From the NCBI GenBank assembly GCA_029266425.1, contig JAQSWY010000042.1:1-64000 (forward strand): a stretch of 64,000 bases of DNA, given 5' to 3'. The notes under the pieces were generated by a model. That model did no database searches and was not told where the DNA came from. It saw nothing but the letters and a program-made list of their open reading frames with translations. A program made the translations under genes and the position numbers. Shown here piece after piece: positions 1 through 64,000 of this stretch (within the stretch, counting starts at the first letter, position 1; each line of letters begins with the position of its first letter). The DNA is from Xanthobacteraceae bacterium. GTDB taxonomy: Bacteria > Pseudomonadota > Alphaproteobacteria > Rhizobiales > Xanthobacteraceae.

Positions 1-1115
1 CTGACACGGCGAAGCGGTTTATCGGGCTGGGCGCGGATGTGGTCGTGGCCTCGGGCGCGGGGCTGCGCTCCGGAGTGCTCGACGCGGACTACGCGGCGGT
101 GGGGGCGACGATCGTGCCGTCCAATGCCGCGGCGGTGGCGGGGTCGGACGTGATCCTGGCGGTGCGCCGTCCCGAGGCGGGCGAGCTTTCCGGGGTGAAG
201 CCCGGGGCGCTGGTGATCGCGATTGCGGACCCGTACGGCCACGAGGCCGAGCTGGCGGCGATTGCCGGGACCGGAGCCGCGCTGTTCGCGATGGAGCTGA
301 TGCCGCGGATCACGCGGGCGCAGGTGATGGACGTGCTGTCCTCCCAGGCCAACCTCGCCGGCTATCGCGCGGTGGTGGACGCGGCGGGCGAGTTCGGCCG
401 GGCGTTCCCGATGATGATGACGGCGGCGGGCACGGTGCCGGCGGCGCGGGTGTTCGTGATGGGCGCCGGGGTGGCCGGGCTGCAGGCGGTGGCCACGGCG
501 CGCAGATTGGGCGCAGTGGTGTCGGCGACCGACGTGCGCCCGGCGGCGAAGGAGCAGGTAGAGAGCCTGGGCGGCAAGTTCATCGCGGTGGAGGACGAGG
601 AGTTCAAGCAGGCGGAGACCGCGGGCGGCTACGCCAAGCAGATGTCGGCGGAGTACCAGGCCAAGCAGGCGGCGCTGGTGGCGAGCCACATCGCCAAGCA
701 GGACATCGTGATCACCACGGCGCTGATCCCGGGGCGTCCGGCGCCGAAGCTGGTGTCAGCTGAGATGGTGGCCTCGATGAAGCCGGGCTCGGTGCTGATC
801 GACCTCGCGGTGGAGCGCGGCGGCAATGTCGAGGGGGCGAAGCCGGGCGAGGTGGTGACCACCGCCAACGGGGCGAAGATCGTCGGCCACCTCAATGTGC
901 CGGGGCGGCTGGCGGCGACCTCCTCGCAGCTCTACGCCAAGAACCTCTACGCCTTCGTGGAGACGCTGATCGACAAGGGGACGAAGGCGCTCGCCGTGAA
1001 GTGGGACGACGAACTGGTGAAGGCGACGCTGCTGACCAGGGACGGCGCGGTGGTGCACCCGTCGTTTGCGCCGGCAGCCACCGCGAGCCCCGCGGCGGAC
1101 GCGCCGGCGTCGTAG
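1..1115 (+). CDS. pntAA: NAD(P) transhydrogenase subunit alpha part 1 (5' truncated)
   Basis: This is the soluble NAD(H)-binding domain I of proton-translocating transhydrogenase, which couples hydride transfer from NADH to NADP+ with proton re-entry and so supplies NADPH. The reading frame is open from base 3 and already reads [15 protein letters not shown] at the edge, so roughly 25 N-terminal residues lie outside the window. The in-frame GTG at 39 is internal and not a start. A Rossmann motif ([12 protein letters not shown]) sits mid-protein, followed by the dinucleotide-binding [10 protein letters not shown] segment. It is followed by the membrane subunit genes at 1178 and 1632 as one operon. 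The alpha chain is split in two, as is usual in alphaproteobacteria, so this is not a frameshift. Confidence 0.95.
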
Positions 1116-1177
1116 GGATCTTCCAACACAACCCTCATCCCCGGGGCGGCCGGCCCGGCAGGATCGGGGAGAGCAAG

Positions 1178-1618
1178 ATGGCCAATCCGGCAGCGAACGA
1201 GGCTGTGGAAGGGGCGAGGGCGGCGGCGGAAGTGGCGCGGCAGGCGGCGGAAGCGGCGAGCGCCTATGCTGATGCGGCGGCGGCGGCGGCAGGGGCGGCG
1301 GCGCACGGGCTGACGGGCGGGGCGATCGACCCGTTCGTGTTCCGGCTGGCGATCTTCGTGCTGGCGGTGTTCGTCGGCTATTACGTGGTGTGGTCGGTGA
1401 CGCCGGCGCTGCACACGCCGTTGATGAGCGTGACCAACGCCATCTCCTCGGTGATCGTGGTCGGGGCGCTGCTGGCGGTCGGGGTGGACCTCGCGGCGGA
1501 AGGCACCGGGTTTGCCCGCGGCTTCGGCTTCATCGGGCTGATCCTGGCCTCGGTGAACATCTTCGGCGGCTTCCTGGTCACCAGCCGGATGCTCGCCATG
1601 TACCAGAAGAAGAAGTGA
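1178..1618 (+). CDS. pntAB: NAD(P) transhydrogenase subunit alpha part 2
   Basis: This 146-residue membrane subunit forms part of transhydrogenase domain II, the proton channel. Residues 1 to about 45 are an Ala/Glu-rich helix, unusually long for the family. About three or four hydrophobic segments follow ([18 protein letters not shown], then [15 protein letters not shown], then [18 protein letters not shown]). The ATG at 1178 was chosen because it follows a purine-rich GGGGAGAGCAAG and because everything upstream in the frame is low-complexity sequence overlapping pntAA. The gene ends 13 bases before pntB and is certainly cotranscribed with it. Confidence 0.93.
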
Positions 1619-1631
1619 GGGGCGGGGAACC

Positions 1632-3029
1632 ATGAACGCCAATCTGGTCGCGCTCCTGTACCTGGTCTCGGGAGTTCTGTTCATCCTGGCGCTGCGCGGG
1701 CTGTCGAGCCCGGTGACGTCGCGCCGGGGCAATCTATTCGGGATGGTCGGCATGGCCATCGCGATCCTGACCACGCTGGGGGCCAGTCCGCCGCACGGGG
1801 CGTGGGGCTGGGTGCTGGTGCTGGGCGGGCTCGCCATCGGCGGCGGCGCCGGCGCCATCATCGCCAAGCGGATCGCGATGACGCAGATGCCGCAGCTGGT
1901 GGCGGCGTTCCACTCGCTGGTGGGCCTTGCCGCGGTGATGGTGGCGGCGGCCGCGCTCTATGCGCCGGAAGCCTTCGGCATCGGCGCGGTCGGGGCGATC
2001 CACGGCCAGGCGCTGGTGGAGATGAGCCTGGGTGTGGCGATCGGTGCCATCACCTTCACCGGCTCGGTGATCGCGTTCGCCAAGCTGAACGGCAACATGA
2101 GCGGCAAGCCGATCCTGCTGCCCGGCCGGCACGTCATCAATGCGAGCCTCGCCATCCTCCTGGTGGTGCTGATCGCGGTGCTGGTGATGACCGAGAGCCA
2201 TCTGGTGTTCTGGCTGATCGTGCTGGTCAGCCTGGTGCTGGGCGGCTTGATCATCGTGCCGATCGGCGGCGCCGACATGCCGGTGGTGGTGTCGATGCTG
2301 AACTCGTACTCCGGCTGGGCGGCGGCGGGCATCGGCTTCACGCTGGGCAACACCGCGCTGATCATCACCGGGGCGCTGGTCGGCTCGTCGGGTGCGATCC
2401 TGTCCTACATCATGTGCAAGGGGATGAACCGGAGCTTCATCTCGGTGATCCTCGGCGGCTTCGGCGGCGAGACCTCCGGGGGAGCGGCCGGCGTGGTCGA
2501 GACCCGTCCGGTGAAGCAGGGCTCGGCGGAGGACGCGGCGTTCATCATGAAGAACGCGGCCAAGGTGATCATCGTGCCGGGCTACGGCATGGCGGTGGCG
2601 CAGGCCCAGCACGCGCTGCGTGAGATGGCGGACAAGCTGAAGGAGGAGGGGGTCGAGGTCTCCTACGCCATCCACCCGGTGGCGGGGCGGATGCCCGGGC
2701 ACATGAACGTGCTCTTGGCCGAGGCCAACGTGCCCTATGACGAGGTGTTCGAGCTCGAGGACATCAATAGCGAGTTCGCGCAGGCCGATGTGGCGTTCGT
2801 GATCGGGGCCAATGACGTGACCAACCCGTCGGCGAAGACCGACCCGCAGTCGCCGATCTTCGGGATGCCGATCCTCGACGTCGAGCGGGCGAAGACGGTG
2901 CTGTTCATCAAGCGCGGCATGGGCTCGGGCTATGCCGGGGTGGAGAACGAGCTGTTCTTCAAGGACAACACCATGATGCTGTTCGCCGACGCCAAGAAGA
3001 TGGTCGAGGAAATCGTCAAAAACCTCTGA
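1632..3029 (+). CDS. pntB: NAD(P) transhydrogenase subunit beta
   Basis: This 465-residue protein carries the remaining membrane helices of domain II (residues 1 to about 270) and the NADP(H)-binding domain III at the C terminus. Domain III is identified by the fingerprint VIIVPGYGMAVAQAQHAL and by the later GANDVTNPSAKTDP and RGMGSGYAGVENELF segments, which contact NADP(H). Length is normal for the family. A GGGGCGGGGAACC stretch precedes the ATG. A strong rho-independent terminator follows at 3058, so the pnt operon ends here. Confidence 0.97.
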   Translation: MNANLVALLYLVSGVLFILALRGLSSPVTSRRGNLFGMVGMAIAILTTLGASPPHGAWGWVLVLGGLAIGGGAGAIIAKRIAMTQMPQLVAAFHSLVGLAAVMVAAAALYAPEAFGIGAVGAIHGQALVEMSLGVAIGAITFTGSVIAFAKLNGNMSGKPILLPGRHVINASLAILLVVLIAVLVMTESHLVFWLIVLVSLVLGGLIIVPIGGADMPVVVSMLNSYSGWAAAGIGFTLGNTALIITGALVGSSGAILSYIMCKGMNRSFISVILGGFGGETSGGAAGVVETRPVKQGSAEDAAFIMKNAAKVIIVPGYGMAVAQAQHALREMADKLKEEGVEVSYAIHPVAGRMPGHMNVLLAEANVPYDEVFELEDINSEFAQADVAFVIGANDVTNPSAKTDPQSPIFGMPILDVERAKTVLFIKRGMGSGYAGVENELFFKDNTMMLFADAKKMVEEIVKNL

Positions 3030-3057
3030 GCGAGCACGCGATCAGCTCCACAAAACC

Positions 3058-3087
3058 AAAGGCCGGGTGCCTGAGCATCCGGCCTTT
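3058..3087 (+). terminator. Rho-independent terminator of the pnt operon
   Basis: A 13-base-pair stem (AAAGGCCGGGTGC paired with GCATCCGGCCTTT, one G-T wobble) with a CTGA loop ends in a short T run, 28 bases after the pntB stop codon. This is a textbook intrinsic terminator. Confidence 0.9.
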
Positions 3088-3169
3088 TCGTTAGGTGTAC
3101 TGCATACCAGAATTCGACCAAAGACTAAGAGTTCGGACACATAGCCCCGGCAACCGGAGGGAGGTCGCC

Positions 3170-3628
3170 ATGCTTGTTGCGGATCTCATGAAGTCGAAGA
3201 ACGCCCGCGTGCCCACCATCCGCATGAGCGAGACGGTCGAGATGGCGGCGAAGCTGCTCGATCGAGAACGCATCGGCGCGGTAGTGGTGAAGGACGCCTG
3301 CGGGTCGGAAGGCGACACCGTGGTCGGCATCTTCTCCGAACGCGACGTCGTGCGCGCCATTGCCGCGCGTGGTCTCGCTGCGCTGAAGGCGCCGGTTGCC
3401 GACCTGATGTCGCGCAACATGATCTCCTGCACCATGGAAGACACGGTCGATCATGTGCGGGCGCTGATGGACAGCCATCACATCCGCCACCTTCCGGTGC
3501 TGGAAGACCACCAGATGGTCGGCGTGCTCAGCATCCGCGACGTGCTCGCCTATGATGTCCGGCGGGCCCGCGAGATGTCGCCGGTGCTGCAGGCGGGCGA
3601 TGCCGGCGGGTTGTCGCTGTCGGCGTGA
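3170..3628 (+). CDS. CBS domain-containing protein
   Basis: This 152-residue protein consists almost entirely of two CBS domains (about residues 8-65 and 75-135), which as a pair bind adenosyl ligands such as AMP, ATP or NADH and act as an energy or redox sensor. Diagnostic stretches are VVGIFSERDVVRAIA in the first repeat and HLPVLEDHQMVGVLSIRDV in the second. The ATG at 3170 follows a strong GGAGGGAGG. It stands alone between the pnt terminator and a convergent rpoH. Its partner is unknown. Free-standing CBS pairs of this type are common in alphaproteobacteria. Confidence 0.9.
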   Translation: MLVADLMKSKNARVPTIRMSETVEMAAKLLDRERIGAVVVKDACGSEGDTVVGIFSERDVVRAIAARGLAALKAPVADLMSRNMISCTMEDTVDHVRALMDSHHIRHLPVLEDHQMVGVLSIRDVLAYDVRRAREMSPVLQAGDAGGLSLSA

Positions 3629-3656
3629 ATTGAGAAGCAATGCCAGACATTTGCCA

Positions 3657-3678
3657 TGGCCGGGCTACAGCCCGGCCA
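3657..3678. terminator. Hairpin between convergent CBS and rpoH genes
   Basis: GGCCGGGC-TACA-GCCCGGCC is a perfect 8-base-pair stem with flanking T-A pair, placed between two convergent stop codons (3628 and 3735). No long T run follows on either strand, so it may be a weak bidirectional terminator or only a transcript-stabilising hairpin. Confidence 0.5.
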
Positions 3679-3734
3679 ATTCATATGCTTAGCATTGCTT
3701 GAGCATGGCCAGAGGCCTGGAGTGGCCGCTCCGC

Positions 3735-4643
3735 TCACATTGCCGGCGAGTGCTCGCGGGCGTCGGGTGTCTCCATGTGGCGCACGCGGTCGATGACCGC
3801 CTTCTGCACCTTCTCGAACGCCCGCACCTCGATCTGGCGCACCCGTTCGCGGGAGACGCCGAACTCGGCGGCGAGGTCTTCCAGCGTCATCGGGTCGTCC
3901 GACAGCCGGCGCGCTTCGAAGATGCGGCGCTCGCGGTCGTTCAGCACCGACAGCGCGCCCGCCAGAGCGGAACGGCGATTGTCCAGTTCCTGGTGCTCGA
4001 CCAGCACCGATTCCTGGCTGTCGCGATCGTCGGCGAGCCAGTCCTGCCACTCGCCGCCGCCCTCGACATCGCCGCGGATCGGCGCGTTGAGCGAAGCGTC
4101 GCCCGACAGGCGGCGGTTCATGTCGATGACGTCCTGCTCGGCGACGCCGAGCTTGGTGGCGATCTGCTTGACCTGGTCGGGGCGCAGGTCGCCCTCTTCC
4201 AGCGCGGAGATCTGGCTCTTGGCTTTGCGCAGATTGAAGAACAGCTTCTTCTGCGCCGCCGTGGTGCCCATCTTCACCAGGCTCCACGAGCGCAGGATGT
4301 ATTCCTGGATCGAGGCCTTGATCCACCACATGGCATAGGTCGCGAGGCGGAATCCCTTGTCCGGCTCGAAGCGCTTCACCGCCTGCATCAGGCCGACATT
4401 GCCCTCCGAGATCACCTCGGATATGGGCAAACCGTAGCCGCGATAGCCCATGGCGATCTTGGCGACGAGGCGCAAATGGCTGGTGACGAGGCGCGAGGCA
4501 GCCTCGGGGTCCTCATGCTCGCGCCACCGCTTGGCGAGCATATATTCTTCCTGCGGTTCCAGCATGGGGAACCGGCGGATCTCTTCCAGATAGTGGGAGA
4601 GCCCGCCCTCGGCGGACGGGATCGAAATTGCGGAACGGGCCAT
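3735..4643 (-). CDS. rpoH: RNA polymerase heat-shock sigma factor sigma-32
   Basis: This 302-residue sigma-70-family protein directs RNA polymerase to heat-shock promoters. Region 2 is visible as EGNVGLMQAVKRFEP and FRLATYAMWWIKASIQEYIL. It is followed by the RpoH-specific box AAQKKLFFNLRK that separates sigma-32 from other group members. Region 4 ends the protein with MTLEDLAAEFGVSRERVRQIE. The start at 4643 follows GGAAGGAGGGCGCTC, and upstream in-frame codons are not credible. The next gene upstream on the same strand is rluD (154 bases away), an arrangement common in alphaproteobacteria. Sigma-32 level is normally set by translation and proteolysis; nothing in this sequence alone shows which applies here. 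Confidence 0.96.
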   Translation of the reverse strand: MARSAISIPSAEGGLSHYLEEIRRFPMLEPQEEYMLAKRWREHEDPEAASRLVTSHLRLVAKIAMGYRGYGLPISEVISEGNVGLMQAVKRFEPDKGFRLATYAMWWIKASIQEYILRSWSLVKMGTTAAQKKLFFNLRKAKSQISALEEGDLRPDQVKQIATKLGVAEQDVIDMNRRLSGDASLNAPIRGDVEGGGEWQDWLADDRDSQESVLVEHQELDNRRSALAGALSVLNDRERRIFEARRLSDDPMTLEDLAAEFGVSRERVRQIEVRAFEKVQKAVIDRVRHMETPDAREHSPAM

Positions 4644-4797
4644 TGAGCGCCCTCCTTCCTTTTGCACGGTCCCCATAATGGGCGACCAGATCGCGGCCGC
4701 ATTCAGCCAGCCGCTGAAAGCATGATACAGCAACGAATAGAAAACGCGAAAGAGCAACGCTCGCCATGGTCACGTTGCGTTGAGGCAAGCGGCTGGT

Positions 4798-5844
4798 TCA
4801 GCCCGCCAAAGCCGCCTCAAGCGCGGCGAGATCGGGCGGCAGCGGGCTCTCGAACAGCAGAAACTCCCCGTTTATGGGGTGTTCGAAGCCGAGACGGCCC
4901 GCGTGCAAGGCTTGCCGGCTCAAGGTTTCCAGCGCTGTCCGAGCTTCGGTGGTAAGTCGTGTCGCCTTGGTGCGATGGCTGATGCCATAGGTCTCGTCCC
5001 CCAATAAGGGATGGCCGATATGCGCCATATGCACGCGGATCTGGTGCGTGCGTCCGGTCTCCAGCCGGCATTCGAGCCGGCAGGCGACGGGCCGGCCCTG
5101 CGAATCCGCATAGACCGCCTGGCGCTCCCAATGGGTGATGGCGAAGCGCCCGTTCGGGCGTACCGCCATGCGGTCGCGCGATACCGGGTGGCGGTCGATC
5201 GGCGCGTCGACCGTGCCGCGCGGCGCCGAGGGCTCGCCCCAGGCGAACGCGACATAGGCGCGCTCCAGCGGCCCGGTGCGGCCGTGATCGGCGAACTGGG
5301 CGGCGAGGGCGCGATGAGCGGCATCGTTCTTGGCGACCACGAGCAGGCCGGAGGTGTCCTTGTCGAGACGGTGCACAATGCCGGGCCTCCGTACGCCGCC
5401 GATGCCGGAAAGACTCGAACCACAGTGGAACAGAAGAGCGTTGACGAGAGTGCCGTCCGGATTGCCGGGGGCAGGGTGCACCACCATGCCAGCCGGCTTG
5501 TCGATGACGATTAGATGGTCATCCTCATGAATAATCGCAATGGGGATGTCCTGCGGCTCCGGCGCGGCAGGCTCCGGCGGCGGCAGGGTGAGCTCGAATC
5601 GCTCGCCGGCCGCGACCTTGGCCGAGGCGCTGGTCACGATCCCTCTGTCGTGGGTCAGCTGGCCCTCGGCGATCAACGCCTGGATGCGGGTGCGGCTGAG
5701 CGCAGGCAGGTGCTTCGCCAGCACGCGGTCGAGCCGCAGCCCTTCATCATCCGAGCCGGCGATGATATCGACGCGCGTCGCCTCGGCCCCGCCGGGCGCG
5801 GCGTCGTCGATTTCCTCCAGCGGCTCGTCCGACGGTGACTGCAT
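4798..5844 (-). CDS. rluD: Ribosomal large subunit pseudouridine synthase, RluA family
   Basis: This 348-residue enzyme isomerises uridines of 23S rRNA (helix 69 for RluD). An S4 RNA-binding domain occupies about residues 30-95 (LRLDRVLAKHLPALSRTRIQALI). The catalytic domain contains the HRLDKDTSGLLVVAKN motif with the active-site Asp. The ATG at 5844 begins MQSPSDEPLEE. The frame is open further upstream, but there it lies antisense to another gene. The start codon overlaps, by two bases and in the opposite direction, that of the gene at 5843. The family assignment is secure; RluD versus RluC is inferred from context next to rpoH. Confidence 0.9.
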   Translation of the reverse strand: MQSPSDEPLEEIDDAAPGGAEATRVDIIAGSDDEGLRLDRVLAKHLPALSRTRIQALIAEGQLTHDRGIVTSASAKVAAGERFELTLPPPEPAAPEPQDIPIAIIHEDDHLIVIDKPAGMVVHPAPGNPDGTLVNALLFHCGSSLSGIGGVRRPGIVHRLDKDTSGLLVVAKNDAAHRALAAQFADHGRTGPLERAYVAFAWGEPSAPRGTVDAPIDRHPVSRDRMAVRPNGRFAITHWERQAVYADSQGRPVACRLECRLETGRTHQIRVHMAHIGHPLLGDETYGISHRTKATRLTTEARTALETLSRQALHAGRLGFEHPINGEFLLFESPLPPDLAALEAALAG

Positions 5845-6184
5845 GACTACTCCCGACCAAGACGAGAAGCTCGATCCGGCGCAGGAGCGCGTGCTGCGCA
5901 AGCTGCGCGGCTTCGCTGCCTTCTCCGGTCTGCTGATGGGCTTCGGCTTCCTCGCCCTGTTTGGCGCCATCGGATACAGGGTCGTGGCCGGATGGAAAAG
6001 CACGCCGGCGCAAGTTTCCGGCACGATCCTGCTGCCGAAGGGGGCAAAGGTGGTCTCCGCCGTGCCTTCCGGCGACATTATCGCGGTGACGGTGGAGCGC
6101 GACGGAGGCGTCGTCGAGACGCTGTTCTTCGACGCGGCGAGCCACGCCCCGCGCGGACGCATCGGCTTCGCGCCGGAGCCGTGA
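5843..6184 (+). CDS. Small single-pass membrane protein (DUF6476-like)
   Basis: This 113-residue protein has an acidic N terminus, one hydrophobic segment (about residues 26-49, GFAAFSGLLMGFGFLALFGAIGYRVV) and a soluble tail with GTILLPKGAKVVSAVPSGD, which looks like a small beta-rich domain. I recognise it as the DUF6476-type protein often found divergent from rluD in Hyphomicrobiales; its function is not known. The start codon is fixed by the overlap with rluD: the ATG is 5843-5845 and the rluD start is 5844-5842. Its promoter must therefore lie inside rluD. Confidence 0.75.
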   Translation: MTTPDQDEKLDPAQERVLRKLRGFAAFSGLLMGFGFLALFGAIGYRVVAGWKSTPAQVSGTILLPKGAKVVSAVPSGDIIAVTVERDGGVVETLFFDAASHAPRGRIGFAPEP

Positions 6185-6291
6185 GACAATGCGTGTGAAA
6201 GCGCGTGCGCGGGCGCCGGTTTCGTCGTGGATAACTCGATCACCCCTTGATCGGGCAAAGGTTTCGCTCTAAGAGGGCCGCCTGCCGCGTT

Positions 6292-6367
6292 GCTCCCATC
6301 GTCTAGCGGCCTAGGACGTCGCCCTCTCACGGCGAAAACACCGGTTCGATTCCGGTTGGGAGCGCCA
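6292..6367 (+). tRNA. tRNA-Glu (CTC)
   Basis: The cloverleaf is complete. A 7-base-pair acceptor stem (GCTCCCA with TGGGAGC), a D arm containing TCTAGCGGCCTAGGA, an anticodon stem TCGCC/GGCGA around the loop CTCTCAC (anticodon CTC, decoding GAG), and a T arm CCGGTTCGATTCCGG are all visible. Discriminator G and an encoded CCA end the gene. A TTGATC about 45 bases upstream followed by CTAAGA could be its promoter. No repeat of its 3' end was noticed nearby, so it does not look like a used attachment site. Confidence 0.97.
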
Positions 6368-6555
6368 GCAAGGCCGAAGGCTCAGCTGCGCTTGCCGGTG
6401 AAGCGTCAAACATCACTTAAATATTCCAGCGTGAGCCGCGCATCCGATCGTCGCGATTCATCGCGCGACATTTCACCAGCGCGATTGCGAGCGATCTGCC
6501 AGAGCGTCCGGCACCTGTATGCTGAACGGCTTGATGGCGGCGAGGCGCGGTGGCG

Positions 6556-7716
6556 ATGAGGGCGACGGAAGAGTTCTATTCCCGCGTACCGCTGTTCGAG
6601 CGCTTCGACAGCCTGATGGACCAGGGCCATTACGTGCCGCTGCCGGACGACTGGTGGATCGGCATTACCGATGTCGTCGCTTCCAGCGAGGCCATTGGGC
6701 AGGGCCGCTACAAGATGGTGAACATGGCCGGCGCCTCGATCATCGCGGCGATGGCGAATGCGCTCGACCACAGCCCCTTTCCCTATGCCTTCGGCGGCGA
6801 TGGAGCGACCTTCGCCGTCGCGCCCACCGAGGCGTCGCTGGCGCGCAACGTGCTCGCCGCCACCACCACCTTCTCCCGCGACGAATTCGACCTGCCGCTG
6901 CGCGCGGCGCTGATTCCCGTCGCGGCGCTGCGTGCGCAGGGGCGGGACGTCAGGATCGCGCGCTTCGCCACCTCACCGCATGCGCGCTACGCCATGTTCG
7001 CCGGCGGCGGCATCGCCTTCGCCGAACAGGCACTCAAGCGCGGCGAGTTCGCCGTGCCGGCGGCCGCGCCCGGCACGCGGCCCGATCTCTCCGGGCTCTC
7101 CTGCCGCTGGCAGCAGATGGTGGCACGGCACGGCTTCATCCTGTCGCTGATCGTCGTGCCGCGCGGCGACGAGCAGGATGATGCTTTTCAAGCGCTCATC
7201 ACCGACATCCTGGCCATGACCGGCGGCGGGGCGGACGCGGCGCGGCCTATCCCAGACGAGGGGCCCGCGCTGCGCTGGGCTACCGACGGCATCGGTGTCG
7301 AGGCGCGCATCGGCGCCCCCGGCCGCATGCCGATGCCGCTGCGCCACCTCAAGATCGCCGTGCACTGGGCCGGCGCCGCCCTGGTGTTCTGGCTGGGTTT
7401 GCGACTCGGTCGGTTCGATCCGGCCCGCTACAGGCGCGAGGTCGCCGAGAACGCCGATTTCCGCAAATACGACGATGGTCTGCGGATGACGCTGGACGGA
7501 ACCGCGTCGATCGCCGATCGGCTGGAAGCGCGTCTGGAAGCGGCCGTTGCCGATCGCGTCGCCGAATATGGCCTGCATCGGCAGCAAGGGGCCGTCGTGA
7601 CCTGCTTCGTTCCGTCAGCGGTCGACAGCGACCATGTGCATTTCGTCGACGGCGCCAGTGGCGGCTACGCCGCCGCCGCACTGCGGCTGAAGCAGCGGCG
7701 CGCCGTCGCCTCCTAG
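6556..7716 (+). CDS. DUF3095 domain-containing protein
   Basis: This protein of about 386 residues starts ATEEFYSRVPLFERFDSLMD and contains WWIGITDVVASSEAI and ASIIAAMANAL followed by PYAFGGDGATFAV. That order is characteristic of DUF3095. The GGDG-like element next to a D-containing beta-alpha segment resembles the metal-binding core of class III nucleotide cyclases, but that is an inference and the product is unknown. The start is either GTG 6550 or ATG 6556; no strong ribosome binding site decides it. The gene stands alone after tRNA-Glu. Confidence 0.8.
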   Translation: MRATEEFYSRVPLFERFDSLMDQGHYVPLPDDWWIGITDVVASSEAIGQGRYKMVNMAGASIIAAMANALDHSPFPYAFGGDGATFAVAPTEASLARNVLAATTTFSRDEFDLPLRAALIPVAALRAQGRDVRIARFATSPHARYAMFAGGGIAFAEQALKRGEFAVPAAAPGTRPDLSGLSCRWQQMVARHGFILSLIVVPRGDEQDDAFQALITDILAMTGGGADAARPIPDEGPALRWATDGIGVEARIGAPGRMPMPLRHLKIAVHWAGAALVFWLGLRLGRFDPARYRREVAENADFRKYDDGLRMTLDGTASIADRLEARLEAAVADRVAEYGLHRQQGAVVTCFVPSAVDSDHVHFVDGASGGYAAAALRLKQRRAVAS

Positions 7717-7846
7717 CCGGGCAGGGCGCCTTGGGGCAGGGAACATAGCAGCGACCGGCTGTCGACACGACCAAGGAAAGCCCCATTGGCAAATAGAACC
7801 TTTTGTATATAGTCTAACTGGATTATTAAGAACGGGATTGAGGCAG

Positions 7847-9196
7847 ATGGTCAAGAAACCGCGGCAGATCCACTTGAATGCGTTTTTGCGCAATGTCGGG
7901 CAGCACGAAGCGGCCTGGCGTCTTCCCGAGACCGACACCGGCGCGGTCACCGACATCGGCCATTATCAGCGCATCGCGCAGCTTGCGGAGAAGGGCAAGC
8001 TCGATGCGATCTTCTTCGCCGATCACCCCGCGCTGAAGGACCGCTCCGAGGATCGTCCGTGGGATTCACTCGATCCGTTCACGCTGATCGCGGCGCTCTC
8101 CGGAGTGACCAGCAAGATCGGCCTCGTTGCCACCGGCTCGACCACCTATAACGACCCCTATGGCATTGCCCGTCGCTTCGCGACGCTCGACCATGTCAGC
8201 CGCGGGCGCGCGGCGTGGAATGTGGTGACCACCGCCAATGCGTCGGCGGCGGAGAATTTCGGCTTCGACCAGCACCCCGATCCGGATGCGCGCTATGCCC
8301 GCGCTGCCGAGTTCCTCGATGTCGCGTTCGCGCTCTGGGACAGCTGGGACGACGACGCGATTGTCGGCGACAAGGCGGGCGGGGTGTTCGTCGATCGCGA
8401 CAGGATCCACCGCATCGATCATGTCGGCCCGCATTTCCGCGTCGCCGGGCCGCTGGAGATCCCGCGCTCGCCTCAAGGGCGGCCGGTGATCTTCCAGGCG
8501 GGCTCCTCGGAGCCCGGCAAGGATCTCGCCGCCCGCTATGCCGATGCCATCTTCACCGCGCAGCCGACGATCGAGGAGGGGCAGGCCTTCTATGCCGACA
8601 TCAAGGCGCGGGTGCGCGCCCAGGGGCGCGATCCGGGCACGGTGCTGATACTTCCCGGTCTCTCCTTCTTCATCGGCGGGACCGAGGCGGAGGCCTTCGC
8701 GCGACGCGAGCAGTTCGAGGATCTGACGCTGCCGACCTACGGGATTGCGCAGCTCTCCCGCGTCACCGGCCTCGACCTCAGCAGCTTCGAGCTCGACAGC
8801 CTGATACGGATCCCGCCGCGGCCCGCGGACACCGGCAATCAGCGCAGCCGCCACGACCTCGTGCACCGCCTCACCAGCACCGAGGATCTCACGCTCCGCC
8901 AGTTGCTGCGCCGCCTCAGCGCCGGACGCGGTCATCGCATCGCGACCGGAACCCCGGAGCAGGTCGCCGCCACCATCGTCGAATGGTTCGAGAACGGTGC
9001 CGCCGACGGCTTCAATCTCATTCCTCCGGCCTTGCCGAATTCGCTCGCCGCCTTCGTCGAGGAGGTGGTGCCGCTGCTGCAGCGGCGCGGCCCGTTCCGC
9101 ACGGAGTACGAGGGCTCGACGCTGCGCGACCATCTCGGCATCGAGCGCCCGGCGGTGGCGCGCGGCGCGGCCGCGTTTTCGAGCGCGGCCGAATAG
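7847..9196 (+). CDS. LLM-class flavin-dependent monooxygenase (NtaA/SnaA/DszA type)
   Basis: This 449-residue enzyme has the bacterial-luciferase TIM-barrel fold. Members use reduced FMN from a partner reductase and O2 to cleave C-N or C-S bonds. Family marks are HLNAFLRNVGQHEAAWR, DAIFFADHPALK, RGRAAWNVVTTANASAAENFG and GRPVIFQAGSSEPGKDLAA. The ATG at 7847 was preferred to a TTG nine bases upstream. The AT-rich stretch 7785-7835 is probably the promoter. A complete ABC importer follows in the same direction, so the enzyme probably acts on an imported sulfonate, sulfone or similar compound; the exact substrate cannot be read from sequence. No flavin reductase is present in the operon. Confidence 0.9.
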   Translation: MVKKPRQIHLNAFLRNVGQHEAAWRLPETDTGAVTDIGHYQRIAQLAEKGKLDAIFFADHPALKDRSEDRPWDSLDPFTLIAALSGVTSKIGLVATGSTTYNDPYGIARRFATLDHVSRGRAAWNVVTTANASAAENFGFDQHPDPDARYARAAEFLDVAFALWDSWDDDAIVGDKAGGVFVDRDRIHRIDHVGPHFRVAGPLEIPRSPQGRPVIFQAGSSEPGKDLAARYADAIFTAQPTIEEGQAFYADIKARVRAQGRDPGTVLILPGLSFFIGGTEAEAFARREQFEDLTLPTYGIAQLSRVTGLDLSSFELDSLIRIPPRPADTGNQRSRHDLVHRLTSTEDLTLRQLLRRLSAGRGHRIATGTPEQVAATIVEWFENGAADGFNLIPPALPNSLAAFVEEVVPLLQRRGPFRTEYEGSTLRDHLGIERPAVARGAAAFSSAAE

Positions 9197-9234
9197 TCCC
9201 GCCCGGCTCCGGCTCTGTCAGTATGGGGATCCCC

Positions 9235-10083
9235 ATGAGCTTGATATCAACCCTCGGGCCGTCACGGCCCGCCGTACCGCGCGTCGCGACGGCGCCGGAC
9301 GGCAAGGCTACCAGCCTGCTCCCCAGGCAGCCTTTGCCGGCGCAGCGGCTGCTCGGGCCGGCGTTGGTCCTGCTGCTCTGGTACATCGCCTCGGGGGCGG
9401 GATGGATCTCGCCGGCGAAGATGCCGGCGCCGGGCACGGTGGTGGCAACGCTGTTCGAGATGATCGGCAGCGGTGCGCTCGTCAGCGATGTCCTCGCCTC
9501 GCTGCATCGGGCGGGGCTGGGGCTCGCCATCGGCATTGTCGGCGGCTTCTCGCTTGCGGTGGTCGCGGGGCTGACGCGGCTCGGCGACGCGCTGATCGAC
9601 GGCCTCGTCCAGATCAAGCGTTCCATCCCGAACCTCGCCTTGATCCCGCTCTTCATCATCTGGCTCGGCATCGGCGAAGCCATGAAGATCAGCATAATCG
9701 CGCTCGGCACGATGGTGCCGATCTACATCAACACCCATGCGGCGTTGCGCGGGATCGACCGGCGCTTCGTCGAGCTCGGCCAGGCGGTCGCGCTGTCGCA
9801 CTACCGCTTCCTGCGGCACATCGTGTTTCCGGCCTCGCTGCCCGGCTTCTTCACCGGTTTGCGCATGGCGGTGACGCATTCCTGGACCGCGCTGGTCGTG
9901 GTCGAGACCATCAATGCCACCAGCGGGATCGGCTTCATGATCACGCAGGCGCGCATCTATGGGCAGACCGACGTCGTGCTGGTCGGGCTGCTGCTCTATG
10001 GGGTGCTCGGCTTCAGCTCCGACGCCCTGGTCCGTGTCCTGGAACGGAGGGCCCTGTCATGGCGTCAGTCGCTCGCGCAGTGA
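9235..10083 (+). CDS. ABC transporter permease, SsuC/TauC type
   Basis: This 282-residue inner-membrane permease has about six hydrophobic segments starting at residue 40. The EAA-type cytoplasmic loop is seen around RFVELGQAVALSHYRFLRHI, followed by VFPASLPGFFTGLRMA. Length and sequence fit importers of sulfonates, taurine or nitrate. The ATG at 9235 is chosen over 9223 because GGGG at 9225-9228 gives sensible spacing. The start codon is part of a 14-base palindrome. The gene overlaps the ATPase gene by 25 bases. Confidence 0.9.
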   Translation: MSLISTLGPSRPAVPRVATAPDGKATSLLPRQPLPAQRLLGPALVLLLWYIASGAGWISPAKMPAPGTVVATLFEMIGSGALVSDVLASLHRAGLGLAIGIVGGFSLAVVAGLTRLGDALIDGLVQIKRSIPNLALIPLFIIWLGIGEAMKISIIALGTMVPIYINTHAALRGIDRRFVELGQAVALSHYRFLRHIVFPASLPGFFTGLRMAVTHSWTALVVVETINATSGIGFMITQARIYGQTDVVLVGLLLYGVLGFSSDALVRVLERRALSWRQSLAQ

Positions 10084-10796
10084 GCCAGCCGGCGGCGCCC
10101 GCCGCGGTGCGCGTCGAGAGCCTTCGCCGCGGCTTTGACGGCCGCACGGTTCTCACCGGCATCGATATCGCGATCGCCAGGGGCGAGTTCGTCGCCCTGC
10201 TCGGGCGCAGCGGTTCGGGCAAGAGCACGATCCTGCGCGCGGTCGCCGGGCTCGATGTCGAGGCCGGGGTCGAGGGAACCGGCACGATCGAGGTGCCGGC
10301 CCGCCGGGCGGTGCTGTTCCAGGACTCCCGGCTGCTGCCCTGGGCACGGGTGATCGACAATGTGGCACTCGGCTCCTACGGGCCGGGTTCCTGGCGCCGC
10401 GCCAAGGCCGCACTGGGCGAGGTCGGGCTCGCCGGATACGAGCGCAAATGGCCGAAGACGCTGTCGGGCGGCGAGCAGCAGCGCGTCGCGCTTGCCCGCT
10501 CGCTGGTGCGCGAGCCCGAACTCATCCTCGCCGACGAGCCGTTCAGCGCACTCGACGCGCTGACGCGGCTGCGCATGCAGCGCCTGCTTCTCCAGCTCTG
10601 CGAGCGTCATGGCCCCGCCGTGCTGTTCGTCACCCACGACGTGGAGGAGGCGCTTCGGCTCGCCGACCGCGTCATCATCATCGCCGACGGGCGGATCGTC
10701 CACGACCGGTCCACGAGCGGCGTCCGGGACAGCGCGGCGCGCTTCAGTGCCGCCCGCGACGAGATACTCGCGCGCCTCGGCGTCTCGCTCGACTGA
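10059..10796 (+). CDS. ABC transporter ATP-binding protein, SsuB/TauB type
   Basis: This 245-residue ATPase powers the importer. Walker A is GRSGSGKST (about residues 49-57), the signature is LSGGEQQR (about 135-142), Walker B is ELILADEP (about 154-161) and the switch His is in FVTHDVEEA (about 190-198). CGGAGG precedes the ATG at 10059, which lies inside the permease gene, so translation is coupled. It is somewhat short but has every catalytic element. Confidence 0.93.
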   Translation: MASVARAVSQPAAPAAVRVESLRRGFDGRTVLTGIDIAIARGEFVALLGRSGSGKSTILRAVAGLDVEAGVEGTGTIEVPARRAVLFQDSRLLPWARVIDNVALGSYGPGSWRRAKAALGEVGLAGYERKWPKTLSGGEQQRVALARSLVREPELILADEPFSALDALTRLRMQRLLLQLCERHGPAVLFVTHDVEEALRLADRVIIIADGRIVHDRSTSGVRDSAARFSAARDEILARLGVSLD

Positions 10797-10820
10797 TCGC
10801 ACTCATGAAGGCTTAGCACC

Positions 10821-11849
10821 ATGAAGCTCATGCATCTCCTCGCCCGGGCGACGGCGCTCGCGGCGCTGGCCCTCGCTCCTGTCGCCCTTGCTACGGCTAC
10901 GGCGGAGCCGGGGCAGATCCCGGTCAGCGTGCCGAAGGGCGTCAAGCTGGTCCTCGCCGACGACGCCAACTACGTCGCGAGCCTGCTGCGGCTGTCCGGC
11001 GAGCAGGTGAAGCTCGCGGCGGATGTCACCTTTGCGAACTTCAGCAGCGGGCCGTTGCGCCTCGAGGCGATCCGCGCCGGGGCGGCGCAGATCGGCGCGG
11101 TCGGGGATGTTCCCCCGATCCTTGCCCATTTCTCCGGCGCCGGCGTGGTCATCGTCGGTGCGGTCATCACCTCGGGTCCCGGCAATCTGGTCACCACGGC
11201 GCCGGGCTCGAAGATCGAGACGCTCGAAGACCTCAAGGGCACGCGGATCGGCATCAATGTCGGCACCGCCCAGCAGGCGACCGTGCTGCGCAATCTCAGG
11301 GCGTCCGGGCTCACCATCGCCGATGTGCAGCCGGTCAATCTCGGCCTCGCCGAGTTCGCCGACGCGCTGCGGGCCGGGCAGATCGACGCGGCGGTGCTGA
11401 AGCAGCCCGACCGCACCCGCTACCTCGCCTCCGTGGAGGGGCAGGGGGCCAAGGCGATCGCCAATGCCCGGGGCACGCCGGCCAACATCAAGTATCTCTA
11501 CGCAAGCACCACCGCTTTGCAGGACCCCGCCCAGGCCGCCGCGATACGTGACCTCGTGGTGCGCTGGTATCGGGCCCATTTGTGGAAGAACGGCAATAAG
11601 GCGCTCTGGATCAGCGATTATCTGGTGAAGGATCAAAGGCTCAATGCGACCGACGCCGGTCTCGTCTGGGAGAGCGAGGGCGATGCAACCTCCATTCCGG
11701 GTCTCGCCAGGCTCGTCCCGGTACAGCAGGACACGATCGATCTCCTGCAGGCGGCCGGCCAATTCAAGGGCAAGACACTCAAGGCCGAGGACGAGTTCGA
11801 CCTGCGCTACAAGGATCTGACCGATCGCTCGCCGGCGGCGAACGACTAG
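10821..11849 (+). CDS. ABC transporter substrate-binding protein, SsuA family
   Basis: This 342-residue periplasmic receptor has a signal peptide of about 28 residues (hydrophobic core LARATALAALALAPVALA). The mature part has the NMT1/SsuA layout: EAIRAGAAQIGAVGDVPP, IETLEDLKGTRIGIN and a hinge with QIDAAVLKQPDR. It lies 24 bases after the ATPase gene and completes the monooxygenase-permease-ATPase-receptor operon. Together these suggest uptake and oxidative cleavage of an organosulfur or organonitrogen compound. Confidence 0.9.
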   Translation: MKLMHLLARATALAALALAPVALATATAEPGQIPVSVPKGVKLVLADDANYVASLLRLSGEQVKLAADVTFANFSSGPLRLEAIRAGAAQIGAVGDVPPILAHFSGAGVVIVGAVITSGPGNLVTTAPGSKIETLEDLKGTRIGINVGTAQQATVLRNLRASGLTIADVQPVNLGLAEFADALRAGQIDAAVLKQPDRTRYLASVEGQGAKAIANARGTPANIKYLYASTTALQDPAQAAAIRDLVVRWYRAHLWKNGNKALWISDYLVKDQRLNATDAGLVWESEGDATSIPGLARLVPVQQDTIDLLQAAGQFKGKTLKAEDEFDLRYKDLTDRSPAAND

Positions 11850-11906
11850 AATACGGCTTCCTGCCCCTGAGCCGTCATCTGTCGACTGCTTTGGCTCGAC
11901 CGTTCT

Positions 11907-12494
11907 CTAGCGATCGGGTGCCAGCAGCTTGGCGATCTGGGGGTTGACGATTGCGATGAACAGTCCGGGATCGCCGAAAGCCCTTACAGAGAGCATTGCC
12001 CCGTGAACCGATGCCATCAGCATCTGGGCCTCCTGTTCCGGCCGCCTGTCCAGCCGGAACAGATCCTGTTCTACTCCGGCCTCCAGCACCGACGTAAGCC
12101 ATCTCGCGAGACTGTGGAAATGGGCACGCACGCGTGATGCGACCTCTTCCGGCAGCATCTGCATCTCGCTGGCGAGCATCGCACAGACGCAGAAGGGCAG
12201 CGAGGCATCCCGGATGCATGTCTGCCAGAAGTTCACGTAGGACTGCAGTTGTTCGGCAGGACTTGGGAACTGCTCTTGAAGAGACTTCAAGCCCACTTCC
12301 GCCTGCTGCCTGTAGCGATCCACCAGCACCGAGACCAACTCGGCCTTCGTCGGAAAGTGATGGTGGATGCTAGCCTTCCTGATGCCGATCGCAGCCGAGA
12401 TGTCGGCATAGCTGAACCCGTTATAGCCTCCCTCGACGATGAGAGACTGGGCTATGTCGAGGATCTTCTCCGAAGTCGAAGTCATTGATTTCAT
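11907..12494 (-). CDS. TetR/AcrR family transcriptional regulator
   Basis: This 195-residue repressor has an N-terminal helix-turn-helix (GFSYADISAAIGIRKASIHHHFPTK, about residues 26-50) and a C-terminal ligand-binding domain with three cysteines (C92, C97 and C99; CIRDASLPFCVC). A redox-active or electrophilic inducer is therefore possible, though not shown. The start at 12494 lies only seven bases from an operator-like palindrome at 12502-12517, which sits between a TTGACA -35 (12528-12523) and a TAGGCA -10 (12505-12500) reading into the gene. Autorepression is likely. It is divergent from the DUF308 gene at 12633, whose promoter carries a second copy of the palindrome. Confidence 0.92.
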   Translation of the reverse strand: MKSMTSTSEKILDIAQSLIVEGGYNGFSYADISAAIGIRKASIHHHFPTKAELVSVLVDRYRQQAEVGLKSLQEQFPSPAEQLQSYVNFWQTCIRDASLPFCVCAMLASEMQMLPEEVASRVRAHFHSLARWLTSVLEAGVEQDLFRLDRRPEQEAQMLMASVHGAMLSVRAFGDPGLFIAIVNPQIAKLLAPDR

Positions 12495-12501
12495 AAGGCT
12501 G

Positions 12502-12517
12502 CCTACCTTCTGGTAGG
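12502..12517. promoter_or_regulatory. TetR operator copy 1
   Basis: CCTACC-TTCT-GGTAGG has perfect 6-base arms. It falls between the -35 and -10 elements of the tetR-type gene's own promoter. The same half-sites recur at 12596. Confidence 0.8.
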
Positions 12518-12576
12518 GGGATTGTCAAGGTTACTGCAGCGCTCCTGTTCTCACGAAGGAGTGCTCAAGCGTGGGG

Positions 12577-12611
12577 TTGACCGACACTCAATCTTCCTAC
12601 TAGTTGGTAGG
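12577..12611 (+). promoter_or_regulatory. DUF308 gene promoter with TetR operator copy 2
   Basis: TTGACC at 12577-12582 is a good -35. The palindrome CCTACT-AGTT-GGTAGG at 12596-12611 (one arm mismatch relative to copy 1) covers the expected -10 position (TACTAG or CTAGTT). A repressor bound here would block the DUF308 gene directly. Confidence 0.75.
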
Positions 12612-12632
12612 CCTCAACAAGGAGCCTGCCTC

Positions 12633-13214
12633 ATGCAAAACCGATCTTCGACCCAATCCGACTGGCTGCGGTCTTATTATTTCACACGCGCGATATTCTC
12701 CATCGCGTGGATTGCCGCCGCCATTGTCTTCAGTGGCCAACCCGGTTCCACGGCGTTTCTGCTCGTGCTCTACCCGGCATGGGACGCTCTCGCCAATCTG
12801 GTCGACGCTCGGGCAAACGGCGGCCTGAAAGCCAACCCGTCCCAAGCACTGAATGTCGTGGTCAGCCTGATAACGACGCTCGCCGTGATCGCGGCTGTCA
12901 GCAACAGCAGCTATGCCGTTCTGGCCGTGTTCGGGGTTTGGGCGATCCTGTCGGGTCTGCTGCAACTGTACACGGGGGTAAGGCGTCGGCGTACCTATGG
13001 GGCGCAATGGGCGATGATCCTGAGTGGTGCGCAGTCGGCTCTCGCCGGCGGCTTCATGATCAGCCTGTCCCTCGGCACGGTTGTGCCGACGATTCTGGAC
13101 ATCGCGCCCTATGCGGGGTTCGGCGCGTTCTACTTCCTGCTTTCCGCAATCTGGCTTGTCGTCGTTGCCTATCGCGACGCAGGTGCGAAAGCGCCGCCCC
13201 ATCCGACGGCTTAG
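12633..13214 (+). CDS. DUF308 family integral membrane protein
   Basis: This 193-residue protein has about six hydrophobic segments in the paired arrangement of DUF308/HdeD proteins (IFSIAWIAAAIVFSG, STAFLLVLYPAWDALANL, VVVSLITTLAVIAAV, and so on). HdeD relatives are linked to acid or membrane stress, but the role here is unknown. The ATG at 12633 follows AAGGAGCC with good spacing. It is the probable sole target of the neighbouring TetR regulator. Its stop codon overlaps that of the convergent luciferase-like gene (TTAG, 13211-13214). Confidence 0.85.
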   Translation: MQNRSSTQSDWLRSYYFTRAIFSIAWIAAAIVFSGQPGSTAFLLVLYPAWDALANLVDARANGGLKANPSQALNVVVSLITTLAVIAAVSNSSYAVLAVFGVWAILSGLLQLYTGVRRRRTYGAQWAMILSGAQSALAGGFMISLSLGTVVPTILDIAPYAGFGAFYFLLSAIWLVVVAYRDAGAKAPPHPTA

Positions 13215-14233
13215 CGCCAGCCCATCGCCGGCGCGATATATTTGAGGATCGCCTCGATGACATGGGCGTTGTACGCGACCCCGAGCTGGTTCGGCACGGT
13301 TATCAGCAGCGTATCGGCCTCAGCAATGGCCTCGTCGGCCTTCAGTTGCTGCACGAGCACATCCGGCTCGGCGGCATAGCTGCGGCCAAAGATCGCCCGC
13401 GTGCGCTCATCAATATAGCCTATCGAATCCGCCGCCTGCCCCGAGCCTCCGAAATAGACGCGATCCTCATCGCTCACGAGGGGAAAAATGCTTCGGCTGA
13501 CGGACACGCGCGGCTCTCGCGCGTGTCCGGCCTCCTTCCAGGCCGCGCGATAGGCGCGGATCTGCTTCGCCTGCTGAACATGCAGGGGCTCCCCGGTCTC
13601 GTCTTCCTTCAACGTCGAGCTCTGCAGGTGCATGCCCAGCTTCGCCGCCCAGACCGCAGTGGCGTTCGAGGCGGCACCCCACCAGATCCGCTCGCGCAAT
13701 CCTTTGGAATGCGGCTCAAGGCGCAGCAGGCCTGGCGGGTTAGGGAACATCGGGCGCGGATTGGGCGTGGCAAAACCCTCTCCTCTCAGCAGGTCGAGGA
13801 ACACTTCCGCATGGTGCCGGCCCATGTCGGCATCGCTCTGCCCCTCGGCCGGCGCGTAGCCGAAATAACGCCAGCCATCGATCACCTGCTCGGGCGAGCC
13901 GCGGCTGATGCCGAGCTGAAGGCGTCCACCCGCAATAAGGTCCGCTGCCCCGGCATCCTCTGCCATGTACATCGGGTTCTCGTAACGCATGTCGATGACC
14001 GCGGTGCCGATCTCGATCCGGTTGGTCCTCGCACCGATTGCCGCGAGCAGCGGGAAGGGCGAGGCGAGCTGGCGGGCGAAATGGTGGACGCGGAAATAGG
14101 TCCCGTCGGCCCCGAGTTCCTCGGCGGCGATGGCGAGCTCGATGGATTGCAGCAGCGTATCGGCAGCCGAACGGGTCTGCGAATGGGCCGAGGGCGACCA
14201 ATGGCCGAACGAGAGGAAGCCGATCTTCTTCAC
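13211..14233 (-). CDS. LLM-class flavin-dependent oxidoreductase (luciferase-like)
   Basis: This 340-residue protein is of the F420/FMN luciferase-like family: KKIGFLSFGHWSPS at the N terminus, TNRIEIGTAVIDMRYENP, and AEDAGAADLIAGGRLQLGISRGSPEQVIDGW. It begins at a GTG (14233) with GGAG nine bases upstream. Substrate is unknown; relatives are annotated as alkane-monooxygenase-like or oxidoreductases of the MsnO8 type. It stands alone, and its 3' end overlaps the DUF308 stop codon. Confidence 0.85.
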   Translation of the reverse strand: MKKIGFLSFGHWSPSAHSQTRSAADTLLQSIELAIAAEELGADGTYFRVHHFARQLASPFPLLAAIGARTNRIEIGTAVIDMRYENPMYMAEDAGAADLIAGGRLQLGISRGSPEQVIDGWRYFGYAPAEGQSDADMGRHHAEVFLDLLRGEGFATPNPRPMFPNPPGLLRLEPHSKGLRERIWWGAASNATAVWAAKLGMHLQSSTLKEDETGEPLHVQQAKQIRAYRAAWKEAGHAREPRVSVSRSIFPLVSDEDRVYFGGSGQAADSIGYIDERTRAIFGRSYAAEPDVLVQQLKADEAIAEADTLLITVPNQLGVAYNAHVIEAILKYIAPAMGWR

Positions 14234-14561
14234 ATGGACTCCGAAGGTTGCGAGAGAAGGCGCATCGGGATGCGAACATCTTTCCGTCTCGTTGCTGGCA
14301 GGCGGCTTCGGCCGCGGCCATCCCGACCTTGAAGATGCTGGGTCCATGTCTCGCTAGAGCATTTCCCGATCAGATGGAATCATCCGATCGAATAGGAATT
14401 TCTCCAACTTAACGATCTGGACGACGCCCCCAGGCTCGCGGGACCTGTCCGTTGACCCAGCCGCGGTCCTGCGCCGCGACTGACGAGGGCCTCGGGCGCA
14501 TCCCGGCCCGGCATCGCTTCAACGACTGGCTTGAGCGGCGCCGTGCGCGGCGAGGGGGGCG
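14234..14561. other. Gene-free stretch with a family C palindromic repeat
   Basis: The 328 bases between the luciferase-like gene (starting at 14233) and the HAD gene (ending at 14562) hold a family C repeat at 14356-14411. The rest is GC-rich sequence with no reading frame showing protein-like composition. Confidence 0.6.
14356..14411. repeat. Palindromic repeat family C, copy 1
   Basis: The unit begins AGAGCATTTCCCGATCAGAT, continues with GGAATCATC and ends near GGAATTTCTCCAACTTA. The inner dyad CAGATG/CATCcg and outer dyad GAGCA-TTCC/GGAA-T-TCTC make an imperfect hairpin. The first 27 bases are identical to copy 2 at 55476. Confidence 0.8.
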
Positions 14562-15236
14562 TCAGCGACGGCCGCCGACCTCGTCGAGGCGCGACAGCAA
14601 GTCGGCGGGATCCTCGAACACGCGGTAGGCGCCGGCGGCCTGGAGTTCGGCGGCACCATAGCCGCCGGATAGCAGCCCGATGCCGAGCGCCCGGCAGCGG
14701 ACCGCAGCCAGCATGTCCCAGATGCTGTCGCCGACCACGACCGAGGTCTCGATCGGGACGTCGAGCCGCGCCGCCGCCGCCAGGAACAGGTCGGGGTCCG
14801 GCTTGGCGTATTTGACGAGGTCCCGGGTGATGACGGGCACCTGCCCGGGATCGACGCCCAAAGCCGCGAGATTGGGCCCCGCGGTCTCCAGCCGGCCGCT
14901 GGTGGCGATGGCCCAGGCGATGCCGTTCTCTGTGAGCGCGGCGAGCAGCTCGCGCGCGCCCGGCAATGGGCGGACGCTCTTCACGTGGCGCTTGTAGGCC
15001 TCGGCGTGCAGCTGGCGCAGCCGCTCGATCCGGCTCTCGCTGATCTCGAGCCCGGTCTCGCGCAGCAGCTGATTGGTGAACAGCCCGCCACTCATGCCGA
15101 TCTTGCGGTGGATGCGCCAGACCGAGAGCTCGATCCCCTCGGCGTCGAGCGCCTCCTTCCAGGCGGTGACGTGCTGGTAGACGCTGTCGACCAAGGTGCC
15201 GTCAAGATCGAACAGGAAGTTGGTGTCGATGCGCAT
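14562..15236 (-). CDS. HAD-superfamily hydrolase
   Basis: This 224-residue phosphatase-like protein belongs to the HAD subfamily of beta-phosphoglucomutase and phosphoglycolate phosphatase. Motif I is FLFDLDGTLVDS (nucleophile Asp in DLDGT), motif II is the Ser of AIATSGR, and motif III/IV are KPDPDLF and VVVGDSIWDM. A helical cap domain lies between residues 15 and 85. The ATG at 15236 is chosen for MRIDTNFLFD. The frame is open upstream but has no family similarity. Substrate is unknown, and no operon partner is evident. Confidence 0.9.
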   Translation of the reverse strand: MRIDTNFLFDLDGTLVDSVYQHVTAWKEALDAEGIELSVWRIHRKIGMSGGLFTNQLLRETGLEISESRIERLRQLHAEAYKRHVKSVRPLPGARELLAALTENGIAWAIATSGRLETAGPNLAALGVDPGQVPVITRDLVKYAKPDPDLFLAAAARLDVPIETSVVVGDSIWDMLAAVRCRALGIGLLSGGYGAAELQAAGAYRVFEDPADLLSRLDEVGGRR

Positions 15237-15361
15237 CGGGGAGCCCCTTGTGTCGGCAGACCAGTCTCTCCCGGCAACACGCGTGGGTCCAGAAGGTTGC
15301 CGTCCCGCGCGCCTGCGCCACCCGCGACCGATTGACAGCAGGGTGGGCACGTGGCTCCATC

Positions 15362-15375
15362 TGCAAACGATTGCG
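15362..15375. promoter_or_regulatory. LacI-type operator A
   Basis: TGCAAACGATTGCG has the symmetric core GCAA-ACGA-TTGC. It lies 67 bases upstream of the receptor gene at 15442. The same 14-mer is repeated at 17648, and its core is inverted at 17579. Confidence 0.75.
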
Positions 15376-15441
15376 TAGCCAGCTTTGCCGGACATGAAAG
15401 AACGCGCCCAAAGGCGCGCCGATCATCCTTGGGAGGAATGA

Positions 15442-16449
15442 ATGAAGCGCCTTGCCTATGCCTTGCTGGCAGTTTGCGCCGGCGCTCTCGCGGCCCCGGC
15501 CAGTCCGACGCGCGCCGCCGGCTACGAGGGGCAGGTGGTCACGATCATCGTGCCGCACGGGCCGAGCGGGCCGATGAACCAATATGCGCGGATGATCGCG
15601 CCCTATCTCGCCAAGCATCTCAAGGCGAAGGACGTGCGCATCGAGAACCAGCCGGGTGCCGGGACGCTCAAGGGCACCAATCTGTTGTGGAATGCCCGGC
15701 CGGACGGGTTGACCATCGCCTTCACCAGCATCGCGACCCCGATCCTGGCCCAACTGGCCGAGAGTGCCGGCGTGCGCTTCGACGCCGCCAAGTTCGTCTA
15801 TCTCGGCCGCGTCTCCTACGAGCCGCGCCAGCTCTATGCCGGCAGCACGTCCAAGATCCATTCGGTTGCCGACATCGTGCAGCTCGGCCGCCCGTTCGTG
15901 TACCCGGCACAGGGCACGGACGAGGATTTCTACACCATGTCGATGCTGTCCGACGCGCTCGACTTTCAGATGAAGATCGTCACCGGCTATGAGGGCATTG
16001 CCGACGCCACGCTCGCCATCATCAGGGGCGAGGCCGACGGCTATATGGCCTCGCCGCCGGCGGTGCGTGGCTCGCTGCAATCCGGCGACCTGCGCCCCAT
16101 CCTGACCATCCTCGACCAGCGCCTGCCGGACTTCCCGCAGGTGCCGACGATTTTCGAGACGGTGAAGGATGCGGAGGCGGTGGAGATGGCGAAGACCATC
16201 ATGACCATCCAGTCGCTGCACCGTACCTTCTTCGGCCCGCCGGAAATGGACCCGAAGATGGTCGAGGAGATGCGCAAGGTGATCGGCGAAACGCTGGCCG
16301 ATCCCGAGCTGATCGCGCAGGCCGCTAAGATGGGCTTCCCGCTCAGCTTCGCCGACGGCGCCACCATGCAGGAGCGCGTCGCTGCCGTCATCGCGGCGAG
16401 CCAGACCTTGAAGCCGGTCCTCAAGGCGGCGCTGGCCTCGATCAAATAG
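15442..16449 (+). CDS. Tripartite tricarboxylate-type (Bug family) periplasmic receptor
   Basis: This 335-residue solute receptor has a signal peptide (YALLAVCAGALAAPA, cleavage near TRAA). The mature part has the Bug/TctC pattern VVTIIVPHGPSGPMNQYARMIA and IENQPGAGTLKGTNLLWNARPDG. Such receptors bind carboxylates or aromatic acids and normally feed TctAB permeases, but no TctA or TctB gene is in the window, so it is an orphan receptor. GGGAGGA precedes the ATG at 15442. It is probably the first gene of the LacI-controlled catabolic island, judging from the operator at 15362. Confidence 0.88.
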   Translation: MKRLAYALLAVCAGALAAPASPTRAAGYEGQVVTIIVPHGPSGPMNQYARMIAPYLAKHLKAKDVRIENQPGAGTLKGTNLLWNARPDGLTIAFTSIATPILAQLAESAGVRFDAAKFVYLGRVSYEPRQLYAGSTSKIHSVADIVQLGRPFVYPAQGTDEDFYTMSMLSDALDFQMKIVTGYEGIADATLAIIRGEADGYMASPPAVRGSLQSGDLRPILTILDQRLPDFPQVPTIFETVKDAEAVEMAKTIMTIQSLHRTFFGPPEMDPKMVEEMRKVIGETLADPELIAQAAKMGFPLSFADGATMQERVAAVIAASQTLKPVLKAALASIK

Positions 16450-16490
16450 TCCTGAAGGCCGTCAAGCCCTGCCACGACGGCGTTCGGTAC

Positions 16491-17531
16491 TCACGGCCGC
16501 AGCACGATGCGGTCGCGCGAGCTGTTCCACACCTCGGCATAGGCGCGCGCGGCGTCGGTGAGCGCGTAGGTCGCGCCGGAGTGCACCGGGAAGGCCTTGA
16601 GCGCGCCGCTCTCGAAGCCTGGGCGCAGCGCGTCCAGTATCCTGCCGCAGGCGGCGCCGTTGAGTGCCAGGCTGTCGATCCCGATGAAGCGGTGACGGCC
16701 GCGGAAGAAGCGGAAGATGTCGAACGGCACGGCGCGGTCGATAGTGGAGATGAAGAGCTGCCGGGCTTCCGCCGCCATCGCCGCGCAGGCCGCCTCGAAA
16801 TAGGGGCTGCCGACGGTGTTGAAGACGATGTCGGCACCGTGCCCGCCGGTCCGCTCGCGCACAGCGGCGGCGATGTCCTGGCTGGAGGCGTCGATCATGT
16901 CGACCGGGCCGGTGGCATGGCCCATATAGGGCTCGGCGGTGCGCTCGACGGCGAAGACGCGCGCGCCGGCGCGGGTGGCGAGTTGCACCACCGCTTGGCC
17001 GACCTTGCCATTGCCGCCCAGCACCAGCACGACATCGGTCGGCTTCACCCCGCCGGCGGATTCGAGGCCCTCATAGGCGGTGATGAAGGGCACGCCGATA
17101 GCGCCGGCCTCGTCGAGCGTGACCGTCGAAGGCTTCTCGAAGATCTCGTCGGCCGAGACCACCAGATATTTGGTGTGGGTGCCGTCGCGGCGGATACCGA
17201 GCTCCCCCGAGCTGCCCCAGACCTCCTTGCCGATGAGATGGGCCGGGCCTTCCAGCACCACGCCGGCATAGTCGCGTCCCGGAGTCCGCGGCCAGATCGC
17301 GTAGGGCATATGGCCGAGCGCGGCCTTGACGTCGCTCATATTGACGCCCGACGCCTTCACCTCGACCAGGCACTGCCCCGGGCCCGGCACCGGGATCGCC
17401 ACCGGCTCGACGGAAGGCGCCAGCGCCTCGACGCCGTCGGCCTTGCGGTGCAGGCGCAATGCCGGACCCGTGCCCGCAGTGCCATTCCGCGCGTCCTGTG
17501 AGGAGATGCCGTCGAGAGTTGTATCTGTCAT
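16491..17531 (-). CDS. Zinc-independent MDR-family oxidoreductase (quinone reductase-like)
   Basis: This 346-residue medium-chain dehydrogenase/reductase has a GroES-like domain (PVPGPGQCLVEVKASGVNMSDVKAALG, PRTPGRDYAGVV) and a Rossmann domain (VVLVLGGNGKVGQAVVQLA). The catalytic-zinc Cys and the GHE motif are absent, so it is a zinc-free NADPH-dependent enoyl or quinone reductase type rather than an alcohol dehydrogenase. GAGGATCG precedes the ATG at 17531. It is divergent from the dioxygenase operon and shares a regulatory region with two inverted LacI operators. It presumably reduces an intermediate of the same catabolic route. Confidence 0.88.
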   Translation of the reverse strand: MTDTTLDGISSQDARNGTAGTGPALRLHRKADGVEALAPSVEPVAIPVPGPGQCLVEVKASGVNMSDVKAALGHMPYAIWPRTPGRDYAGVVLEGPAHLIGKEVWGSSGELGIRRDGTHTKYLVVSADEIFEKPSTVTLDEAGAIGVPFITAYEGLESAGGVKPTDVVLVLGGNGKVGQAVVQLATRAGARVFAVERTAEPYMGHATGPVDMIDASSQDIAAAVRERTGGHGADIVFNTVGSPYFEAACAAMAAEARQLFISTIDRAVPFDIFRFFRGRHRFIGIDSLALNGAACGRILDALRPGFESGALKAFPVHSGATYALTDAARAYAEVWNSSRDRIVLRP

Positions 17532-17578
17532 CACCGATCCTCGTTCGTGGATTCTGGCTAGCACAAGCACCGATGTTG

Positions 17579-17592
17579 TGCAATCGTTTGCG
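17579..17592. promoter_or_regulatory. LacI-type operator B
   Basis: TGCAATCGTTTGCG has a core that is the exact reverse complement of operators A and C. It lies 48 bases upstream of the MDR gene start, on the MDR side of the divergent promoter region. Confidence 0.75.
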
Positions 17593-17647
17593 CTAGCCGA
17601 GCTATCGGCCGGGGAGAGCGCACGCGAACGATTGCCGCTTGATTTCA

Positions 17648-17661
17648 TGCAAACGATTGCG
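17648..17661. promoter_or_regulatory. LacI-type operator C (with a weaker site at 17624)
   Basis: TGCAAACGATTGCG is identical to operator A and lies 48 bases before the dioxygenase GTG. Its centre is 69 bases from that of operator B. A related GCGAACGATTGC at 17624-17635 sits between them and may be an auxiliary site. Confidence 0.75.
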
Positions 17662-17709
17662 TAACAGTCCTTGCAAGTGCAAGCGAGCAGGAAGCGAGGG
17701 ACGCGTCCG

Positions 17710-18603
17710 GTGATCATCGACAGCGAATCCAGCGTGACCCGCGCCGTGCTCGATGCCATGGCAGCAGCACCGAACGAGCGACTGCGCGAGGTCATGGCGG
17801 CGCTGGTCAGGCACGCCCACGCCTTCGCCCGCGAGGTCCAGCTCACCGAGGAGGAGTTCGATATCGGCATCGACTTCCTCAACCGTATCGGCCAGGCGAC
17901 CAATGACAGCCACAATGAGGGCATCCTGTTCTCCGACGCGGTCGGCTTCTCGACGCTGGTCTGCCTGTTGAACAACGGCCAGAACGGCGCGTCGGAGACC
18001 GCCTCGGCCCTGCTCGGCCCGTTCTGGCGGATGAACTCGCCTGTCACCGGGAATGGCGGTTCGATCGTCCGCTCGCCGACGCCCGGCCCGGTGCTGTTCG
18101 CCGATTGCCGCGTCAGTGATCCGCACGGGCAACCGCTCGCGGGCGTGGAAGTGGATGTCTGGCAGGCATCCCCGATCGGCATGTACGAGAACCAGGACGA
18201 CAGCCAGGCCGACATGAACCTGCGCGGCAAGTTCACCACCGACGCGGAGGGCCGCTTCTGGTTCCGCTCGGTGAAGCCGGCCGGCTATCCGGTGCCGACC
18301 GGCGGTCCGGTCGGCGAACTGCTGCGGGCGCAACGCCGGCATCCCTACCGGCCGGCGCATCTGCATTTCCTCGCCTTCAAGCCTGGCTGGAAGACGCTGA
18401 TCACCCAGGTGTTCGTCGATGACGACGAGCGGCTGGAGACCGACGTGGTGTTCGGCGTCACCAGCCACCTGATCGGCAATTACCGCAAGCGCACCGGCGA
18501 GGCGCCGCCGGAACCGGACCTCACTGACGAGTGGTATTCGCTCGACTACGGCTTCGTCATGGAGCCCGGCGAAGCCAAGCTGCCCAACCCGCCGATCAAG
18601 TGA
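17710..18603 (+). CDS. Intradiol ring-cleavage dioxygenase (hydroxyquinol/catechol 1,2-type)
   Basis: This protein of about 297 residues carries an N-terminal dioxygenase_N helical domain (residues 10-110) and the beta-sandwich catalytic domain. All four Fe(III) ligands are visible: Tyr159 in GMYENQ, Tyr213, His217 and His219 in PYRPAHLHF. These enzymes insert O2 between two ring hydroxyls, giving a muconate or maleylacetate. The GTG at 17710 follows GAGGG at a spacing of nine; a TTG at 17671 is possible but would place the start next to operator C. It leads an operon with the SDR (10 bases on), BKACE and cupin genes. Confidence 0.92.
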   Translation: MIIDSESSVTRAVLDAMAAAPNERLREVMAALVRHAHAFAREVQLTEEEFDIGIDFLNRIGQATNDSHNEGILFSDAVGFSTLVCLLNNGQNGASETASALLGPFWRMNSPVTGNGGSIVRSPTPGPVLFADCRVSDPHGQPLAGVEVDVWQASPIGMYENQDDSQADMNLRGKFTTDAEGRFWFRSVKPAGYPVPTGGPVGELLRAQRRHPYRPAHLHFLAFKPGWKTLITQVFVDDDERLETDVVFGVTSHLIGNYRKRTGEAPPEPDLTDEWYSLDYGFVMEPGEAKLPNPPIK

Positions 18604-18613
18604 TCAAAGCGCC

Positions 18614-19384
18614 ATGACCAAGCCGAGCTATCCCAAATCGCTGAACGACAAGGTCGCGCTGGTCCTCGGCGGGGCAGGCGGCATCGGCGCTGTCGCCAGC
18701 CGCATGCTGGCGGAAGCCGGCGCCACCATCATCGTCACCCACCGGCCAAATGCCGAAGCGGCCGAGGCCGCGGCAGCGCTGGTGGCGAGCCTGCCCGGAG
18801 AGGGACATTCCGCCTATCCCTCGGACATCACCGACACGCCGTCGCTCATCGCGGTGTGCGATGGCATCACCGAGCGCCATGGCCGGCTGGATATCCTCGT
18901 GAACGCGGTCGGCTTCACCAAGCCGGTGCCGCACGCGGCGCTGGATGCGCTCGACGACGAGCTGATCGACCGCATGTTCCAGGTGAACTGGCGCGGCGCA
19001 TTCGCGGCGGTCCGCACCTTCGCGCCGCTCCTGAAGGCGTCGGGCGACGGGCTCATCGTGTCGGTCTCCTCGATCTCGGCCTTCACGGCGGTGGGCTCGT
19101 CGATCGCCTATTGCGCCGTCAAGGCCGGCATCGACGTGATGACCAAGGCGCTCGCCCGCGCGCTGGCGCCGGAGATCCGGGTGCTGGCGGTCTCGCCCGG
19201 CGTGGTCGACACCAGCTTCGTGCCCGGCCGCAGCGCCGATTTCAACGACAAGGTCGCCGGCACCACGCCGCTCAGGCGGATCGCCCAGCCGGAGGACATC
19301 GCTGCCGGCATCCTCGCCTGCGCCACCCATCTCGGCTTTTCCACCGGCACCACGATCGTGGTGGATGGGGGGAGGTCGCTTTGA
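18614..19384 (+). CDS. SDR-family NAD(P)-dependent oxidoreductase
   Basis: This 256-residue classical short-chain dehydrogenase has the cofactor motif LGGAGGIGAVAS (the usual TGxxxGIG begins with L-G here), structural NAVG in place of NNAG, catalytic Ser in SVSSIS and YCAVK (YxxxK). The C-terminal TTIVVDGGRSL is typical. It starts 10 bases after the dioxygenase and is surely cotranscribed. A redox step on a ring-cleavage product is likely, but the substrate is not determined. A family A palindromic repeat begins seven bases after its stop. Confidence 0.92.
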   Translation: MTKPSYPKSLNDKVALVLGGAGGIGAVASRMLAEAGATIIVTHRPNAEAAEAAAALVASLPGEGHSAYPSDITDTPSLIAVCDGITERHGRLDILVNAVGFTKPVPHAALDALDDELIDRMFQVNWRGAFAAVRTFAPLLKASGDGLIVSVSSISAFTAVGSSIAYCAVKAGIDVMTKALARALAPEIRVLAVSPGVVDTSFVPGRSADFNDKVAGTTPLRRIAQPEDIAAGILACATHLGFSTGTTIVVDGGRSL

Positions 19385-19390
19385 TCAACC

Positions 19391-19500
19391 ACGTCATCCT
19401 GAGGTGCGAGCGAAGCGAGCCTCGAAGGATGTTGAAACAGAGGGCGTTCATCCGGGGTGAGCATCCTTCGAGGCCACTACGCGGCACCTCAGGATGACGT
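19391..19500. repeat. Palindromic repeat family A, copy 1
   Basis: This 110-base element has long inverted arms: 19391-19431 starts ACGTCATCCTGAGGTGC and ends CCTCGAAGGATG, and 19462-19500 starts CATCCTTCGAGGC and ends GCACCTCAGGATGACGT. It separates the SDR and BKACE genes inside one operon. Copy 2 is at 20797. Confidence 0.9.
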
Positions 19501-19526
19501 TGTGAAAAGAGATTGAGGAGACACGC

Positions 19527-20438
19527 ATGCGGCAGCCTCGGGACAAGGTCTTCATCACCTGCGCCGTCACCGGCAATCTGACGACGCCGGAACAGACGCC
19601 GCATCTGCCGATCACACCCGAGCAGATCATCGAGGCGTGCCTCGGTGCAGCGGAGGCGGGCGCCGCCATCGTCCACATCCATGTGCGCGATCCCGCGACC
19701 GGCAGGCCATCGATGGAGCTCGACTATTATCGCGAGGTGGTCGAGGCGCTGCGCAGCCGCAAGCCGGAGCTCATCATCAACCTGACGACGGGTCCGGGAG
19801 GGCGCTTCATCCCGTCGGTGGACGATCCGAAAATCGCGGCGCCCGGCACCACGCTGACCGTGCCGGAGAAGCGGGTCGAGCATGTCGCCGCGCTCAAGCC
19901 GGACATCTGCACGCTCGATCTCAACACCATGAATTCCGGCCCGGACGTGGTGATCAACACGCCCGCCAATGTCCGTCGCATGGCGAAGGTGATGCGCGAG
20001 GCTGGAGTGCGGCCCGAGATCGAACTGTTCGATTCGGGGGACATCGCTCTGCTGCACGCGCTGCTCGCCGACGGCACGCTGGCCGGCCCGCAGCTTTGCT
20101 CCTGCGTGCTCGGCGTGCGCTACGGCTTCCAACCGGGCCCGGAGACCGTGCTCTATGCCCGCAATTTGCTGCCGGCCGGCTCGGAGTTCACCGCCTTCGG
20201 CATCGGCCGCAGCATGTTCACCATGGCCGCGCAGTCCTACCTCGCCGGCGGCCATGTGCGTGTGGGCCTCGAGGATTCGGTCTATCTCGCCAAGGGCGTG
20301 CTGGCGGAGACCAATGCCGCGATGGTCACCAAGGTCCGCCGCATCATCGAGGATCTCGGCGCGCAGATCGCGACGTCCAGGGAGACCCGCGAGATGCTGT
20401 CGCTGCCTGAGCCGCGCAACGCGGCGCGGGCGGCCTGA
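19527..20438 (+). CDS. BKACE-family (DUF849) beta-keto acid cleavage enzyme
   Basis: This 303-residue TIM-barrel protein is of the family founded by Kce, the 3-keto-5-aminohexanoate cleavage enzyme. These Zn enzymes react a beta-keto acid with acetyl-CoA to give a CoA ester and acetoacetate. Zn ligands His50 and His52 are in IVHIHVRDP, and PHLPITPEQIIEA is the standard N-terminal motif. In this context it is a good candidate for thiolytic-like cleavage of a beta-keto acid formed downstream of ring opening. ATTGAGGAGAC precedes the ATG. Confidence 0.9.
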   Translation: MRQPRDKVFITCAVTGNLTTPEQTPHLPITPEQIIEACLGAAEAGAAIVHIHVRDPATGRPSMELDYYREVVEALRSRKPELIINLTTGPGGRFIPSVDDPKIAAPGTTLTVPEKRVEHVAALKPDICTLDLNTMNSGPDVVINTPANVRRMAKVMREAGVRPEIELFDSGDIALLHALLADGTLAGPQLCSCVLGVRYGFQPGPETVLYARNLLPAGSEFTAFGIGRSMFTMAAQSYLAGGHVRVGLEDSVYLAKGVLAETNAAMVTKVRRIIEDLGAQIATSRETREMLSLPEPRNAARAA

Positions 20439-20453
20439 GCCGGAGCACGCGCC

Positions 20454-20807
20454 ATGGACATCACCCGCTTCGACGCCGCGCCCACCTATGAGGCGCCGGG
20501 CCACACCGATATGCGCATGTTCCGCCTGCAGGGCCGCGAGGCGGGACCGTCGGACGTGATGTGGCTCGGCGTCAGCCACATCTTGCCGGGCGGTGGCACC
20601 ACGCTCGACGCCTCGGGGGTGGAGAAAATGTATGTCGTGCTCGACGGCGAAGTGACGATCTCGAACGGCAGCGAGACGGTGACGCTAAAGCCATGGGATT
20701 CCTGCCGCATCGCCTCGCACGAGGGGCGCCAACTCTCCAACCGCACCAATCGCATCGCCACCGTGCTGCTCTGTATGCCGCGTGAGGTTCTCACCTCGTC
20801 ATCCTGA
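20454..20807 (+). CDS. Cupin-domain protein lacking first-motif histidines
   Basis: This 117-residue single-cupin protein has SHILPGGGTTLDASGVEKMYVVLDGEV, the first cupin motif. The usual two His and the Glu-His pattern are mostly replaced (only VEK remains), so metal binding is doubtful. It lies 15 bases after the BKACE gene. The last codons (TSSS-stop) run into repeat A2: the TGA at 20805-20807 is part of the repeat's ATCCTGAGG. The original C terminus may have been altered by the repeat insertion. Its role in the pathway is unknown. Confidence 0.82.
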   Translation: MDITRFDAAPTYEAPGHTDMRMFRLQGREAGPSDVMWLGVSHILPGGGTTLDASGVEKMYVVLDGEVTISNGSETVTLKPWDSCRIASHEGRQLSNRTNRIATVLLCMPREVLTSSS

Positions 20808-20905
20808 GGTGCGAGCGTAGCGAGCCTCGAAGACTGTTTGCAGCAGAAGACGGTCATCGGGGGCGGACATCCTTCGAGGCCGCTTCGCGGCACTCAGGAC
20901 GACGT
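20797..20905. repeat. Palindromic repeat family A, copy 2
   Basis: CGTCATCCTGAGGTGCGAGC opens the element, CATCCTTCGAGGCC follows after the loop, and CACTCAGGACGACG closes it. It is clearly homologous to 19391-19500 with scattered changes. It provides the cupin stop codon and lies between convergent genes. Confidence 0.88.
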
Positions 20906-20922
20906 GCTTCCATTAGACGACG

Positions 20923-21930
20923 TCAGGCTTCGAACAACTTGCGAAAGCCGTCCGACAGCACGAGTTCCTCCTTCACCTCACCCAGCCCCGCGGCCTGCAC
21001 TGTGCCGACCAACTCCGGATCGGCCATGTCGAATGGATAGTCACTGCCGAGGAACACATGGTCGGCTCCGGCCTGCTGGACCAGGAAGGCCAGCGCCGGA
21101 ACGGAATGAGTGACAGTGTCGAAATAAAGTCGGCTAAATGACTCCTCGATCGAGCCGGTCATGCGCAACTTGGCTTCCGGGCGCACCAGCCGGCCGCGGA
21201 TGAGGCGGCCGACATTGTAGGGCAGCAGGCCGCCGCCATGAACCAGGCAGATGCGCAGTCCGGGGAAGCGCTCCAGCACACCGCCGAAGATCAGCCGGGC
21301 GCCGGCGACCGTGGTCTGCAGCGGGTTCTGGATCAGGTTGTTGAGATAATAATCGCCGAAAGCGCCGGCCGGCGGCTCCAGCGGCGGATGGATCAGGATG
21401 AAGGCGCGCAGCGCCTCCGCCTCCGCCCAGAACGGGTCGAGCGAGGGGTCGTCGAGGAAGACCTCCTTGCTCACTGCGGTGGCGATCTCGACGCCCAGCA
21501 GTCCGAGCGGCCCCATGGCGTCGCGCAGCACTTCGACAGCGAGGGCGGGGAATTGCAGCGGCGCGGTGCCGATGCCGGCGTAGCGGTCCGGCGCCATCCG
21601 GCACACCGCCGCCATCTCGGCATTTACCGCGCGATGGAACCAGTCGGCGTCCGCCTCACCGAGCGTGTAGTCGCAGAGCGCGATCCACGGCGAGAGAAGC
21701 TGCGAGGCGACGCCCTGTTCCACCATGGTGCGCTCGCGAATGTCGAGCGAGACCATGCCGGGCAGCAGCGGCATGCGCGAGGGCTTGCCGCCCAGCGTGA
21801 CACGTATGCCGTCTTCGCCGCGGCTCGCCGCATAGCCGGGGCGCTCGCCATTCTCGAAGCGCGCGATCAGTCCTTCCGGCACGATATGGGCGTGGATGTC
21901 GATCGGTCCGGGACGCAGGCGGAGGCTCAT
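20923..21930 (-). CDS. Amidohydrolase, ACMSD/resorcylate decarboxylase family
   Basis: This 335-residue TIM-barrel metal enzyme belongs to the amidohydrolase-2 group that includes ACMS decarboxylase and gamma-resorcylate decarboxylase. The metal-binding DIHAH is at the N terminus (PGPIDIHAHIVPEG). ERTMVEQGVASQLLSPW, LVHGGGLLPYNVGR and FLGSDYPFDMAD (metal Asp) follow in family order. Non-oxidative decarboxylation of an aromatic or semialdehyde acid is the most likely activity. GAGGTAAGTCC precedes the ATG at 21930. A family B repeat separates it from the upstream hydrolase gene of the same strand. Confidence 0.88.
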   Translation of the reverse strand: MSLRLRPGPIDIHAHIVPEGLIARFENGERPGYAASRGEDGIRVTLGGKPSRMPLLPGMVSLDIRERTMVEQGVASQLLSPWIALCDYTLGEADADWFHRAVNAEMAAVCRMAPDRYAGIGTAPLQFPALAVEVLRDAMGPLGLLGVEIATAVSKEVFLDDPSLDPFWAEAEALRAFILIHPPLEPPAGAFGDYYLNNLIQNPLQTTVAGARLIFGGVLERFPGLRICLVHGGGLLPYNVGRLIRGRLVRPEAKLRMTGSIEESFSRLYFDTVTHSVPALAFLVQQAGADHVFLGSDYPFDMADPELVGTVQAAGLGEVKEELVLSDGFRKLFEA

Positions 21931-21952
21931 GGACTTACCTCGTTGTCCGCTG

Positions 21953-22033
21953 CCGTCATCCGCGGGCTTGTCCCGGGGATCCACGGACTTCGGCGACGTT
22001 CGTGGATGGCCGGGACAAGCCCGGCCATGACGG
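21953..22033. repeat. Palindromic repeat family B, copy 1
   Basis: CCGTCATCCGCGGGCTTGTC and CCGGGGATCCACG form the left arm; CGTGGATGGCCGGGACAAG and CCCGGCCATGACGG form the right. The approximately 81-base unit recurs at 44081 and 51205. Confidence 0.9.
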
Positions 22034-22043
22034 CGAGATTGGC

Positions 22044-23123
22044 TCACGCCTTCAGGTGCGCGCCGATCCAGTCGGCGACCAGCGGGCGCCAGGCGAAGGG
22101 CATGTTGTTGCAGACGTGATTGCCCTCAGGAAACATGCGCAACTCCTTGCCGGGATGCGGGATCTCGGCGAACAGCCGTTCGGCCTGCTCCTTGGGGATC
22201 AGCCGGTCCTTTTCGCCGAAGATCACCATGAAAGGCATGTCGATGGCGCGCGCCGCCTCGCGCAATGTCAGCTCTGCCGCCCGCGCCGCCGCCGTCTCCT
22301 CGTCCGGCGAATGGCTGCGCAGCGTGAAAGCCTGCCGCGAAATCAACGGCATGGTGCGGAATTCCTCGCCGAAATCATAAGGCCCGCCGGAGGCGGCACC
22401 ACATATCAGCCGTTTCTCGTAAGCCGCGGCGCGGGCTGCATAATAGCCGCCTAAGCTGATCCCGATGGTGCCGACCCGGCGTCCGTCCACATCGTCACGC
22501 GCCTCCAGGAAGTCGATCACCGCGCCGACCACTTTCTCGAAGGCCGGCTCGATCGGCAGCGTCTCGCTCTCGCCCTGGCCGGGGCCGTCGAAGGTGAGGG
22601 TGGCCATGCCGCGGGCGTGGAACAGCGGCTCGAAGCTGTTCATCTCCTCCTTGACGGAATCGAGCCCGCAAATGATGAGCGCCACCGGCGGGCGCACGAC
22701 GCCGTCCGGGCGCCGCAGATAGCCCGGCAGCAGCGTGCCCTGATAGGGGATGCCGACCGCCTCGGCCGGCGGTGAGAGCCCCGCCAGCGCCTTGCGATAA
22801 TTGGCGGCGGTGGCGGCGTTGGCGCGGGCGTACTGCTCCATGTCGTCGAAGAAAACGAACTTGCCGAAATGGTGGCAGATCGCCGCCCGCACAAGGGCCT
22901 CCGCGGCGGAGGGCAGGCTGCCGCGCGCTTCCGCCTCGCGGGCGAGCTGTTCGTGCTTCTCCGCGGTGCGTGACCATTCCGCGCTCCAGTCACGCCAGCG
23001 CGTGATGCGCGCGGTCGTCGCCTGGAAGTCGTTATAGTCGATGCCGTTGGCGATCAGCCGCGGCGCCCAGTGGGCGATGGCGTCGCGCACATTCTTGTCG
23101 ACGACGGGTGACGCTTCGTTCAT
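22044..23123 (-). CDS. Alpha/beta hydrolase (dihydroxypseudooxynicotine hydrolase/FrsA-like)
   Basis: This 359-residue protein has a helical N-terminal domain (residues 1-130) followed by an alpha/beta-hydrolase core. The nucleophile elbow is GISLGG, preceded by FDGPGQGES (oxyanion region). The acidic residue is probably in GEKDRLIP, and the His is in EGNHVCNN. The two-domain layout resembles C-C bond hydrolases such as 2,6-dihydroxypseudooxynicotine hydrolase. The ATG overlaps the stop of the creatinase-like gene by four bases (ATGA, 23120-23123). A hydrolytic step on a beta-diketone-like catabolite fits the island, but the substrate is inferred only. Confidence 0.86.
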   Translation of the reverse strand: MNEASPVVDKNVRDAIAHWAPRLIANGIDYNDFQATTARITRWRDWSAEWSRTAEKHEQLAREAEARGSLPSAAEALVRAAICHHFGKFVFFDDMEQYARANAATAANYRKALAGLSPPAEAVGIPYQGTLLPGYLRRPDGVVRPPVALIICGLDSVKEEMNSFEPLFHARGMATLTFDGPGQGESETLPIEPAFEKVVGAVIDFLEARDDVDGRRVGTIGISLGGYYAARAAAYEKRLICGAASGGPYDFGEEFRTMPLISRQAFTLRSHSPDEETAAARAAELTLREAARAIDMPFMVIFGEKDRLIPKEQAERLFAEIPHPGKELRMFPEGNHVCNNMPFAWRPLVADWIGAHLKA

Positions 23124-24445
23124 GGCCTCACCACGGTCAGCTCCACCGGCCATTCATCGACGCATTCCTTGCCGGTCTCGGTCACGATGAAGGTGTGGCC
23201 GACGAACATGCCGAGCATGCCATCGGCAGTGATCGGGTTCGGCTCGGGCATCAGCACCATGCCCGGCTTCATCACCTCTTCGAACGGCTCGACATGGATA
23301 TGGTCGGCGAAGATGTGCGGGCCGTCGGAGACGAAGTCGATGCCGTGCACGTGGATCGGTCGCGACTGCATGCCCTTCTCACGGAAGAACTGGCCGGCAA
23401 GGCGCAGATTGTCCATCGGCCGGCCGGGAGCGATCTCCTCGATCATCTTGAGGTAGCCGGGCTCGGCGATCTCGTCCCAGAAGCGGCGCACATAAGCCGG
23501 CGGTTCGCCGAGGCAGATCGGCTGGCCGATCTGCGCGCTGTAGCCGCGATAGCCGGCGGCAAGCTCCATTAGCACGATGTCGCCCATCTCCAGCTGACGG
23601 CTGGAGGGGCGTGGATTGCCGAACACCTGCGCCGGATCGGCCATCGGCGTCGAGCCGATGATCAGGAAATCGATGTCGCCATTGCCTTCGAGGATGACGG
23701 CGCCGGCGGCGGCGCGAAGCTGATACTCGGTGACGCCGGGCCTCATGCGCTCGGCGATCGCCTGCATGGCATTGGTACAGAGCTTGCCGGCGTGGCGGAC
23801 GCAGTCGAGCTCTTCTTCGCTGTGCACCGAGAGCAACTCATGCATGATGCCCTTGGTGAAGATCAACTCGGCCTCTGGAAGCTTCTCGCGCAGCGTGTTG
23901 TATTGATTCACCGGCATATAGTCGCCGTGCCGCGGATCGATCTCCATCAGGCCGATGCGGCCGCTCTCGAGCCCCAGTTCGCGCAGCCGTTCGACCATGA
24001 CCTCGCCGAACTTGCCACCCCGGCTGGAGCGCACGTCGGTAAGCGCATTGGCGGTCTCGCGCCGCACCGCCTCGCTATGGGTGCCGCCCATGGAATAGAT
24101 CAGCGTCGGCTCGCCCTCGCGCGGGAACACCACATAGTTGGCGAGCGCGTGCCATTCCCAATGGCCCGAGAGCCACAACATGCCGCCGCCGAAGCTCCAG
24201 TGGCTCGGCCCGCCCGCGGCGATCACCGCATCGAGCCCGAGTTCCTGCATCTTCGCCCTGAGTGCGGCGCGGCGGCGGGCATATTCCTCAAGCGAGAACT
24301 GCTCGTAGCGCGCCTCGCGATAATAGGGCGTGCCGCGCATCGCGTTGAAGGACGGACCATGGTCCAGGCGGGTGCGCAACTCCTCCCAGGGCAGGGAGGA
24401 GCCGGCAACAGGCGCTTTAGTGGTTGGGGGCCCGGGCGCGTTCAT
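23120..24445 (-). CDS. Creatinase/M24-fold protein with lost metal ligands
   Basis: This 441-residue protein has an N-terminal creatinase domain (residues 50-200) and a C-terminal pita-bread M24 domain (210-440). In true aminopeptidases P five residues hold two metals. Here the first Asp is Glu294 (VLMELA), the second is Gln305 (YSAQIGQ), the His is kept (HVHGID), one Glu is kept (MPEPN), and the last is replaced in MFVGHTF. It is therefore probably a metal-free hydrolase like creatinase rather than a peptidase. It lies four bases after the receptor gene and overlaps the alpha/beta hydrolase gene. Confidence 0.87.
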   Translation of the reverse strand: MNAPGPPTTKAPVAGSSLPWEELRTRLDHGPSFNAMRGTPYYREARYEQFSLEEYARRRAALRAKMQELGLDAVIAAGGPSHWSFGGGMLWLSGHWEWHALANYVVFPREGEPTLIYSMGGTHSEAVRRETANALTDVRSSRGGKFGEVMVERLRELGLESGRIGLMEIDPRHGDYMPVNQYNTLREKLPEAELIFTKGIMHELLSVHSEEELDCVRHAGKLCTNAMQAIAERMRPGVTEYQLRAAAGAVILEGNGDIDFLIIGSTPMADPAQVFGNPRPSSRQLEMGDIVLMELAAGYRGYSAQIGQPICLGEPPAYVRRFWDEIAEPGYLKMIEEIAPGRPMDNLRLAGQFFREKGMQSRPIHVHGIDFVSDGPHIFADHIHVEPFEEVMKPGMVLMPEPNPITADGMLGMFVGHTFIVTETGKECVDEWPVELTVVRP

Positions 24446-24449
24446 CTGT

Positions 24450-25487
24450 TCAGAGCGTGCAGTTGTTGATGGTCACCGGCCCGCCGGCCTTCTTCACCGC
24501 CTCATCGGCGATGGAGACATCGACGAGTTGCTCGAAAGTGAGATTGCGTTCCGCCGGAATGTCGCCGGCCTCGACGCTGTTCTTGATCGCCCATTCGGCA
24601 CGGGCCTTATCGAAGCCGGTATTGACCGCCCAGACGCAGTTCTTGGTGAGATTGTCCCAGGCGAACTCCACCGCGTCCTGCGGCTTCTCGGTCGCCTTCA
24701 TCATGATCGGGACAACCTTGTCACGATCCTTGTAGATGACGCGGTTGGCCTCGATCATGGCCGCCATGGCATCGACCAGCAGCGGGCGCTGGCTGGCGAT
24801 CATGCTGTCGGCGGCGCCGTACATGTTGAACACCCAGTTCGGCATCTTCTGGCCGAGCACGGCGAGCACGTGCAAGGTCGGCTTCTGCTTCTCGCCGAGA
24901 TAAACGTCTTCGGGATGCAGCGACACGCCGTCGAGCTGGCCGGCGATCAGGCCGGGCAGGCGGCCGGCGAGGCCCTGCGAGACGAACTGCGCGTCATCCA
25001 CCGTCAGATTGGCGTCGGTGAGCAGGACGCGGCCCATGCGCCAGTTGAAGCCGCCGACACCGCCGCCGGCGGCGCTGAGGCGCTTGCCCTTGAGGTCAGC
25101 CGGGGTCTTGATCTCCTCGACCACGACATAGGATTGCGGCAGGCGCGGCGCGAAGCCCCAGATCTGCTTGGCCTTCATGCCGGCGCCGACCATGACGTCG
25201 GTGACGTTGGCGATCAGCTTGCCCTGCTGGAGCGCGGACATCAGCGCCGCGGAGGCGCCGCCCTCGAAGGGGGTAATGGTCGCGTTGATGCAATATTTGT
25301 CGAACAGGCCCAGGTCCCTGGCCACCCATGGCGTGGTGTGGACGACGTTCGGCGGCACCACCGAGACGCCGATGTTCAGGTCGCGCTTGCCGTTCGGGCA
25401 GTCCGCTGCCTGCGCGCCCGCGCCGGCGGCGAACATGAGACCGCAGGCGAGCGCCGCAGCCAGGGTAGGCTTCGTCACATTCCTCAT
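24450..25487 (-). CDS. ABC transporter substrate-binding protein (NMT1/THI5-like)
   Basis: This 345-residue receptor has a clear signal peptide (LAAALACGLMFAAGAGAQA, cleavage before ADCPNG). The mature protein shows VHTTPWVARDLGLFDKY, GGASAALMSALQQGKL and ADLKGKRLSAAGGGVGG, the NMT1/TauA pattern. Three mature cysteines could include a disulfide. It is the third gene of the ATPase-permease-receptor operon starting at 27193. The ligand is presumably the starting compound of the catabolic island. Confidence 0.9.
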   Translation of the reverse strand: MRNVTKPTLAAALACGLMFAAGAGAQAADCPNGKRDLNIGVSVVPPNVVHTTPWVARDLGLFDKYCINATITPFEGGASAALMSALQQGKLIANVTDVMVGAGMKAKQIWGFAPRLPQSYVVVEEIKTPADLKGKRLSAAGGGVGGFNWRMGRVLLTDANLTVDDAQFVSQGLAGRLPGLIAGQLDGVSLHPEDVYLGEKQKPTLHVLAVLGQKMPNWVFNMYGAADSMIASQRPLLVDAMAAMIEANRVIYKDRDKVVPIMMKATEKPQDAVEFAWDNLTKNCVWAVNTGFDKARAEWAIKNSVEAGDIPAERNLTFEQLVDVSIADEAVKKAGGPVTINNCTL

Positions 25488-25535
25488 GGTTTCCTCCGTT
25501 GCGCTCGATTTTTCGAGTCGCCTCTCGTTGCGCGT

Positions 25536-26387
25536 CTAATCGCGGTTGGCGTTGGTCCAGGGCGCGACCTTTTTCTCCAGCAGCCGCAGCAGCGAGGTCG
25601 ACAGCACGCCGAGGATGCCGAGCGTGACGATCGGCACGAACATGCGGTCGATCTGGAAGGTCGAGGCGGTGCGCACGATCAGATAGCCGATGCCGGAGAT
25701 GGCGGTGTAGAGGTCGGCCAGCACCATGCCGATCAGGCCGCGGCCGACGGCGAGGCGCAGGCCGGTGACGATGAAGGGCAGGGCCGCCGGGATGACGATG
25801 TTGGTCCAGAGCTGGCGCTCGGAGCAGCGGAACGCCTTGCCGACCTCGAGCAGCTTGTGGTCGACATTCTTGACGCCCTGATAGGTGTTGATCACCAGCG
25901 GGAAGAAGGCGAACAGGAAGAGGATGATCACCTTCGCCGTCATGTCGTAGCCGGCCCACAGCACGATCAGCGGCACCAGCGCGACCGTCGGCGTGGAGTA
26001 GAGGAAGGTGATGTACATGTCGAAGGCGGCGTCGAGCACCCGGTAGCGGGCGAGCGCGAGGCCGATGGTGATGCCGGCGACGGAGGCGAGCGCCAACCCA
26101 TAGACGAAGACCAGCAGGCTCGGCGCCAGATACTGCCAGAGCTCGCCGCTGGCGATCATCTTCACCGCGGCCTTGGCGACCGCGATGGGCGTAGTGAACA
26201 GGATCGGATCTATATTGGAGCCGACGATCTGCCAGAGCGTCAGCACCACCACGAGCGAGATCGTCCGGATCATGACGACCTGCATGCCCTCGCGGCGCCG
26301 GCGCTTCTCGGAAGCCGCCTTCACCCGGGCCTGGTCGTCGGCGATGCTCGCCTGGTCGGCGGCGTTGGGCAAGCTCTGGATCGTCAT
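25536..26387 (-). CDS. ABC transporter permease, SsuC/TauC type
   Basis: This 283-residue inner-membrane permease has an N-terminal basic stretch (SEKRRRREG) before the first helix (ISLVVVLTLWQIVG). The EAA loop region is LLEVGKAFRCSERQLWTNI followed by VIPAALPFIVTGLRLA. The ATG at 26387 lies two bases after the ATPase stop. A GTG six bases upstream is an alternative start. It pairs with the ATPase at 26390 and receptor at 24450. Confidence 0.92.
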   Translation of the reverse strand: MTIQSLPNAADQASIADDQARVKAASEKRRRREGMQVVMIRTISLVVVLTLWQIVGSNIDPILFTTPIAVAKAAVKMIASGELWQYLAPSLLVFVYGLALASVAGITIGLALARYRVLDAAFDMYITFLYSTPTVALVPLIVLWAGYDMTAKVIILFLFAFFPLVINTYQGVKNVDHKLLEVGKAFRCSERQLWTNIVIPAALPFIVTGLRLAVGRGLIGMVLADLYTAISGIGYLIVRTASTFQIDRMFVPIVTLGILGVLSTSLLRLLEKKVAPWTNANRD

Positions 26388-26389
26388 GC

Positions 26390-27193
26390 TCACGCTGCGG
26401 CCTCCCGCGTCTTCTTCGCGCGCTCGGGGCGAAGCTCGTTCCAGATGTGCTCGCGCAACTCGGTGAAGCGGCGATCGGCGCGGATGGCATCGACGTCGCG
26501 CGGCCAGCCGAACGGCATGTCGAGGATTTCGCTGATGCGGCCGGGGCGGGCGCTCATCACCGCGATGCGGTCGCCGAGGATGATCGCCTCGTCGATCGAA
26601 TGGGTGATGAAGACCATGGTCTTGCGCTCGTCGGGGCGGTCCATCAGAGCGAGCAGCTCTTCCTGGAGCACTTCGCGGGTCTGCGCGTCGAGCGCCGCGA
26701 AGGGCTCGTCCATCAGCAGCACCGAGGGGTTCATGGCGAGCGCGCGCACCAGGCCGACGCGCTGCTGCATGCCGCCGGAGAGCTGGTAGGGGTAGTGTCT
26801 GTCGAAGCCTACGAGGCCGGCGAGTTCGAGATAGTGGCTGACCCTTTCCTTGATGATCGCCGCCGGCGTGTGGGCCATGGCGAGGCCGAAGGCGGCATTG
26901 TCCCACACCGTCTTCCACGGCAGCAGCCCGAAATGCTGGAACACCGTGGCGACGCCGTCGGGCGGGCCGTCGATCGGCTTGCCGTGGACGAGGAGGCGGC
27001 CGTCGCTGATATCGGTCAGGCCGGCGATGCAGCGCAGGAAGGTAGTCTTGCCGCAGCCCGAGGGGCCGACGATGCACAGTATCTCCTGCCGCTTCACCTC
27101 GAGGTTGAGGCGGCGGAAGGCGACGACGGTGCCGTCGACGAACAGCTTGCTGGCATTGTCCGCCTGGATGGCGACATCAGTCGATTGATTCAT
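26390..27193 (-). CDS. ABC transporter ATP-binding protein, SsuB/TauB type
   Basis: This 267-residue ATPase has Walker A GPSGCGKTT, Q-loop VFQHFGLLPW, signature LSGGMQQR, Walker B VLLMDEP and switch FITHSIDEA. It is the first gene of the minus-strand operon ATPase, permease, receptor, creatinase-like, alpha/beta hydrolase and probably amidohydrolase. GGAGGGAACGCC lies just upstream of the ATG. A LacI-type operator at 27232-27245 stands 38 bases before the start. Confidence 0.93.
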   Translation of the reverse strand: MNQSTDVAIQADNASKLFVDGTVVAFRRLNLEVKRQEILCIVGPSGCGKTTFLRCIAGLTDISDGRLLVHGKPIDGPPDGVATVFQHFGLLPWKTVWDNAAFGLAMAHTPAAIIKERVSHYLELAGLVGFDRHYPYQLSGGMQQRVGLVRALAMNPSVLLMDEPFAALDAQTREVLQEELLALMDRPDERKTMVFITHSIDEAIILGDRIAVMSARPGRISEILDMPFGWPRDVDAIRADRRFTELREHIWNELRPERAKKTREAAA

Positions 27194-27231
27194 TTGGCGT
27201 TCCCTCCACAGCGGCCTTGGCGGCCGTCTTG

Positions 27232-27245
27232 TGCGAACGTTTGCA
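27232..27245. promoter_or_regulatory. LacI-type operator D
   Basis: TGCGAACGTTTGCA is the exact reverse complement of operator E. It is on the side of the divergent region next to the ABC-transporter operon. Confidence 0.8.
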
Positions 27246-27332
27246 TGGTTGAGGAGCTTGGCGTTCTCGTCAACTGAAAAATGCGCTGGGGTGCGCTGTC
27301 AGGCGGCTTTCGACCAGACGTGCGAAGTTTCT

Positions 27333-27346
27333 TGCAAACGTTCGCA
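27333..27346. promoter_or_regulatory. LacI-type operator E
   Basis: TGCAAACGTTCGCA lies 49 bases before the molybdenum hydroxylase ATG. Its centre is 101 bases from that of operator D. The pair could allow looping by a tetrameric or dimeric LacI protein. Confidence 0.8.
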
Positions 27347-27395
27347 TGGCGTTGATAGGCTCGCGCTATCAGCCACCGGCAACGAAGATCGCAGC

Positions 27396-29747
27396 ATGCT
27401 CGACAAGAGCTGGAAGGACGCAGGCCTGAAGCATGGCGGGTCGCCAGACGACGACCGGCTGGTCCGCGGCGCCGGCTGCTTCAGCGACGATCTGGTGCTG
27501 CCCGGCCGGCTCCATGCCTGTTTCGTGCGCTCGCCGCATGCCCATGCGCGCATTCTTGCCGTCGATGCCGAGGCAGCGCGGGGTCTCGACGGGGTCGTCG
27601 CCATTCTCACCGCCGCCGACTTGGAGACTTTGCGGATCGGCAATGTCTCGGTGCCGCAGATCATCACCGGGCGCGGTGGGGCGAAGCTCATCGTGCCTTT
27701 TCGTCCGGCACTGGCCACCGACCGAGTGATGCATGTCGGCCAGCCGGTGGCATTGGTGCTCGCTACCAGCCTGCGCGCGGCGGAGGAGGGGGCGCTCGCG
27801 GTGGAGGCCGAATACGATCCGCTGCCAGCCGTCGCCGACGCGCTGGCCGCGCTCGCGCCAGACGCGCCGCAGCTCTGGCCGGAGGCGCCCGGCAATCTTG
27901 CCGTCGACTACATAGCGCCTTCCGCCGATCCCGCACTGGCGCAGCAGGTCGAGGAGGCCTTCGCGCAGGCCGCCCACTGGGTACGCATCGAACTCGTCCA
28001 CCAGCGCGTTGCCCACGCGCCGATCGAGCCGCGCACGGTCACCGCGCTGTTCGAGCCCATGGGCGAAACCTATGTGCTCCATGCCGGATCGCAGGGCGCC
28101 GGGACGCTCAGCGCCCAGCTCGCCGCCGTGCTCGGCGTTGCCCCGGCGAAAATCCGGGTCGAGACGCACGATGTCGGCGGCAGCTTCGGCATGAAGACCC
28201 ACGGTTATCCCGAATATGCCGCGTTGCTGGCTGCTGCGCGGCTGTCAGGCAGGCCGGTGCATTGGGTCTCGACGCGCTCGGAAGCCTTCATGAGCGACAA
28301 TCAAGGCCGCGACCATCGTAGCACCGCCGAACTGGCGCTCACGGCGGACGGCCGCTTCCTCGCCTTACGCACCGAGAGCATCGTCGCGCTCGGCGCCTTC
28401 GTCAGCGCGTCCGGTGCGCACATCGCCTGCAACAATTTCACCCGCTGCCTGCCGGGCATGTACGCCATCCCGCTGGTCTCGGCCGCGGTGAAGTGCGTCT
28501 TCACCAACACGCTTCCGACCGGTCCCTATCGCGGCGCCGGCCGACCGGAGGCCAATTATCTTCTGGAGCGGCTGGTCGATGCCGCAGCGGCCGAAAGCGG
28601 CATCGATCCGGTCGCGCTCAGGCGGCGCAATCTCATCGCTGCCGATCAGATGCCGGTGAAGACCGTGGTCGGAAATGTCTATGACAGCGGCGAGTTCGAA
28701 GCCGTGCTCGATAAGGCGCTCGCGGCCAGCGATTATCGCGACTTTCCCGCCCGGCGTGCGGCGGCGCGCGAGCGGGGGCGGCTGCGCGGCATCGGCATCT
28801 CGTGCTTCCTCGAACACGCCGGCGGCAGTCCGGTCGAGGGCGCGGTGTTCGAATTCGCAGAGCCTGGTGTGCTCACGGTCCGGCTCGGCGTCCATGCCAG
28901 CGGGCAGCAGCATGGAAGCGTGTTCGCCCGGCTCGCCGCCGCGCGGCTCGGACTGCCGCAGGAGGTCGTCCGCGTCTCTTCCGGTCGTTCCGACATCAGC
29001 ATTCGCGGCGGGCCGACCGTCGCGTCGCGCAGCGCCATGGCGGCGGGCACCGCGATCGTGCGCGCGACGGATGAGCTCATCGCCAAGGCGCGGCGGCTCG
29101 GCGCGCTGGCACTTGATGTACGGGAGGACGATGTCGTCTGGCAGGAGGGGCATCTCCTCGCCGCCGGCACCGATCGCAACCTCGATCTGTTCGACTTCGC
29201 CGAAGACGCACGAGCGCGCGCATCCCGCGGCGAATGGCCGGAGAGCCTCGATGTCCGGGTGGAGGTCGAAGTCCCGCAATCCTTTCCGAACGGTTGCCAC
29301 ATCGCCGAGGTCGAGATCGATCCCGAGACCGGTCATGTCAGGATCGTGGACTATACCGCGGTCGATGATTGCGGCGTGGTGCTCGATGCCCATCTCGCCG
29401 AGGGGCAAGTGATCGGCGGGCTTGCGCAGGGGCTCGGCCAGGCGCTGCTGGAACGCTTCGTCTATGACGAGAACGGGCAGATCGTCACCGGCTCCTTCAT
29501 GGACTACGCCATGCCGCGGGCGAGCAACATGCCGGCCATCCGCTCCTCCTTCCATCCTGTGGCCTGCCGCACCAATCCGCTCGGCGTGAAGGGCGTCGGC
29601 GAGGCCGGCACCACGGCGGCGATCGCAGCGATCATGAACGCCATTGCCGATGCGATACCCGGCGGGCGCGGGCGGGAGCTGCAGATGCCGGCTACGCCGG
29701 AGAAAGTCTGGCGGGCGTGTCGCGGCGAGCCCGACCCTTCGCCTTGA
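27396..29747 (+). CDS. Molybdenum hydroxylase large subunit (CoxL/XdhB-like)
   Basis: This 783-residue xanthine-dehydrogenase-family subunit binds the molybdopterin cytosine dinucleotide cofactor and hydroxylates carbon using water oxygen. VRGAGCFSDDLVLPGRLHACFVRS begins the ferredoxin-like domain. The active-site loop TGPYRGAGRPEANY is of form II rather than the AYXCSFR form I of true CO dehydrogenase, and GVKGVGEAGTTAAI carries the catalytic Glu. No FAD or 2Fe-2S subunit genes adjoin it. The 3' end overlaps the convergent LacI gene by 56 bases. Hydroxylation of an aromatic or N-heterocyclic ring is the likely role. Confidence 0.92.
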   Translation: MLDKSWKDAGLKHGGSPDDDRLVRGAGCFSDDLVLPGRLHACFVRSPHAHARILAVDAEAARGLDGVVAILTAADLETLRIGNVSVPQIITGRGGAKLIVPFRPALATDRVMHVGQPVALVLATSLRAAEEGALAVEAEYDPLPAVADALAALAPDAPQLWPEAPGNLAVDYIAPSADPALAQQVEEAFAQAAHWVRIELVHQRVAHAPIEPRTVTALFEPMGETYVLHAGSQGAGTLSAQLAAVLGVAPAKIRVETHDVGGSFGMKTHGYPEYAALLAAARLSGRPVHWVSTRSEAFMSDNQGRDHRSTAELALTADGRFLALRTESIVALGAFVSASGAHIACNNFTRCLPGMYAIPLVSAAVKCVFTNTLPTGPYRGAGRPEANYLLERLVDAAAAESGIDPVALRRRNLIAADQMPVKTVVGNVYDSGEFEAVLDKALAASDYRDFPARRAAARERGRLRGIGISCFLEHAGGSPVEGAVFEFAEPGVLTVRLGVHASGQQHGSVFARLAAARLGLPQEVVRVSSGRSDISIRGGPTVASRSAMAAGTAIVRATDELIAKARRLGALALDVREDDVVWQEGHLLAAGTDRNLDLFDFAEDARARASRGEWPESLDVRVEVEVPQSFPNGCHIAEVEIDPETGHVRIVDYTAVDDCGVVLDAHLAEGQVIGGLAQGLGQALLERFVYDENGQIVTGSFMDYAMPRASNMPAIRSSFHPVACRTNPLGVKGVGEAGTTAAIAAIMNAIADAIPGGRGRELQMPATPEKVWRACRGEPDPSP

Positions 29748-30771
29748 CAGTGACCGCCTGCGTCGAGCCGCGCTCGATCATCTCGACCGGCAGCACCAGA
29801 TGCCGCGCCACCCGCTCGCCGGGCTGGCTCGACAGCGCCTCCAGCAGCAGTTCGGCGGCGGCATGGCCGGCCTTGTACTGGGCCACGCGGATGGTGGTCA
29901 GCGGCGGCAGCAGCCGGTCGGCCAGCGGCATGTCGTTATAGCCGGTCACCGAGACGTTCTCGGGGCAGGCAAGGCCATGGCGGCGCAGAGCCGAGATCGC
30001 GCCGATGGCGATCAGGTCGTTGGCGCAGACGATTGCGGTGAAGGCGATGTCGCGCGCCAGCAATTCCTCGGCACAGCGCTCGCCCGCGCTCTCATTGAAG
30101 CTGTCGGCCACGGTGACGAGGTTCGCATCGCGCTCCAGCCCGAGCGCGGCGCGGCCTTCCTCGAACGCCAGATAGCGGTCGCGGCCGGTGGAGAGGTCCT
30201 GCGGCCCGGCGATGCAGGCGATCTGCCGATGGCCGAGTCCGACGAGGTGGTTGAGGATGCGCGAGGTGCCGTCGCGCTCGTCATGCACCACCGAGGCCGT
30301 GCCGGGGTCGTCGACCCGGCGATTGACGGTGACGATCGGCATGCCCTCCGCCGCCAGCCGCTCCACCACGGTGTCGCGCGCCTTGACGCTCGCCAGCAGC
30401 AGCCCCTCGACGCCGCGCGCGCGCATGATGTCGATGATCTCTTCCTCGCGCTGCGGGCTGCCGTCGGTGTTGCCGAGGATGGCGACATAGTTCTGCTGGG
30501 CGAGCGCGTCCTCCGCACCGCGTATGATCGGCGGGAACACCGGATTGGTGATGTCCGGCACGATGATGCCGATCGTCCGGCTGCGATTGGTCTTCAGCGA
30601 ATAGGCCGCGGCGTTCGGCCGATAGGCGAGCTGCTCGCTCAGCTTGAGGATGTGGCTGACGACTTCCGGGGTGATGAGATGGCGTGTCTTGGGATCGAGC
30701 GCCCGGGAGACGGTTGACACATGCACCCCGGCCGCTGCGGCGACGTCGCGCAACGTGACGCGCTTCTTCAT
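29692..30771 (-). CDS. LacI-family transcriptional regulator
   Basis: This 359-residue repressor has an N-terminal helix-turn-helix (VTLRDVAAAAGVHVSTVSRAL, residues 5-25) with hinge helix, then a periplasmic-binding-protein-like sensor (TIGIIVPDITNPVFPPIIRGAED, VSVTGYNDMPLADRLLPPLTT). It is the only LacI protein in the window. The operators at 15362, 17579, 17648, 27232, 27333 and a related site next to its own start all share the GCAA-N4-TTGC form this family reads, so I infer that it controls the 15.4-30.8 kb island. The inducer is unknown. Confidence 0.93.
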   Translation of the reverse strand: MKKRVTLRDVAAAAGVHVSTVSRALDPKTRHLITPEVVSHILKLSEQLAYRPNAAAYSLKTNRSRTIGIIVPDITNPVFPPIIRGAEDALAQQNYVAILGNTDGSPQREEEIIDIMRARGVEGLLLASVKARDTVVERLAAEGMPIVTVNRRVDDPGTASVVHDERDGTSRILNHLVGLGHRQIACIAGPQDLSTGRDRYLAFEEGRAALGLERDANLVTVADSFNESAGERCAEELLARDIAFTAIVCANDLIAIGAISALRRHGLACPENVSVTGYNDMPLADRLLPPLTTIRVAQYKAGHAAAELLLEALSSQPGERVARHLVLPVEMIERGSTQAVTVKAKGRARRDTPARLSPA

Positions 30772-30812
30772 TCATCGACTCCGCTATCACTGCGGAGCAT
30801 CATAATGTTTCA

Positions 30813-30825
30813 TGCAAACGTTGCA
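30813..30825. promoter_or_regulatory. LacI-type operator F (autoregulation)
   Basis: TGCAA-ACG-TTGCA is a perfect 5-base dyad with an odd centre, one base shorter than operators D and E. It lies 41 bases upstream of the lacI-type start, where autorepression would act. Confidence 0.6.
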
Positions 30826-30849
30826 CAGCGGCAAAAGGCGCGATCCGTC

Positions 30850-31296
30850 ATGCAGCGAGCACACTTTGCGGCCAAGCCACGCTTGAGCACGGCTCAAGCA
30901 AAGCCATGGCTCGGCTCAAGCATTGCCATGGCTTTTGCTCTGCTAATGCCGGCAGCCTTCGCGCAGGAGGCGCGGCCTCCCGTCAACGCCGTTCCGGTCG
31001 GCACCATGGATCAGCTCGGCAAGGCGCTGTTCGCCTGCTGGGCGCCGCCGCCCGGGACGGAAGGATCGGAGATCACGTTCAAGTTCGGCCTGACCGCGAA
31101 GGGCGAGCTGCGCGGCAAGCCGCTCGCCACCTATTCGGTGCTCAAGGGCTCCGAGGAGAGGCAGCGCGCCTTTGTCGAGGCCGCGCTCCTCGCCCTGAGC
31201 CGCTGCACGCCGGTGCGCATGACCGAACAGTTCGCCCGGGTCGCGGCCTCGCGCGTGCTGATCCTGCGCTTCGCCTCCGGCGAACGCCGTACCTAG
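30850..31296 (+). CDS. Exported protein with TonB/TolA C-terminal-like domain
   Basis: This protein of about 148 residues has a long N-terminal signal-like region (core IAMAFALLMPAAFAQE). The C-terminal part, ITFKFGLTAKGELRGKPLAT through ALLALSRCTPVRM and ILRFAS, resembles the TonB/TolA C-terminal fold. I do not assign a function. The start is uncertain: ATG 30850 or ATG 30928 (which leaves a very short signal). A 22-base tandem repeat at 30890-30933 lies in the N-terminal part. Its stop codon overlaps that of the convergent molybdenum enzyme gene (CTAG, 31293-31296). Confidence 0.65.
   Translation: MQRAHFAAKPRLSTAQAKPWLGSSIAMAFALLMPAAFAQEARPPVNAVPVGTMDQLGKALFACWAPPPGTEGSEITFKFGLTAKGELRGKPLATYSVLKGSEERQRAFVEAALLALSRCTPVRMTEQFARVAASRVLILRFASGERRT
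30890..30933. repeat. 22-base tandem direct repeat
   Basis: Two consecutive units, CGGCTCAAGCA followed by AAGCCATGGCT, then CGGCTCAAGCA followed by TTGCCATGGCT, differ at two of 22 positions. The unit is not a multiple of three, so the two copies are read in different frames within the exported-protein gene. Confidence 0.85.
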
Positions 31297-33587
31297 ATCA
31301 GCTTCTCCAGCGTGATCGGCAGATCGCGTATGCGCTTGCCGGTGGCGTGGAACACGGCATTGGCGATCGCCGGTGCGACGCCGACAATGCCGAGCTCGCC
31401 GACGCCCTTGCCGCCGAGCACCGAGGCGTGCGGATCCGGCACGCCCACCGAGGTCACTTGGAGGTCCGGCACGTCGGCATTGGTGGGGATGAGGTAGTCG
31501 CCGAGATTGTCGTTCATCAGCCGGGCATGGCGCGGATCGACCAGGCCTTCCTCCAGCAGCGCCATGCCGATGCCCATGATGATGCCGCCCTTCCACTGGC
31601 TCTCGGCGAGGCGGGGATTGTAGAGCCGCCCCGAATCCAGCGCCGAGACCATGCGCGCGACCCGCACCGTGCCGAAATCCTCGTCGACCCGCACCTCGAC
31701 GAAATGGACGCACCAGCTGTGCATCGAATAATCGCCGTCGGTCGGCGCCCGCATCGTCGAGATGGTGGTGTGGTTGCGGTGGCGGTCCTCCGCCTTGAGC
31801 CCGTTCTCGGCGAGCGTGTCGCGCAGGCTCTCGATCTTGTCACGGCCGAGCCGACGCAGCAGATCGGCGAGCGGGAGGCGCAGGCCATCGCCGCGCGGCG
31901 CGGCGATCTCGCCATTCTCGATGGCGAGCGTGTTGGCGCCGAGGTCGCGGAAGGGCGAGGCCGGGTCGTTGAGCGCGAGCCCGATCAGTTCGTCGCGCGC
32001 GGCAAGCGCCGCCTTGTGCACGGCGCCGGTCATCAGCCCGGCGAGCTGCGAGCCGCCGGCGACCGGGGCGCCGGGCAATTCGGAATCGCCGAGCCGCACC
32101 GCGACGTCGCCGATCGGCACGCCGAGCGCCTCGGCGGCGGTCTGCGCCAATATGGTGTAGGTGCCCTGGCCCATGTCGATGGCGCTGCTCACGACCTCGA
32201 CGCTGCCGTCGGCGAGGATGCGCACCATGGCCTCCCCTGCGGTGCGGCGCACCGGATAGGTGCCGGCGGCGACACCCCAACCGATGAGCTGGCGGCCCTC
32301 GCGCATGGAGCGCGGCGCATGCGAGCGCTTCGCCCAGCCGAACGCCTCGCCCGCTGCCGCATAGGCTTCGCGCAATGGCCGGGTCGACCAGGGCTTGCCG
32401 GCTTCCTGATCCTGTTCGGCGTAATTCAGCAGGCGGATCTCCACCGGGTCCTTGCCGACCGCGTAAGCGAGCTCGTCGATCGCGCATTCGATGCCGAAGG
32501 CGCTCGGATTCTCGCCGGGCGCGCGCAGGGCCCCGGGTGTCACGGTGTTCGCGGGCACGGCGTTCTGCCGCGAGCTGAAGTTCGGCGTCGCATACATGAT
32601 CGAGGTGACGACGCTGAGCGGCTCGACCCACATGCCGTCCACCGAGGTCTCATTCGCACCGCGCTGGAGAATGGAGGTCAGCTTGCCCTCGCGCGTGGCG
32701 CCGAGGGAGAGGGTCTGCCGGGTCTCCGCCCGCCCGCCGATGAGGGCGAAGGTCTGCGGCCGGGTCAGCGCCAGCTTGACGGGTCGGTCCAGCATTTTCG
32801 CCGCCATGGTGGCGATCGCGGCATAGGGCAGCACCAGCGCCTTGGAGCCGAAGCCACCGCCGATGAAGGGCGAGATCATCCGCACCTTCTCGAAGGGGAT
32901 TCCGTACCACTCGGCATAGGTGCGGGACATGCCGTAGACCCACTGGCTCGGCTCCCAGACGGTGAGCCCATCGCCCTCCCAGCGGGCGACGATGCCGTGC
33001 GGCTCGATGGTGGTGTGGAATTCGCGCGGCGTCGTGTAGGTCGCCTCGATCTTCACCGGCGCCGCGTCATAGGCCTCGGCCGCATCACCCCATTCGACGG
33101 TGCGGGGCGGGAGCTCCGTGCCCTCGCCGGCGGCGGCATCATCGATCCCGTAGATCGCCGGCGCCTGCTCATAGGAGATGTCGAGCAGCGCGGCAGCCGC
33201 GGTCGCCTGCTCGAAGGTCTCGGCGACGACGGCGGCGATCTGCTGGCCCACGAAAGTCACGTCGCGGACCAGCGCGCGGTACGGCCCCTCGGGGCCGGGC
33301 GTGCCGAGCCAGGTCGAGGGGGAGTTGAGCTCCAGCTGGTTGTCGGCCGTCAGGACGAGGAGGACGCCGGGCGCAGCTTCCGCCGCAGTGGTGTCGATGC
33401 TTGCAACGCGGCCAGACGCGATGGCGCTGCCGACGAGCACGGCGTGACAGAGATTCTCCGGATGGTTCTCGACCGCATAGGTTGCCTCACCGCGGATCTT
33501 GGCTTCGCCGTCGATCCGCACCAGCCGGCCGCCGAGGCCGCCGTCCGATGCATCGCCATGCTTGGAGCGGAACTGGTGAACGCTCAT
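31293..33587 (-). CDS. paoC: Aldehyde oxidoreductase molybdenum-binding subunit (PaoC-like)
   Basis: This 764-residue xanthine-dehydrogenase-family subunit contains GGFGSKALVLPYAAIATMAAK (molybdopterin contact), RAPGENPSAFGIECAIDELAY (active-site loop) and GKGVGELGIVGVAPAIANAV with the catalytic Glu. It completes a three-subunit enzyme with the FAD subunit (4-base overlap, 33584-33587) and the 2Fe-2S subunit. PaoABC enzymes oxidise aromatic aldehydes to acids. Whether this one serves the upstream catabolic island is possible but not shown; no LacI-type site was seen at this operon. Confidence 0.92.
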   Translation of the reverse strand: MSVHQFRSKHGDASDGGLGGRLVRIDGEAKIRGEATYAVENHPENLCHAVLVGSAIASGRVASIDTTAAEAAPGVLLVLTADNQLELNSPSTWLGTPGPEGPYRALVRDVTFVGQQIAAVVAETFEQATAAAALLDISYEQAPAIYGIDDAAAGEGTELPPRTVEWGDAAEAYDAAPVKIEATYTTPREFHTTIEPHGIVARWEGDGLTVWEPSQWVYGMSRTYAEWYGIPFEKVRMISPFIGGGFGSKALVLPYAAIATMAAKMLDRPVKLALTRPQTFALIGGRAETRQTLSLGATREGKLTSILQRGANETSVDGMWVEPLSVVTSIMYATPNFSSRQNAVPANTVTPGALRAPGENPSAFGIECAIDELAYAVGKDPVEIRLLNYAEQDQEAGKPWSTRPLREAYAAAGEAFGWAKRSHAPRSMREGRQLIGWGVAAGTYPVRRTAGEAMVRILADGSVEVVSSAIDMGQGTYTILAQTAAEALGVPIGDVAVRLGDSELPGAPVAGGSQLAGLMTGAVHKAALAARDELIGLALNDPASPFRDLGANTLAIENGEIAAPRGDGLRLPLADLLRRLGRDKIESLRDTLAENGLKAEDRHRNHTTISTMRAPTDGDYSMHSWCVHFVEVRVDEDFGTVRVARMVSALDSGRLYNPRLAESQWKGGIIMGIGMALLEEGLVDPRHARLMNDNLGDYLIPTNADVPDLQVTSVGVPDPHASVLGGKGVGELGIVGVAPAIANAVFHATGKRIRDLPITLEKLI

Positions 33588-34567
33588 GCCAGGCCTCCGA
33601 GGGTCAGGATGGCGCGCGCGACGACGCGCGGCGCGAGATCGATCTTGTAGGCATTGTCGCCGTGGGGAACCGCGCCCTCGACGGCGAGCCGGCTCGCCTC
33701 ATTGACGACGGTTTCCTCCAGCGGCTGGCCGCGCAGCGCATCCTCCACGGCGCGGGCACGCCAGGGCCGGGTGGCGACGCCGCCGAGCGCGACCCGCAGG
33801 TCGCGGATGGTGCGGCCGTCCGGTTCCAGCTCGAGGCCGACGGCGGCGCTCGCCGCGGCGAACTCGTAGGACTGGCGGTCGCGCACCTTGAGATAGGTCG
33901 AGCGCCGCCCCGCGGGCGTCGCCGGGATGCAGACGGCGGTGATCAGCTCGCCCGGCTCCAGCACTGTCTCGCACGCCGGCGTGTCGCCCGGCAGCCGAAA
34001 GAACTCCCCGATCGGGATGCGCCGGTCGCCGGCATGGACATCCGCATCGAGCGCGGTGAGCGCCACGGCGAGATCGCCGGGATAGGTGGCGATGCAGGCC
34101 TCGCTGGTGCCGAGCACCGCATGATTGCGGGTGACGCCGCCGAGCGCGGCGCAGCCCGAGCCGGGGCTGCGCTTGTTGCAGGCCGGAAAGGCGGCGGGAT
34201 TGCGGAAATAGGCGCAGCGGGTGCGCTGCATCAGATTGCCGCCGATCGTCGCCATGTTGCGGATCTGCGGGGACGCGGCGAGCGCGAGTGATTCCGCGAT
34301 CGTCGGGAACTGCACCCGTATGGCGGCATGGTCGGCGACATGGCTCATCTTCGCCAGCGCGCCGATATAGGCGCCGCTGGCATCGACGCGGATGGCGTTG
34401 AGCCCGGTGAGCCGGGTGATGTCGATCACGGTCTCGGGTTCGCTGACGCCGCATTTGGCGAGATCGATGAGCGTGGTGCCGCCGGCGAGCAGCGCATGCG
34501 CGGGCAGGGCGGCCTGGGCCTTGGCCTCCTCGATCGAGGAGGCGCGGGTGTAGGAGAAGTTCCTCAT
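33584..34567 (-). CDS. paoB: Aldehyde oxidoreductase FAD-binding subunit (PaoB-like)
   Basis: This 327-residue subunit binds FAD: AGGTTLIDLAKCGV is the first FAD motif and ATIGGNLMQRTRC the second. The Cys118, Cys130 and Cys139 segment (RCAYFRNPAAFPACNKRSPG, then CAALGG) plus Cys158 matches the extra 4Fe-4S insertion that distinguishes PaoB/YagS from xanthine dehydrogenase FAD subunits. The ATG overlaps the stop of the 2Fe-2S subunit by four bases, and its own stop overlaps the molybdenum subunit start in the same way. Confidence 0.92.
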   Translation of the reverse strand: MRNFSYTRASSIEEAKAQAALPAHALLAGGTTLIDLAKCGVSEPETVIDITRLTGLNAIRVDASGAYIGALAKMSHVADHAAIRVQFPTIAESLALAASPQIRNMATIGGNLMQRTRCAYFRNPAAFPACNKRSPGSGCAALGGVTRNHAVLGTSEACIATYPGDLAVALTALDADVHAGDRRIPIGEFFRLPGDTPACETVLEPGELITAVCIPATPAGRRSTYLKVRDRQSYEFAAASAAVGLELEPDGRTIRDLRVALGGVATRPWRARAVEDALRGQPLEETVVNEASRLAVEGAVPHGDNAYKIDLAPRVVARAILTLGGLA

Positions 34568-35082
34568 CGTGCTGCCTCCGCCGCTTGCCGCCGGGATCCG
34601 GCGTCTGCCGCATAATGTTGCGCTGCCTCGCGCACCGCCGCGACGATGTGCGGATAGGCGCCGCAGCGGCAGAGATTGCCGGCCATGTATTCGCGGATCT
34701 CGGCATCGGAGCCGGCATGGCCCTCGCGGATGCAGGCGAGCGCCGACATGATCTGGCCGGGCGTGCAATAGCCGCACTGGAAGGCATCGTTCTGGAGGAA
34801 CGCCGCCTGCACCGGATGGAGGTCCCCGCCCGGCGCGGAGAGCCCTTCGATGGTGGTGACGGTGCGGCCTTCGGCCTGCGCGGCGAGGGTGAGGCACGCC
34901 AGCGCCCGCTCGCCATTCACATGGACCGTGCAGGCCCCGCACTGCCCCTGGTCGCACCCCTTCTTGGTGCCGGTGAGACCCAGGTGCTCGCGAAGCGCGT
35001 CGAGCAGAGTGACGCGCGGCTCGACATCGAGCGTGCGTACCTGCCCGTTGATGTCGAGCTTTAATCTAACGGAACCGGTCAT
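34564..35082 (-). CDS. paoA: Aldehyde oxidoreductase 2Fe-2S subunit (PaoA-like)
   Basis: This 172-residue protein carries two 2Fe-2S clusters: the plant-ferredoxin type (GCDQGQCGACTVHVNG and LACLTLA) and the helical type (FQCGYCTPGQIM and NLCRCGAYPHI). E. coli PaoA is exported by a twin-arginine signal. Here the protein begins directly with MTGSVRLKLDINGQ, with no such signal, so the enzyme should be cytoplasmic. It is the first gene of the operon, divergent from a TetR gene. Confidence 0.94.
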   Translation of the reverse strand: MTGSVRLKLDINGQVRTLDVEPRVTLLDALREHLGLTGTKKGCDQGQCGACTVHVNGERALACLTLAAQAEGRTVTTIEGLSAPGGDLHPVQAAFLQNDAFQCGYCTPGQIMSALACIREGHAGSDAEIREYMAGNLCRCGAYPHIVAAVREAAQHYAADAGSRRQAAEAAR

Positions 35083-35209
35083 CTTCCGTCCTCGTTGAGG
35101 TGGCGACGTGTGGCGCGCGCCCGTCGGCGCAGGTCTTGAAGTCTCGAAGGCTCTCGGTCAGGCGTGACAGGGCGAACGCGCAATGCGATAAGCAAGAGGC
35201 ACCTGCCGT

Positions 35210-35229
35210 AACCGGAGGGGCCTCCGGTT
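35210..35229. promoter_or_regulatory. Candidate operator between paoA and tetR
   Basis: AACCGGAGG-GG-CCTCCGGTT is a 9-base perfect inverted repeat in the divergent intergenic region, 38 bases upstream of the TetR start. It is a good candidate binding site for that regulator. Confidence 0.65.
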
Positions 35230-35266
35230 CGCTTATTTAGAAAGCTTACAGGCCTGGAGTGTGAGA

Positions 35267-35887
35267 TTGGCCGATACTTTGCCGTCCGATGCGGGCGGAA
35301 CCGAAGAAGAATCAACGAACAAGGCGATGCGGGCGGATGCCCGCCGCAACCGCGATAAACTCGTCGCGGTCGCCGGCGCGGCCTTTGCCGAGCACGGCGT
35401 CAACACGTCTCTGGAAGAGATCGCGCGGCGCGCAGGGGTCGGCATCGGCACGCTCTACCGGCATTTCCCGACCCGCGAGCACCTGGTCGAGACCGTCTAT
35501 CGCCGCGAGGTCGACCTCCTGTGCCAGGCGTCCGAGGATCTGGTGCGGCGCCTTCCGCCGGACGAGGCGCTCGCGGAGTGGATGCAGAACCTCGTCGGCT
35601 ACACCGCGACCAAGCGCGGCATGTCGGACAGCCTGCGCATCTTGTTCGACGCCAATTCCGAGATCTTCGCCGATTCCCCGAGCCGCATCGCGCGGGCTCT
35701 GGAGAGCCTCGTCTCTGCCGCAGCAGAGGCCGGCACCATCCGCAAGGACGTCGCCGCCTCGGACGTGCTGCAGGCCCTGTTCGGCATCTACTCCGCCCCG
35801 GCAACGCCGGACTGGGAAGCCCGCTCGCGGCGCATTGTGTCGCTGATCATGGACGGGCTGCGCTGGAGGGCGAAGGAGGGCGGGTAG
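35267..35887 (+). CDS. TetR/AcrR family regulator of the pao operon
   Basis: This repressor of about 206 residues has an N-terminal extension of some 25 residues, then the helix-turn-helix TSLEEIARRAGVGIGTLYRHFPTR. The C-terminal domain resembles the SbtR type (DALRI-like SDSLRILFDANSEIFADSP). TTG 35267 has GGAG at a spacing of seven; GTG 35261 would place the same GGAG only one base away. Divergence from paoABC, the palindrome between them and the lack of other neighbours suggest it controls paoABC. Confidence 0.88.
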   Translation: MADTLPSDAGGTEEESTNKAMRADARRNRDKLVAVAGAAFAEHGVNTSLEEIARRAGVGIGTLYRHFPTREHLVETVYRREVDLLCQASEDLVRRLPPDEALAEWMQNLVGYTATKRGMSDSLRILFDANSEIFADSPSRIARALESLVSAAAEAGTIRKDVAASDVLQALFGIYSAPATPDWEARSRRIVSLIMDGLRWRAKEGG

Positions 35888-36173
35888 GGAGCAGTGGTGT
35901 TCACATGGCAGTGCAGGTCTGCTTTCGATGCACAGACGACCGTCGCTGCACCATGCGCCAAGAGCAGCCATTGGCTGGGTGCCGGTAACCGGACCTTTGA
36001 GGTGGAGGAAATCGAATCTAAGAGACCTGAAGAATCGCGAGGCACCTCGAAAGAGCCGTAGATACCGCGACGCGCCTTACGGGACCTTTGAAAAGTCCGC
36101 TTCTCGTCGCCGCACTTAATTTGGGGCCGAGGCCCGGCTGCACGATCCTTGGGGTCATCCGAACGGCGTGGCC
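35888..36173. other. Non-coding stretch, lower GC
   Basis: These 286 bases contain no convincing gene, repeat or hairpin. Composition is less GC-rich than the surroundings, and GGACCTTTGA occurs twice (near 35992 and 36081). It may be decayed sequence, but I cannot identify a source. Confidence 0.4.
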
Positions 36174-36794
36174 TCATCGAATATCTGTCTCCGGCGCGCG
36201 CGCCTTCGATCGTGCCGAGGGCAAGCTCCATCCACGATAGATGGCCATCATCCGCAGGAACACGCAGAGCGCGGCTCCAGGCAGCAAGACTGCCGCTGGC
36301 GACAGGCCGAGACGTGGCCCGATGGCGACCAATGCTGCCCCCGCCAAAGCTGCGACTGCATAAATTTCGGAGCGCAGCACGCAGGGGACTTGGGCCGTGA
36401 GGACATCACGCACCATGCCGCCGCCGATGCCGCTCAGCATGCCCAGAACCGCCGCCATGATGGGATCCAGGCCATAATCCAGCGCCTTCTGCGTGCCCGT
36501 CACCGCGAACACTCCAAGCCCCGCCGCGTCGAAGAACAGCACTGGCGAGCGCAGCCGGTCGAGCCAGCCGGAAAAGCGGAAGGCGAGCAGACCGCCCGCC
36601 ACGGAGATGGTGAGCGGTTGCCAGGTGGCGATGGAGGCGGGTGGCACGGCACCGATGAGCAGGTCGCGCATGATACCACCCGCCACCGCGGTAACGAAGG
36701 CGAGAACCAGCACGCCGAACAGGTCGAGGCCTCGCCGCGTGCCCAGCAACCCGCCGGACAGGGCGAACACCAAGGTGCCGACGAGGTCCAGCAC
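36174..36794 (-). CDS. TRIC-family (UPF0126) cation channel protein
   Basis: This 206-residue membrane protein consists of two tandem UPF0126 repeats of three helices each. The hallmark glycine-rich ends are GGIMRDLL in the first repeat and GGGMVRDVL in the second. Prokaryotic TRIC proteins form trimeric K+-permeable channels. The start at GTG 36794 is tentative, because the frame is open upstream to the M20 gene's stop region. It follows the M20 amidohydrolase on the same strand by 20 bases and is probably cotranscribed with it. Confidence 0.85.
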   Translation of the reverse strand: MLDLVGTLVFALSGGLLGTRRGLDLFGVLVLAFVTAVAGGIMRDLLIGAVPPASIATWQPLTISVAGGLLAFRFSGWLDRLRSPVLFFDAAGLGVFAVTGTQKALDYGLDPIMAAVLGMLSGIGGGMVRDVLTAQVPCVLRSEIYAVAALAGAALVAIGPRLGLSPAAVLLPGAALCVFLRMMAIYRGWSLPSARSKARAPETDIR

Positions 36795-36814
36795 CTCTAT
36801 GAGCAGCGCCGTGT

Positions 36815-38071
36815 CTATGATGCGTCCGCCACCAGCCAGGGCTGCGCCGCCGCAAGCAGCGCCTCAACGCCGGCGCAGAGTGTCGGATTGACGACCGGCG
36901 CGAAGTTCGGCGCATGGTTGCTCGGAAGCTCGTCCAGCTTGCCGGCGGCGGACGCCGCCTTGAAGGCTGCCGGATCGACTCCGCCTACGAACCAGTGCAC
37001 CACCGGCACCCCCCAGGTGGTGCCGAACAGGCTGAAATCCTCGCTGGCGGAGATGGGCGGCATCTGCCGCACCTGGTCCGCGCCGAAACGCTTTTCGAAG
37101 GCGGCGGCCACGCGCTCCATGGCCTCCACGTCGTTCACGGTCGGAGGAAATTCGCTCAGCACCGAGAAGGCGGGTGGCTTCGGCGCGCCGGAGGCGGCGG
37201 CTTCCGCCTCCAGGATGCGCTTGATGGCCGCAAGCGTCCGGGTACGGATCTCGGATTTGAAGGTGCGCACATTCAGCCGCAGCAGGGCCTGGTCCGGAAT
37301 GACGTTCTCGCTCTGGCCGGCCTGGAGGGCGCCCACCGTGACCACGGCGGAATCCGTCATGCCGATCTCGCGGGAGACGATGCCCTGGAGGCGCATCACC
37401 GAGGAGGCGGCCATCACCACCGGATCGACGCTGTTCTGTGGCCTGGAGCCGTGGGCGCCTCGGCCGAACAAGGTCACCTCCCAGCTGTCCGCCGCCGCCA
37501 TGACGAGGCCGGTCCCCCAGCCGATGACGCCGGCCGGTATCACGCTCACATGCTGCGCCATAGTAACGTCGGGGCGCGGGAAGCGCTTCACCATCCCATC
37601 CTCGATCATGGCGCGGGCGCCCTCTGCAGTCTCTTCGCCCGGCTGGAACACGGCGAGCACCGTGCCGCGCCACGCATCCTTGTTCTCGGCCAGAAGCCGC
37701 GTCGCGCCCATGAGCCAGGCCACGTGCATGTCGTGGCCGCAGGCATGGGCGATGAAGCTTTCCTTCCCGTAGCGGTCGAGGCCGGTGGCGCGGCTCGCAT
37801 AATCGAGGCCGGTGGTTTCCTCGATGGGCAGGGCGTCCATGTCGGCGCGCAGCAGCACGCAAGGCCCCTCGCCATTCTTCAGCACGCCCACCACACCCGT
37901 CTTGCCGACGCCGGTGGTCACCTCATAGCCGTAGCGCGTCAGCCAGCCGGCGGCGATGCCGGCGGTGCGCGTCTCCTGCATGGCGAGCTCAGGATGGGCG
38001 TGGATGTCCTTGTAGATGCCCTCCAACTCCGCCAGGAGGGCGTCGGAAGGGCCGGGGATTTGCACGCTCAT
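36815..38071 (-). CDS. M20 family amidohydrolase (hippurate hydrolase-like)
   Basis: This 418-residue metal-dependent hydrolase removes acyl groups from N-acyl amino acids or related amides. Zn-site motifs are IHAHPELAMQE, LLRADMDALPIEE, AHACGHDMHVAWLMG, VFQPGEETAEGA and the C-terminal SNHAPNFAP. The dimerisation (lid) domain is about residues 190-300. A four-base overlap (38068-38071) couples its start to a small upstream gene. Substrate cannot be specified. Confidence 0.93.
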   Translation of the reverse strand: MSVQIPGPSDALLAELEGIYKDIHAHPELAMQETRTAGIAAGWLTRYGYEVTTGVGKTGVVGVLKNGEGPCVLLRADMDALPIEETTGLDYASRATGLDRYGKESFIAHACGHDMHVAWLMGATRLLAENKDAWRGTVLAVFQPGEETAEGARAMIEDGMVKRFPRPDVTMAQHVSVIPAGVIGWGTGLVMAAADSWEVTLFGRGAHGSRPQNSVDPVVMAASSVMRLQGIVSREIGMTDSAVVTVGALQAGQSENVIPDQALLRLNVRTFKSEIRTRTLAAIKRILEAEAAASGAPKPPAFSVLSEFPPTVNDVEAMERVAAAFEKRFGADQVRQMPPISASEDFSLFGTTWGVPVVHWFVGGVDPAAFKAASAAGKLDELPSNHAPNFAPVVNPTLCAGVEALLAAAQPWLVADAS

Positions 38072-38283
38072 GGAACTGCCTCACATTGGAAGGTCGGGCC
38101 GCCGTCCGTAAGCCGAAGCAACTCGCCGCCGAGGCGCAGCGCAAGGTCACGAGGCAGGGCGTCTGGATGTTCGAGCAAGGCGAGAAGCTGGATCATGCGC
38201 CGCCGCCGCGCCTCTTCGGCGGTGCCGGCGCACAGGCTACATGCATGGCTCGGCTCCCCGGGCCGGCCACCCATTCTGCCCAT
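38068..38283 (-). CDS. Small hypothetical protein coupled to M20 amidohydrolase
   Basis: This 71-residue protein begins MGRMGGRPGEPSHACSLCAG and ends LRLTDGGPTFQCEAVP. It has a CxxC pair and a central amphipathic Leu-rich helix. A strong GGGGGAG lies six bases before the ATG, and the stop overlaps the amidohydrolase start by four bases, which argues for a real translated gene. I do not recognise the family. Confidence 0.6.
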   Translation of the reverse strand: MGRMGGRPGEPSHACSLCAGTAEEARRRRMIQLLALLEHPDALPRDLALRLGGELLRLTDGGPTFQCEAVP

Positions 38284-38575
38284 GGTTGCTCCCCCGTTGT
38301 AAGGCAGCGCCAGCCGGCGCGAAAAGGTAGGTCGGCTCACTTCCCGCGACCGCGCAGACGCTAGCGCAGCGCCAGGGTGCTGCCAAGACGGAGGCACACA
38401 AGGCACCGTCCCCCAGCGGGGCAGGACGGGGTCCTTGTGATGGGAGCCGGAGGGGGGCGCGCAGTAATCGCGGATACGGCAAACGCCCGCGCCGCATGTC
38501 ATTGGCGGGGCGATGGGCCCGACCGAAAGCGCGCGAAGGGCGGCGCAATCGTGAAATAAAAACCGCGGTCGGCTC

Positions 38576-39097
38576 CTACCCGCTTCGACCTGGGAGCGCT
38601 CGTGCCATGGCTACCGCCAGCACCTGGCGGCCAATGATGATCGTGACCAGAGCAACACCTATCCCGGCCGCGGTTTCGAGAACGCGTTCGATGAGGAGTG
38701 GCCCCCACGGAAGGCCTCGACCGAGATTGCTCATCCCAATGGCCAATGGAGAGATGAAGACGAGAGCCAGCGCGTAGTTGCGCGCGACGAACAGCTCCGC
38801 GATCACTTGGCAGGCCGCTATCAGGCACATCAACGTGAGTACGCCGGGGTGCGGCGAAAAGAGCAGCGCGGCAAAGCAGACACCGACCAGGGTCCCAGTC
38901 ATGAGCCGGCTCGCGCGGCGAAAGGCGTCGGCGGATGTCAAGGCCGGCATCATCGCGGCAACGGTGATCGGAGCCCAGAACGGGTGGCCGACGCCGAGCC
39001 ATTGCGGGATGAGCCAGGCGCATACCGAGCCGATCGCCGCGGCGAGGATGACGATGACATGCTGCACGGGATCGAGCGCGGCGGACCCCGCACGCAC
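38576..39097 (-). CDS. Single-domain FUSC/aromatic-acid-exporter-like membrane protein
   Basis: This 173-residue protein has about five hydrophobic segments and the FUSC hallmark HPFWAPITVAAMMPALTSADAFRRASRLMTGTLVG. Typical FUSC exporters have one or two such domains plus soluble parts and 350-700 residues, so this is a minimal or truncated form. The start (GTG 39097) is uncertain. No membrane-fusion partner is adjacent. Confidence 0.7.
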   Translation of the reverse strand: MRAGSAALDPVQHVIVILAAAIGSVCAWLIPQWLGVGHPFWAPITVAAMMPALTSADAFRRASRLMTGTLVGVCFAALLFSPHPGVLTLMCLIAACQVIAELFVARNYALALVFISPLAIGMSNLGRGLPWGPLLIERVLETAAGIGVALVTIIIGRQVLAVAMARALPGRSG

Positions 39098-39162
39098 GCC
39101 GTGCCGTTTTAGAACACCTCCCGTCGGATCGAAAAGGCGCTCACCGCCAAACCCTCGCTATC

Positions 39163-39210
39163 CCAAAACAAAAAACGAGCGCCACATCCACGAAAGGATG
39201 CGACGCTCGT
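39163..39210 (-). terminator. Rho-independent terminator of the 83-residue protein gene
   Basis: Read on the minus strand, ACGAGCGTCGCATCC pairs with GGATGTGGCGCTCGT and is followed by a T-rich tail (TTTTTTGTTTTG). It lies 21 bases past the stop codon at 39231. Confidence 0.88.
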
Positions 39211-39230
39211 CTTCCGCCCCCGCCTCGGAC

Positions 39231-39482
39231 TCAGTTCATGTGGCTCGGATCGGCCGGGCGTTCCTGCGTCATGAAATCGGCCACGGTGAAGGGGATGCCG
39301 CGATGGCGCATCTCGTCGATGAGCGCTGCCACGGCGACATCGAGGCAGTGCGCGGGAAACTCCGCTCCGACCTCGAGCGCATCCTCCCGCGTGAAGATGA
39401 CCATGCGGGTCAGCGCCGCCAGCCGTTCATGCAGATTGTCCCGCGCGTCTTCGATCATCCGTTCTTCGAATTCGTTCGCCAT
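39231..39482 (-). CDS. Small hypothetical protein
   Basis: This 83-residue, mostly helical, acidic protein begins MANEFEERMIEDARDNLHER and has ALIDEMRHRGIPFTVADFM near the end. GGGAGGACGCC precedes the ATG, and a strong intrinsic terminator follows, so it is a discrete monocistronic unit. I do not recognise a family. Confidence 0.7.
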   Translation of the reverse strand: MANEFEERMIEDARDNLHERLAALTRMVIFTREDALEVGAEFPAHCLDVAVAALIDEMRHRGIPFTVADFMTQERPADPSHMN

Positions 39483-39818
39483 GGCGTCCTCCCAGCTTCA
39501 TGGGTGACAGCAAAGCCCCTCTGGCGTGACAAATCGTCGGGAGTGGAGAGCCGGCAATCCGGTTGTGATCAATATCGGAGATGCATTCAGAAATAGAGGT
39601 GGTTCGGAAATCCGAGCGTTTTCCGCGGGCTACGTCGTTACCAACTCGCGCGGCGGCGATCCGTAGCCGTGACACAGGCGTGACGGGCGGCACTTTGCGC
39701 AACAAAATTGCGATTGAAGCTGGTTCACGTTCGGTTAAGTTGCGCTTTGTTCCAGTTTGTTCCGTACGTTGCGGTCGAAGCCGCAGGTTTCTATTTTCTC
39801 TAGCTCCATGTGATCGAC
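39483..39818. other. Regulatory region ahead of the YcaO/TfuA cluster
   Basis: These 336 bases separate two divergent units. They are less GC-rich near 39700-39790 and contain repeated GGCGTGAC elements (near 39521 and 39678). No clear promoter hexamers or gene could be fixed. Confidence 0.4.
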
Positions 39819-41819
39819 ATGAGCGGGCGCTTGCAGCTGTTGGGCAGACCTCGCGCCCTCGCGGCGAGCGGCGCCGCGCTGCATTTTCCGAACAAGGCCT
39901 ATGCGCTCGCGGCCTTTCTCGCCTATGCCGGCGATGCCTCCGGCGCGCCGCGCCGCGCGCTCGCCGAATTCCTGTGGGAGGGCGCCGACCCTTCGGTGGC
40001 ATCCGCCAATCTGCGGCAGCTTCTGGTGCGCATCCGCGATGTCGAGCGCGCCCACAATGTGCGGCTCTTCGAGGATGATGGGCAGCACATGCGGCTCGGC
40101 CGCGATCACTTCAGCATCGATCTTGACCAGTTCCTCGAACTGACGCGCGAGCGGCTGCGGGTCAATCTCGCCGAGCTGTGCGATCTGTATGGCGGTGAGC
40201 TGCTCGCCGACCAGGACGGAGAACCGAAGTTCGCGCAATGGCTGAGGCTGCGGCGGGCGGAATGCCGCGAGGCGTTCATCGCCTCGGTGAGCCGGCAGCT
40301 CGAGCCGCTGCCGCCGCGGGTCGACCGCACCCAGCTGCTGCGCGCCGCGCGGCGCCTGATCGAGGTCGACGGCTATAATGAAGTCGGCCCGAGGACGCTG
40401 ATGCGGCTCCATGCCGAGGGCGGCCGGCTCGACCTCGCAAGGAACGTCTATAACGAGCTCAAGACGCTGCTGGCGAAGGAGCTGGAGACGGAGGTCGATC
40501 CCGCGACCGCGCAGCTCGTCGTCGCCCTCCACGCCCCGGAGAACCGCCAGAAGCCTTCGATCAATCCTGTCACCGATGCGCGGGGGGCGGGTAATCGCGC
40601 CCCTGGTGCCCGGCTCTCGGACCGTGCTTCCGTTGAGGACGCGGCGATGGAGCCGGTGCGCTCGGCAGGGGTGCCGAAGCTCGCCATATTGATGCCGCCC
40701 CCGGTGACCAGCGAAGCCCACGCCACCGCCTGCGCGCTGATCGACGACGTCACCATCGGCCTCTGCCGCTTCAAGGGGCTCACCGTCGTCGCCCCGCACA
40801 CGGCGTGGCAATTGGCGGAAGAGGCCAAGCAGCAGGACGCGTTCCAGCGCTTCAATCTCGATTATGTCGCCGAGAGCCGCCTGCATCCGCTGGGCAGCGA
40901 AGCCGTGCTGGCGGTGAAGCTCTATTCCGCGCGCAGCCGCGAGATCATCTGGGCGGATCATTTCGCCTTCACCCCGGCCTCAAGCGCGCAGCAATATCGC
41001 GAGCTGTCGCTGCGGATCATGCTGAGCCTCACCAGCCGGGTCGAGCGCGCCGAGCTCGCACGCTACGACCTCGCCCAGCATCCGACCGCCTATCATTGGT
41101 ACCTCGTCGGCCGGCAGTCGCTCACCGCGCTCGATCTGCCCAGCGCGCGCCGGGCCCGCCAGGCGTTCAAGACCGCAGTCAGCCTGGCGCCGGAATTCGT
41201 TCCGGCGATCAGCGGCCTCGCCCGCACCTACCAGATCGAATGGCTGCTGCTCGCCCGCGGCGATGGCGGCCTGCTCGCCGAGGCCGGACGACTGGCGGCG
41301 CGGGCCATCGAGCTCGACGAGAATGATGCGCGCGGATATCGCGAGAGCGGCATCTGCCATCTCTATGCGCGGCACTACGATGCGTGCCTCGATGCCTATG
41401 CGCGCGCCGAGGACCTCAATCCGCAGCATGCCGACCTGATCGCCGACCATGCTGATGCGCTGGTGCATTCCTCCGATCCGGAGGCGGCGCTGGCGAAGAT
41501 CAACCGCGCCATCGAGCTCAATCCGCTGGCCCCCGATTCTTATTGGTGGACCGCCGGCGGCGCCAATTATCTCGTGGGCAATTACGCGGCTTCGATCGAG
41601 GCCATTGCCCGGATGAACAATCGAACCCCCGCGCTGCAATTGCAGGCGGCGAGCCACGCCATGCTCGGCGCGCGCGCCGCCGCTGCCGAGTGCGTCGAGC
41701 AGGCGCGCGAGGTGCATCCGGAATTCAGCATCGCGAAATGGCTGTCGATCGTGCCGTTCAAGGATGAGCGGCACATCCGGCACTATGAAGAGGGTCTGCG
41801 GCTGGCAGGCTTCGATTGA
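39819..41819 (+). CDS. BTAD-domain regulator with C-terminal TPR repeats
   Basis: This protein of about 666 residues has a winged-helix-like N terminus (SGRLQLLGRPRALAAS, AEFLWEGADPSVASANLRQLLVRI), then a bacterial transcriptional activation domain (residues 120-245, FIASVSRQLEPL, LLRAARRLIEVDGYNE). A middle domain resembles TolB-like or FlgO-like N-terminal segments (LAILMPPPVTSEAHA, GLTVVAPHTAWQLAEE). Tetratricopeptide repeats occupy about 420-640. SARP-like BTAD proteins activate biosynthetic genes. It lies 33 bases before a small peptide gene and directly upstream of YcaO and TfuA genes. The start is ATG 39819 or GTG 39810. Confidence 0.85.
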   Translation: MSGRLQLLGRPRALAASGAALHFPNKAYALAAFLAYAGDASGAPRRALAEFLWEGADPSVASANLRQLLVRIRDVERAHNVRLFEDDGQHMRLGRDHFSIDLDQFLELTRERLRVNLAELCDLYGGELLADQDGEPKFAQWLRLRRAECREAFIASVSRQLEPLPPRVDRTQLLRAARRLIEVDGYNEVGPRTLMRLHAEGGRLDLARNVYNELKTLLAKELETEVDPATAQLVVALHAPENRQKPSINPVTDARGAGNRAPGARLSDRASVEDAAMEPVRSAGVPKLAILMPPPVTSEAHATACALIDDVTIGLCRFKGLTVVAPHTAWQLAEEAKQQDAFQRFNLDYVAESRLHPLGSEAVLAVKLYSARSREIIWADHFAFTPASSAQQYRELSLRIMLSLTSRVERAELARYDLAQHPTAYHWYLVGRQSLTALDLPSARRARQAFKTAVSLAPEFVPAISGLARTYQIEWLLLARGDGGLLAEAGRLAARAIELDENDARGYRESGICHLYARHYDACLDAYARAEDLNPQHADLIADHADALVHSSDPEAALAKINRAIELNPLAPDSYWWTAGGANYLVGNYAASIEAIARMNNRTPALQLQAASHAMLGARAAAAECVEQAREVHPEFSIAKWLSIVPFKDERHIRHYEEGLRLAGFD

Positions 41820-41852
41820 CCGGAAACTACCGCCAAGGGGGAGGAACGGGGC

Positions 41853-42095
41853 ATGGCGAAGTTCGTGATTTTTGGCGTGAAGGGCGATGCCCGGGTATGG
41901 CTGGCCGACCTCGATGGCGGGACCGTCGTGCCCGTTGATCCGGCTGAGGTCGAAAAGGCTGATGCCGCCGAAGCCGGCTTTCTCGACGCGGCGATCAAGG
42001 CACGGCAATTCGGCTACACCCTGGTGAAGGATGTCGACCTTGCGGTCGCCACCACCACCCGCTCGGATGCCGCCGCGGCACATATGTCGTGCTGA
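41853..42095 (+). CDS. 80-residue peptide, candidate RiPP precursor
   Basis: The peptide begins MAKFVIFGVKGDARVWLADL and ends TTTRSDAAAAHMSC. Its only Cys is the last residue, and the tail is rich in Thr, Ser and Ala. A very strong AAGGGGGAGGAACGGGGC precedes the ATG. Its stop lies three bases before the YcaO start. A small highly expressed peptide immediately ahead of YcaO and TfuA is the expected place for a modified precursor, with residues 1 to about 62 as leader and the tail as core. Alternatively it is a small accessory or RRE-like partner protein. I do not recognise it. Confidence 0.75.
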   Translation: MAKFVIFGVKGDARVWLADLDGGTVVPVDPAEVEKADAAEAGFLDAAIKARQFGYTLVKDVDLAVATTTRSDAAAAHMSC

Positions 42096-42098
42096 TCG

Positions 42099-43367
42099 AT
42101 GATTCCAGGCGTTCTTGCGCCGGACATACATGAACGGCTGAGGTCGGAGGCGGAGCAGACAGTGACTGCTCGCGCCTCCGATCTGCATCGGGATCGGCTG
42201 CGCCCGGCGGCGGAGACGGTCGCGCTGATGCGGCGCGACTTTGCGCGCTTCGGCATCACCCGTCTCGGCCGCATCACCGGCCTCGACACGATCGGGATTC
42301 CGGTCTGGTTTGCGACGCGGCCGGCCGCCTACACGCTTGCGGTGACGCAGGGCAAGGGCCTGGACGATGCCGCGGCGCAGGCGTCTGCCGTGATGGAGGC
42401 GGTCGAGATTGCGACGGCCGAACAGCCATCGGTGGACTTGCGGGAGGCCTCGGCCTCCAAGCTCGCCGCGCGCTTTGAGCGGTTCGACCTACTGCCGAGC
42501 CTGGTGCGACGTGGCGGCACGCTTCCCGCTGAAGATGAACCGATCCTGTGGACCGAGGGCTTTGACCTCGTCTCCGGCGAGACGATACATGTGCCGGCCG
42601 AGGCGGCGATGCTCGACTATCGGCCGGATCGTCCAAGATCGCGCTGGTGGCAGTCGACCGACGGTCTCGCCTCGGGGAACCTGATGTGGGAGGCGGTGCT
42701 GCACGGCCTCTTGGAGCGGATCGAGCGCGACGCCTCGACGCTGTGGACCTTCCGCACAGAGGCGCAGGTGAGGGCGCGCTGCCTCCACCCTGCAGCGTTC
42801 GACGACACTGCGGTGCTGCGGCTCGCCGGGCAGGTGGCGGATGCCGGGCTGCATCTGCGCCTGTTCGACATCACCACGGACATCGGACTGCCCGCCATGT
42901 TCGCCACCATCTCGCCGCGCCCGGACGGACGCGAGGCGGAGTGGCGGCATTTCGACATCGCCAGCGGGCGCGGCTGCCATCCTGCGCCGGCTCGGGCGGC
43001 GATCCGCGCCATCACCGAGGCGGCGCAGTCGCGGCTGACTATCATTGCCGGGGCGCGGGACGATTTCGATCCGCAGCTCTATGCCGCGCCGCTGAAGCCG
43101 GACCTCCTCGTCTATCCCCGGGCCGAGCCGCAAGAGGGCCTGCGGCCATCGCCGGGCAGCGAGGGCGATCCGCGCGACATGCTGCCGGCGATCCTCGACC
43201 GGCTGGCGGGCGTCCGCGTCAGCCGTGTGATCGTCGTGCCGTTGAGCGCCGGATATGAGCCGATGCCGGTGGTGAAGGTGCTGGTGCCGGAGCTGGAGAA
43301 CCCGCCCGGCGAGCGCCGCCAGCGGCTCGGGCGACGCGGCCTTGCCGCCATGCTGAGGGCGGCATGA
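42099..43367 (+). CDS. YcaO-domain enzyme
   Basis: This 422-residue protein is an ATP-dependent peptide-backbone-modifying enzyme. YcaO hallmarks are visible: TQGKGLDDAAAQASAVMEAVE (residues 83-103), STDGLASGNLMWEAVLHGLL with ERIERDA (186-212), and the RAAIRAITEAAQSRL helix. It lacks a C-terminal PxPxP tail, which is seen in azoline-forming cyclodehydratases, and ends RRGLAAMLRAA. Together with a TfuA partner this favours thioamide formation, the role known for TfuA-YcaO pairs, over azoline formation. It overlaps the TfuA gene by four bases. Confidence 0.92.
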   Translation: MIPGVLAPDIHERLRSEAEQTVTARASDLHRDRLRPAAETVALMRRDFARFGITRLGRITGLDTIGIPVWFATRPAAYTLAVTQGKGLDDAAAQASAVMEAVEIATAEQPSVDLREASASKLAARFERFDLLPSLVRRGGTLPAEDEPILWTEGFDLVSGETIHVPAEAAMLDYRPDRPRSRWWQSTDGLASGNLMWEAVLHGLLERIERDASTLWTFRTEAQVRARCLHPAAFDDTAVLRLAGQVADAGLHLRLFDITTDIGLPAMFATISPRPDGREAEWRHFDIASGRGCHPAPARAAIRAITEAAQSRLTIIAGARDDFDPQLYAAPLKPDLLVYPRAEPQEGLRPSPGSEGDPRDMLPAILDRLAGVRVSRVIVVPLSAGYEPMPVVKVLVPELENPPGERRQRLGRRGLAAMLRAA

Positions 43368-44002
43368 AGATCGTCTTCGCCGGTCCGAGCCTCCAGGGCC
43401 ATGTGCGTGACGGCCGGATCGATGGTGCGCCGTCGCTGATCTGCTGCGGTCCGGCGCGCCAGGGCGACATTGCACGCACTGTGGCGGAAGGGGCGAGCGT
43501 CATCGGGCTGATCGACGGCCGGTTCGAGGACGTCGCCGCGCCTTGGCACAAGGAGATCCTTGGTGCGCTGGCGCAGGGCGTCGCGGTCTATGGCGCAGCC
43601 AGCATGGGCGCGCTCCGCGCCGCCGAGTGCGCGGCCTATGGCATGATTGGGGTGGGGGAGATTTATGCCGGCTATGCATCGGGCGAACTCGTCGACGATG
43701 ACGCGGTGGCCCAGCTGCATGCGCCAGCGGAGCTGGACTATCAGCCGCTCACCGAGGCGCTGGTGGATATCGAGGCGACGCTGGCGGCGGCGCGCAGCGC
43801 CAGCGAGATCGGCGCCGATGAGGAACGAGAACTGGTGCGGATCGCCCGCCGGCTGCATTTCAAGGAGCGGACGATCGAACACATGATGGCGGCAAGCTCA
43901 GTTCCGGCAGGGCGGCGCGAGGAAATCGCGGCCCTGCTTGGTGCGAGCCGGGTGGATCTGAAAGCGCGCGACGCGTGGGCGCTGGTCGCGCGGCTTCGGT
44001 AG
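43364..44002 (+). CDS. tfuA: TfuA-like protein
   Basis: This 212-residue protein has the TfuA core: MKIVFAGPSL at the N terminus, IGLIDGRFEDVAAPWHKEIL and GAASMGALRAAECAAYGMIG (residues 77-96). TfuA proteins act with YcaO in thioamidation (methanogen McrA, thioamide RiPPs) and were first described in trifolitoxin production by Rhizobium. The ATG overlaps the YcaO stop (ATGA). No transporter, protease or immunity gene follows; the next gene is convergent and unrelated. Confidence 0.92.
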   Translation: MKIVFAGPSLQGHVRDGRIDGAPSLICCGPARQGDIARTVAEGASVIGLIDGRFEDVAAPWHKEILGALAQGVAVYGAASMGALRAAECAAYGMIGVGEIYAGYASGELVDDDAVAQLHAPAELDYQPLTEALVDIEATLAAARSASEIGADEERELVRIARRLHFKERTIEHMMAASSVPAGRREEIAALLGASRVDLKARDAWALVARLR

Positions 44003-44027
44003 GTGCCCCTATCGGCGCCACGTCATC

Positions 44028-44060
44028 AAGGCTCGCTTCGCTCGCACTTCAGAGCCTGAC
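44028..44060. repeat. Degenerate half of repeat family A
   Basis: AAGGCTCGCTTCGCTCGCAC and TTCAGA match, with changes, the inverted left arm of family A (GCGAGCGAAGCGAGCC). The partner arm is missing, so this is a decayed fragment. Confidence 0.55.
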
Positions 44061-44080
44061 CTGCAATTCCCTCGCGGGCC

Positions 44081-44163
44081 TGTCATGCCCGGGCTTGTCC
44101 CGGGCATCCACGTCCTTAACGACGGAACAACCGTAGATGGCCGGGACAAGCCCGGCCATGACA
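44081..44163. repeat. Palindromic repeat family B, copy 2
   Basis: TGTCATGCCCGGGCTTGTCC with CGGGCATCCACG on the left and GTAGATGGCCGGGACAAGCC with CGGCCATGACA on the right. It lies between convergent tfuA and the monooxygenase gene. Confidence 0.9.
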
Positions 44164-44250
44164 CGAGATATGGTCGACATTTACTGTCGCCGCAGAGTTA
44201 TGAGCAGACTCTCAGGATGGACGTAATCGGCTGAACAACCTCGCCCCCGC

Positions 44251-45564
44251 TCAAAACTCCATCAGATTGTCGCGCAGCTTCTGGTGTGCGTATTCGGTGC
44301 GCACCAGGCCGCGGCGCTGCAAGGCGGGCACCAGCCCGTCGGCGATCTCGACGAGATAGCGGCGGCTGACGCGCAGCACCGGGGTGGTGATGAGGAAGCC
44401 GTCGCCGCCGACCTCGGCCATGGCCTCGCCCATCTTGTCGGCGACCTGGTCGGGCGTGCCTATCAGCTCCAGCGAGGAGACGAGGCCGCCGCCGCCGTCG
44501 GCCGCCAGCTCGCGCAACGTCTTGCCCGAACCCCATTGCTGGAACTTGTCGAGCGTGCCGGATTCGCCGTTGGTGACGAGCTTGTGGGGCAGCGGCTTAT
44601 CGACCTCGAACTGCGAGAAGTCGATCTCGGTGATGGCCGAGATCGAGCTCAATATGTCGGTGACGAAATTATCCGAAGTCGTCGTGCGAATGTATTTCGC
44701 CCGCGCCTCCTCCTCGGTGTCGGCCAGCGTCGGGGTGATGCAGAACAGCACCTTGATCTCGTTGGGATCGCGCCCTTGCGCGACGGCGCGGGCGCGAATG
44801 TCCTCGCGGAACGCCTTCATGCCCTCGACGCCGTTGGCCACCGAGATGATGGAATCGGCGTGCTGGGCCGCGAAGTCACGACCGCGAGGGGAAGCGCCGG
44901 CCTGCACGAACACCGGGCGACCCTGCGGCGAGGGCACGGTATTGAGCGGCCCGCGCACCTGGTAGAACTCGCCCTTGTGGTCGATGGTGTGGACCTTGGA
45001 CGGGTCGGCATAGACGCCTTTCTTGCGGTCGAGGACGATGGCGTCCGGTTCCCAGGAATCGAACAATGCGCGCACCACGTGCATGTACTCGTCCGCCATG
45101 GCGTAGCGGTGCTCGCGCAAGGGGAGCTTGTCCATGCCGAAATTCTGCGCGGCGAGGTCCTCAGCGCTGGTGACGATGTTCCAGCCGAAGCGCCCGCGCG
45201 TCAGGCTGTCGATGGTGGATGACAGCCGGGCCAGCATGAAGGGCGGGTAGGACATGGTCGACATGGTCGCCACCACGCCGAGCCGCTGGGTCGCCATGCC
45301 CATGGCGACCGCGAGCGGGGCGGGATCGTGCTTCGGCACCATCATGGCGTTCTTCAGCGCGAAGTCGCGCGAGCCGCCATAGGTCTCCGGCACCATCAGC
45401 TTGTCCTCGATCATGATGTAGTCGAAGCAGGCGCGCTCCAGCGTCTGCGCCATCTCGATATAGAACTGGCCGTCCCAGGGCAGGCCGCCATTGCCGAACG
45501 GTTCGCGCCACTCATCCGGCGTGAAGTTCATGAACCAGGCGAGGTGGAAGCGGTTGTCGGCCAT
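44251..45564 (-). CDS. LLM-class flavin-dependent monooxygenase
   Basis: This 437-residue luciferase-fold enzyme of the NtaA/SnaA/DszA group shows LAWFMNFTPDEWREPFG, FDYIMIEDKLMVPETYGG, GRFGWNIVTSAEDLAAQNFG and GRPVFVQAGASPRGRDFAA. It is the last gene of a minus-strand operon receptor-permease-ATPase-monooxygenase, four bases after the ATPase gene. This mirrors the 7.8-11.8 kb operon with reversed gene order. Such enzymes need reduced FMN from an unlinked reductase. Cleavage of an imported organosulfur or organonitrogen compound is likely. Confidence 0.92.
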   Translation of the reverse strand: MADNRFHLAWFMNFTPDEWREPFGNGGLPWDGQFYIEMAQTLERACFDYIMIEDKLMVPETYGGSRDFALKNAMMVPKHDPAPLAVAMGMATQRLGVVATMSTMSYPPFMLARLSSTIDSLTRGRFGWNIVTSAEDLAAQNFGMDKLPLREHRYAMADEYMHVVRALFDSWEPDAIVLDRKKGVYADPSKVHTIDHKGEFYQVRGPLNTVPSPQGRPVFVQAGASPRGRDFAAQHADSIISVANGVEGMKAFREDIRARAVAQGRDPNEIKVLFCITPTLADTEEEARAKYIRTTTSDNFVTDILSSISAITEIDFSQFEVDKPLPHKLVTNGESGTLDKFQQWGSGKTLRELAADGGGGLVSSLELIGTPDQVADKMGEAMAEVGGDGFLITTPVLRVSRRYLVEIADGLVPALQRRGLVRTEYAHQKLRDNLMEF

Positions 45565-45568
45565 TTCT

Positions 45569-46408
45569 TCAGTCCTTCACGAGCGCCGGCGCCGCGGATG
45601 CAGCGATGGGCATGGGATTGTTCGAGACGAGAGCGAGATTGCGCGCCTTGGTGCGGGCGGCCTCGAAGCGGCGGGATTCGCGCACGATCCGGCACTTGGC
45701 CTCGAAGTCGGAAGCGATGGTGGCGCCGAAGCGTTCGGGCGCCTGCGGATCGTTGCGCACCCGGTCGATGGCGATGACGCGAGTGCCGAGCAGGAAGGCC
45801 TCGGGCAGGTCATGAGTGACCATGACGATGGTCATCTCGTTCTCTTCCCAGAGTTCGCGCACCAGTTCGTGCATGGAGCGGCGCGTGCCGGGATCGAGCG
45901 CGCCGAACGGCTCGTCGAGCAGCAGCACCTTTGGGCGCATGATGAGCGCCTGGGCGATGGCGAGGCGCTGCTGCATGCCGCCGGAGAGCTGGGCCGGATA
46001 TTTGTCGGCCGAAGCGGCAAGGCCGACGCGCTCCAGCAGCGCCATGGCCTGCCCACGCAAGTGTCGGCGGCGGGCGCCGAACAGCCGGCCGAGCACCGGG
46101 GATGCCGCCCATTGCGGGCCCATCATCACATTGCCCAGCACGGTGCGGTGGGGAAAGACGGAGTAGCGCTGGAACACCACGCCGCGATCGGCGGTCGGCT
46201 CCTCGGCGATCGGCTTGTCGTCGATGTGGATATGGCCGCGCGAGGGCATCTCCTGGCCGAGCAGCATGCGCAGCAGCGTGGTCTTGCCGACGCCGCTCGG
46301 GCCGATAATGACGAGGAATTCGTGGTCCTCGAGCGCGAGGTTGACGCGCTCCAGCACGACGGTCTCGCCATATTCCTTCCAGACGTTCTCGATGCGGATG
46401 GTCGTCAC
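45569..46408 (-). CDS. ABC transporter ATP-binding protein
   Basis: This 279-residue ATPase has Walker A GPSGVGKTT, Q-loop VVFQRYSVFPH, signature LSGGMQQR, Walker B VLLLDEP and VTHDLPEAFL. A C-terminal extension of about 55 residues follows the core and ends ASAAPALVKD; it is longer than in typical TauB proteins and of unknown use. It begins one base after the permease stop. Confidence 0.92.
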   Translation of the reverse strand: MTTIRIENVWKEYGETVVLERVNLALEDHEFLVIIGPSGVGKTTLLRMLLGQEMPSRGHIHIDDKPIAEEPTADRGVVFQRYSVFPHRTVLGNVMMGPQWAASPVLGRLFGARRRHLRGQAMALLERVGLAASADKYPAQLSGGMQQRLAIAQALIMRPKVLLLDEPFGALDPGTRRSMHELVRELWEENEMTIVMVTHDLPEAFLLGTRVIAIDRVRNDPQAPERFGATIASDFEAKCRIVRESRRFEAARTKARNLALVSNNPMPIAASAAPALVKD

Positions 46409-46409
46409 C

Positions 46410-47228
46410 TCACGCCTCCTTCAGCCGATCCCAGGGGAAGGCTTTGAGCGTGAGCTTGCGCAGCGCGTAGTCCATCAGGAAGGCGAGGAGGGTGATCCAG
46501 GCGACGTAGGGCAGGATCACGTCCATGGCGAGGTAGCGCCGCACAAGGAAGATGCGGTAACCAAGTCCGCCCTCGGCGACGATCGCCTCGGCGGCGATGA
46601 CATAGAGCCAGGCGGCGCCGAGCGAGAGGCGGACGGAATCGAGGAGGCGCGGCAGCACCTGCGGCAGCACAACGCCGGTGATCATCTGCCAGGTCGAGGC
46701 GCCGAGCGTCTGCGCCTTGATGATCTGCTCGCGCGGAATCGCGGCGACGCGCAGCATCACGTCGCGGATGATGAAGGGCGCGATGCCGAACACGATCAGC
46801 ACGATCTTCGACACTTCGCCGAGGCCGAACGCGATGAACAGGATCGGCAGCACGGCGAGCGGCGGAATGAGCGAGAATGCCGCCATGAAGGGTTCGAACA
46901 TCGCCCGCAGATGCGGGATGAAGCCGATCAATATGCCGAGCACGAGGCCGAGCAGGGCGGCGATGCCGAGCGACAGGCCGAGCCGCCAGAGGCTGAGCCA
47001 GGTGTCCCACCACAGCAGCGTCTTCTTGGTGGCGATGTCGACCGTGGTGGCGAGCCGCATCATGCTCGCGTAGAAGGACTGGAAGCCCGGCATCAGCTTA
47101 TCGGCGGGATCGATGGCGAGCCGGGCGTTCGACGCCAGAAGATAGAGCACCAGCACCGCGATGAAGGGCAGGATGCCGAGCAGCACCTTTGTCCCGCTGC
47201 CAGGGGGATAATTGATGATGCGGCGCAC
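46410..47228 (-). CDS. ABC transporter permease
   Basis: This 272-residue inner-membrane protein has about six hydrophobic segments (VLLGILPFIAVLVLYLLAS first). The EAA-type loop is REQIIKAQTLGASTWQMI followed by TGVVLPQVLPRLLDSVRLSLG. It belongs to the SsuC/TauC family. It lies 69 bases downstream of the receptor gene and one base before the ATPase gene. Confidence 0.92.
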   Translation of the reverse strand: MRRIINYPPGSGTKVLLGILPFIAVLVLYLLASNARLAIDPADKLMPGFQSFYASMMRLATTVDIATKKTLLWWDTWLSLWRLGLSLGIAALLGLVLGILIGFIPHLRAMFEPFMAAFSLIPPLAVLPILFIAFGLGEVSKIVLIVFGIAPFIIRDVMLRVAAIPREQIIKAQTLGASTWQMITGVVLPQVLPRLLDSVRLSLGAAWLYVIAAEAIVAEGGLGYRIFLVRRYLAMDVILPYVAWITLLAFLMDYALRKLTLKAFPWDRLKEA

Positions 47229-47297
47229 GAGCGGGCCTCCGGCGACGAGCTGGCAATGAGCGTTGAAGGCGCGGGCCGTGGCCCGCGCGAGGGACGA

Positions 47298-48380
47298 TCA
47301 GAGCTTGCCCTCAGTGGCGAGCTTGGTGGCGGCGGGATCGAGCCGCATCTTGATGTTGGCCTTGTCGCCCAGCACCTCGCCGTCGCCGACCTGGATTCCG
47401 ATGCTGTCGACGCTGGCGGCGCCCTGGCCATAAAGGCCCTGCTCGAAGCAGAAGCGGCGGATATTGTCCCAGATCTTGGCGGTGGAGGCGGCGGTCAGGA
47501 AGCCATAGGCGTCGGCCGGCTTCATGAAGAAGTGCGTGGTGTCCAGCTGCGACTGCAGGCCGGCCTCATCCGTGCCCATCGCGCTGGTCATGACGGCGCG
47601 CATTTCCTTGGCCGGCTCGCCGCCGCCCTGGAGCACCGCGAGCGCCTCGTACCAGGCGCCTAACACAGCCTTGGCGAAGTCCGGATTGTCCTTCAGCGTT
47701 TGCGACTTGGCGACGAAGACGTCCATGATCTCGCCGGGAATCTTCGACGAATCGAACAGGATGCTCGAGCCTTTCACCTTGAGCATGTCCTCGGTGAGCG
47801 GCTTCCAGGACACGGCGTGCTTCAGGTCCGCCTGCGACACGAAGGCGGCGGAAATCTCGGCATCGGAGATATTGACGGTCTTCACCGAGGTGGCGTCCTT
47901 GACCCCGTTAATCTGCAGCGCACGGTTCAACAAGTAATGCGAGACGCTGTACTGCAGGAGATAGACCGGCTGGCCGACCAGTTCCGGCACCGTCTTTGCG
48001 GTCTTCGACAGCAGGATGTCGTTGCCGTTCGAATAGTCGGTGATGAGGAAGATCGAGGTGTCGACGCCGCCGGCGGCCGGCATGGTGAGACCGTCCATGC
48101 TGGCGACGCCGACCGCGTCGAGTTCGCCAGCGATGAACTGATTGACGCTGCCGACATAGTCGTTCGCCTGGATGATCTCGACATCGATGCCGTATTTGTC
48201 GGCCCATTTCTTCATGATGCCGGACTGTTTCATGAAGGCGAGCGGCATGAAGCCGATATAAATCGTATAGCCGATCTTGAAGCTCTTCTTGGGCGCGGCT
48301 TGCGCCGGTCCGCTCACGGCTGCGAAGACAGCGGCGGCGACACCGATGGCGAGGAGGGCGGCCCGTAGGATGCGCTGCAT
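47298..48380 (-). CDS. ABC transporter substrate-binding protein
   Basis: This 360-residue receptor has a signal peptide (ILRAALLAIGVAAAVFAAVSG, cleavage at AQA-APKK). The mature part has YIGFMPLAFMKQSGIMKKWA, NQFIAGELDAVGVASMDG and ELVGQPVYLLQYSVSHYLL. The ATG at 48380 has GGAG seven bases upstream. It heads the operon and is divergent from a TetR gene 125 bases away. Confidence 0.92.
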   Translation of the reverse strand: MQRILRAALLAIGVAAAVFAAVSGPAQAAPKKSFKIGYTIYIGFMPLAFMKQSGIMKKWADKYGIDVEIIQANDYVGSVNQFIAGELDAVGVASMDGLTMPAAGGVDTSIFLITDYSNGNDILLSKTAKTVPELVGQPVYLLQYSVSHYLLNRALQINGVKDATSVKTVNISDAEISAAFVSQADLKHAVSWKPLTEDMLKVKGSSILFDSSKIPGEIMDVFVAKSQTLKDNPDFAKAVLGAWYEALAVLQGGGEPAKEMRAVMTSAMGTDEAGLQSQLDTTHFFMKPADAYGFLTAASTAKIWDNIRRFCFEQGLYGQGAASVDSIGIQVGDGEVLGDKANIKMRLDPAATKLATEGKL

Positions 48381-48419
48381 ATGGCGGCTCCGGGTTGCGG
48401 AATTTCGCTGGACCCGGCT

Positions 48420-48437
48420 ATTAAACGTAGACTTAAT
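48420..48437. promoter_or_regulatory. Candidate operator for the TetR at 48506
   Basis: ATTAAACGTAGACTTAAT is an imperfect 18-base dyad (arms ATTAAAC and GACTTAAT) just upstream of the receptor gene. A second short dyad, TGTGC-A-GCACA at 48460-48470, lies nearer the TetR start. Either could be the binding site. Confidence 0.5.
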
Positions 48438-48505
48438 ATCGCAGTGCAAGCCTAACTATTGTGCAGCACAGCATATAGGCAAGGCAGTGCGGCAGTGGAG
48501 GGTAC

Positions 48506-49129
48506 ATGACAGTGAAGGCCGTGCGGCGGCGCCTCAATCCGGTCGAGCGGCGGACCCTCATCCTCGACGAGGCGCTGCGCATTTTTGCCGAACGGCATTA
48601 CTTGGCGGTGACGGTGCGCGACATCGCGCTCACCTGCGAGATCAATGTTGGGTTGATCTACCATTATTTCGACAGCAAGGACGATCTTGTCCGCTGCGCG
48701 CTCGGCCATGCGATCGAGCAACTGATCGAGGGCTATGAGCAGCGACGGGTCGCCTCCGAGGATCCGCGCGACGAGATCCTCGCCTGGCTCGACACGCACA
48801 TCGCCATCGCGCCGACGCTGAGCCGCATGGTGAAGCTGATGTCGGATTGTGCATCGTCCGACATCCGCGACGCCGAACTCGATGCGCTCGTCGCCGGCTT
48901 CTATGCGAGCGAGAAGAGCGTGCTGGAGCGCGCGCTCGACAAGGGCGTGGCGAGCGGGCGGTTCACGGCGCTCGACGTGCCGAAGACGGCGCGGCGGATC
49001 GGCCTGATGCTCGACGGCATCTTTCATGCCTCGGCGAGCCGCGGCGACGACCGAATCGTCGAGGATATTCGTGATCTCGCCGGCTTCCTCGACACCATGC
49101 TGGGCATCGATCCCGGCTCCCGCGCTTGA
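48506..49129 (+). CDS. TetR/AcrR family regulator
   Basis: This 207-residue repressor has helix-turn-helix VTVRDIALTCEINVGLIYHYFDSK (residues 36-59). The rest forms the helical sensor domain. It is divergent from the receptor-permease-ATPase-monooxygenase operon and so probably controls it. Confidence 0.92.
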   Translation: MTVKAVRRRLNPVERRTLILDEALRIFAERHYLAVTVRDIALTCEINVGLIYHYFDSKDDLVRCALGHAIEQLIEGYEQRRVASEDPRDEILAWLDTHIAIAPTLSRMVKLMSDCASSDIRDAELDALVAGFYASEKSVLERALDKGVASGRFTALDVPKTARRIGLMLDGIFHASASRGDDRIVEDIRDLAGFLDTMLGIDPGSRA

Positions 49130-49250
49130 GGCGGGCGCCGGCAGAGAGTGCCGGATTGAAGCACCTGTCCCTTCGCGGCCAATTGCCTGTACGTTGAGAT
49201 TGCGGGATCGATGAAGCTCTCGCGACCGATCCATCGATAGGAGGCCTGTC

Positions 49251-49826
49251 ATGCCGGGCTCATCGATTGTGACGCGGCGACGCCATCTCTGGCCGGGCGT
49301 CCTCATTCCCGCAATCGCTTTGCTGGTGCTGTCGCCTGGCGCGACCGGCTCGCGCGCTGCGGAGCAAGTTCAGGTCCGAGCGACAACCGTCAGCATTGCC
49401 GTGTTCGATTTCGAGCTGGAGGACCGCAGCGCCGGAGGCGGGGTCATTGCCGCGGATCCGCAGGACGTCCGCTATCTCGCGGATGCCACCGATGAGGCCA
49501 AGCGGCGTCTCGCCGCGTCCGGTCGGTTCGAGCTTGTCGACACCAAAGGCGCCGATCCGGGAACGGCTAAGACCCATGGCCTGCGCAATTGCGGTGGTTG
49601 TGCCGCCGCTATCGCGGCGAAGCTCGGCGCCGATCAGGCGATGATCGGTGTCGTGACCAGGGTCAATCGCACCGAATACACGCTTCTCATCCGCATCACA
49701 GATGCGGCCACCGGCGCGATCGTCTCGGACAACTATACCAACCTGCGCATGGGGGCGAACTATGCTTGGCCGCGCGGCGTCAAATGGCTGATGGACAACA
49801 AGCTGCTGCCCGCCGACAGCAAATGA
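49251..49826 (+). CDS. Exported DUF3280-family protein
   Basis: This 191-residue protein has a signal-like N terminus (WPGVLIPAIALLVLSPGATG). The mature part is of DUF3280/DUF2380 type: VSIAVFDFELEDRSAGGG, AASGRFELVDTKGADPG, LRNCGGCAAAIAAKLGADQAMIG and DNYTNLRMGANYAWPRGVKWLM. The CGGC pair is conserved in the family. Function is unknown; such proteins often accompany heme/quinoprotein oxidation genes, but none is here. GATAGGAGGCC precedes the ATG. Confidence 0.85.
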   Translation: MPGSSIVTRRRHLWPGVLIPAIALLVLSPGATGSRAAEQVQVRATTVSIAVFDFELEDRSAGGGVIAADPQDVRYLADATDEAKRRLAASGRFELVDTKGADPGTAKTHGLRNCGGCAAAIAAKLGADQAMIGVVTRVNRTEYTLLIRITDAATGAIVSDNYTNLRMGANYAWPRGVKWLMDNKLLPADSK

Positions 49827-49891
49827 AGGATCGCCTCAGGGCGCTCCGCAGCCACGCGGCCTCCATGTCCGCCATGTCGGCATGGCCGGTT

Positions 49892-49910
49892 TGATGAGCG
49901 GTTCTCATCA
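49892..49910. promoter_or_regulatory. Palindrome upstream of small secreted protein/SDR genes
   Basis: TGATGAG-CGGTT-CTCATCA has perfect 7-base arms around five bases and lies 111 bases before the ATG at 50021. It may be an operator, or a hairpin after the DUF3280 gene. Confidence 0.45.
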
Positions 49911-50020
49911 ACTCAGCGAGATTCTAGCGGATTAATTCACGTCTGGAGCATCGGTACCGTCTCTCCATCAGCCGAGAGCGCCGCGCGATGCGGCCCCGGC
50001 AAGCCGATGGAGAAACGACC

Positions 50021-50284
50021 ATGAAGACCCTCATCAACGAGACTTTCGCCGCCGCTTTTGCCGCCATCGCCACCCTCGCATTCGTCGCTCCGGCCGAGGC
50101 CAGGCGCGACACCCACGAACGCGCGCCCTGGGCCCAGACGGTGCGCAATCAGGCTGCCACGCCGGCTTATGCCGCGCCGGTACGCGAGGGTCGCAATGCC
50201 GCGACCGTGGCGCCCGCCGCGGTATACGGCGTCGAGCCCTACATCGCCCGCCAGATCGAGGCGAACCGCCGCAGCAGCCGCTGA
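50021..50284 (+). CDS. Small secreted protein
   Basis: This 87-residue protein has a signal peptide (FAAAFAAIATLAFVAPAEA) and a mature part of about 63 residues rich in Ala, Arg and Asn, with no Cys. GATGGAGAAACGACC precedes the ATG. It lies 74 bases upstream of an SDR gene and is probably cotranscribed. Function unknown; similar small exported proteins are found next to SDR/LysR pairs. Confidence 0.7.
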   Translation: MKTLINETFAAAFAAIATLAFVAPAEARRDTHERAPWAQTVRNQAATPAYAAPVREGRNAATVAPAAVYGVEPYIARQIEANRRSSR

Positions 50285-50358
50285 GCACACAAGGTCGGGA
50301 AGAGGCGCTGAGCGCCGCCCCGTCCCCTCGCCAACATTCCCCAGAGGAGATCGATCCC

Positions 50359-51198
50359 ATGCGTACCTGGTTCATCACTGGCGCCTCGCGCGGCTTCGGC
50401 GCGCTGATCGCGAAGGAAGCTCTCGAGGCCGGCGACGCGGTCGTCGCCACCGCCCGCAATCCCCAGCACGTCATCGACGCGCTAGGCAATCATCCCAATC
50501 TGCTCGCCGTTGCGCTCGACGTCACCTATGAGGCCCAGGCCTTCGCGGCGGCGGGGGCCGCAGTGAAGACATTCGGCCGCATCGACGTGCTGCTCAACAA
50601 TGCTGGCTATGGCCTGCTCGGCGCGGTCGAGGAATCCGGCGCCGCGGAAGTCGAGAGCGTGTTCCGCACCAATGTGTTCGGCCTCCTGAACGTGACGCGG
50701 GCAGTGCTGCCGCACATGCGCCGGCAGCGCTCCGGCCATGTCATCAACATCTCCTCCGTCGGCGGCTACGAGGCCTATCCCGGCTGGGGCGTCTACGGGG
50801 CCACCAAATTCGCCGTGGAAGGCCTGACCGAGGCGCTCGCCGCGGAGCTTGCTCCCCTCGGCATCGATGCCACCGTCGTCGAGCCCGGCTTCTTCCGCAC
50901 CGACTTCCTGGACGACACGTCGCTGTCGAAGACAGCGCTCGAGATCGAGGATTATGCCGAGACCGTCGGGGCGATGCGCCGCTTCGCCGTCAGCGCCAAC
51001 CATGCCCAGCCGGGCAATCCGGCGAAGCTCGCCACGGCGCTCATTGCGCTCGCCAACGCACCGAAGAAGCCGCTGCGCCTGCCGCTCGGCAGCGACACGG
51101 TAGCGAGGATCGAGGAGAAGAACGCCAAGGTAGCGGCCGAGCTCACCGAATGGCGCGGGCTGGCGCTCTCCACGGACTGGGATGCGCAGCCGGTGTGA
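50359..51198 (+). CDS. SDR-family oxidoreductase
   Basis: This 279-residue classical SDR has cofactor motif TGASRGFG, NNAGYG, catalytic Ser in NISSVGG, and YGATK (YxxxK). The C-terminal region (VEPGFFRTDFL) is typical of the subfamily that includes retinol-dehydrogenase-like proteins. GAGGAGATCG precedes the ATG. It is convergent with a LysR gene across a family B repeat. Confidence 0.92.
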   Translation: MRTWFITGASRGFGALIAKEALEAGDAVVATARNPQHVIDALGNHPNLLAVALDVTYEAQAFAAAGAAVKTFGRIDVLLNNAGYGLLGAVEESGAAEVESVFRTNVFGLLNVTRAVLPHMRRQRSGHVINISSVGGYEAYPGWGVYGATKFAVEGLTEALAAELAPLGIDATVVEPGFFRTDFLDDTSLSKTALEIEDYAETVGAMRRFAVSANHAQPGNPAKLATALIALANAPKKPLRLPLGSDTVARIEEKNAKVAAELTEWRGLALSTDWDAQPV

Positions 51199-51204
51199 GC
51201 AGAC

Positions 51205-51288
51205 CCGTCATCCTCGGGCTTGTCCCGGGGATCCACGTCCGTGACGATGGAGCAACCGTGGATGGCCGGGACAAGCCCGGCCATGACG
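51205..51288. repeat. Palindromic repeat family B, copy 3
   Basis: CCGTCATCCTCGGGCTTGTC with CCGGGGATCCACG on the left and CGTGGATGGCCGGGACAAG with CCCGGCCATGACG on the right. It ends one base before the LysR stop codon and begins seven bases after the SDR stop. Confidence 0.92.
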
Positions 51289-52176
51289 CTATTTCGTCCG
51301 CGCAAAGTCGATGAACGCCCTAAGCGCCGACGGCATCTGTCGTCGGCTCGGATAATAGAGGTAGAAGCCCGGATAATAGGGGCACCAGTCCTCCAGAACC
51401 CGCACCAGGGCGCCGCTCGCTATATGGCTGCGCGCCTGTTCCTCGAACAGGTACGCCATCCCCACCCCGGCGAGAGCGGCGTCGACCATGACGTCCTGCT
51501 CGCTCAAGGTGAGCGGGCCGTCGACCGCCACAGTGATCTCCTCGCCACCGCGCTCGAACTCCCAGTCATAAAGGGTGCCGCCCAGGAAGCGGTAGCGGAT
51601 GCAGGGTCTGCCGGTGAGGTCGCGCGGCGTGATCGGCTTGCCGTGGCTCTCGAAATAATCCGGGGTGCCGACCACGGCGAAGGACAAGCGCGGGCCGACC
51701 GGCACTGCGATCATGTCGGCGGCGATGCTCTCGCCGAAGCGGATGCCGGCATCGAATCCTTCAGCCACGACGTCGACCAGGGCGTCATTGACGACGAGCT
51801 CGACCTGGATGTCCGGGAACGCCGCCAGGAAGCGGGTGACGATCGGCATCAGCACGAACCGCGCGCAGATGCGCGACACGTTGAGCCGGAGTGTGCCGAA
51901 CGGCGTATCGCGGAACCGGTTCAACTCGTCGATGGCGTCGCCGATGTCGAGGAAGGCCGGGTTGATGCGGGCGAAGAGCCGCGCGCCGGCATCGGTGAGG
52001 GCGAGGCTGCGGGTGGTGCGGTTGATCAGGCGAATGCCGATCCGCTCCTCCACGATACGCAGCGAATGACTGAGCGCCGACGGCGTGACGCCGAGCTCGG
52101 CTGCCGCGCGCCTGAAGCTGCCCTGCCGGGCGATGGCGAGGAAGACCGAAAGGTCGGCCGGATCGATGCGCGCCAT
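51289..52176 (-). CDS. LysR-family transcriptional regulator
   Basis: This 295-residue regulator has an N-terminal winged helix (LSVFLAIARQGSFRRAAAELGVTPSALSHSLRIVEERIG) and a C-terminal periplasmic-binding-like sensor. It resembles the group that regulates adjacent oxidoreductases. It is convergent with the SDR gene and divergent from the ABC/cNMP protein gene, so either could be a target. The ATG at 52176 is the natural start (MARIDPADLSVF). Confidence 0.92.
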   Translation of the reverse strand: MARIDPADLSVFLAIARQGSFRRAAAELGVTPSALSHSLRIVEERIGIRLINRTTRSLALTDAGARLFARINPAFLDIGDAIDELNRFRDTPFGTLRLNVSRICARFVLMPIVTRFLAAFPDIQVELVVNDALVDVVAEGFDAGIRFGESIAADMIAVPVGPRLSFAVVGTPDYFESHGKPITPRDLTGRPCIRYRFLGGTLYDWEFERGGEEITVAVDGPLTLSEQDVMVDAALAGVGMAYLFEEQARSHIASGALVRVLEDWCPYYPGFYLYYPSRRQMPSALRAFIDFARTK

Positions 52177-52270
52177 TATTGAGGATGCCTCAGTGAAGCG
52201 GCGGGATTATCTATCATCGTCGACATACCGCGCCGTTGATGCTTCGTCAGCTACCATCATACTTGACCGG

Positions 52271-55200
52271 GTGCTGCGGCTTGGGCACGAACGTAGCGGC
52301 AACCGCGAGTGCGCTTCGTTGGACGAGAATCGCCAGCTCGAAAACCGCCTTCTTTCCTTCATCTGGCGTTACAGCGCCGGGCAGCAACTGCTCCTGCTGC
52401 TGCTCACCGTCGCCTCGTTCCCGATCCTTTATGTCTCGCTGGAAATCCCGAAGTTCATCATCAACGGCGTCATCCAGGGCCATGATTTTCCACGACGCGT
52501 GCTCGGGATGGAGATCGGGCAGACGACGTTCCTGTGGCTGCTGTGCCTCGCCTTCCTGGCCTGCGTCTTCGCAAACGGCGTCATCAAGATGCAGCTCAGC
52601 ATCTATCGAGGCATCGTCGGCGAGCGGCTGATCCGCCGGCTGCGCTTCGCGCTGATCGCGCAGCTCATGCGCTTCCCGCTGCAGCGCTTCCACAGCGTGT
52701 CGCAGGGCGAGGTGGTGTCCATGGTCACCGCCGAGGCCGAGCCGCTCACCGGCACTATGGGCGACGCCTTCGCCCAGCCGGTGTTCCAGCTCGGCCAGAT
52801 GCTGACCATCATCGTGTTTCTGTTCGTGCAGAGCCCCTGGCTCGGCCTTGCCGGCATCGCGCTGATCCCGCTGCAGGCCTATCTGATCCCGGTCATGCAG
52901 CGGGAGGTGAACCGCATGCATCACCGCCGTGTCGCCTATGTCCGGCAGTTTTCCGAGCGGATCGGGGAAAGCATATCGGGGGCAGGGGATCTCAGGATCA
53001 ATGGCGGCGCGCCGCGTCGCCTCGCCGAGTTCGGGCACTTGCTTGGCGACCTGTTCTTCATCCGGCTCGATATCTTCAAGCGCAAGTTCCTGATCAAGTT
53101 CGTCAATAACTTCATCACCCAGCTCACGCCGTTCTTCTTCTTTGCGGTTGGGGGCTATCTGGTGATCATCGGCCAGCTCAGCGCCGGCGCCCTGATCGCC
53201 GCGATCGCGGCGGCGCGCGACATCGCCGATCCGTGGCGCGAATTGCTGCTCTACTGGAACAGCGCGCAGGAAGCCTCCTCGCGCTACGAGCACATCGTCA
53301 CCCAGTTCAATCCGCCGGGCATGCTCCCGGCGGCGCTTGCGCAGGGCCGACCGGACGAGGTGCCGCGGCTTGATGGTCCCCTCCGGCTCGACGGCGTCAC
53401 CGTCACCGACATGTCCGGGGTGGTGCTGCTCGACCAGATCGAGCTGGAGATACCTGCGCGCGCGATGGTCGCGATCAAGATCCCGGATGCCGCCGTGCGC
53501 CAGGCGCTCGCCGAGGTGATCTCGCGCATCCGCCCGCCCATCGCGGGCAAGGTCGAGATTGCGGGGCACGATGTTGCCGAGCTGCACCAGGGCGTGCTCG
53601 CCGCCCGCATCGGTGTCGCCACCAGTACCCCCTACATCTTCCGCTCCTCCATCGCCGCCAACATCCAGATGCCGCTGCGCGTCGCCCCGAACGCGGAAGC
53701 CGCTGATAGCATCGGCCAGCCGCCGGCCCCGGACATGAAGCTGGCCATTCTGGAGGCGGAGCGCGCCGGCAATGATTTCGAGCCGCTCGATCGCGGCTGG
53801 TTCGATTCCGGCGCGAGTGGCCTCGCCGACGAGCAGGCGATCCGCGATTGGTGGCTCAAGATCATCGAGACGATGGGGACCAGCAATTTTCTGCTCGACC
53901 GTGCGCTGGACTGCTATCTCGAACCCGATCGCCACGGTGCGTTGGCCGAACAGGTGATCGGGCTGCGCACCACCGTGGCGGGCTCACTGCAGACGGCGGA
54001 ACTCGCGGACCGGGTGCGGCACTTCGACGAGAACGTTTTCAATCCCGGCCTCTCGGTCGGCGAGAACCTGTTGTTCGCGGTGCGCCGGCGGCCATCGTCC
54101 GGCGGCCTGCCGGAGTTCGGCCCGGTCTTCTTCCAGGTGCTGGAGCAACTCGATATTGCCGGACCGCTGATCGACTTCGCCGCAGATCTCACCAACGCGC
54201 TGGTGCGGGCCTTCGGCGAGGTCGGGCCTCGCCATCCTTTGCTGCGCCGCCTGACCCATATCGGGCCCGATGCCTTCGAACGGCTGCGCGCGATCGACAC
54301 GAGGCGGATGAGCGGGCACGCGTTCGAGGCTGCCGACCGCGCCATCCTGCTCGCCTTGCCGTTCGCGATCACCGCGGACGATCTCGGCTCCGGCTTCCCC
54401 GCCGGCCTCGAAGCCACCATTTTGGAGGCGCGAAAGAAGCATGGCGCAACATTGCGCGCATTGGCGGCCGAAGTTTTCCAGCCGATCGAGAGCAGCGCTT
54501 TCAATCACAATCTGACTGTGCTCGACAATCTGCTGTCGGGCACGCTCACCGGCTCGCAGATCGACGTGCGCCGCATCCGCAGCCTGGCGCAGGAGGCGCT
54601 GATCGAGAGCGGCCTAGCCGGCGAGTTCATGCTGCTGATCGGAGAGACCGACACCGGGCTCGGCGGCGCCAACCTGTCGCCGGTGGCACGCGAGCGCATC
54701 GGCTTTGCCCGCGCCGTGATCCGGCGGCCGGATGTGCTGATCCTCGATCATGCGCTCGCCTCGCAGTCGCCGGCCGAGCGCGAGGCGATGCGGACCAAGC
54801 TCAGGGCGCTGCTTCCGGAGAGCACCATCATCTTCCTCGAGCCGGACTTCCCGCAGCCCGAAGCGTTCGACCTCGTCATCGAGATCCGTGGCGGCCGGAT
54901 CGTCGGTTCCTCGGCACGGCTCCAGCCGATGCCGGCACCGCGGCTGTCGAGCATCACGGCGGACCAGCAGAGCAAGTTCGACGCCCTGTCCGCGGTCCCC
55001 GAGTTCCGCGGCCTGAAGCGCGGGCAGATCGAATTGCTCGCCTATGCTTCCCGCTGGGTCTCGGCCCGCGAGGGCGAATATCTGTTCCGATCCGGAGACG
55101 AGACCGACGGAGCCTATGTCGCGGTCGCCGGCGCGGCCGAGCTTCGTTGGCCGGGTGCAGGCCCGGAACTGGAACCGATCGACACGATCACGCCGGGGCG

Positions 55201-55462
55201 GCTGATCGGCGACCTGTCGGTCGTGCTCGACGAGGATCGCATCATCGACATGGTCGCGGTCTCGGACTTCACCGCGCTGCGCATCGGCAAGCGCGAGCTT
55301 CTCGACATCATCGAGTCGGACATCACCGTCGCGCTGCTGCTGCTCCGCACCGTCGGCCGGCACCTTCACGGCGTCGCCGAGGAGCGGGCCGAGATGAACG
55401 CCGAACAGGGCGGAACAGCCGCGATGATGGCCCCGAGGCCGCGCGGCGAGACCCTGCAATAG
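52271..55462 (+). CDS. ABC-exporter-like protein with degenerate NBD and C-terminal cNMP-binding domain
   Basis: This is a protein of about 1060 residues. Residues 35-340 form an ABC type-1 membrane domain (LLLLLTVASFPILYVSLEIPK, VGERLIRRLRFALIAQLMRFPL, FSERIGESISGAGDLRING). The nucleotide-binding region has no Walker A: IKIPDAAVRQAL replaces GxxGxGKST near 402. The signature is LSPVARERIGFARA (802-815), and Walker B is DVLILDHALAS with His827 instead of the catalytic Glu. About 350 extra residues separate the halves. Residues 905-1040 are a cyclic-nucleotide-binding domain (GEYLFRSGDETDGAYVAVAG). The start is uncertain: GTG 52271, TTG 52319 or further upstream. Probably not an active ATPase of the ordinary kind. 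Confidence 0.85.
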   Translation: MLRLGHERSGNRECASLDENRQLENRLLSFIWRYSAGQQLLLLLLTVASFPILYVSLEIPKFIINGVIQGHDFPRRVLGMEIGQTTFLWLLCLAFLACVFANGVIKMQLSIYRGIVGERLIRRLRFALIAQLMRFPLQRFHSVSQGEVVSMVTAEAEPLTGTMGDAFAQPVFQLGQMLTIIVFLFVQSPWLGLAGIALIPLQAYLIPVMQREVNRMHHRRVAYVRQFSERIGESISGAGDLRINGGAPRRLAEFGHLLGDLFFIRLDIFKRKFLIKFVNNFITQLTPFFFFAVGGYLVIIGQLSAGALIAAIAAARDIADPWRELLLYWNSAQEASSRYEHIVTQFNPPGMLPAALAQGRPDEVPRLDGPLRLDGVTVTDMSGVVLLDQIELEIPARAMVAIKIPDAAVRQALAEVISRIRPPIAGKVEIAGHDVAELHQGVLAARIGVATSTPYIFRSSIAANIQMPLRVAPNAEAADSIGQPPAPDMKLAILEAERAGNDFEPLDRGWFDSGASGLADEQAIRDWWLKIIETMGTSNFLLDRALDCYLEPDRHGALAEQVIGLRTTVAGSLQTAELADRVRHFDENVFNPGLSVGENLLFAVRRRPSSGGLPEFGPVFFQVLEQLDIAGPLIDFAADLTNALVRAFGEVGPRHPLLRRLTHIGPDAFERLRAIDTRRMSGHAFEAADRAILLALPFAITADDLGSGFPAGLEATILEARKKHGATLRALAAEVFQPIESSAFNHNLTVLDNLLSGTLTGSQIDVRRIRSLAQEALIESGLAGEFMLLIGETDTGLGGANLSPVARERIGFARAVIRRPDVLILDHALASQSPAEREAMRTKLRALLPESTIIFLEPDFPQPEAFDLVIEIRGGRIVGSSARLQPMPAPRLSSITADQQSKFDALSAVPEFRGLKRGQIELLAYASRWVSAREGEYLFRSGDETDGAYVAVAGAAELRWPGAGPELEPIDTITPGRLIGDLSVVLDEDRIIDMVAVSDFTALRIGKRELLDIIESDITVALLLLRTVGRHLHGVAEERAEMNAEQGGTAAMMAPRPRGETLQ

Positions 55463-55475
55463 CTGGGCACCGGCC

Positions 55476-55532
55476 AGAGCATTTCCCGATCAGATGGAAT
55501 CATCTGTTCGAAGAGGAATTGCTCCAGCTTAT
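55476..55532. repeat. Palindromic repeat family C, copy 2
   Basis: GAGCATTTCC ... GGAATTGCTC forms the outer stem and CAGATG-GAAT-CATCTG the inner stem. Its first 27 bases are identical to 14356. Confidence 0.88.
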
Positions 55533-55537
55533 TGAAT

Positions 55538-55592
55538 CTAGAGCACTTTCCTGTCGTTCGGATGTTTCCATCCGAACGGAAAGGGCTCTAGG
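55538..55592. repeat. Palindromic repeat family C, variant copy 3
   Basis: CTAGAGC-CTTTCC pairs with GGAAAG-GCTCTAG, and the inner GTTCGGATG pairs with CATCCGAAC around TTTC. It directly follows copy 2, giving two hairpins in tandem. Confidence 0.85.
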
Positions 55593-55858
55593 AGCCGTAC
55601 GCGGTACTGATGGTCGGGAACACTTCCGTGACTTCTTCTATGCAGTCCAGCTGACCGCTTAGTCTTCGGGCTGAAGGCCGCGAAGGCGTCTTCTCTACGG
55701 AAGCGGGCATTTCGAAAATACGCGGGCGCTTCCACCAATTATCCAGCAAGCGAGCCTCGTGATGAGCCTGCCAAGCCGTAGTGAGGTCCCGACAGGGACC
55801 GCGCGGCCCCTCTCGCTTGTCCTTCGCGCTCACGGATCAGAGCCATGGAGACACGATT

Positions 55859-56695
55859 ATGGGTATAGTTACAACCAAGGACGGGACCGATATCTACTAT
55901 AAGGACTGGGGTCCGAAGAGCGCGCAGCCGATCGTCTTTCATCATGGCTGGCCGCTCAGCGCCGACGACTGGGACAACCAGATGCTCTTCTTTGTGGAGA
56001 AGGGATATCGCGTTGTCGCCCACGACCGGCGCGGCCACGGCCGCTCCTCTCAGGTCAGCGACGGGCACGACATGGATCACTATGCGGCCGACGCATCGGC
56101 CGTGTACGAGCACCTCGACCTGAAGAACGCGGTCCATATCGGCCATTCCACGGGCGGCGGTGAAGTCGTCCGCTACGTCGCCAAATTCGGACAGCCGCAG
56201 GGGCGCGTCGCCAAGGCCGTGCTCGTCAGCGCCGTCCCGCCGATCATGGTCAAGTCCGCGACTAACCCGGGCGGCACGCCCATCGAGGTGTTCGATGACT
56301 TCCGCAAGGCACTTGCCGGCAACCGTGCGCAGTTCTACCTCGATGTCGCCTCCGGGCCGTTTTACGGCTTCAACCGACCGGGTGCAGAGGCGTCGCAGGG
56401 CGTGATCCAGAACTGGTGGCGCCAGGGCATGATCGGCAGCGCCAAGGCGCATTACGACGGCATCAAGGCATTCTCGGAAACCGATCAGACTGAAGACCTG
56501 AAGGCTATCACGGTGCCGACCCTCGTCATGCACGGCGACGACGATCAGGTCGTGCCGATCGATGATGCGGGGCGCCTCAGCGTCAAGCTGCTCAAGAACG
56601 GCACTCTCAAGGTCTATGAAGGCTATCCGCACGGCATGCTCACCATCCATGCCGACGTGATCAATCCGGACCTGCTTGCCTTCATTCGCAGCTGA
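55859..56695 (+). CDS. Alpha/beta hydrolase, non-heme chloroperoxidase-like
   Basis: This 278-residue hydrolase has oxyanion motif [15 protein letters not shown], nucleophile elbow GHSTGGGEV, acid in [10 protein letters not shown] and His in YPHGML. This set matches cofactor-free haloperoxidase/arylesterase (Cpo-type) enzymes, which hydrolyse esters or perhydrolyse small acids. A GGAGA lies nine bases before the ATG at 55859. It stands alone between repeat-rich intergenic regions. Confidence 0.92.
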
Positions 56696-56714
56696 GCCGC
56701 AGTCGACCGTGGTC

Positions 56715-56764
56715 ATCCTGGGCTCGCGGCATCACAGATGCCCGCGCGGCGCCACGAGCCCAGG
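56715..56764. repeat. Long-armed hairpin after the hydrolase gene
   Basis: TCCTGGGCTCG (56715-56725) pairs with CGAGCCCAGGA (56754-56764). It is a repeat-like palindrome between two convergent genes and could act as a terminator. It was not seen elsewhere in the window. Confidence 0.6.
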
Positions 56765-56801
56765 ACTTTCTTGCGATCAGAAGATGCTCCAGCCCATTAA
56801 T

Positions 56802-56855
56802 CTAGAGAGCTTTGTCTTCGTTTGGATGGTTCCATCCGAACAGAAGTGGTTCTAC
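56802..56855. repeat. Palindromic repeat family C, variant copy 4
   Basis: CTAGAGAGCTTTGTCTTCG, TTTGGATGGTTCCATCCGAA and CAGAAGTGGTTCTAC align with copy 3. The terminal CTA supplies the stop codon of the nitrate reductase gene (TAG, 56854-56852). Confidence 0.8.
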
Positions 56856-59587
56856 TCCGCGGCGCAGGTCTCGCGGGCTTCGGCCGCCACGTGCGCATCG
56901 CGCAAGATACGCTTCAGCTCGGGGATGCAGGAGCCGCAATTGGTGCCGGCCTTCAGGCAACGGCCGAGCGAGTCCACGCTGGCCGACGGGTCCGCGGCGA
57001 TGGCGGTGTCAATCGCCGCGCGCGGCACGGCGTGGCAGGCGCAGACCAGTGGGCCGGTCTCGACCCCGGCCGCGTTGCGGCCCGACAGCAGGCGGCGGCG
57101 CTGCTCCGGCGGTACATGCTCGGCCGCGAAGAACGGCATCGCCGCGCTCCAGTCGAGGCGCCGGTCGGAGCGCTCCATGAAGGCGAGCGTCGCGATGCGG
57201 CCGGTGGCGTCGAAGCGCGCACCACGATAGCGGCCGGCACGGGCATCGTCATAATCCGCGGTCGGCGCCTCGCTGGTCCTGGCAAGCCATTGCGGCAACC
57301 AGGAACGCGGCTCGCGCGCATCGGCGAGCAGATAGCCGACGCCGCCCTCGATCGTGACCACTGTCCAGCACGTGGCCGGCGGCAGCTCCAGCCCTCGCCG
57401 GGACAGGACGAAGCCGCGATACGGCAGGTCGATGCGCTCGGCCCTGGCCGGCGTCGCCTTGGCCTCGGGCTGGCCGGAATGCGGGTCGGTGGCGCCGCCC
57501 ACCAGCGCGCCGATGCGCCCGGCTGAGGTGGTGGCATCGCTCCAGTGGATCGGGGCGAACAGGCTGCCGCGCCGCTGGCCGGAGGAGAGCTGCGCCTCGA
57601 GGATGGCCGCGCCATGGGGCGAGACGAGGCGCACCATGTCGCCGTCGGCGATGCCGTGTGCCGCTGCCTCTTCGGGGTGGATCTCGACGAAGGGAACCGG
57701 CAGATGCGCCCCTAACCGCGGGCTGAGGCCGCTGCGGGTCATGGTGTGCCACTGGTCGCGGATACGGCCGGTATTGAGCAGGAAAGGGAAGTCGCCGCCC
57801 GCCTCGCTCGCGAGCGCCGGCGGCTCCGGCGCGACGAAGCGCGCCTTGCGGTCCGGCGTGTAGAAGCGTCCCTCGGCGAAGAACCGCTTCTCCGTCGTGT
57901 CGCCCGCCTCACGCACCGGCCATTGCACCGGCTGCATGGTCTCGAACGCGACTTCATCGAGACCGCTCAGGCCGCCGAGATCGAAATCGCGGGCGCCGGC
58001 ATTCTCGAAGGTGGAGAGCGCGGCATGCTCGCGGAACACATCCGCGGCCGAGCGCCAGGCGAAGGCGGCACCGAAGCCGAGTCTCTTGCCCACTTGCGCC
58101 ACCGCCCACCAATCGGGCTTGGCCTCGCCCGGCGGCGACAAGAACGGGCGCTGGCGCGAGATGCGGCGTTCGGAATTGGTGACGGTGCCGTCCTTCTCGC
58201 CCCAGGCCAGCGCCGGCAGCACCAGGTGCGGCCGGCAGCCGAGCGTGTCGTTGCTTCCGACATTGTCGGAGACGGCGAGGAAATCGATCGAGCGCAGGGC
58301 CGCGCGCACGGCATCGGCGCGCGGCAGGCTGACCGCGGGGTTGGTGCCCATCACCCACAATGCCTTGATCTTGCCGGCGGCGATGGCGTCGAACATCGCC
58401 ACCGCCTTAAGACCTTCGCGCTCGGCGATGTTGGGCGCATCCCAGAAGCGGCGGACCCGGTCGATGTCGATGGTGGTGAAGCCCATATGGGCGGCGAGCT
58501 GGTTGGCAAGGCCGCCGACCTCACGCCCGCCCATCGCATTGGGCTGTCCGGTGAGCGAGAACGGACCCATCCCGGGCCGGCCGATGCGCCCGGTGGCGAG
58601 GTGCACATTGATGATGGCATTGACCTTGTCGGTGCCCTGCGCCGACTGGTTCACGCCTTGCGAATAGCAGGTGACGACGCGCTCGGTCGTAGCGAACAGC
58701 GAATAGAAACGGGCGAGGTCGTCTGCCGGCACGCCGGTCTTCCGCGCCACCGTATCGACGCCGGGCGCGATCTCGCGCGCCGCTGCCAGCGCCTCGTCGA
58801 AGCCGCTGGTGTGCGCCTCGATATAGGAGCGGTCGAGGGCATCGCGTTCGGCGAGAAAGCTCAGCAGGCCGGCGAACAGCGCCGTGTCCTGTCCGGGGGC
58901 CACCGGCAGGAACAGGTCGGCTTCCTCGCCGGTTGCGGTCTTGCGCGGATCGATGACGACGAGCTTCGTGCCGCGTCGTCCCCGCGCCGCCTCGAGCCGG
59001 CGGAACAGGATCGGGTGGCACCAGGCGGCATTGGAGCCGACCAGCACCACGAGGTCGGCCTCGTCGAGATCGGCGTAGGTGCCGGGCACGGTGTCTGAGC
59101 CGAAGGCGCGGCGATGGCCGGCGACCGAGGAGGCCATACAGAGGCGCGAATTGGTGTCGACATTCGCCGTGCCGAGGAAGCCCTTGGCGAGCTTGTTTGC
59201 CGCGTAATAATCCTCGGTCAGCAACTGGCCGGACAGATAGAGCGCGACCGAACCCGGCCCGTGCTTCTCGATGGTCTCGCCGAAGGCCTTGGCGATGCGG
59301 TCGAGCGCGGCACCCCAGCCGATCCGGGCCAGCACCCCGTCCGCGCCGCGTGCCATCGGATGCAGCAGGCGGGTCTCCGGCCCCAGCGTCTCGCCGAGCG
59401 CCGAGCCTTTGGAGCAGAGCCGGCCGAAATTCGCCGGGTGTTCCGGATCGCCGGCGATCGCCGCCCCGCCCATGCCGTCCGGGCTCGCCAGCACGCCGCA
59501 GCCGACCCCGCAATAGGGACAGGTGGTGCGCACCGGGGACACGGCGCGCGCGTCCAGCGCGGTGGGAGTGGGGACCGGCGCGTTCAT
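56852..59587 (-). CDS. nasA: Assimilatory nitrate reductase catalytic subunit
   Basis: This 911-residue molybdenum enzyme reduces nitrate to nitrite in the cytoplasm. The N-terminal 4Fe-4S motif is CPYCGVGCGV (Cys23, 26, 30, then RLCSKG). The molybdopterin domain includes NVDTNSRLCMASSVAGHRR with the Mo-ligand Cys and GQPNAMGGREVGG. The C-terminal BFD-like 2Fe-2S domain (CACHAVPRAAI, CGRCLKAGTNCGSCIPEL) marks the assimilatory NasA/NasC type that takes electrons directly. The ATG overlaps the preceding gene's stop by one base (TGATG). It is the last gene of the operon seen. Confidence 0.95.
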   Translation of the reverse strand: MNAPVPTPTALDARAVSPVRTTCPYCGVGCGVLASPDGMGGAAIAGDPEHPANFGRLCSKGSALGETLGPETRLLHPMARGADGVLARIGWGAALDRIAKAFGETIEKHGPGSVALYLSGQLLTEDYYAANKLAKGFLGTANVDTNSRLCMASSVAGHRRAFGSDTVPGTYADLDEADLVVLVGSNAAWCHPILFRRLEAARGRRGTKLVVIDPRKTATGEEADLFLPVAPGQDTALFAGLLSFLAERDALDRSYIEAHTSGFDEALAAAREIAPGVDTVARKTGVPADDLARFYSLFATTERVVTCYSQGVNQSAQGTDKVNAIINVHLATGRIGRPGMGPFSLTGQPNAMGGREVGGLANQLAAHMGFTTIDIDRVRRFWDAPNIAEREGLKAVAMFDAIAAGKIKALWVMGTNPAVSLPRADAVRAALRSIDFLAVSDNVGSNDTLGCRPHLVLPALAWGEKDGTVTNSERRISRQRPFLSPPGEAKPDWWAVAQVGKRLGFGAAFAWRSAADVFREHAALSTFENAGARDFDLGGLSGLDEVAFETMQPVQWPVREAGDTTEKRFFAEGRFYTPDRKARFVAPEPPALASEAGGDFPFLLNTGRIRDQWHTMTRSGLSPRLGAHLPVPFVEIHPEEAAAHGIADGDMVRLVSPHGAAILEAQLSSGQRRGSLFAPIHWSDATTSAGRIGALVGGATDPHSGQPEAKATPARAERIDLPYRGFVLSRRGLELPPATCWTVVTIEGGVGYLLADAREPRSWLPQWLARTSEAPTADYDDARAGRYRGARFDATGRIATLAFMERSDRRLDWSAAMPFFAAEHVPPEQRRRLLSGRNAAGVETGPLVCACHAVPRAAIDTAIAADPSASVDSLGRCLKAGTNCGSCIPELKRILRDAHVAAEARETCAAE

Positions 59588-61179
59588 CAGTAGACGTCCG
59601 CCTGGTAGCGCCCGGCTTTCTTCAGATTGGCGACATAGGCGAGCGCCTCGTCGGTCGACTTGCCTCCATGGGTGGCGACGACCTCGACCAGAGCGCGCTC
59701 GACATCCTTCGCCATACGCTTGGCGTCGCCGCATATGTAGAAATGCGCGCCGCTCTCCAGCCAGGCATGGAGGTCGGCGCCGACCTCGCGCATGCGGTCC
59801 TGCACATAGACCTTCTTGGAGCCGTCGCGCGACCAGGCCAGCGTCAGGCGGGAGAGGTGGCCGGAGGCGCGCATGCCGGCGAGTTCGTCCTCATAGAAGA
59901 AATCGCAGTCGCTGCGCTGGTGGCCGAAGAACAGCCAGTTGCGACCCGGCGCCTTGGCGGCCATGCGGTCCCACAGGAAGGCGCGGAACGGGGCGATGCC
60001 GGTGCCGGGACCGACCATGATGATCGGCGTCGCCGGATCCTTCGGCAAGGCGAAGCCGTGCGCCTTCTGCACATAGGCGCGCATCGGAGCGCCGGCTTCC
60101 AGCCGCGCGGCGAGGAAGGTCGAGCCGACGCCGAGCCGGGCGCGGGTACCGATCCGATAGCGCACCGCGTCCACTGTCAGAGAGAGCCGGCCGGGCGTCG
60201 CCTTCGGGCTGGAGGAGATGGAATAGAGCCGGGGCTGCAACGGCTCCAGCGCCTCGATCAGCACCTCCGGATCGATGCGCGGACGGCCGAATTTCTCCAG
60301 CGCCGCCAGCACGTCGAGGGTGCTCGCATCGCCGTCGGGATCCTCTCCGGCTGCGAGCGCGCGGGCCTTGCGGCGCACCTCGCCGCCGGTGAGATAGGTG
60401 AGGAGCTGGAACAATCCGTCCGGCGCGGCGCTCAGCGCGACATCATTGGTCAGCGTGTCGATGGCAGAGCGCTCGCCGATCATGTCGGCCGGCGTGCAGC
60501 CGATCGCGTCCAGCACCGCGGCGACGAGGCCGGGATCGTTCTGCGGGAAGATGCCGAAACTGTCGCCGACCTCATAGTCGAGCCCGGCCGCGGCGAGATC
60601 GAACTCGACATGCCAAGTCTCCTTTTCTGAGGATCCCTTGTTGAGCCGATGCCGGGCCACCAGCGAGACCAGGGCCGGATTGTCGCGCGAGGTGCCCGGC
60701 GCACCGACGGGCGCTGCCGGTGCCGGTTCGTTCGCCGTGGGGGCCGCGGCGCCGTCCAGCTCGGCGGCGAGGCTCTTGAGCATGCGCGCCGTCTCCTTGC
60801 CGCCGGGGGCGCAGAGATTGAGCTTGGTCTCCTTGGCCGAAGCGATGGCGGCGGCGTAGGTCTCGCAGAGATAGCCGCACTGGCCGCAATCCTGCTGCGC
60901 CATCGCTGCCATCATGCGGCGCGGCAGCGGCCGGCCCTCGGCGAGCTTCATCCGCTCGTCCATCGGCATGGCGGCGTCGTGCCAAGGGGCGCCATCGTCA
61001 ACCTCCGCCGGCATCAGCGCCGCGTTCTCGGCGGGCGAGAGCGCGGTCGGTGCGCCCTGCGGCATCAACATGCCGGCGAAGAAGCCGTTCAGCCAGGCGC
61101 GCTGCTCCTCGCTGAAAGGCGCGGTCTCCGGGAAGAAGGAGACGCTGGGGGGCGCGGGCAGGGGAGTCTGAGCGTTCAT
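59587..61179 (-). CDS. CysJ-like NADPH reductase with 4Fe-4S domain instead of flavodoxin
   Basis: This 530-residue protein is annotated in relatives as sulfite reductase subunit alpha. Residues 20-38 (FSEEQRAWLNGFFAGM) resemble the N terminus of the adjacent nitrite reductase. Cys98, Cys101, Cys105 and Cys123 (CGQCGYLC ... NLCAPGG) form a 4Fe-4S-type motif where CysJ has an FMN domain. The rest is the FAD/NADP module: RLYSISSSP, GPGTGIAPFRAFL and YICGDAKRMAKDVE. It probably carries electrons from NADPH to nitrite and/or nitrate reductase. Its start overlaps the nitrite reductase stop by four bases. Confidence 0.9.
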   Translation of the reverse strand: MNAQTPLPAPPSVSFFPETAPFSEEQRAWLNGFFAGMLMPQGAPTALSPAENAALMPAEVDDGAPWHDAAMPMDERMKLAEGRPLPRRMMAAMAQQDCGQCGYLCETYAAAIASAKETKLNLCAPGGKETARMLKSLAAELDGAAAPTANEPAPAAPVGAPGTSRDNPALVSLVARHRLNKGSSEKETWHVEFDLAAAGLDYEVGDSFGIFPQNDPGLVAAVLDAIGCTPADMIGERSAIDTLTNDVALSAAPDGLFQLLTYLTGGEVRRKARALAAGEDPDGDASTLDVLAALEKFGRPRIDPEVLIEALEPLQPRLYSISSSPKATPGRLSLTVDAVRYRIGTRARLGVGSTFLAARLEAGAPMRAYVQKAHGFALPKDPATPIIMVGPGTGIAPFRAFLWDRMAAKAPGRNWLFFGHQRSDCDFFYEDELAGMRASGHLSRLTLAWSRDGSKKVYVQDRMREVGADLHAWLESGAHFYICGDAKRMAKDVERALVEVVATHGGKSTDEALAYVANLKKAGRYQADVY

Positions 61180-62963
61180 TGCGCGTGCTCCAGGGCATCC
61201 TCGACCAGCGCACGAAGCGCGTCCGGCTCATAGCGGCGGGTGAAGTGGGCGAGCGTCTCGGTGTCGTCGGCGCGATGGGCGAGCCAGGCCTTCAGCAGGC
61301 CTTCGACACGCGCCGGCGCCTCCTCGGATTTCACGTCGCGCCACAGCTCGCGGGCGATCGCGGCGTCCGAGCCGAAGCCGCCGCCGACCAGAAGATGATA
61401 ACCGTCGACGGTGTCGCCCTCCTCGTTCACCGGCACGCGGGCGCCGACGAGACCGATGTCGCCGATGTAATGCTGGGCGCAGGAATGGTGGCAGCCGGTG
61501 ACATGGATGTTCACCGGCAGGTCGGCCGTGACGCGGCCATCGCAATGGTTGGCGATGGCTTCCGCCGTTGCCTTGGTGTCGGCATTGCCGAACTTGCAGC
61601 CGGCGGCGCCGGTGCAGGCCACCAGCCCGGCGCGGATGGCGGTGGCACGCGAGGTGAGGCCGAGCGCCTCCAGCGCCGCCTCGACCAGCGGCACGTTCGC
61701 GTCGGAGACACCGGACAGGATCAGGTTCTGCCAGACGGTGAGGCGCAGATCGCCGTCGCCGAGGTCGCGGGCGATCGAGGCGAGGCCACGCATCTGCTCG
61801 CTCGTCATCTTGCCGACGGGGAGCACCACCCCGACCCAGTTGAGCCCGGCCTGCTTCTGGGCATGCACGCCGACATGCGCGAGGCGGTCCGGCTCGGGGC
61901 GCGGCGCCACGGCTTCGGCCGGCACGCGGGTCAGAGCTGTGCCCAGCTTCTCCTCGGTGGCGGCGAGGAACTTCTCGAAGCCCCAGGCATCGAGCAGATA
62001 CTTCAGCCGCGCCTTCTTGCGGTCGGTGCGGTCGCCATGGTCGATGAAGACGCGGACGATGGCGTCGGCGACGCGGGTCGCGTCCTCCGGATGCACGATC
62101 ACGCCGGTGTCGCGGGCGAGATCGAGATGGCCGGTGATGCCGCCGAGCACGAGACGGAACCAGATGCCGGGCTCGACGCCGAAGCCGTCTGCCACCTCAA
62201 CCGCCTGGAAGCCAATATCGTTGGTGTCCTCCAGCGCGCCGATCAGCCCGCCACCGTCGAAGGCGACGTTGAACTTGCGCGGCAGGCCGTAGAGCGAGCG
62301 GTCGGAGAGGATGTGGTAGTGCCACTCGAGCGCATAGGGGCGGGTGTCGAGCAGTTCCTGCGGATCGATGCCGGCGGTCGGCCCGCCGGTCACGTTGCGG
62401 ATATTGTCGGCGCCGGAACCGCGCGAGGTGAGGCCGAGGCCGAACAGCTTCTCCACCACCGCCGTGCCATCGGTCGCCGGGATCTCCCGGATCTGCAGGT
62501 TGGCCCGGGTGGTGACGTGGCTGTAGCCGCCGGCATGGGTATCGGCGATGTCGGCGACGCCGGCGAACTGCCAGTGCTTCAACACGCCGTTCGGAATGCG
62601 CAGCCGGCACATGAAGCTGTCCTGCGTCGGCGCGACATAGAACAGGCCGTGGAACTTCCAGCGGAACACGTCGGGGCCCTTGGGGAACAGGCCGTCGCGG
62701 GCGTGCTGCTTCATGCGGGCGTAGGAATCGAGCCCAAGCTCCTCGCGCTTGCCCTTCTCTTCGGCGACGAGCTTGCGGCCCTCAGCCTCGGTGCGGGCCA
62801 TGGCACGATGCGCCGCGGCTTCCGGCCCGGTCGGCTCGGCGGGCGCCGCCGGTGCGCTCGTGGGGGATGCGGCGCCGAGGCCGCCCGCCGCCCGCGTGGC
62901 GGCGAGGCCGGCGACGAAGCCTTCGAGGTAGCGCTTCTGTTCGGGAGTGAAATCGGTGCCCAT
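61176..62963 (-). CDS. nirA: Assimilatory nitrite reductase (siroheme, 4Fe-4S)
   Basis: This 595-residue enzyme reduces nitrite to ammonium with six electrons. The siroheme/4Fe-4S ligands are CTGAAGC and GCHHSC. The two ferredoxin-like halves are seen at FMCRLRIPNGVLKHWQ with THAGGYSHVTTRANLQIR, and at VGVHAQKQAGLNWVGVVLP. It is the NirA architecture (ferredoxin-type), without the FAD domains of NirB. The N-terminal 75 residues are a Pro/Ala-rich extension starting FTPEQKRYLEGFVAGL. ATG 62963 overlaps the upstream stop by one base (TGATG); GTG 62966 is the alternative. Confidence 0.93.
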   Translation of the reverse strand: MGTDFTPEQKRYLEGFVAGLAATRAAGGLGAASPTSAPAAPAEPTGPEAAAHRAMARTEAEGRKLVAEEKGKREELGLDSYARMKQHARDGLFPKGPDVFRWKFHGLFYVAPTQDSFMCRLRIPNGVLKHWQFAGVADIADTHAGGYSHVTTRANLQIREIPATDGTAVVEKLFGLGLTSRGSGADNIRNVTGGPTAGIDPQELLDTRPYALEWHYHILSDRSLYGLPRKFNVAFDGGGLIGALEDTNDIGFQAVEVADGFGVEPGIWFRLVLGGITGHLDLARDTGVIVHPEDATRVADAIVRVFIDHGDRTDRKKARLKYLLDAWGFEKFLAATEEKLGTALTRVPAEAVAPRPEPDRLAHVGVHAQKQAGLNWVGVVLPVGKMTSEQMRGLASIARDLGDGDLRLTVWQNLILSGVSDANVPLVEAALEALGLTSRATAIRAGLVACTGAAGCKFGNADTKATAEAIANHCDGRVTADLPVNIHVTGCHHSCAQHYIGDIGLVGARVPVNEEGDTVDGYHLLVGGGFGSDAAIARELWRDVKSEEAPARVEGLLKAWLAHRADDTETLAHFTRRYEPDALRALVEDALEHAQ

Positions 62964-64000
62964 CACGCGGCCTCCGCAGTCAGGTTCGTGTCGAGATCGA
63001 TCCGGCCGAAGGCGATGTCGGCGCGGTGCCGGCCGATGTCGTGGCCGGAGCGGATGAGGTCGAGATAGAACAGGCCGTCGGCGGTATCGCCGTAGAGCAC
63101 GGCACCCACTAGCCGGGTACCGTTCGCATCCTCGCGCAGCACCAGGCGGCGATAGAAGCCGATGCCGGGGTCGGACAGCACGATGTCCTGGGTATCCTCG
63201 GCACCCGCGAAGTCGCCGGCCGAGAACACGTGGACGCCGGAGACCTTGAGGTTGGTCGCGGTGACGCTGCCCTGATAGGCGGCGGTGTCGCCGGAGAGGC
63301 GGCGGGCGAGCACCCGGGCGTGCTCATAGGCCGGCTCGACCAGGCCGTAGACCTGGCCGCGATGCTCGGCGCATTCGCCGATAGCGTGGACGCCGGCATG
63401 GCTGGTCGAAAGCCCGTCATCGACCACGACGCCGCGATTGCAGGCGAGGCCGGCGGCGCGGGCGAGGTCGGCATTGGGGCGGACCCCGCAGGCGACGACG
63501 ATGAGGTCGGCGGGCAGGATCTCGCCGTCGGCGAGGCGCAGCCCCTCGACGCGGCTATCGCCTTCGATCGCCTGCGTCGACGCGCCGAGCCGCACCCTGA
63601 TCCCGCGCGCCTCGACCGCCTGCCGGAGCAGCGCGGCGGCGCGAGGATCGAGCTGGCGCTCCATCAGCCGGTCGGCGAGATGGATCACGGTGGTGTCCGC
63701 GCCGGCGCCGGCAAGACCGGTCGCGGCCTCGAGGCCCAGGAGGCCGCCGCCGATGACGATGGCGCGGGTGCCGGGCTTTGCCGCGCGCAGCAGCGCCTCG
63801 ACGTCCGCCCGGTCGCGGAAGGTCATGACGCCGGGCAGTTCCATCCCCGGCACCGGCAGCCGGATCGGGTGCGAGCCGGTGGCAAGCACCAGCTTCGAAT
63901 AGGGCAGGGAGGTGCCGTCGGCGAGCGCGACGCGGCCGGCATCGGCATCGATGGCGACCGCCGGGCGACCATAGATCAGCGTCACGCCGCGCGCCCGCCA
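62963..64000 (-). CDS. FAD/NAD(P)-dependent oxidoreductase (NirB/rubredoxin reductase-like, 5' truncated)
   Basis: The frame is open to the window edge, so the N-terminal FAD-binding motif lies outside. The visible 345 residues contain LVLATGSHPIRLPVPG, the NAD-binding GGGLLGLEAATGLAGAG, the FAD motif GVHAIGECAEHRGQVYGLVEPAYEHA and a C-terminal reductase domain (KVSGVHVFSAGDF). It matches the first part of NirB-type flavoproteins as a separate polypeptide. With the CysJ-like protein it may be one of two alternative electron donors for nitrate and nitrite reduction. It is the first gene of the operon within view. Confidence 0.9.
   Translation of the reverse strand, partial: WRARGVTLIYGRPAVAIDADAGRVALADGTSLPYSKLVLATGSHPIRLPVPGMELPGVMTFRDRADVEALLRAAKPGTRAIVIGGGLLGLEAATGLAGAGADTTVIHLADRLMERQLDPRAAALLRQAVEARGIRVRLGASTQAIEGDSRVEGLRLADGEILPADLIVVACGVRPNADLARAAGLACNRGVVVDDGLSTSHAGVHAIGECAEHRGQVYGLVEPAYEHARVLARRLSGDTAAYQGSVTATNLKVSGVHVFSAGDFAGAEDTQDIVLSDPGIGFYRRLVLREDANGTRLVGAVLYGDTADGLFYLDLIRSGHDIGRHRADIAFGRIDLDTNLTAEAA

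Follow-up and report, generated by a model that had tools for sequence, protein, structure and literature searches.

A fused pseudo-ABC exporter with a triplicated NBD segment and a cyclic-nucleotide-binding-like domain, and its family in Alphaproteobacteria

The protein described here is encoded in the window, meaning the whole 64-kb stretch of DNA that was analysed. Within an exporter-fold family that is widespread in Alphaproteobacteria, with members in 98 of the 289 genomes of the class that were sampled, it forms a highly derived branch marked by fusion. Each chain is modeled with a single membrane domain of exporter type and a single NBD fold, and the aligned motif positions indicate that its clade has lost the ATPase residues. 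By profile comparison, the segment from the Q-loop to the signature is a tandem triplication inside that one NBD. The reading that we prefer, which we consider about evenly poised between right and wrong, is that an exporter fold mostly freed from ATP, with a cNMP-binding subunit, serves the synthesis or export of envelope glycan. The family is apparently unstudied; a literature search, mostly of open-access papers, found nothing describing it. Homologues on plasmids of Ruegeria, Sulfitobacter, Azospirillum and Rhizobium carry the database labels "ABC transporter transmembrane domain-containing protein" or "cyclic nucleotide-binding domain-containing protein", and among the rows listed such labels give domain names only and assign no function. 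A homologue is also located on pSymB of S. meliloti.

Domain layout and the triplicated segment

An ORF check bears out the ORF and frame given in the earlier note, on the + strand, with 1063 aa counted from GTG 52271 and a stop codon closing the frame. The frame stays open 5' of this GTG, which has no clear ribosome-binding site by eye, and TTG 52319 is an alternative start. Pfam finds ABC_membrane (PF00664) at residues 90-312 (E = 4.9 × 10−18) and cNMP_binding (PF00027) with E = 9.2 × 10−11, while ABC_tran matches in its C-terminal half only, at residues 742-829, with 23.9 bits where the cut-off is 25; a scan restricted to 53300-55100 gives 25.8 bits. Pfam gives these three domains only, and a C39 peptidase domain is absent. 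With the motif reading, the matches confirm the order first described from the letters, an ABC type-1 membrane domain followed by a region with no Walker A and then a cNMP domain. The features are collected in Table 1.

Table 1. Features of the window protein and their positions in the window.
Feature	Residues	Position	Strand	Basis or remark
Whole CDS, fused pseudo-ABC exporter/cNMP protein		52271..55462	+	Start codon uncertain
Type-I exporter transmembrane domain with long intracellular helices	~27-345	52349..53305	+	Pfam, AlphaFold2 helices, fold matches
Pseudo-NBD, N-terminal part	365-440	53363..53590	+	AlphaFold2 pLDDT ~90 or more; aligned to solved exporter NBDs
Walker A position, IKIPDAAVRQ	402-411	53474..53503	+	Glycine loop, Lys and Ser/Thr all gone
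Repeat R1, genuine Q-loop strand, then YIFRSSIAANIQM and helical part	~446-546	53606..53908	+	hhalign
Repeat R2, FDENVFNPGLSVGENLLFA... and the helices after it	~577-648	53999..54214	+	hhalign
Repeat R3, FQPIESSAFNHNLTVLDNLLSG... running into the pseudo-signature	~731-793	54461..54649	+	hhalign
Signature position, LSPVA in place of LSGGQ	802-806	54674..54688	+	Alignment
Walker B, VLILDH	822-827	54734..54751	+	Asp kept; catalytic Glu replaced by His
Cyclic-nucleotide-binding-like domain, C-terminal	931-1017	55061..55321	+	Pfam cNMP_binding
Phosphate-binding-cassette position, GDLSVVLDEDRIIDM	980-994	55208..55252	+	Glu replaced by Asp, Arg990 kept, next Thr/Ser replaced

The transmembrane domain matches solved exporter folds with a best score of Z = 24.4, and the AlphaFold2 model of the NBD, with pLDDT mostly above 90, superimposes on the ComA NBD at Z = 24.2 over 218 residues with 2.2 Å rmsd. 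In its membrane domain, its NBD fold and the order of its domains the protein agrees with type-I (ABCB-like) exporters such as MsbA, TmrAB and TM287/288. Unlike those exporters, the window protein lacks Walker A, the Q-loop Gln, LSGGQ, the catalytic Glu and the switch His, and it adds the triplicated Q-loop-to-signature segment and the fused cNMP domain.

Three stretches resembling the sequence after a Q-loop had been noticed earlier and taken as a sign that several degenerate NBDs were merged. The stretches are real, starting exactly at residues 455, 590 and 744, and an internal-repeat test by hhalign between family profiles finds three copies, with probability 94 for R1-R2 (E = 1.1 × 10−7), 94 for R1-R3 (E = 1.4 × 10−7) and 98.5 for R2-R3 (E = 1.8 × 10−15); control pairs all scored below 3, except one pair with overlapping segments. 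Each copy has an Asn that is near-invariant in the family, Asn464 in 204/208 members and Asn599 and Asn753 in 208/208 each. The merger itself is rejected, because the model has one NBD fold and the repeated part is the Q-loop-to-helical segment only. Compared with ordinary type-I exporters, the triplication adds roughly 250-300 residues. Given the insert alone (residues 468-800), Foldseek returns no PDB match at E ≤ 0.001, which is no proof of a new fold. VIA-align gives weak rows for it, the best with Z = 3.3 over 65 residues at 3.1 Å, and several of these, among them the top one, are chains of ABC exporters matched over the apparent Q-loop/helical part.

ATPase motifs across the family

At the Walker A Lys position there is Arg in the window protein and in 78 of the 80 named fused homologues. 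Walker B retains D826 and has H827 at the catalytic Glu position, the His that the earlier note had pointed out, and the Q-loop Gln and switch His positions are Ser452 and Pro858; Gln is found at 452 in 0/80 named fused members. The missing P-loop is likewise borne out in the wider set of 110, which pools near-genome members with the named fused set, window protein included: Walker A Lys occurs in 0/109 (the members with a letter at that column) and catalytic Glu in 0/110. The named set is the product of a selection, since the 456 relatives gathered by tblastn at E 1e-3 only may include ordinary exporters, and the analysis used the 80 that were kept. A search of viral contigs found no relatives.

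The first 30 members, and then the 110, suggested that loss of Walker A is universal, and the class-wide sample overturned this. Among its 96 members, a count that leaves aside the fragments under 800 aa (L253, L258 and L259) and holds one doubtful long-branch member (L257), Walker A Lys is present in 60, 5 of which have the Ser/Thr. Over all 96, Walker A Ser/Thr is found in 7, Walker B Asp in 16, catalytic Glu in 50, switch His in 32 and Q-loop Gln in 21, and 2 members combine Lys, Ser/Thr, Asp and Glu. Homologues with intact motifs, which were to count against the earlier description, do therefore exist as rare members such as L181, which retains Lys, Thr, Asp, Glu and His; the clade of the window protein is without the motifs. 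The tree requires 20 or more changes of the Lys state. Both trees were made with FastTree only, with about 17 picked from the 80 named fused members and without the rest or 12 of the near-genome members, and L257 is omitted from the second.

These counts bear on the possibility that ATP still powers export by the window protein, or by most of the family, either at an altered site that binds ATP through rearranged magnesium ligands or through a partner half-transporter with working sites. We think this unlikely, though several observations favor it. Lys, Glu and His persist class-wide in the numbers just given, so some members may still bind ATP or even hydrolyze it, and L181 has nearly all of the motifs. 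Further, the commonest combination, in 56/96, has Asp/Glu for the Walker A Ser/Thr together with Asn/Ser for the Walker B Asp, which looks as if a carboxylate had moved, and the association of acidic Walker A with non-Asp Walker B gives a Fisher p of 0.003 with kinship uncorrected. Once kinship is respected, however, the median p is 0.22, and swapped magnesium ligands, which the raw counts suggested, lose their significance. Against a powered window protein, every tested motif is missing from it, and neither Lys nor catalytic Glu is found in any of the three family genes of its genome. As for a partner, the three nearest tested neighbors of the window gene are LysR, SDR and alpha/beta hydrolase genes, none of them an exporter, although the chain may pair with an ordinary exporter half encoded elsewhere in the genome.

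The loss of motifs, and an assembly in 222 contigs with 7.5% contamination, could also speak for a decaying pseudogene or an assembly artefact. This we consider refuted for practical purposes by selection and by orthologues. The dN/dS is 0.16 for the whole gene and 0.04 across residues 801-880, which places the gene under purifying selection; a genome of the same genus, assembled as one contig, holds a full-length orthologue with 89% identity; and 80/80 named fused homologues have open frames of more than 1000 aa.

The cNMP pocket and the gene neighborhood

A canonical phosphate-binding cassette reads Gly-Glu ... Arg-(Thr/Ser/Ala). The window protein has GD..R.I where the canonical pocket has GE..R.T. 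Arg990 is invariant among 54 fused proteins (alignment A2), the canonical pocket is found in 0/80 named fused homologues and Gly-Asp in 73/80 of them. Among the family's cNMP proteins encoded by separate genes, 73/83 match the canonical pattern GE-x(7-9)-R[TSA]A. Of the two family paralogues in the window genome, one (C212) has a fused cNMP domain with a canonical pocket, and the cNMP protein beside the other (C219) departs from it. Because the pocket is altered, cyclic-nucleotide binding by the window copy is not secured, and this copy, standing alone, might respond to a different ligand or be locked in one state.

In 80/99 class-wide loci the stricter test finds a cNMP protein, either as a fusion or encoded downstream, and in 19/99 it finds none. 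Class III cyclases adjoin both paralogues: downstream of C219 there is a cNMP gene and then a Fer2+Guanylate_cyc protein, and upstream of C212 a CHASE2-Guanylate_cyc gene and an MBL-fold gene, with similar cyclase sets at L043, L050 and L254. The near-locus count of cyclases is 12/20. Class-wide, 8/99 fetched stretches have one at E < 1e-15, not all adjacent. The profile behind this count was made from seven family-locus cyclases whose loci it then recovered, and in the 64-kb window it finds no cyclase at E 1e-6. The earlier idea of a cyclic-nucleotide-linked membrane protein thus gains from the 80/99 loci and the paralogue cyclases, and loses from the altered pocket of the window protein.

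Glycosyltransferases are the other recurrent neighbor, found in the fetched stretch of 67/99 class-wide loci. A GT28-like gene is present at 63 loci, and at 58 of these it lies within 500 bp. These counts, like those of the cyclases, are from profile searches, used in place of neighbor clusters, which are blurred by antisense ORFs. Glycosyltransferases of these types are found at 1/80 named fused loci, and a profile search of the 64-kb window finds none.

A cyclase signal beside a membrane effector with a cNMP domain might also be a Pycsar-like anti-phage pair. In some family loci a class III cyclase does neighbor a membrane protein linked to cNMP, and PADLOC models of PycC match both cyclases tested, as its Pycsar effector models match, at domain level, the single separate cNMP protein tested. 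The domains matched by these models are widespread outside defence. We nevertheless find this reading very improbable, since 0 PADLOC models match the window protein, which unlike Pycsar effectors has an exporter fold; envelope genes, the glycosyltransferases above among them, recur as neighbors in many families of the class; and two of the cyclase types bear sensor or redox domains (CHASE2, Fer2).

Rather doubtful, too, is a scaffold through whose membrane domain nothing passes and whose role, controlled by a cyclic nucleotide, is to bring together envelope enzymes such as glycosyltransferases. The glycosyltransferase linkage agrees with it, as do the repeated changes of the ATPase motifs and the near-invariant Asn residues of the helical triplication, which may be a surface for protein contacts. 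On the other side, the many invariant residues of the membrane domain in a 10-row family alignment suggest that movement or conduction persists, and the glycosyltransferase cluster is missing from the named fused loci, that of the window included.

Proposed function and related systems

In the preferred reading of an exporter fold mostly freed from ATP, we infer that a dimer forms as in other type-I exporters, with the NBDs serving as a regulatory platform and not as an ATPase. The triplicated segment would enlarge the helical subdomain that contacts the intracellular coupling helices in ABC exporters. Cyclic nucleotide, made in some lineages by the adjoining class III cyclase, would bind the cNMP domain, and the ligand-bound domain would alter the dimer and so switch the membrane domain. 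For most lineages we propose the making or export of envelope glycan as the output, given the glycosyltransferase genes near the family gene. Several of the counts given above tell against this reading. Walker A Lys (60/96) and catalytic Glu (50/96) persist in the class-wide sample. The clade to which the window protein belongs is precisely the one that lacks the canonical pocket, in the window protein as in all 80 named fused homologues, and the cNMP protein beside C219 departs from it as well. The window has neither a glycosyltransferase of these types nor a class III cyclase, and a single one of the 80 named fused loci has such a glycosyltransferase. Class-wide, the loci without a fused or downstream cNMP protein and the scarcity of cyclases point the same way. 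More tentatively, and as something we think possible but doubtful, the clade may have swapped ATP for cyclic nucleotide as the mover of the membrane domain, with the NBD as a triplicated regulatory body and with a cNMP subunit gating a path for envelope glycan or its precursor; in some lineages a dedicated cyclase would supply this subunit, and a neighboring MBL-fold hydrolase might clear the nucleotide.

Exporter folds turned to other uses are known. SUR1/2 and CFTR use the fold as a regulator or channel and have degenerate nucleotide sites, although their NBDs still bind nucleotide and they are not known to have a cNMP domain. The likeness to the proposed role lies in the use of an exporter fold for regulation or gating, and SUR2 appears among the fold matches of the AlphaFold2 model. 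HetC of Nostoc combines an exporter fold with a cNMP domain, as the window protein does, and with a C39 peptidase (PMC10986499). Its cNMP domain is N-terminal and accompanied by the peptidase domain, whereas that of the window protein is C-terminal with no peptidase. The HetC cNMP domain is reported to be required for function and the ATPase catalytic Glu is essential, and the domain bound ppGpp, with no protection seen from cyclic nucleotides such as cAMP (PMC10986499).

If the preferred reading is right, about one third of the sampled genomes of the class would hold an exporter-fold protein that has largely done with ATP and retained its shape along with a triplicated, near-invariant segment, and cyclic-nucleotide signaling would be tied directly to the building of envelope glycan. 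The family would also span a natural range of NBDs, some nearly intact and others wholly degenerate, in which the ABC fold could be probed without hydrolysis, and would caution that a domain name alone is insufficient for calling such genes transporters.

Domains, motifs and predicted fold of the window protein

The reading frame of the fused gene is confirmed with a product of 1063 aa; it runs on without a stop upstream, and the start codon is uncertain. Pfam finds ABC_membrane, the C-terminal half of ABC_tran, and cNMP_binding, bearing out the layout in the earlier note of an ABC membrane domain followed by a cNMP domain. The 25 shown of 98 matching NCBIfam models are all ABC families, most of the top ones exporters, and all 25 score far below their cut-offs. 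By the usual definitions of the ABC motifs (Walker A, signature, Q-loop, switch), IKIPDAAVRQ stands at the Walker A position and His827 takes the place of the catalytic Glu, so that the two losses noticed earlier both stand; the signature position is LSPVA, the Q-loop Gln position is Ser452, and the switch position is Pro858.

The AlphaFold2 model, made with 54 sequences, has a mean pLDDT of 82.9 and a pTM of 0.70, with the NBD mostly over 90 and the insert largely helical. VIA-align, run on candidates from Foldseek, matches the model to type-I exporters (best Z = 24.4, 437 residues, rmsd 9.7 Å) and to single NBDs (ComA, Z = 24.2, 218 residues, 2.2 Å). The insert modeled alone has a pLDDT of 86.5, and a PDB search with it gave no convincing match. 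By the motifs tested, the window protein is placed outside the ATP-driven exporters, though sharing their predicted fold. SUR and CFTR are regulators with an ABC fold, to which the window protein may be likened. Of the proteins found that join a cNMP domain to an exporter fold, HetC comes closest, but in HetC the ATPase Glu is essential, and the cNMP domain, which bound ppGpp, lies at the N-terminus (PMC10986499).

Coordinates of the features discussed (L-numbers are fetched loci; C212 and C219 are family paralogues elsewhere in the window's own genome)
Feature	Position	Strand	Content
Window gene	52271-55462	+	Fused pseudo-ABC exporter and cNMP domain
R1	residues 440-560		Segment of window protein
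R2	residues 570-690		Segment of window protein
R3	residues 725-815		Segment of window protein
Insert	residues 468-800		Part of window protein modeled alone
L044 (C219)	8661-17544		One block: family gene, then cNMP, ferredoxin-domain class III cyclase (Fer2-Guanylate_cyc), oligopeptide-type ABC importer
L045 (C212)	2901-9385	all same	CHASE2-Guanylate_cyc cyclase, MBL-fold gene, fused family gene, consecutive
L055 (Ruegeria)	6658-7786	-	Fused gene divergent from DUF6478 gene and 119-aa gene
L127 (MAG contig labelled Granulosicoccus)	8001-11108		Sole named relative seen from outside Alphaproteobacteria

The triplicated segment and the fate of the ATPase

The three Q-loop-like segments placed by the earlier note near 455, 590 and 744 are exactly there, and profile comparison of family sub-alignments cut around R1, R2 and R3 indicates that they are related to each other: R1-R2 has probability 94 (E = 1.1 × 10−7), R1-R3 94 (E = 1.4 × 10−7), and R2-R3 98.5 (E = 1.8 × 10−15), while the controls, paired with pieces of the membrane domain, the NBD core and the C-terminal part, were all below 3 except the overlapping pair R2/'mid'. 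Each copy corresponds to the canonical region that starts at the Q-loop strand, passes through (S/T)IxxNLLFG and ends in the helices preceding the signature. Because R1 opens with the genuine Q-loop strand and R3 leads into the genuine signature position, tandem triplication within a single NBD is the simplest description, in preference to the several merged degenerate NBDs first suggested. The unit's Asn is conserved in 204/208, 208/208 and 208/208 members (R1, R2, R3) and Arg566 in 208/208, a constancy that contrasts with the freely varying ATPase residues.

Relatives were found in 23 of 61 near genomes (E = 10−20), in 98 of 289 genomes of the class, counting the window's own (E = 10−60), and in 27 of 398 genomes of the phylum (E = 10−100), all 27 within the window's class, which is Alphaproteobacteria because the named relatives belong there. 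The occurrence at L127 could be transfer or MAG contamination. Among 110 members from the near genomes and the named fused set, the Walker A Lys is found in 0 of the 109 with a letter there and the catalytic Glu in 0/110. Walker A loss is nevertheless not universal, as the alignment of homologues proposed earlier makes plain: across the class, counting 96 members and leaving out three fragments among the 99 loci, Lys is kept in 60, the Walker A Ser/Thr in 7 (Asp or Glu in 72), the Walker B Asp in 16 (Asn or Ser in 68), the catalytic Glu in 50, the switch His in 32, and the Q-loop Gln in 21. Lys and Glu are both present in 38 and both missing in 24; Lys, Ser/Thr, Asp and Glu occur together in 2, L181 and L256, rare members that have the triplicated segment yet almost intact ATPase motifs and are useful for comparison. 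An acidic Walker A Ser/Thr position accompanies Asn or Ser at the Walker B Asp in 56/96 (loci L161-L259), as if the magnesium-binding carboxylate had switched sides; among class-wide members this association is not significant with kinship respected.

A FastTree tree built from the membrane-domain columns requires a minimum of 21 changes in the Lys state over 133 rows, or of 20 over 132 rows when the doubtful L257 is left out, a count that alone does not separate gain from loss. The window protein's clade of 23 rows (local support 99) contains no row with Lys or Glu. Our reading is repeated decay of the ATPase across the family, complete in the window's branch. Comparison with an 89% identical orthologue, from a single-contig genome in the same genus, gives an overall dN/dS of 0.16. 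By region the ratio is 0.09 for the membrane domain, 0.25 both for residues 365-440 and for the repeats (441-800), 0.04 for residues 801-880, and 0.09 for the cNMP domain; on this evidence the window gene is a working one.

The cNMP partner and neighboring genes

Of the 99 class-wide loci, 71 have the cNMP protein encoded by its own gene less than 1 kb downstream, 9 have it fused, and 19 show none by this test; a second, different profile finds a cNMP ORF anywhere in the fetched stretch in 90. Taking class-wide and near sets together, 66 of 83 separate cNMP genes overlap the family gene or start within 50 bp, and 73 of the 83 proteins show the canonical pocket pattern GE-x(7-9)-R[TSA]A, which by the general rule for such pockets can hold a cyclic nucleotide. 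The pattern is also present in 9 of 16 fused members of these sets, including C212. The pocket at L044 deviates from it. The window protein and 80/80 named fused homologues lack the canonical pattern, with Gly-Asp replacing Gly-Glu in 73 of those 80, and thus the altered pocket marks the clade of the window protein.

At least one of four glycosyltransferase types lies in the fetched stretch of 67/99 class-wide loci. Of these 99 loci, 63 carry a GT28-like gene; 58 of the 63 have it within 500 bp of the family gene, and 60 have it on the opposite strand. Pfam on single representatives of the cluster gives Glycos_transf_1, Glyco_tran_28_C, His_Phos_1 and an oligopeptide-type ABC importer, plus a weak, below-cut-off DUF2334 match for one more gene. 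In Rhizobium leguminosarum the annotation places importer genes first, followed by three glycosyltransferases, the family gene and the cNMP protein, and Sinorhizobium meliloti pSymB is similar (annotation, and profiles on L260).

A class III cyclase, not always adjacent, is found in 8/99 class-wide (E < 10−15), 12/20 near, and 0/80 named fused loci with a profile built from seven of the loci counted. The row upstream of and including C212 is possibly a write/erase/read module for a cyclic nucleotide; its MBL protein scores 48 bits against a cyclic-nucleotide phosphodiesterase model, far below the cut-off of 400, and RNase Z models score better. The 119-aa gene at L055 has no Pfam match. The window locus has none of the neighbors described above for other family loci, and profile searches find neither the glycosyltransferase types nor a cyclase there.

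Proposed mechanism

The predicted fold, motif loss, triplication, cNMP coupling, selection and gene context come from the sequence and model analysis itself. Building on them, we propose that the family protein would dimerize, that ATP dependence would have been lost in the window's clade, and that the membrane domain would be switched by the cNMP domain. In lineages with the glycosyltransferase cluster the output would be an envelope glycan, and the window's own copy may have an altered ligand or be locked in a single state.
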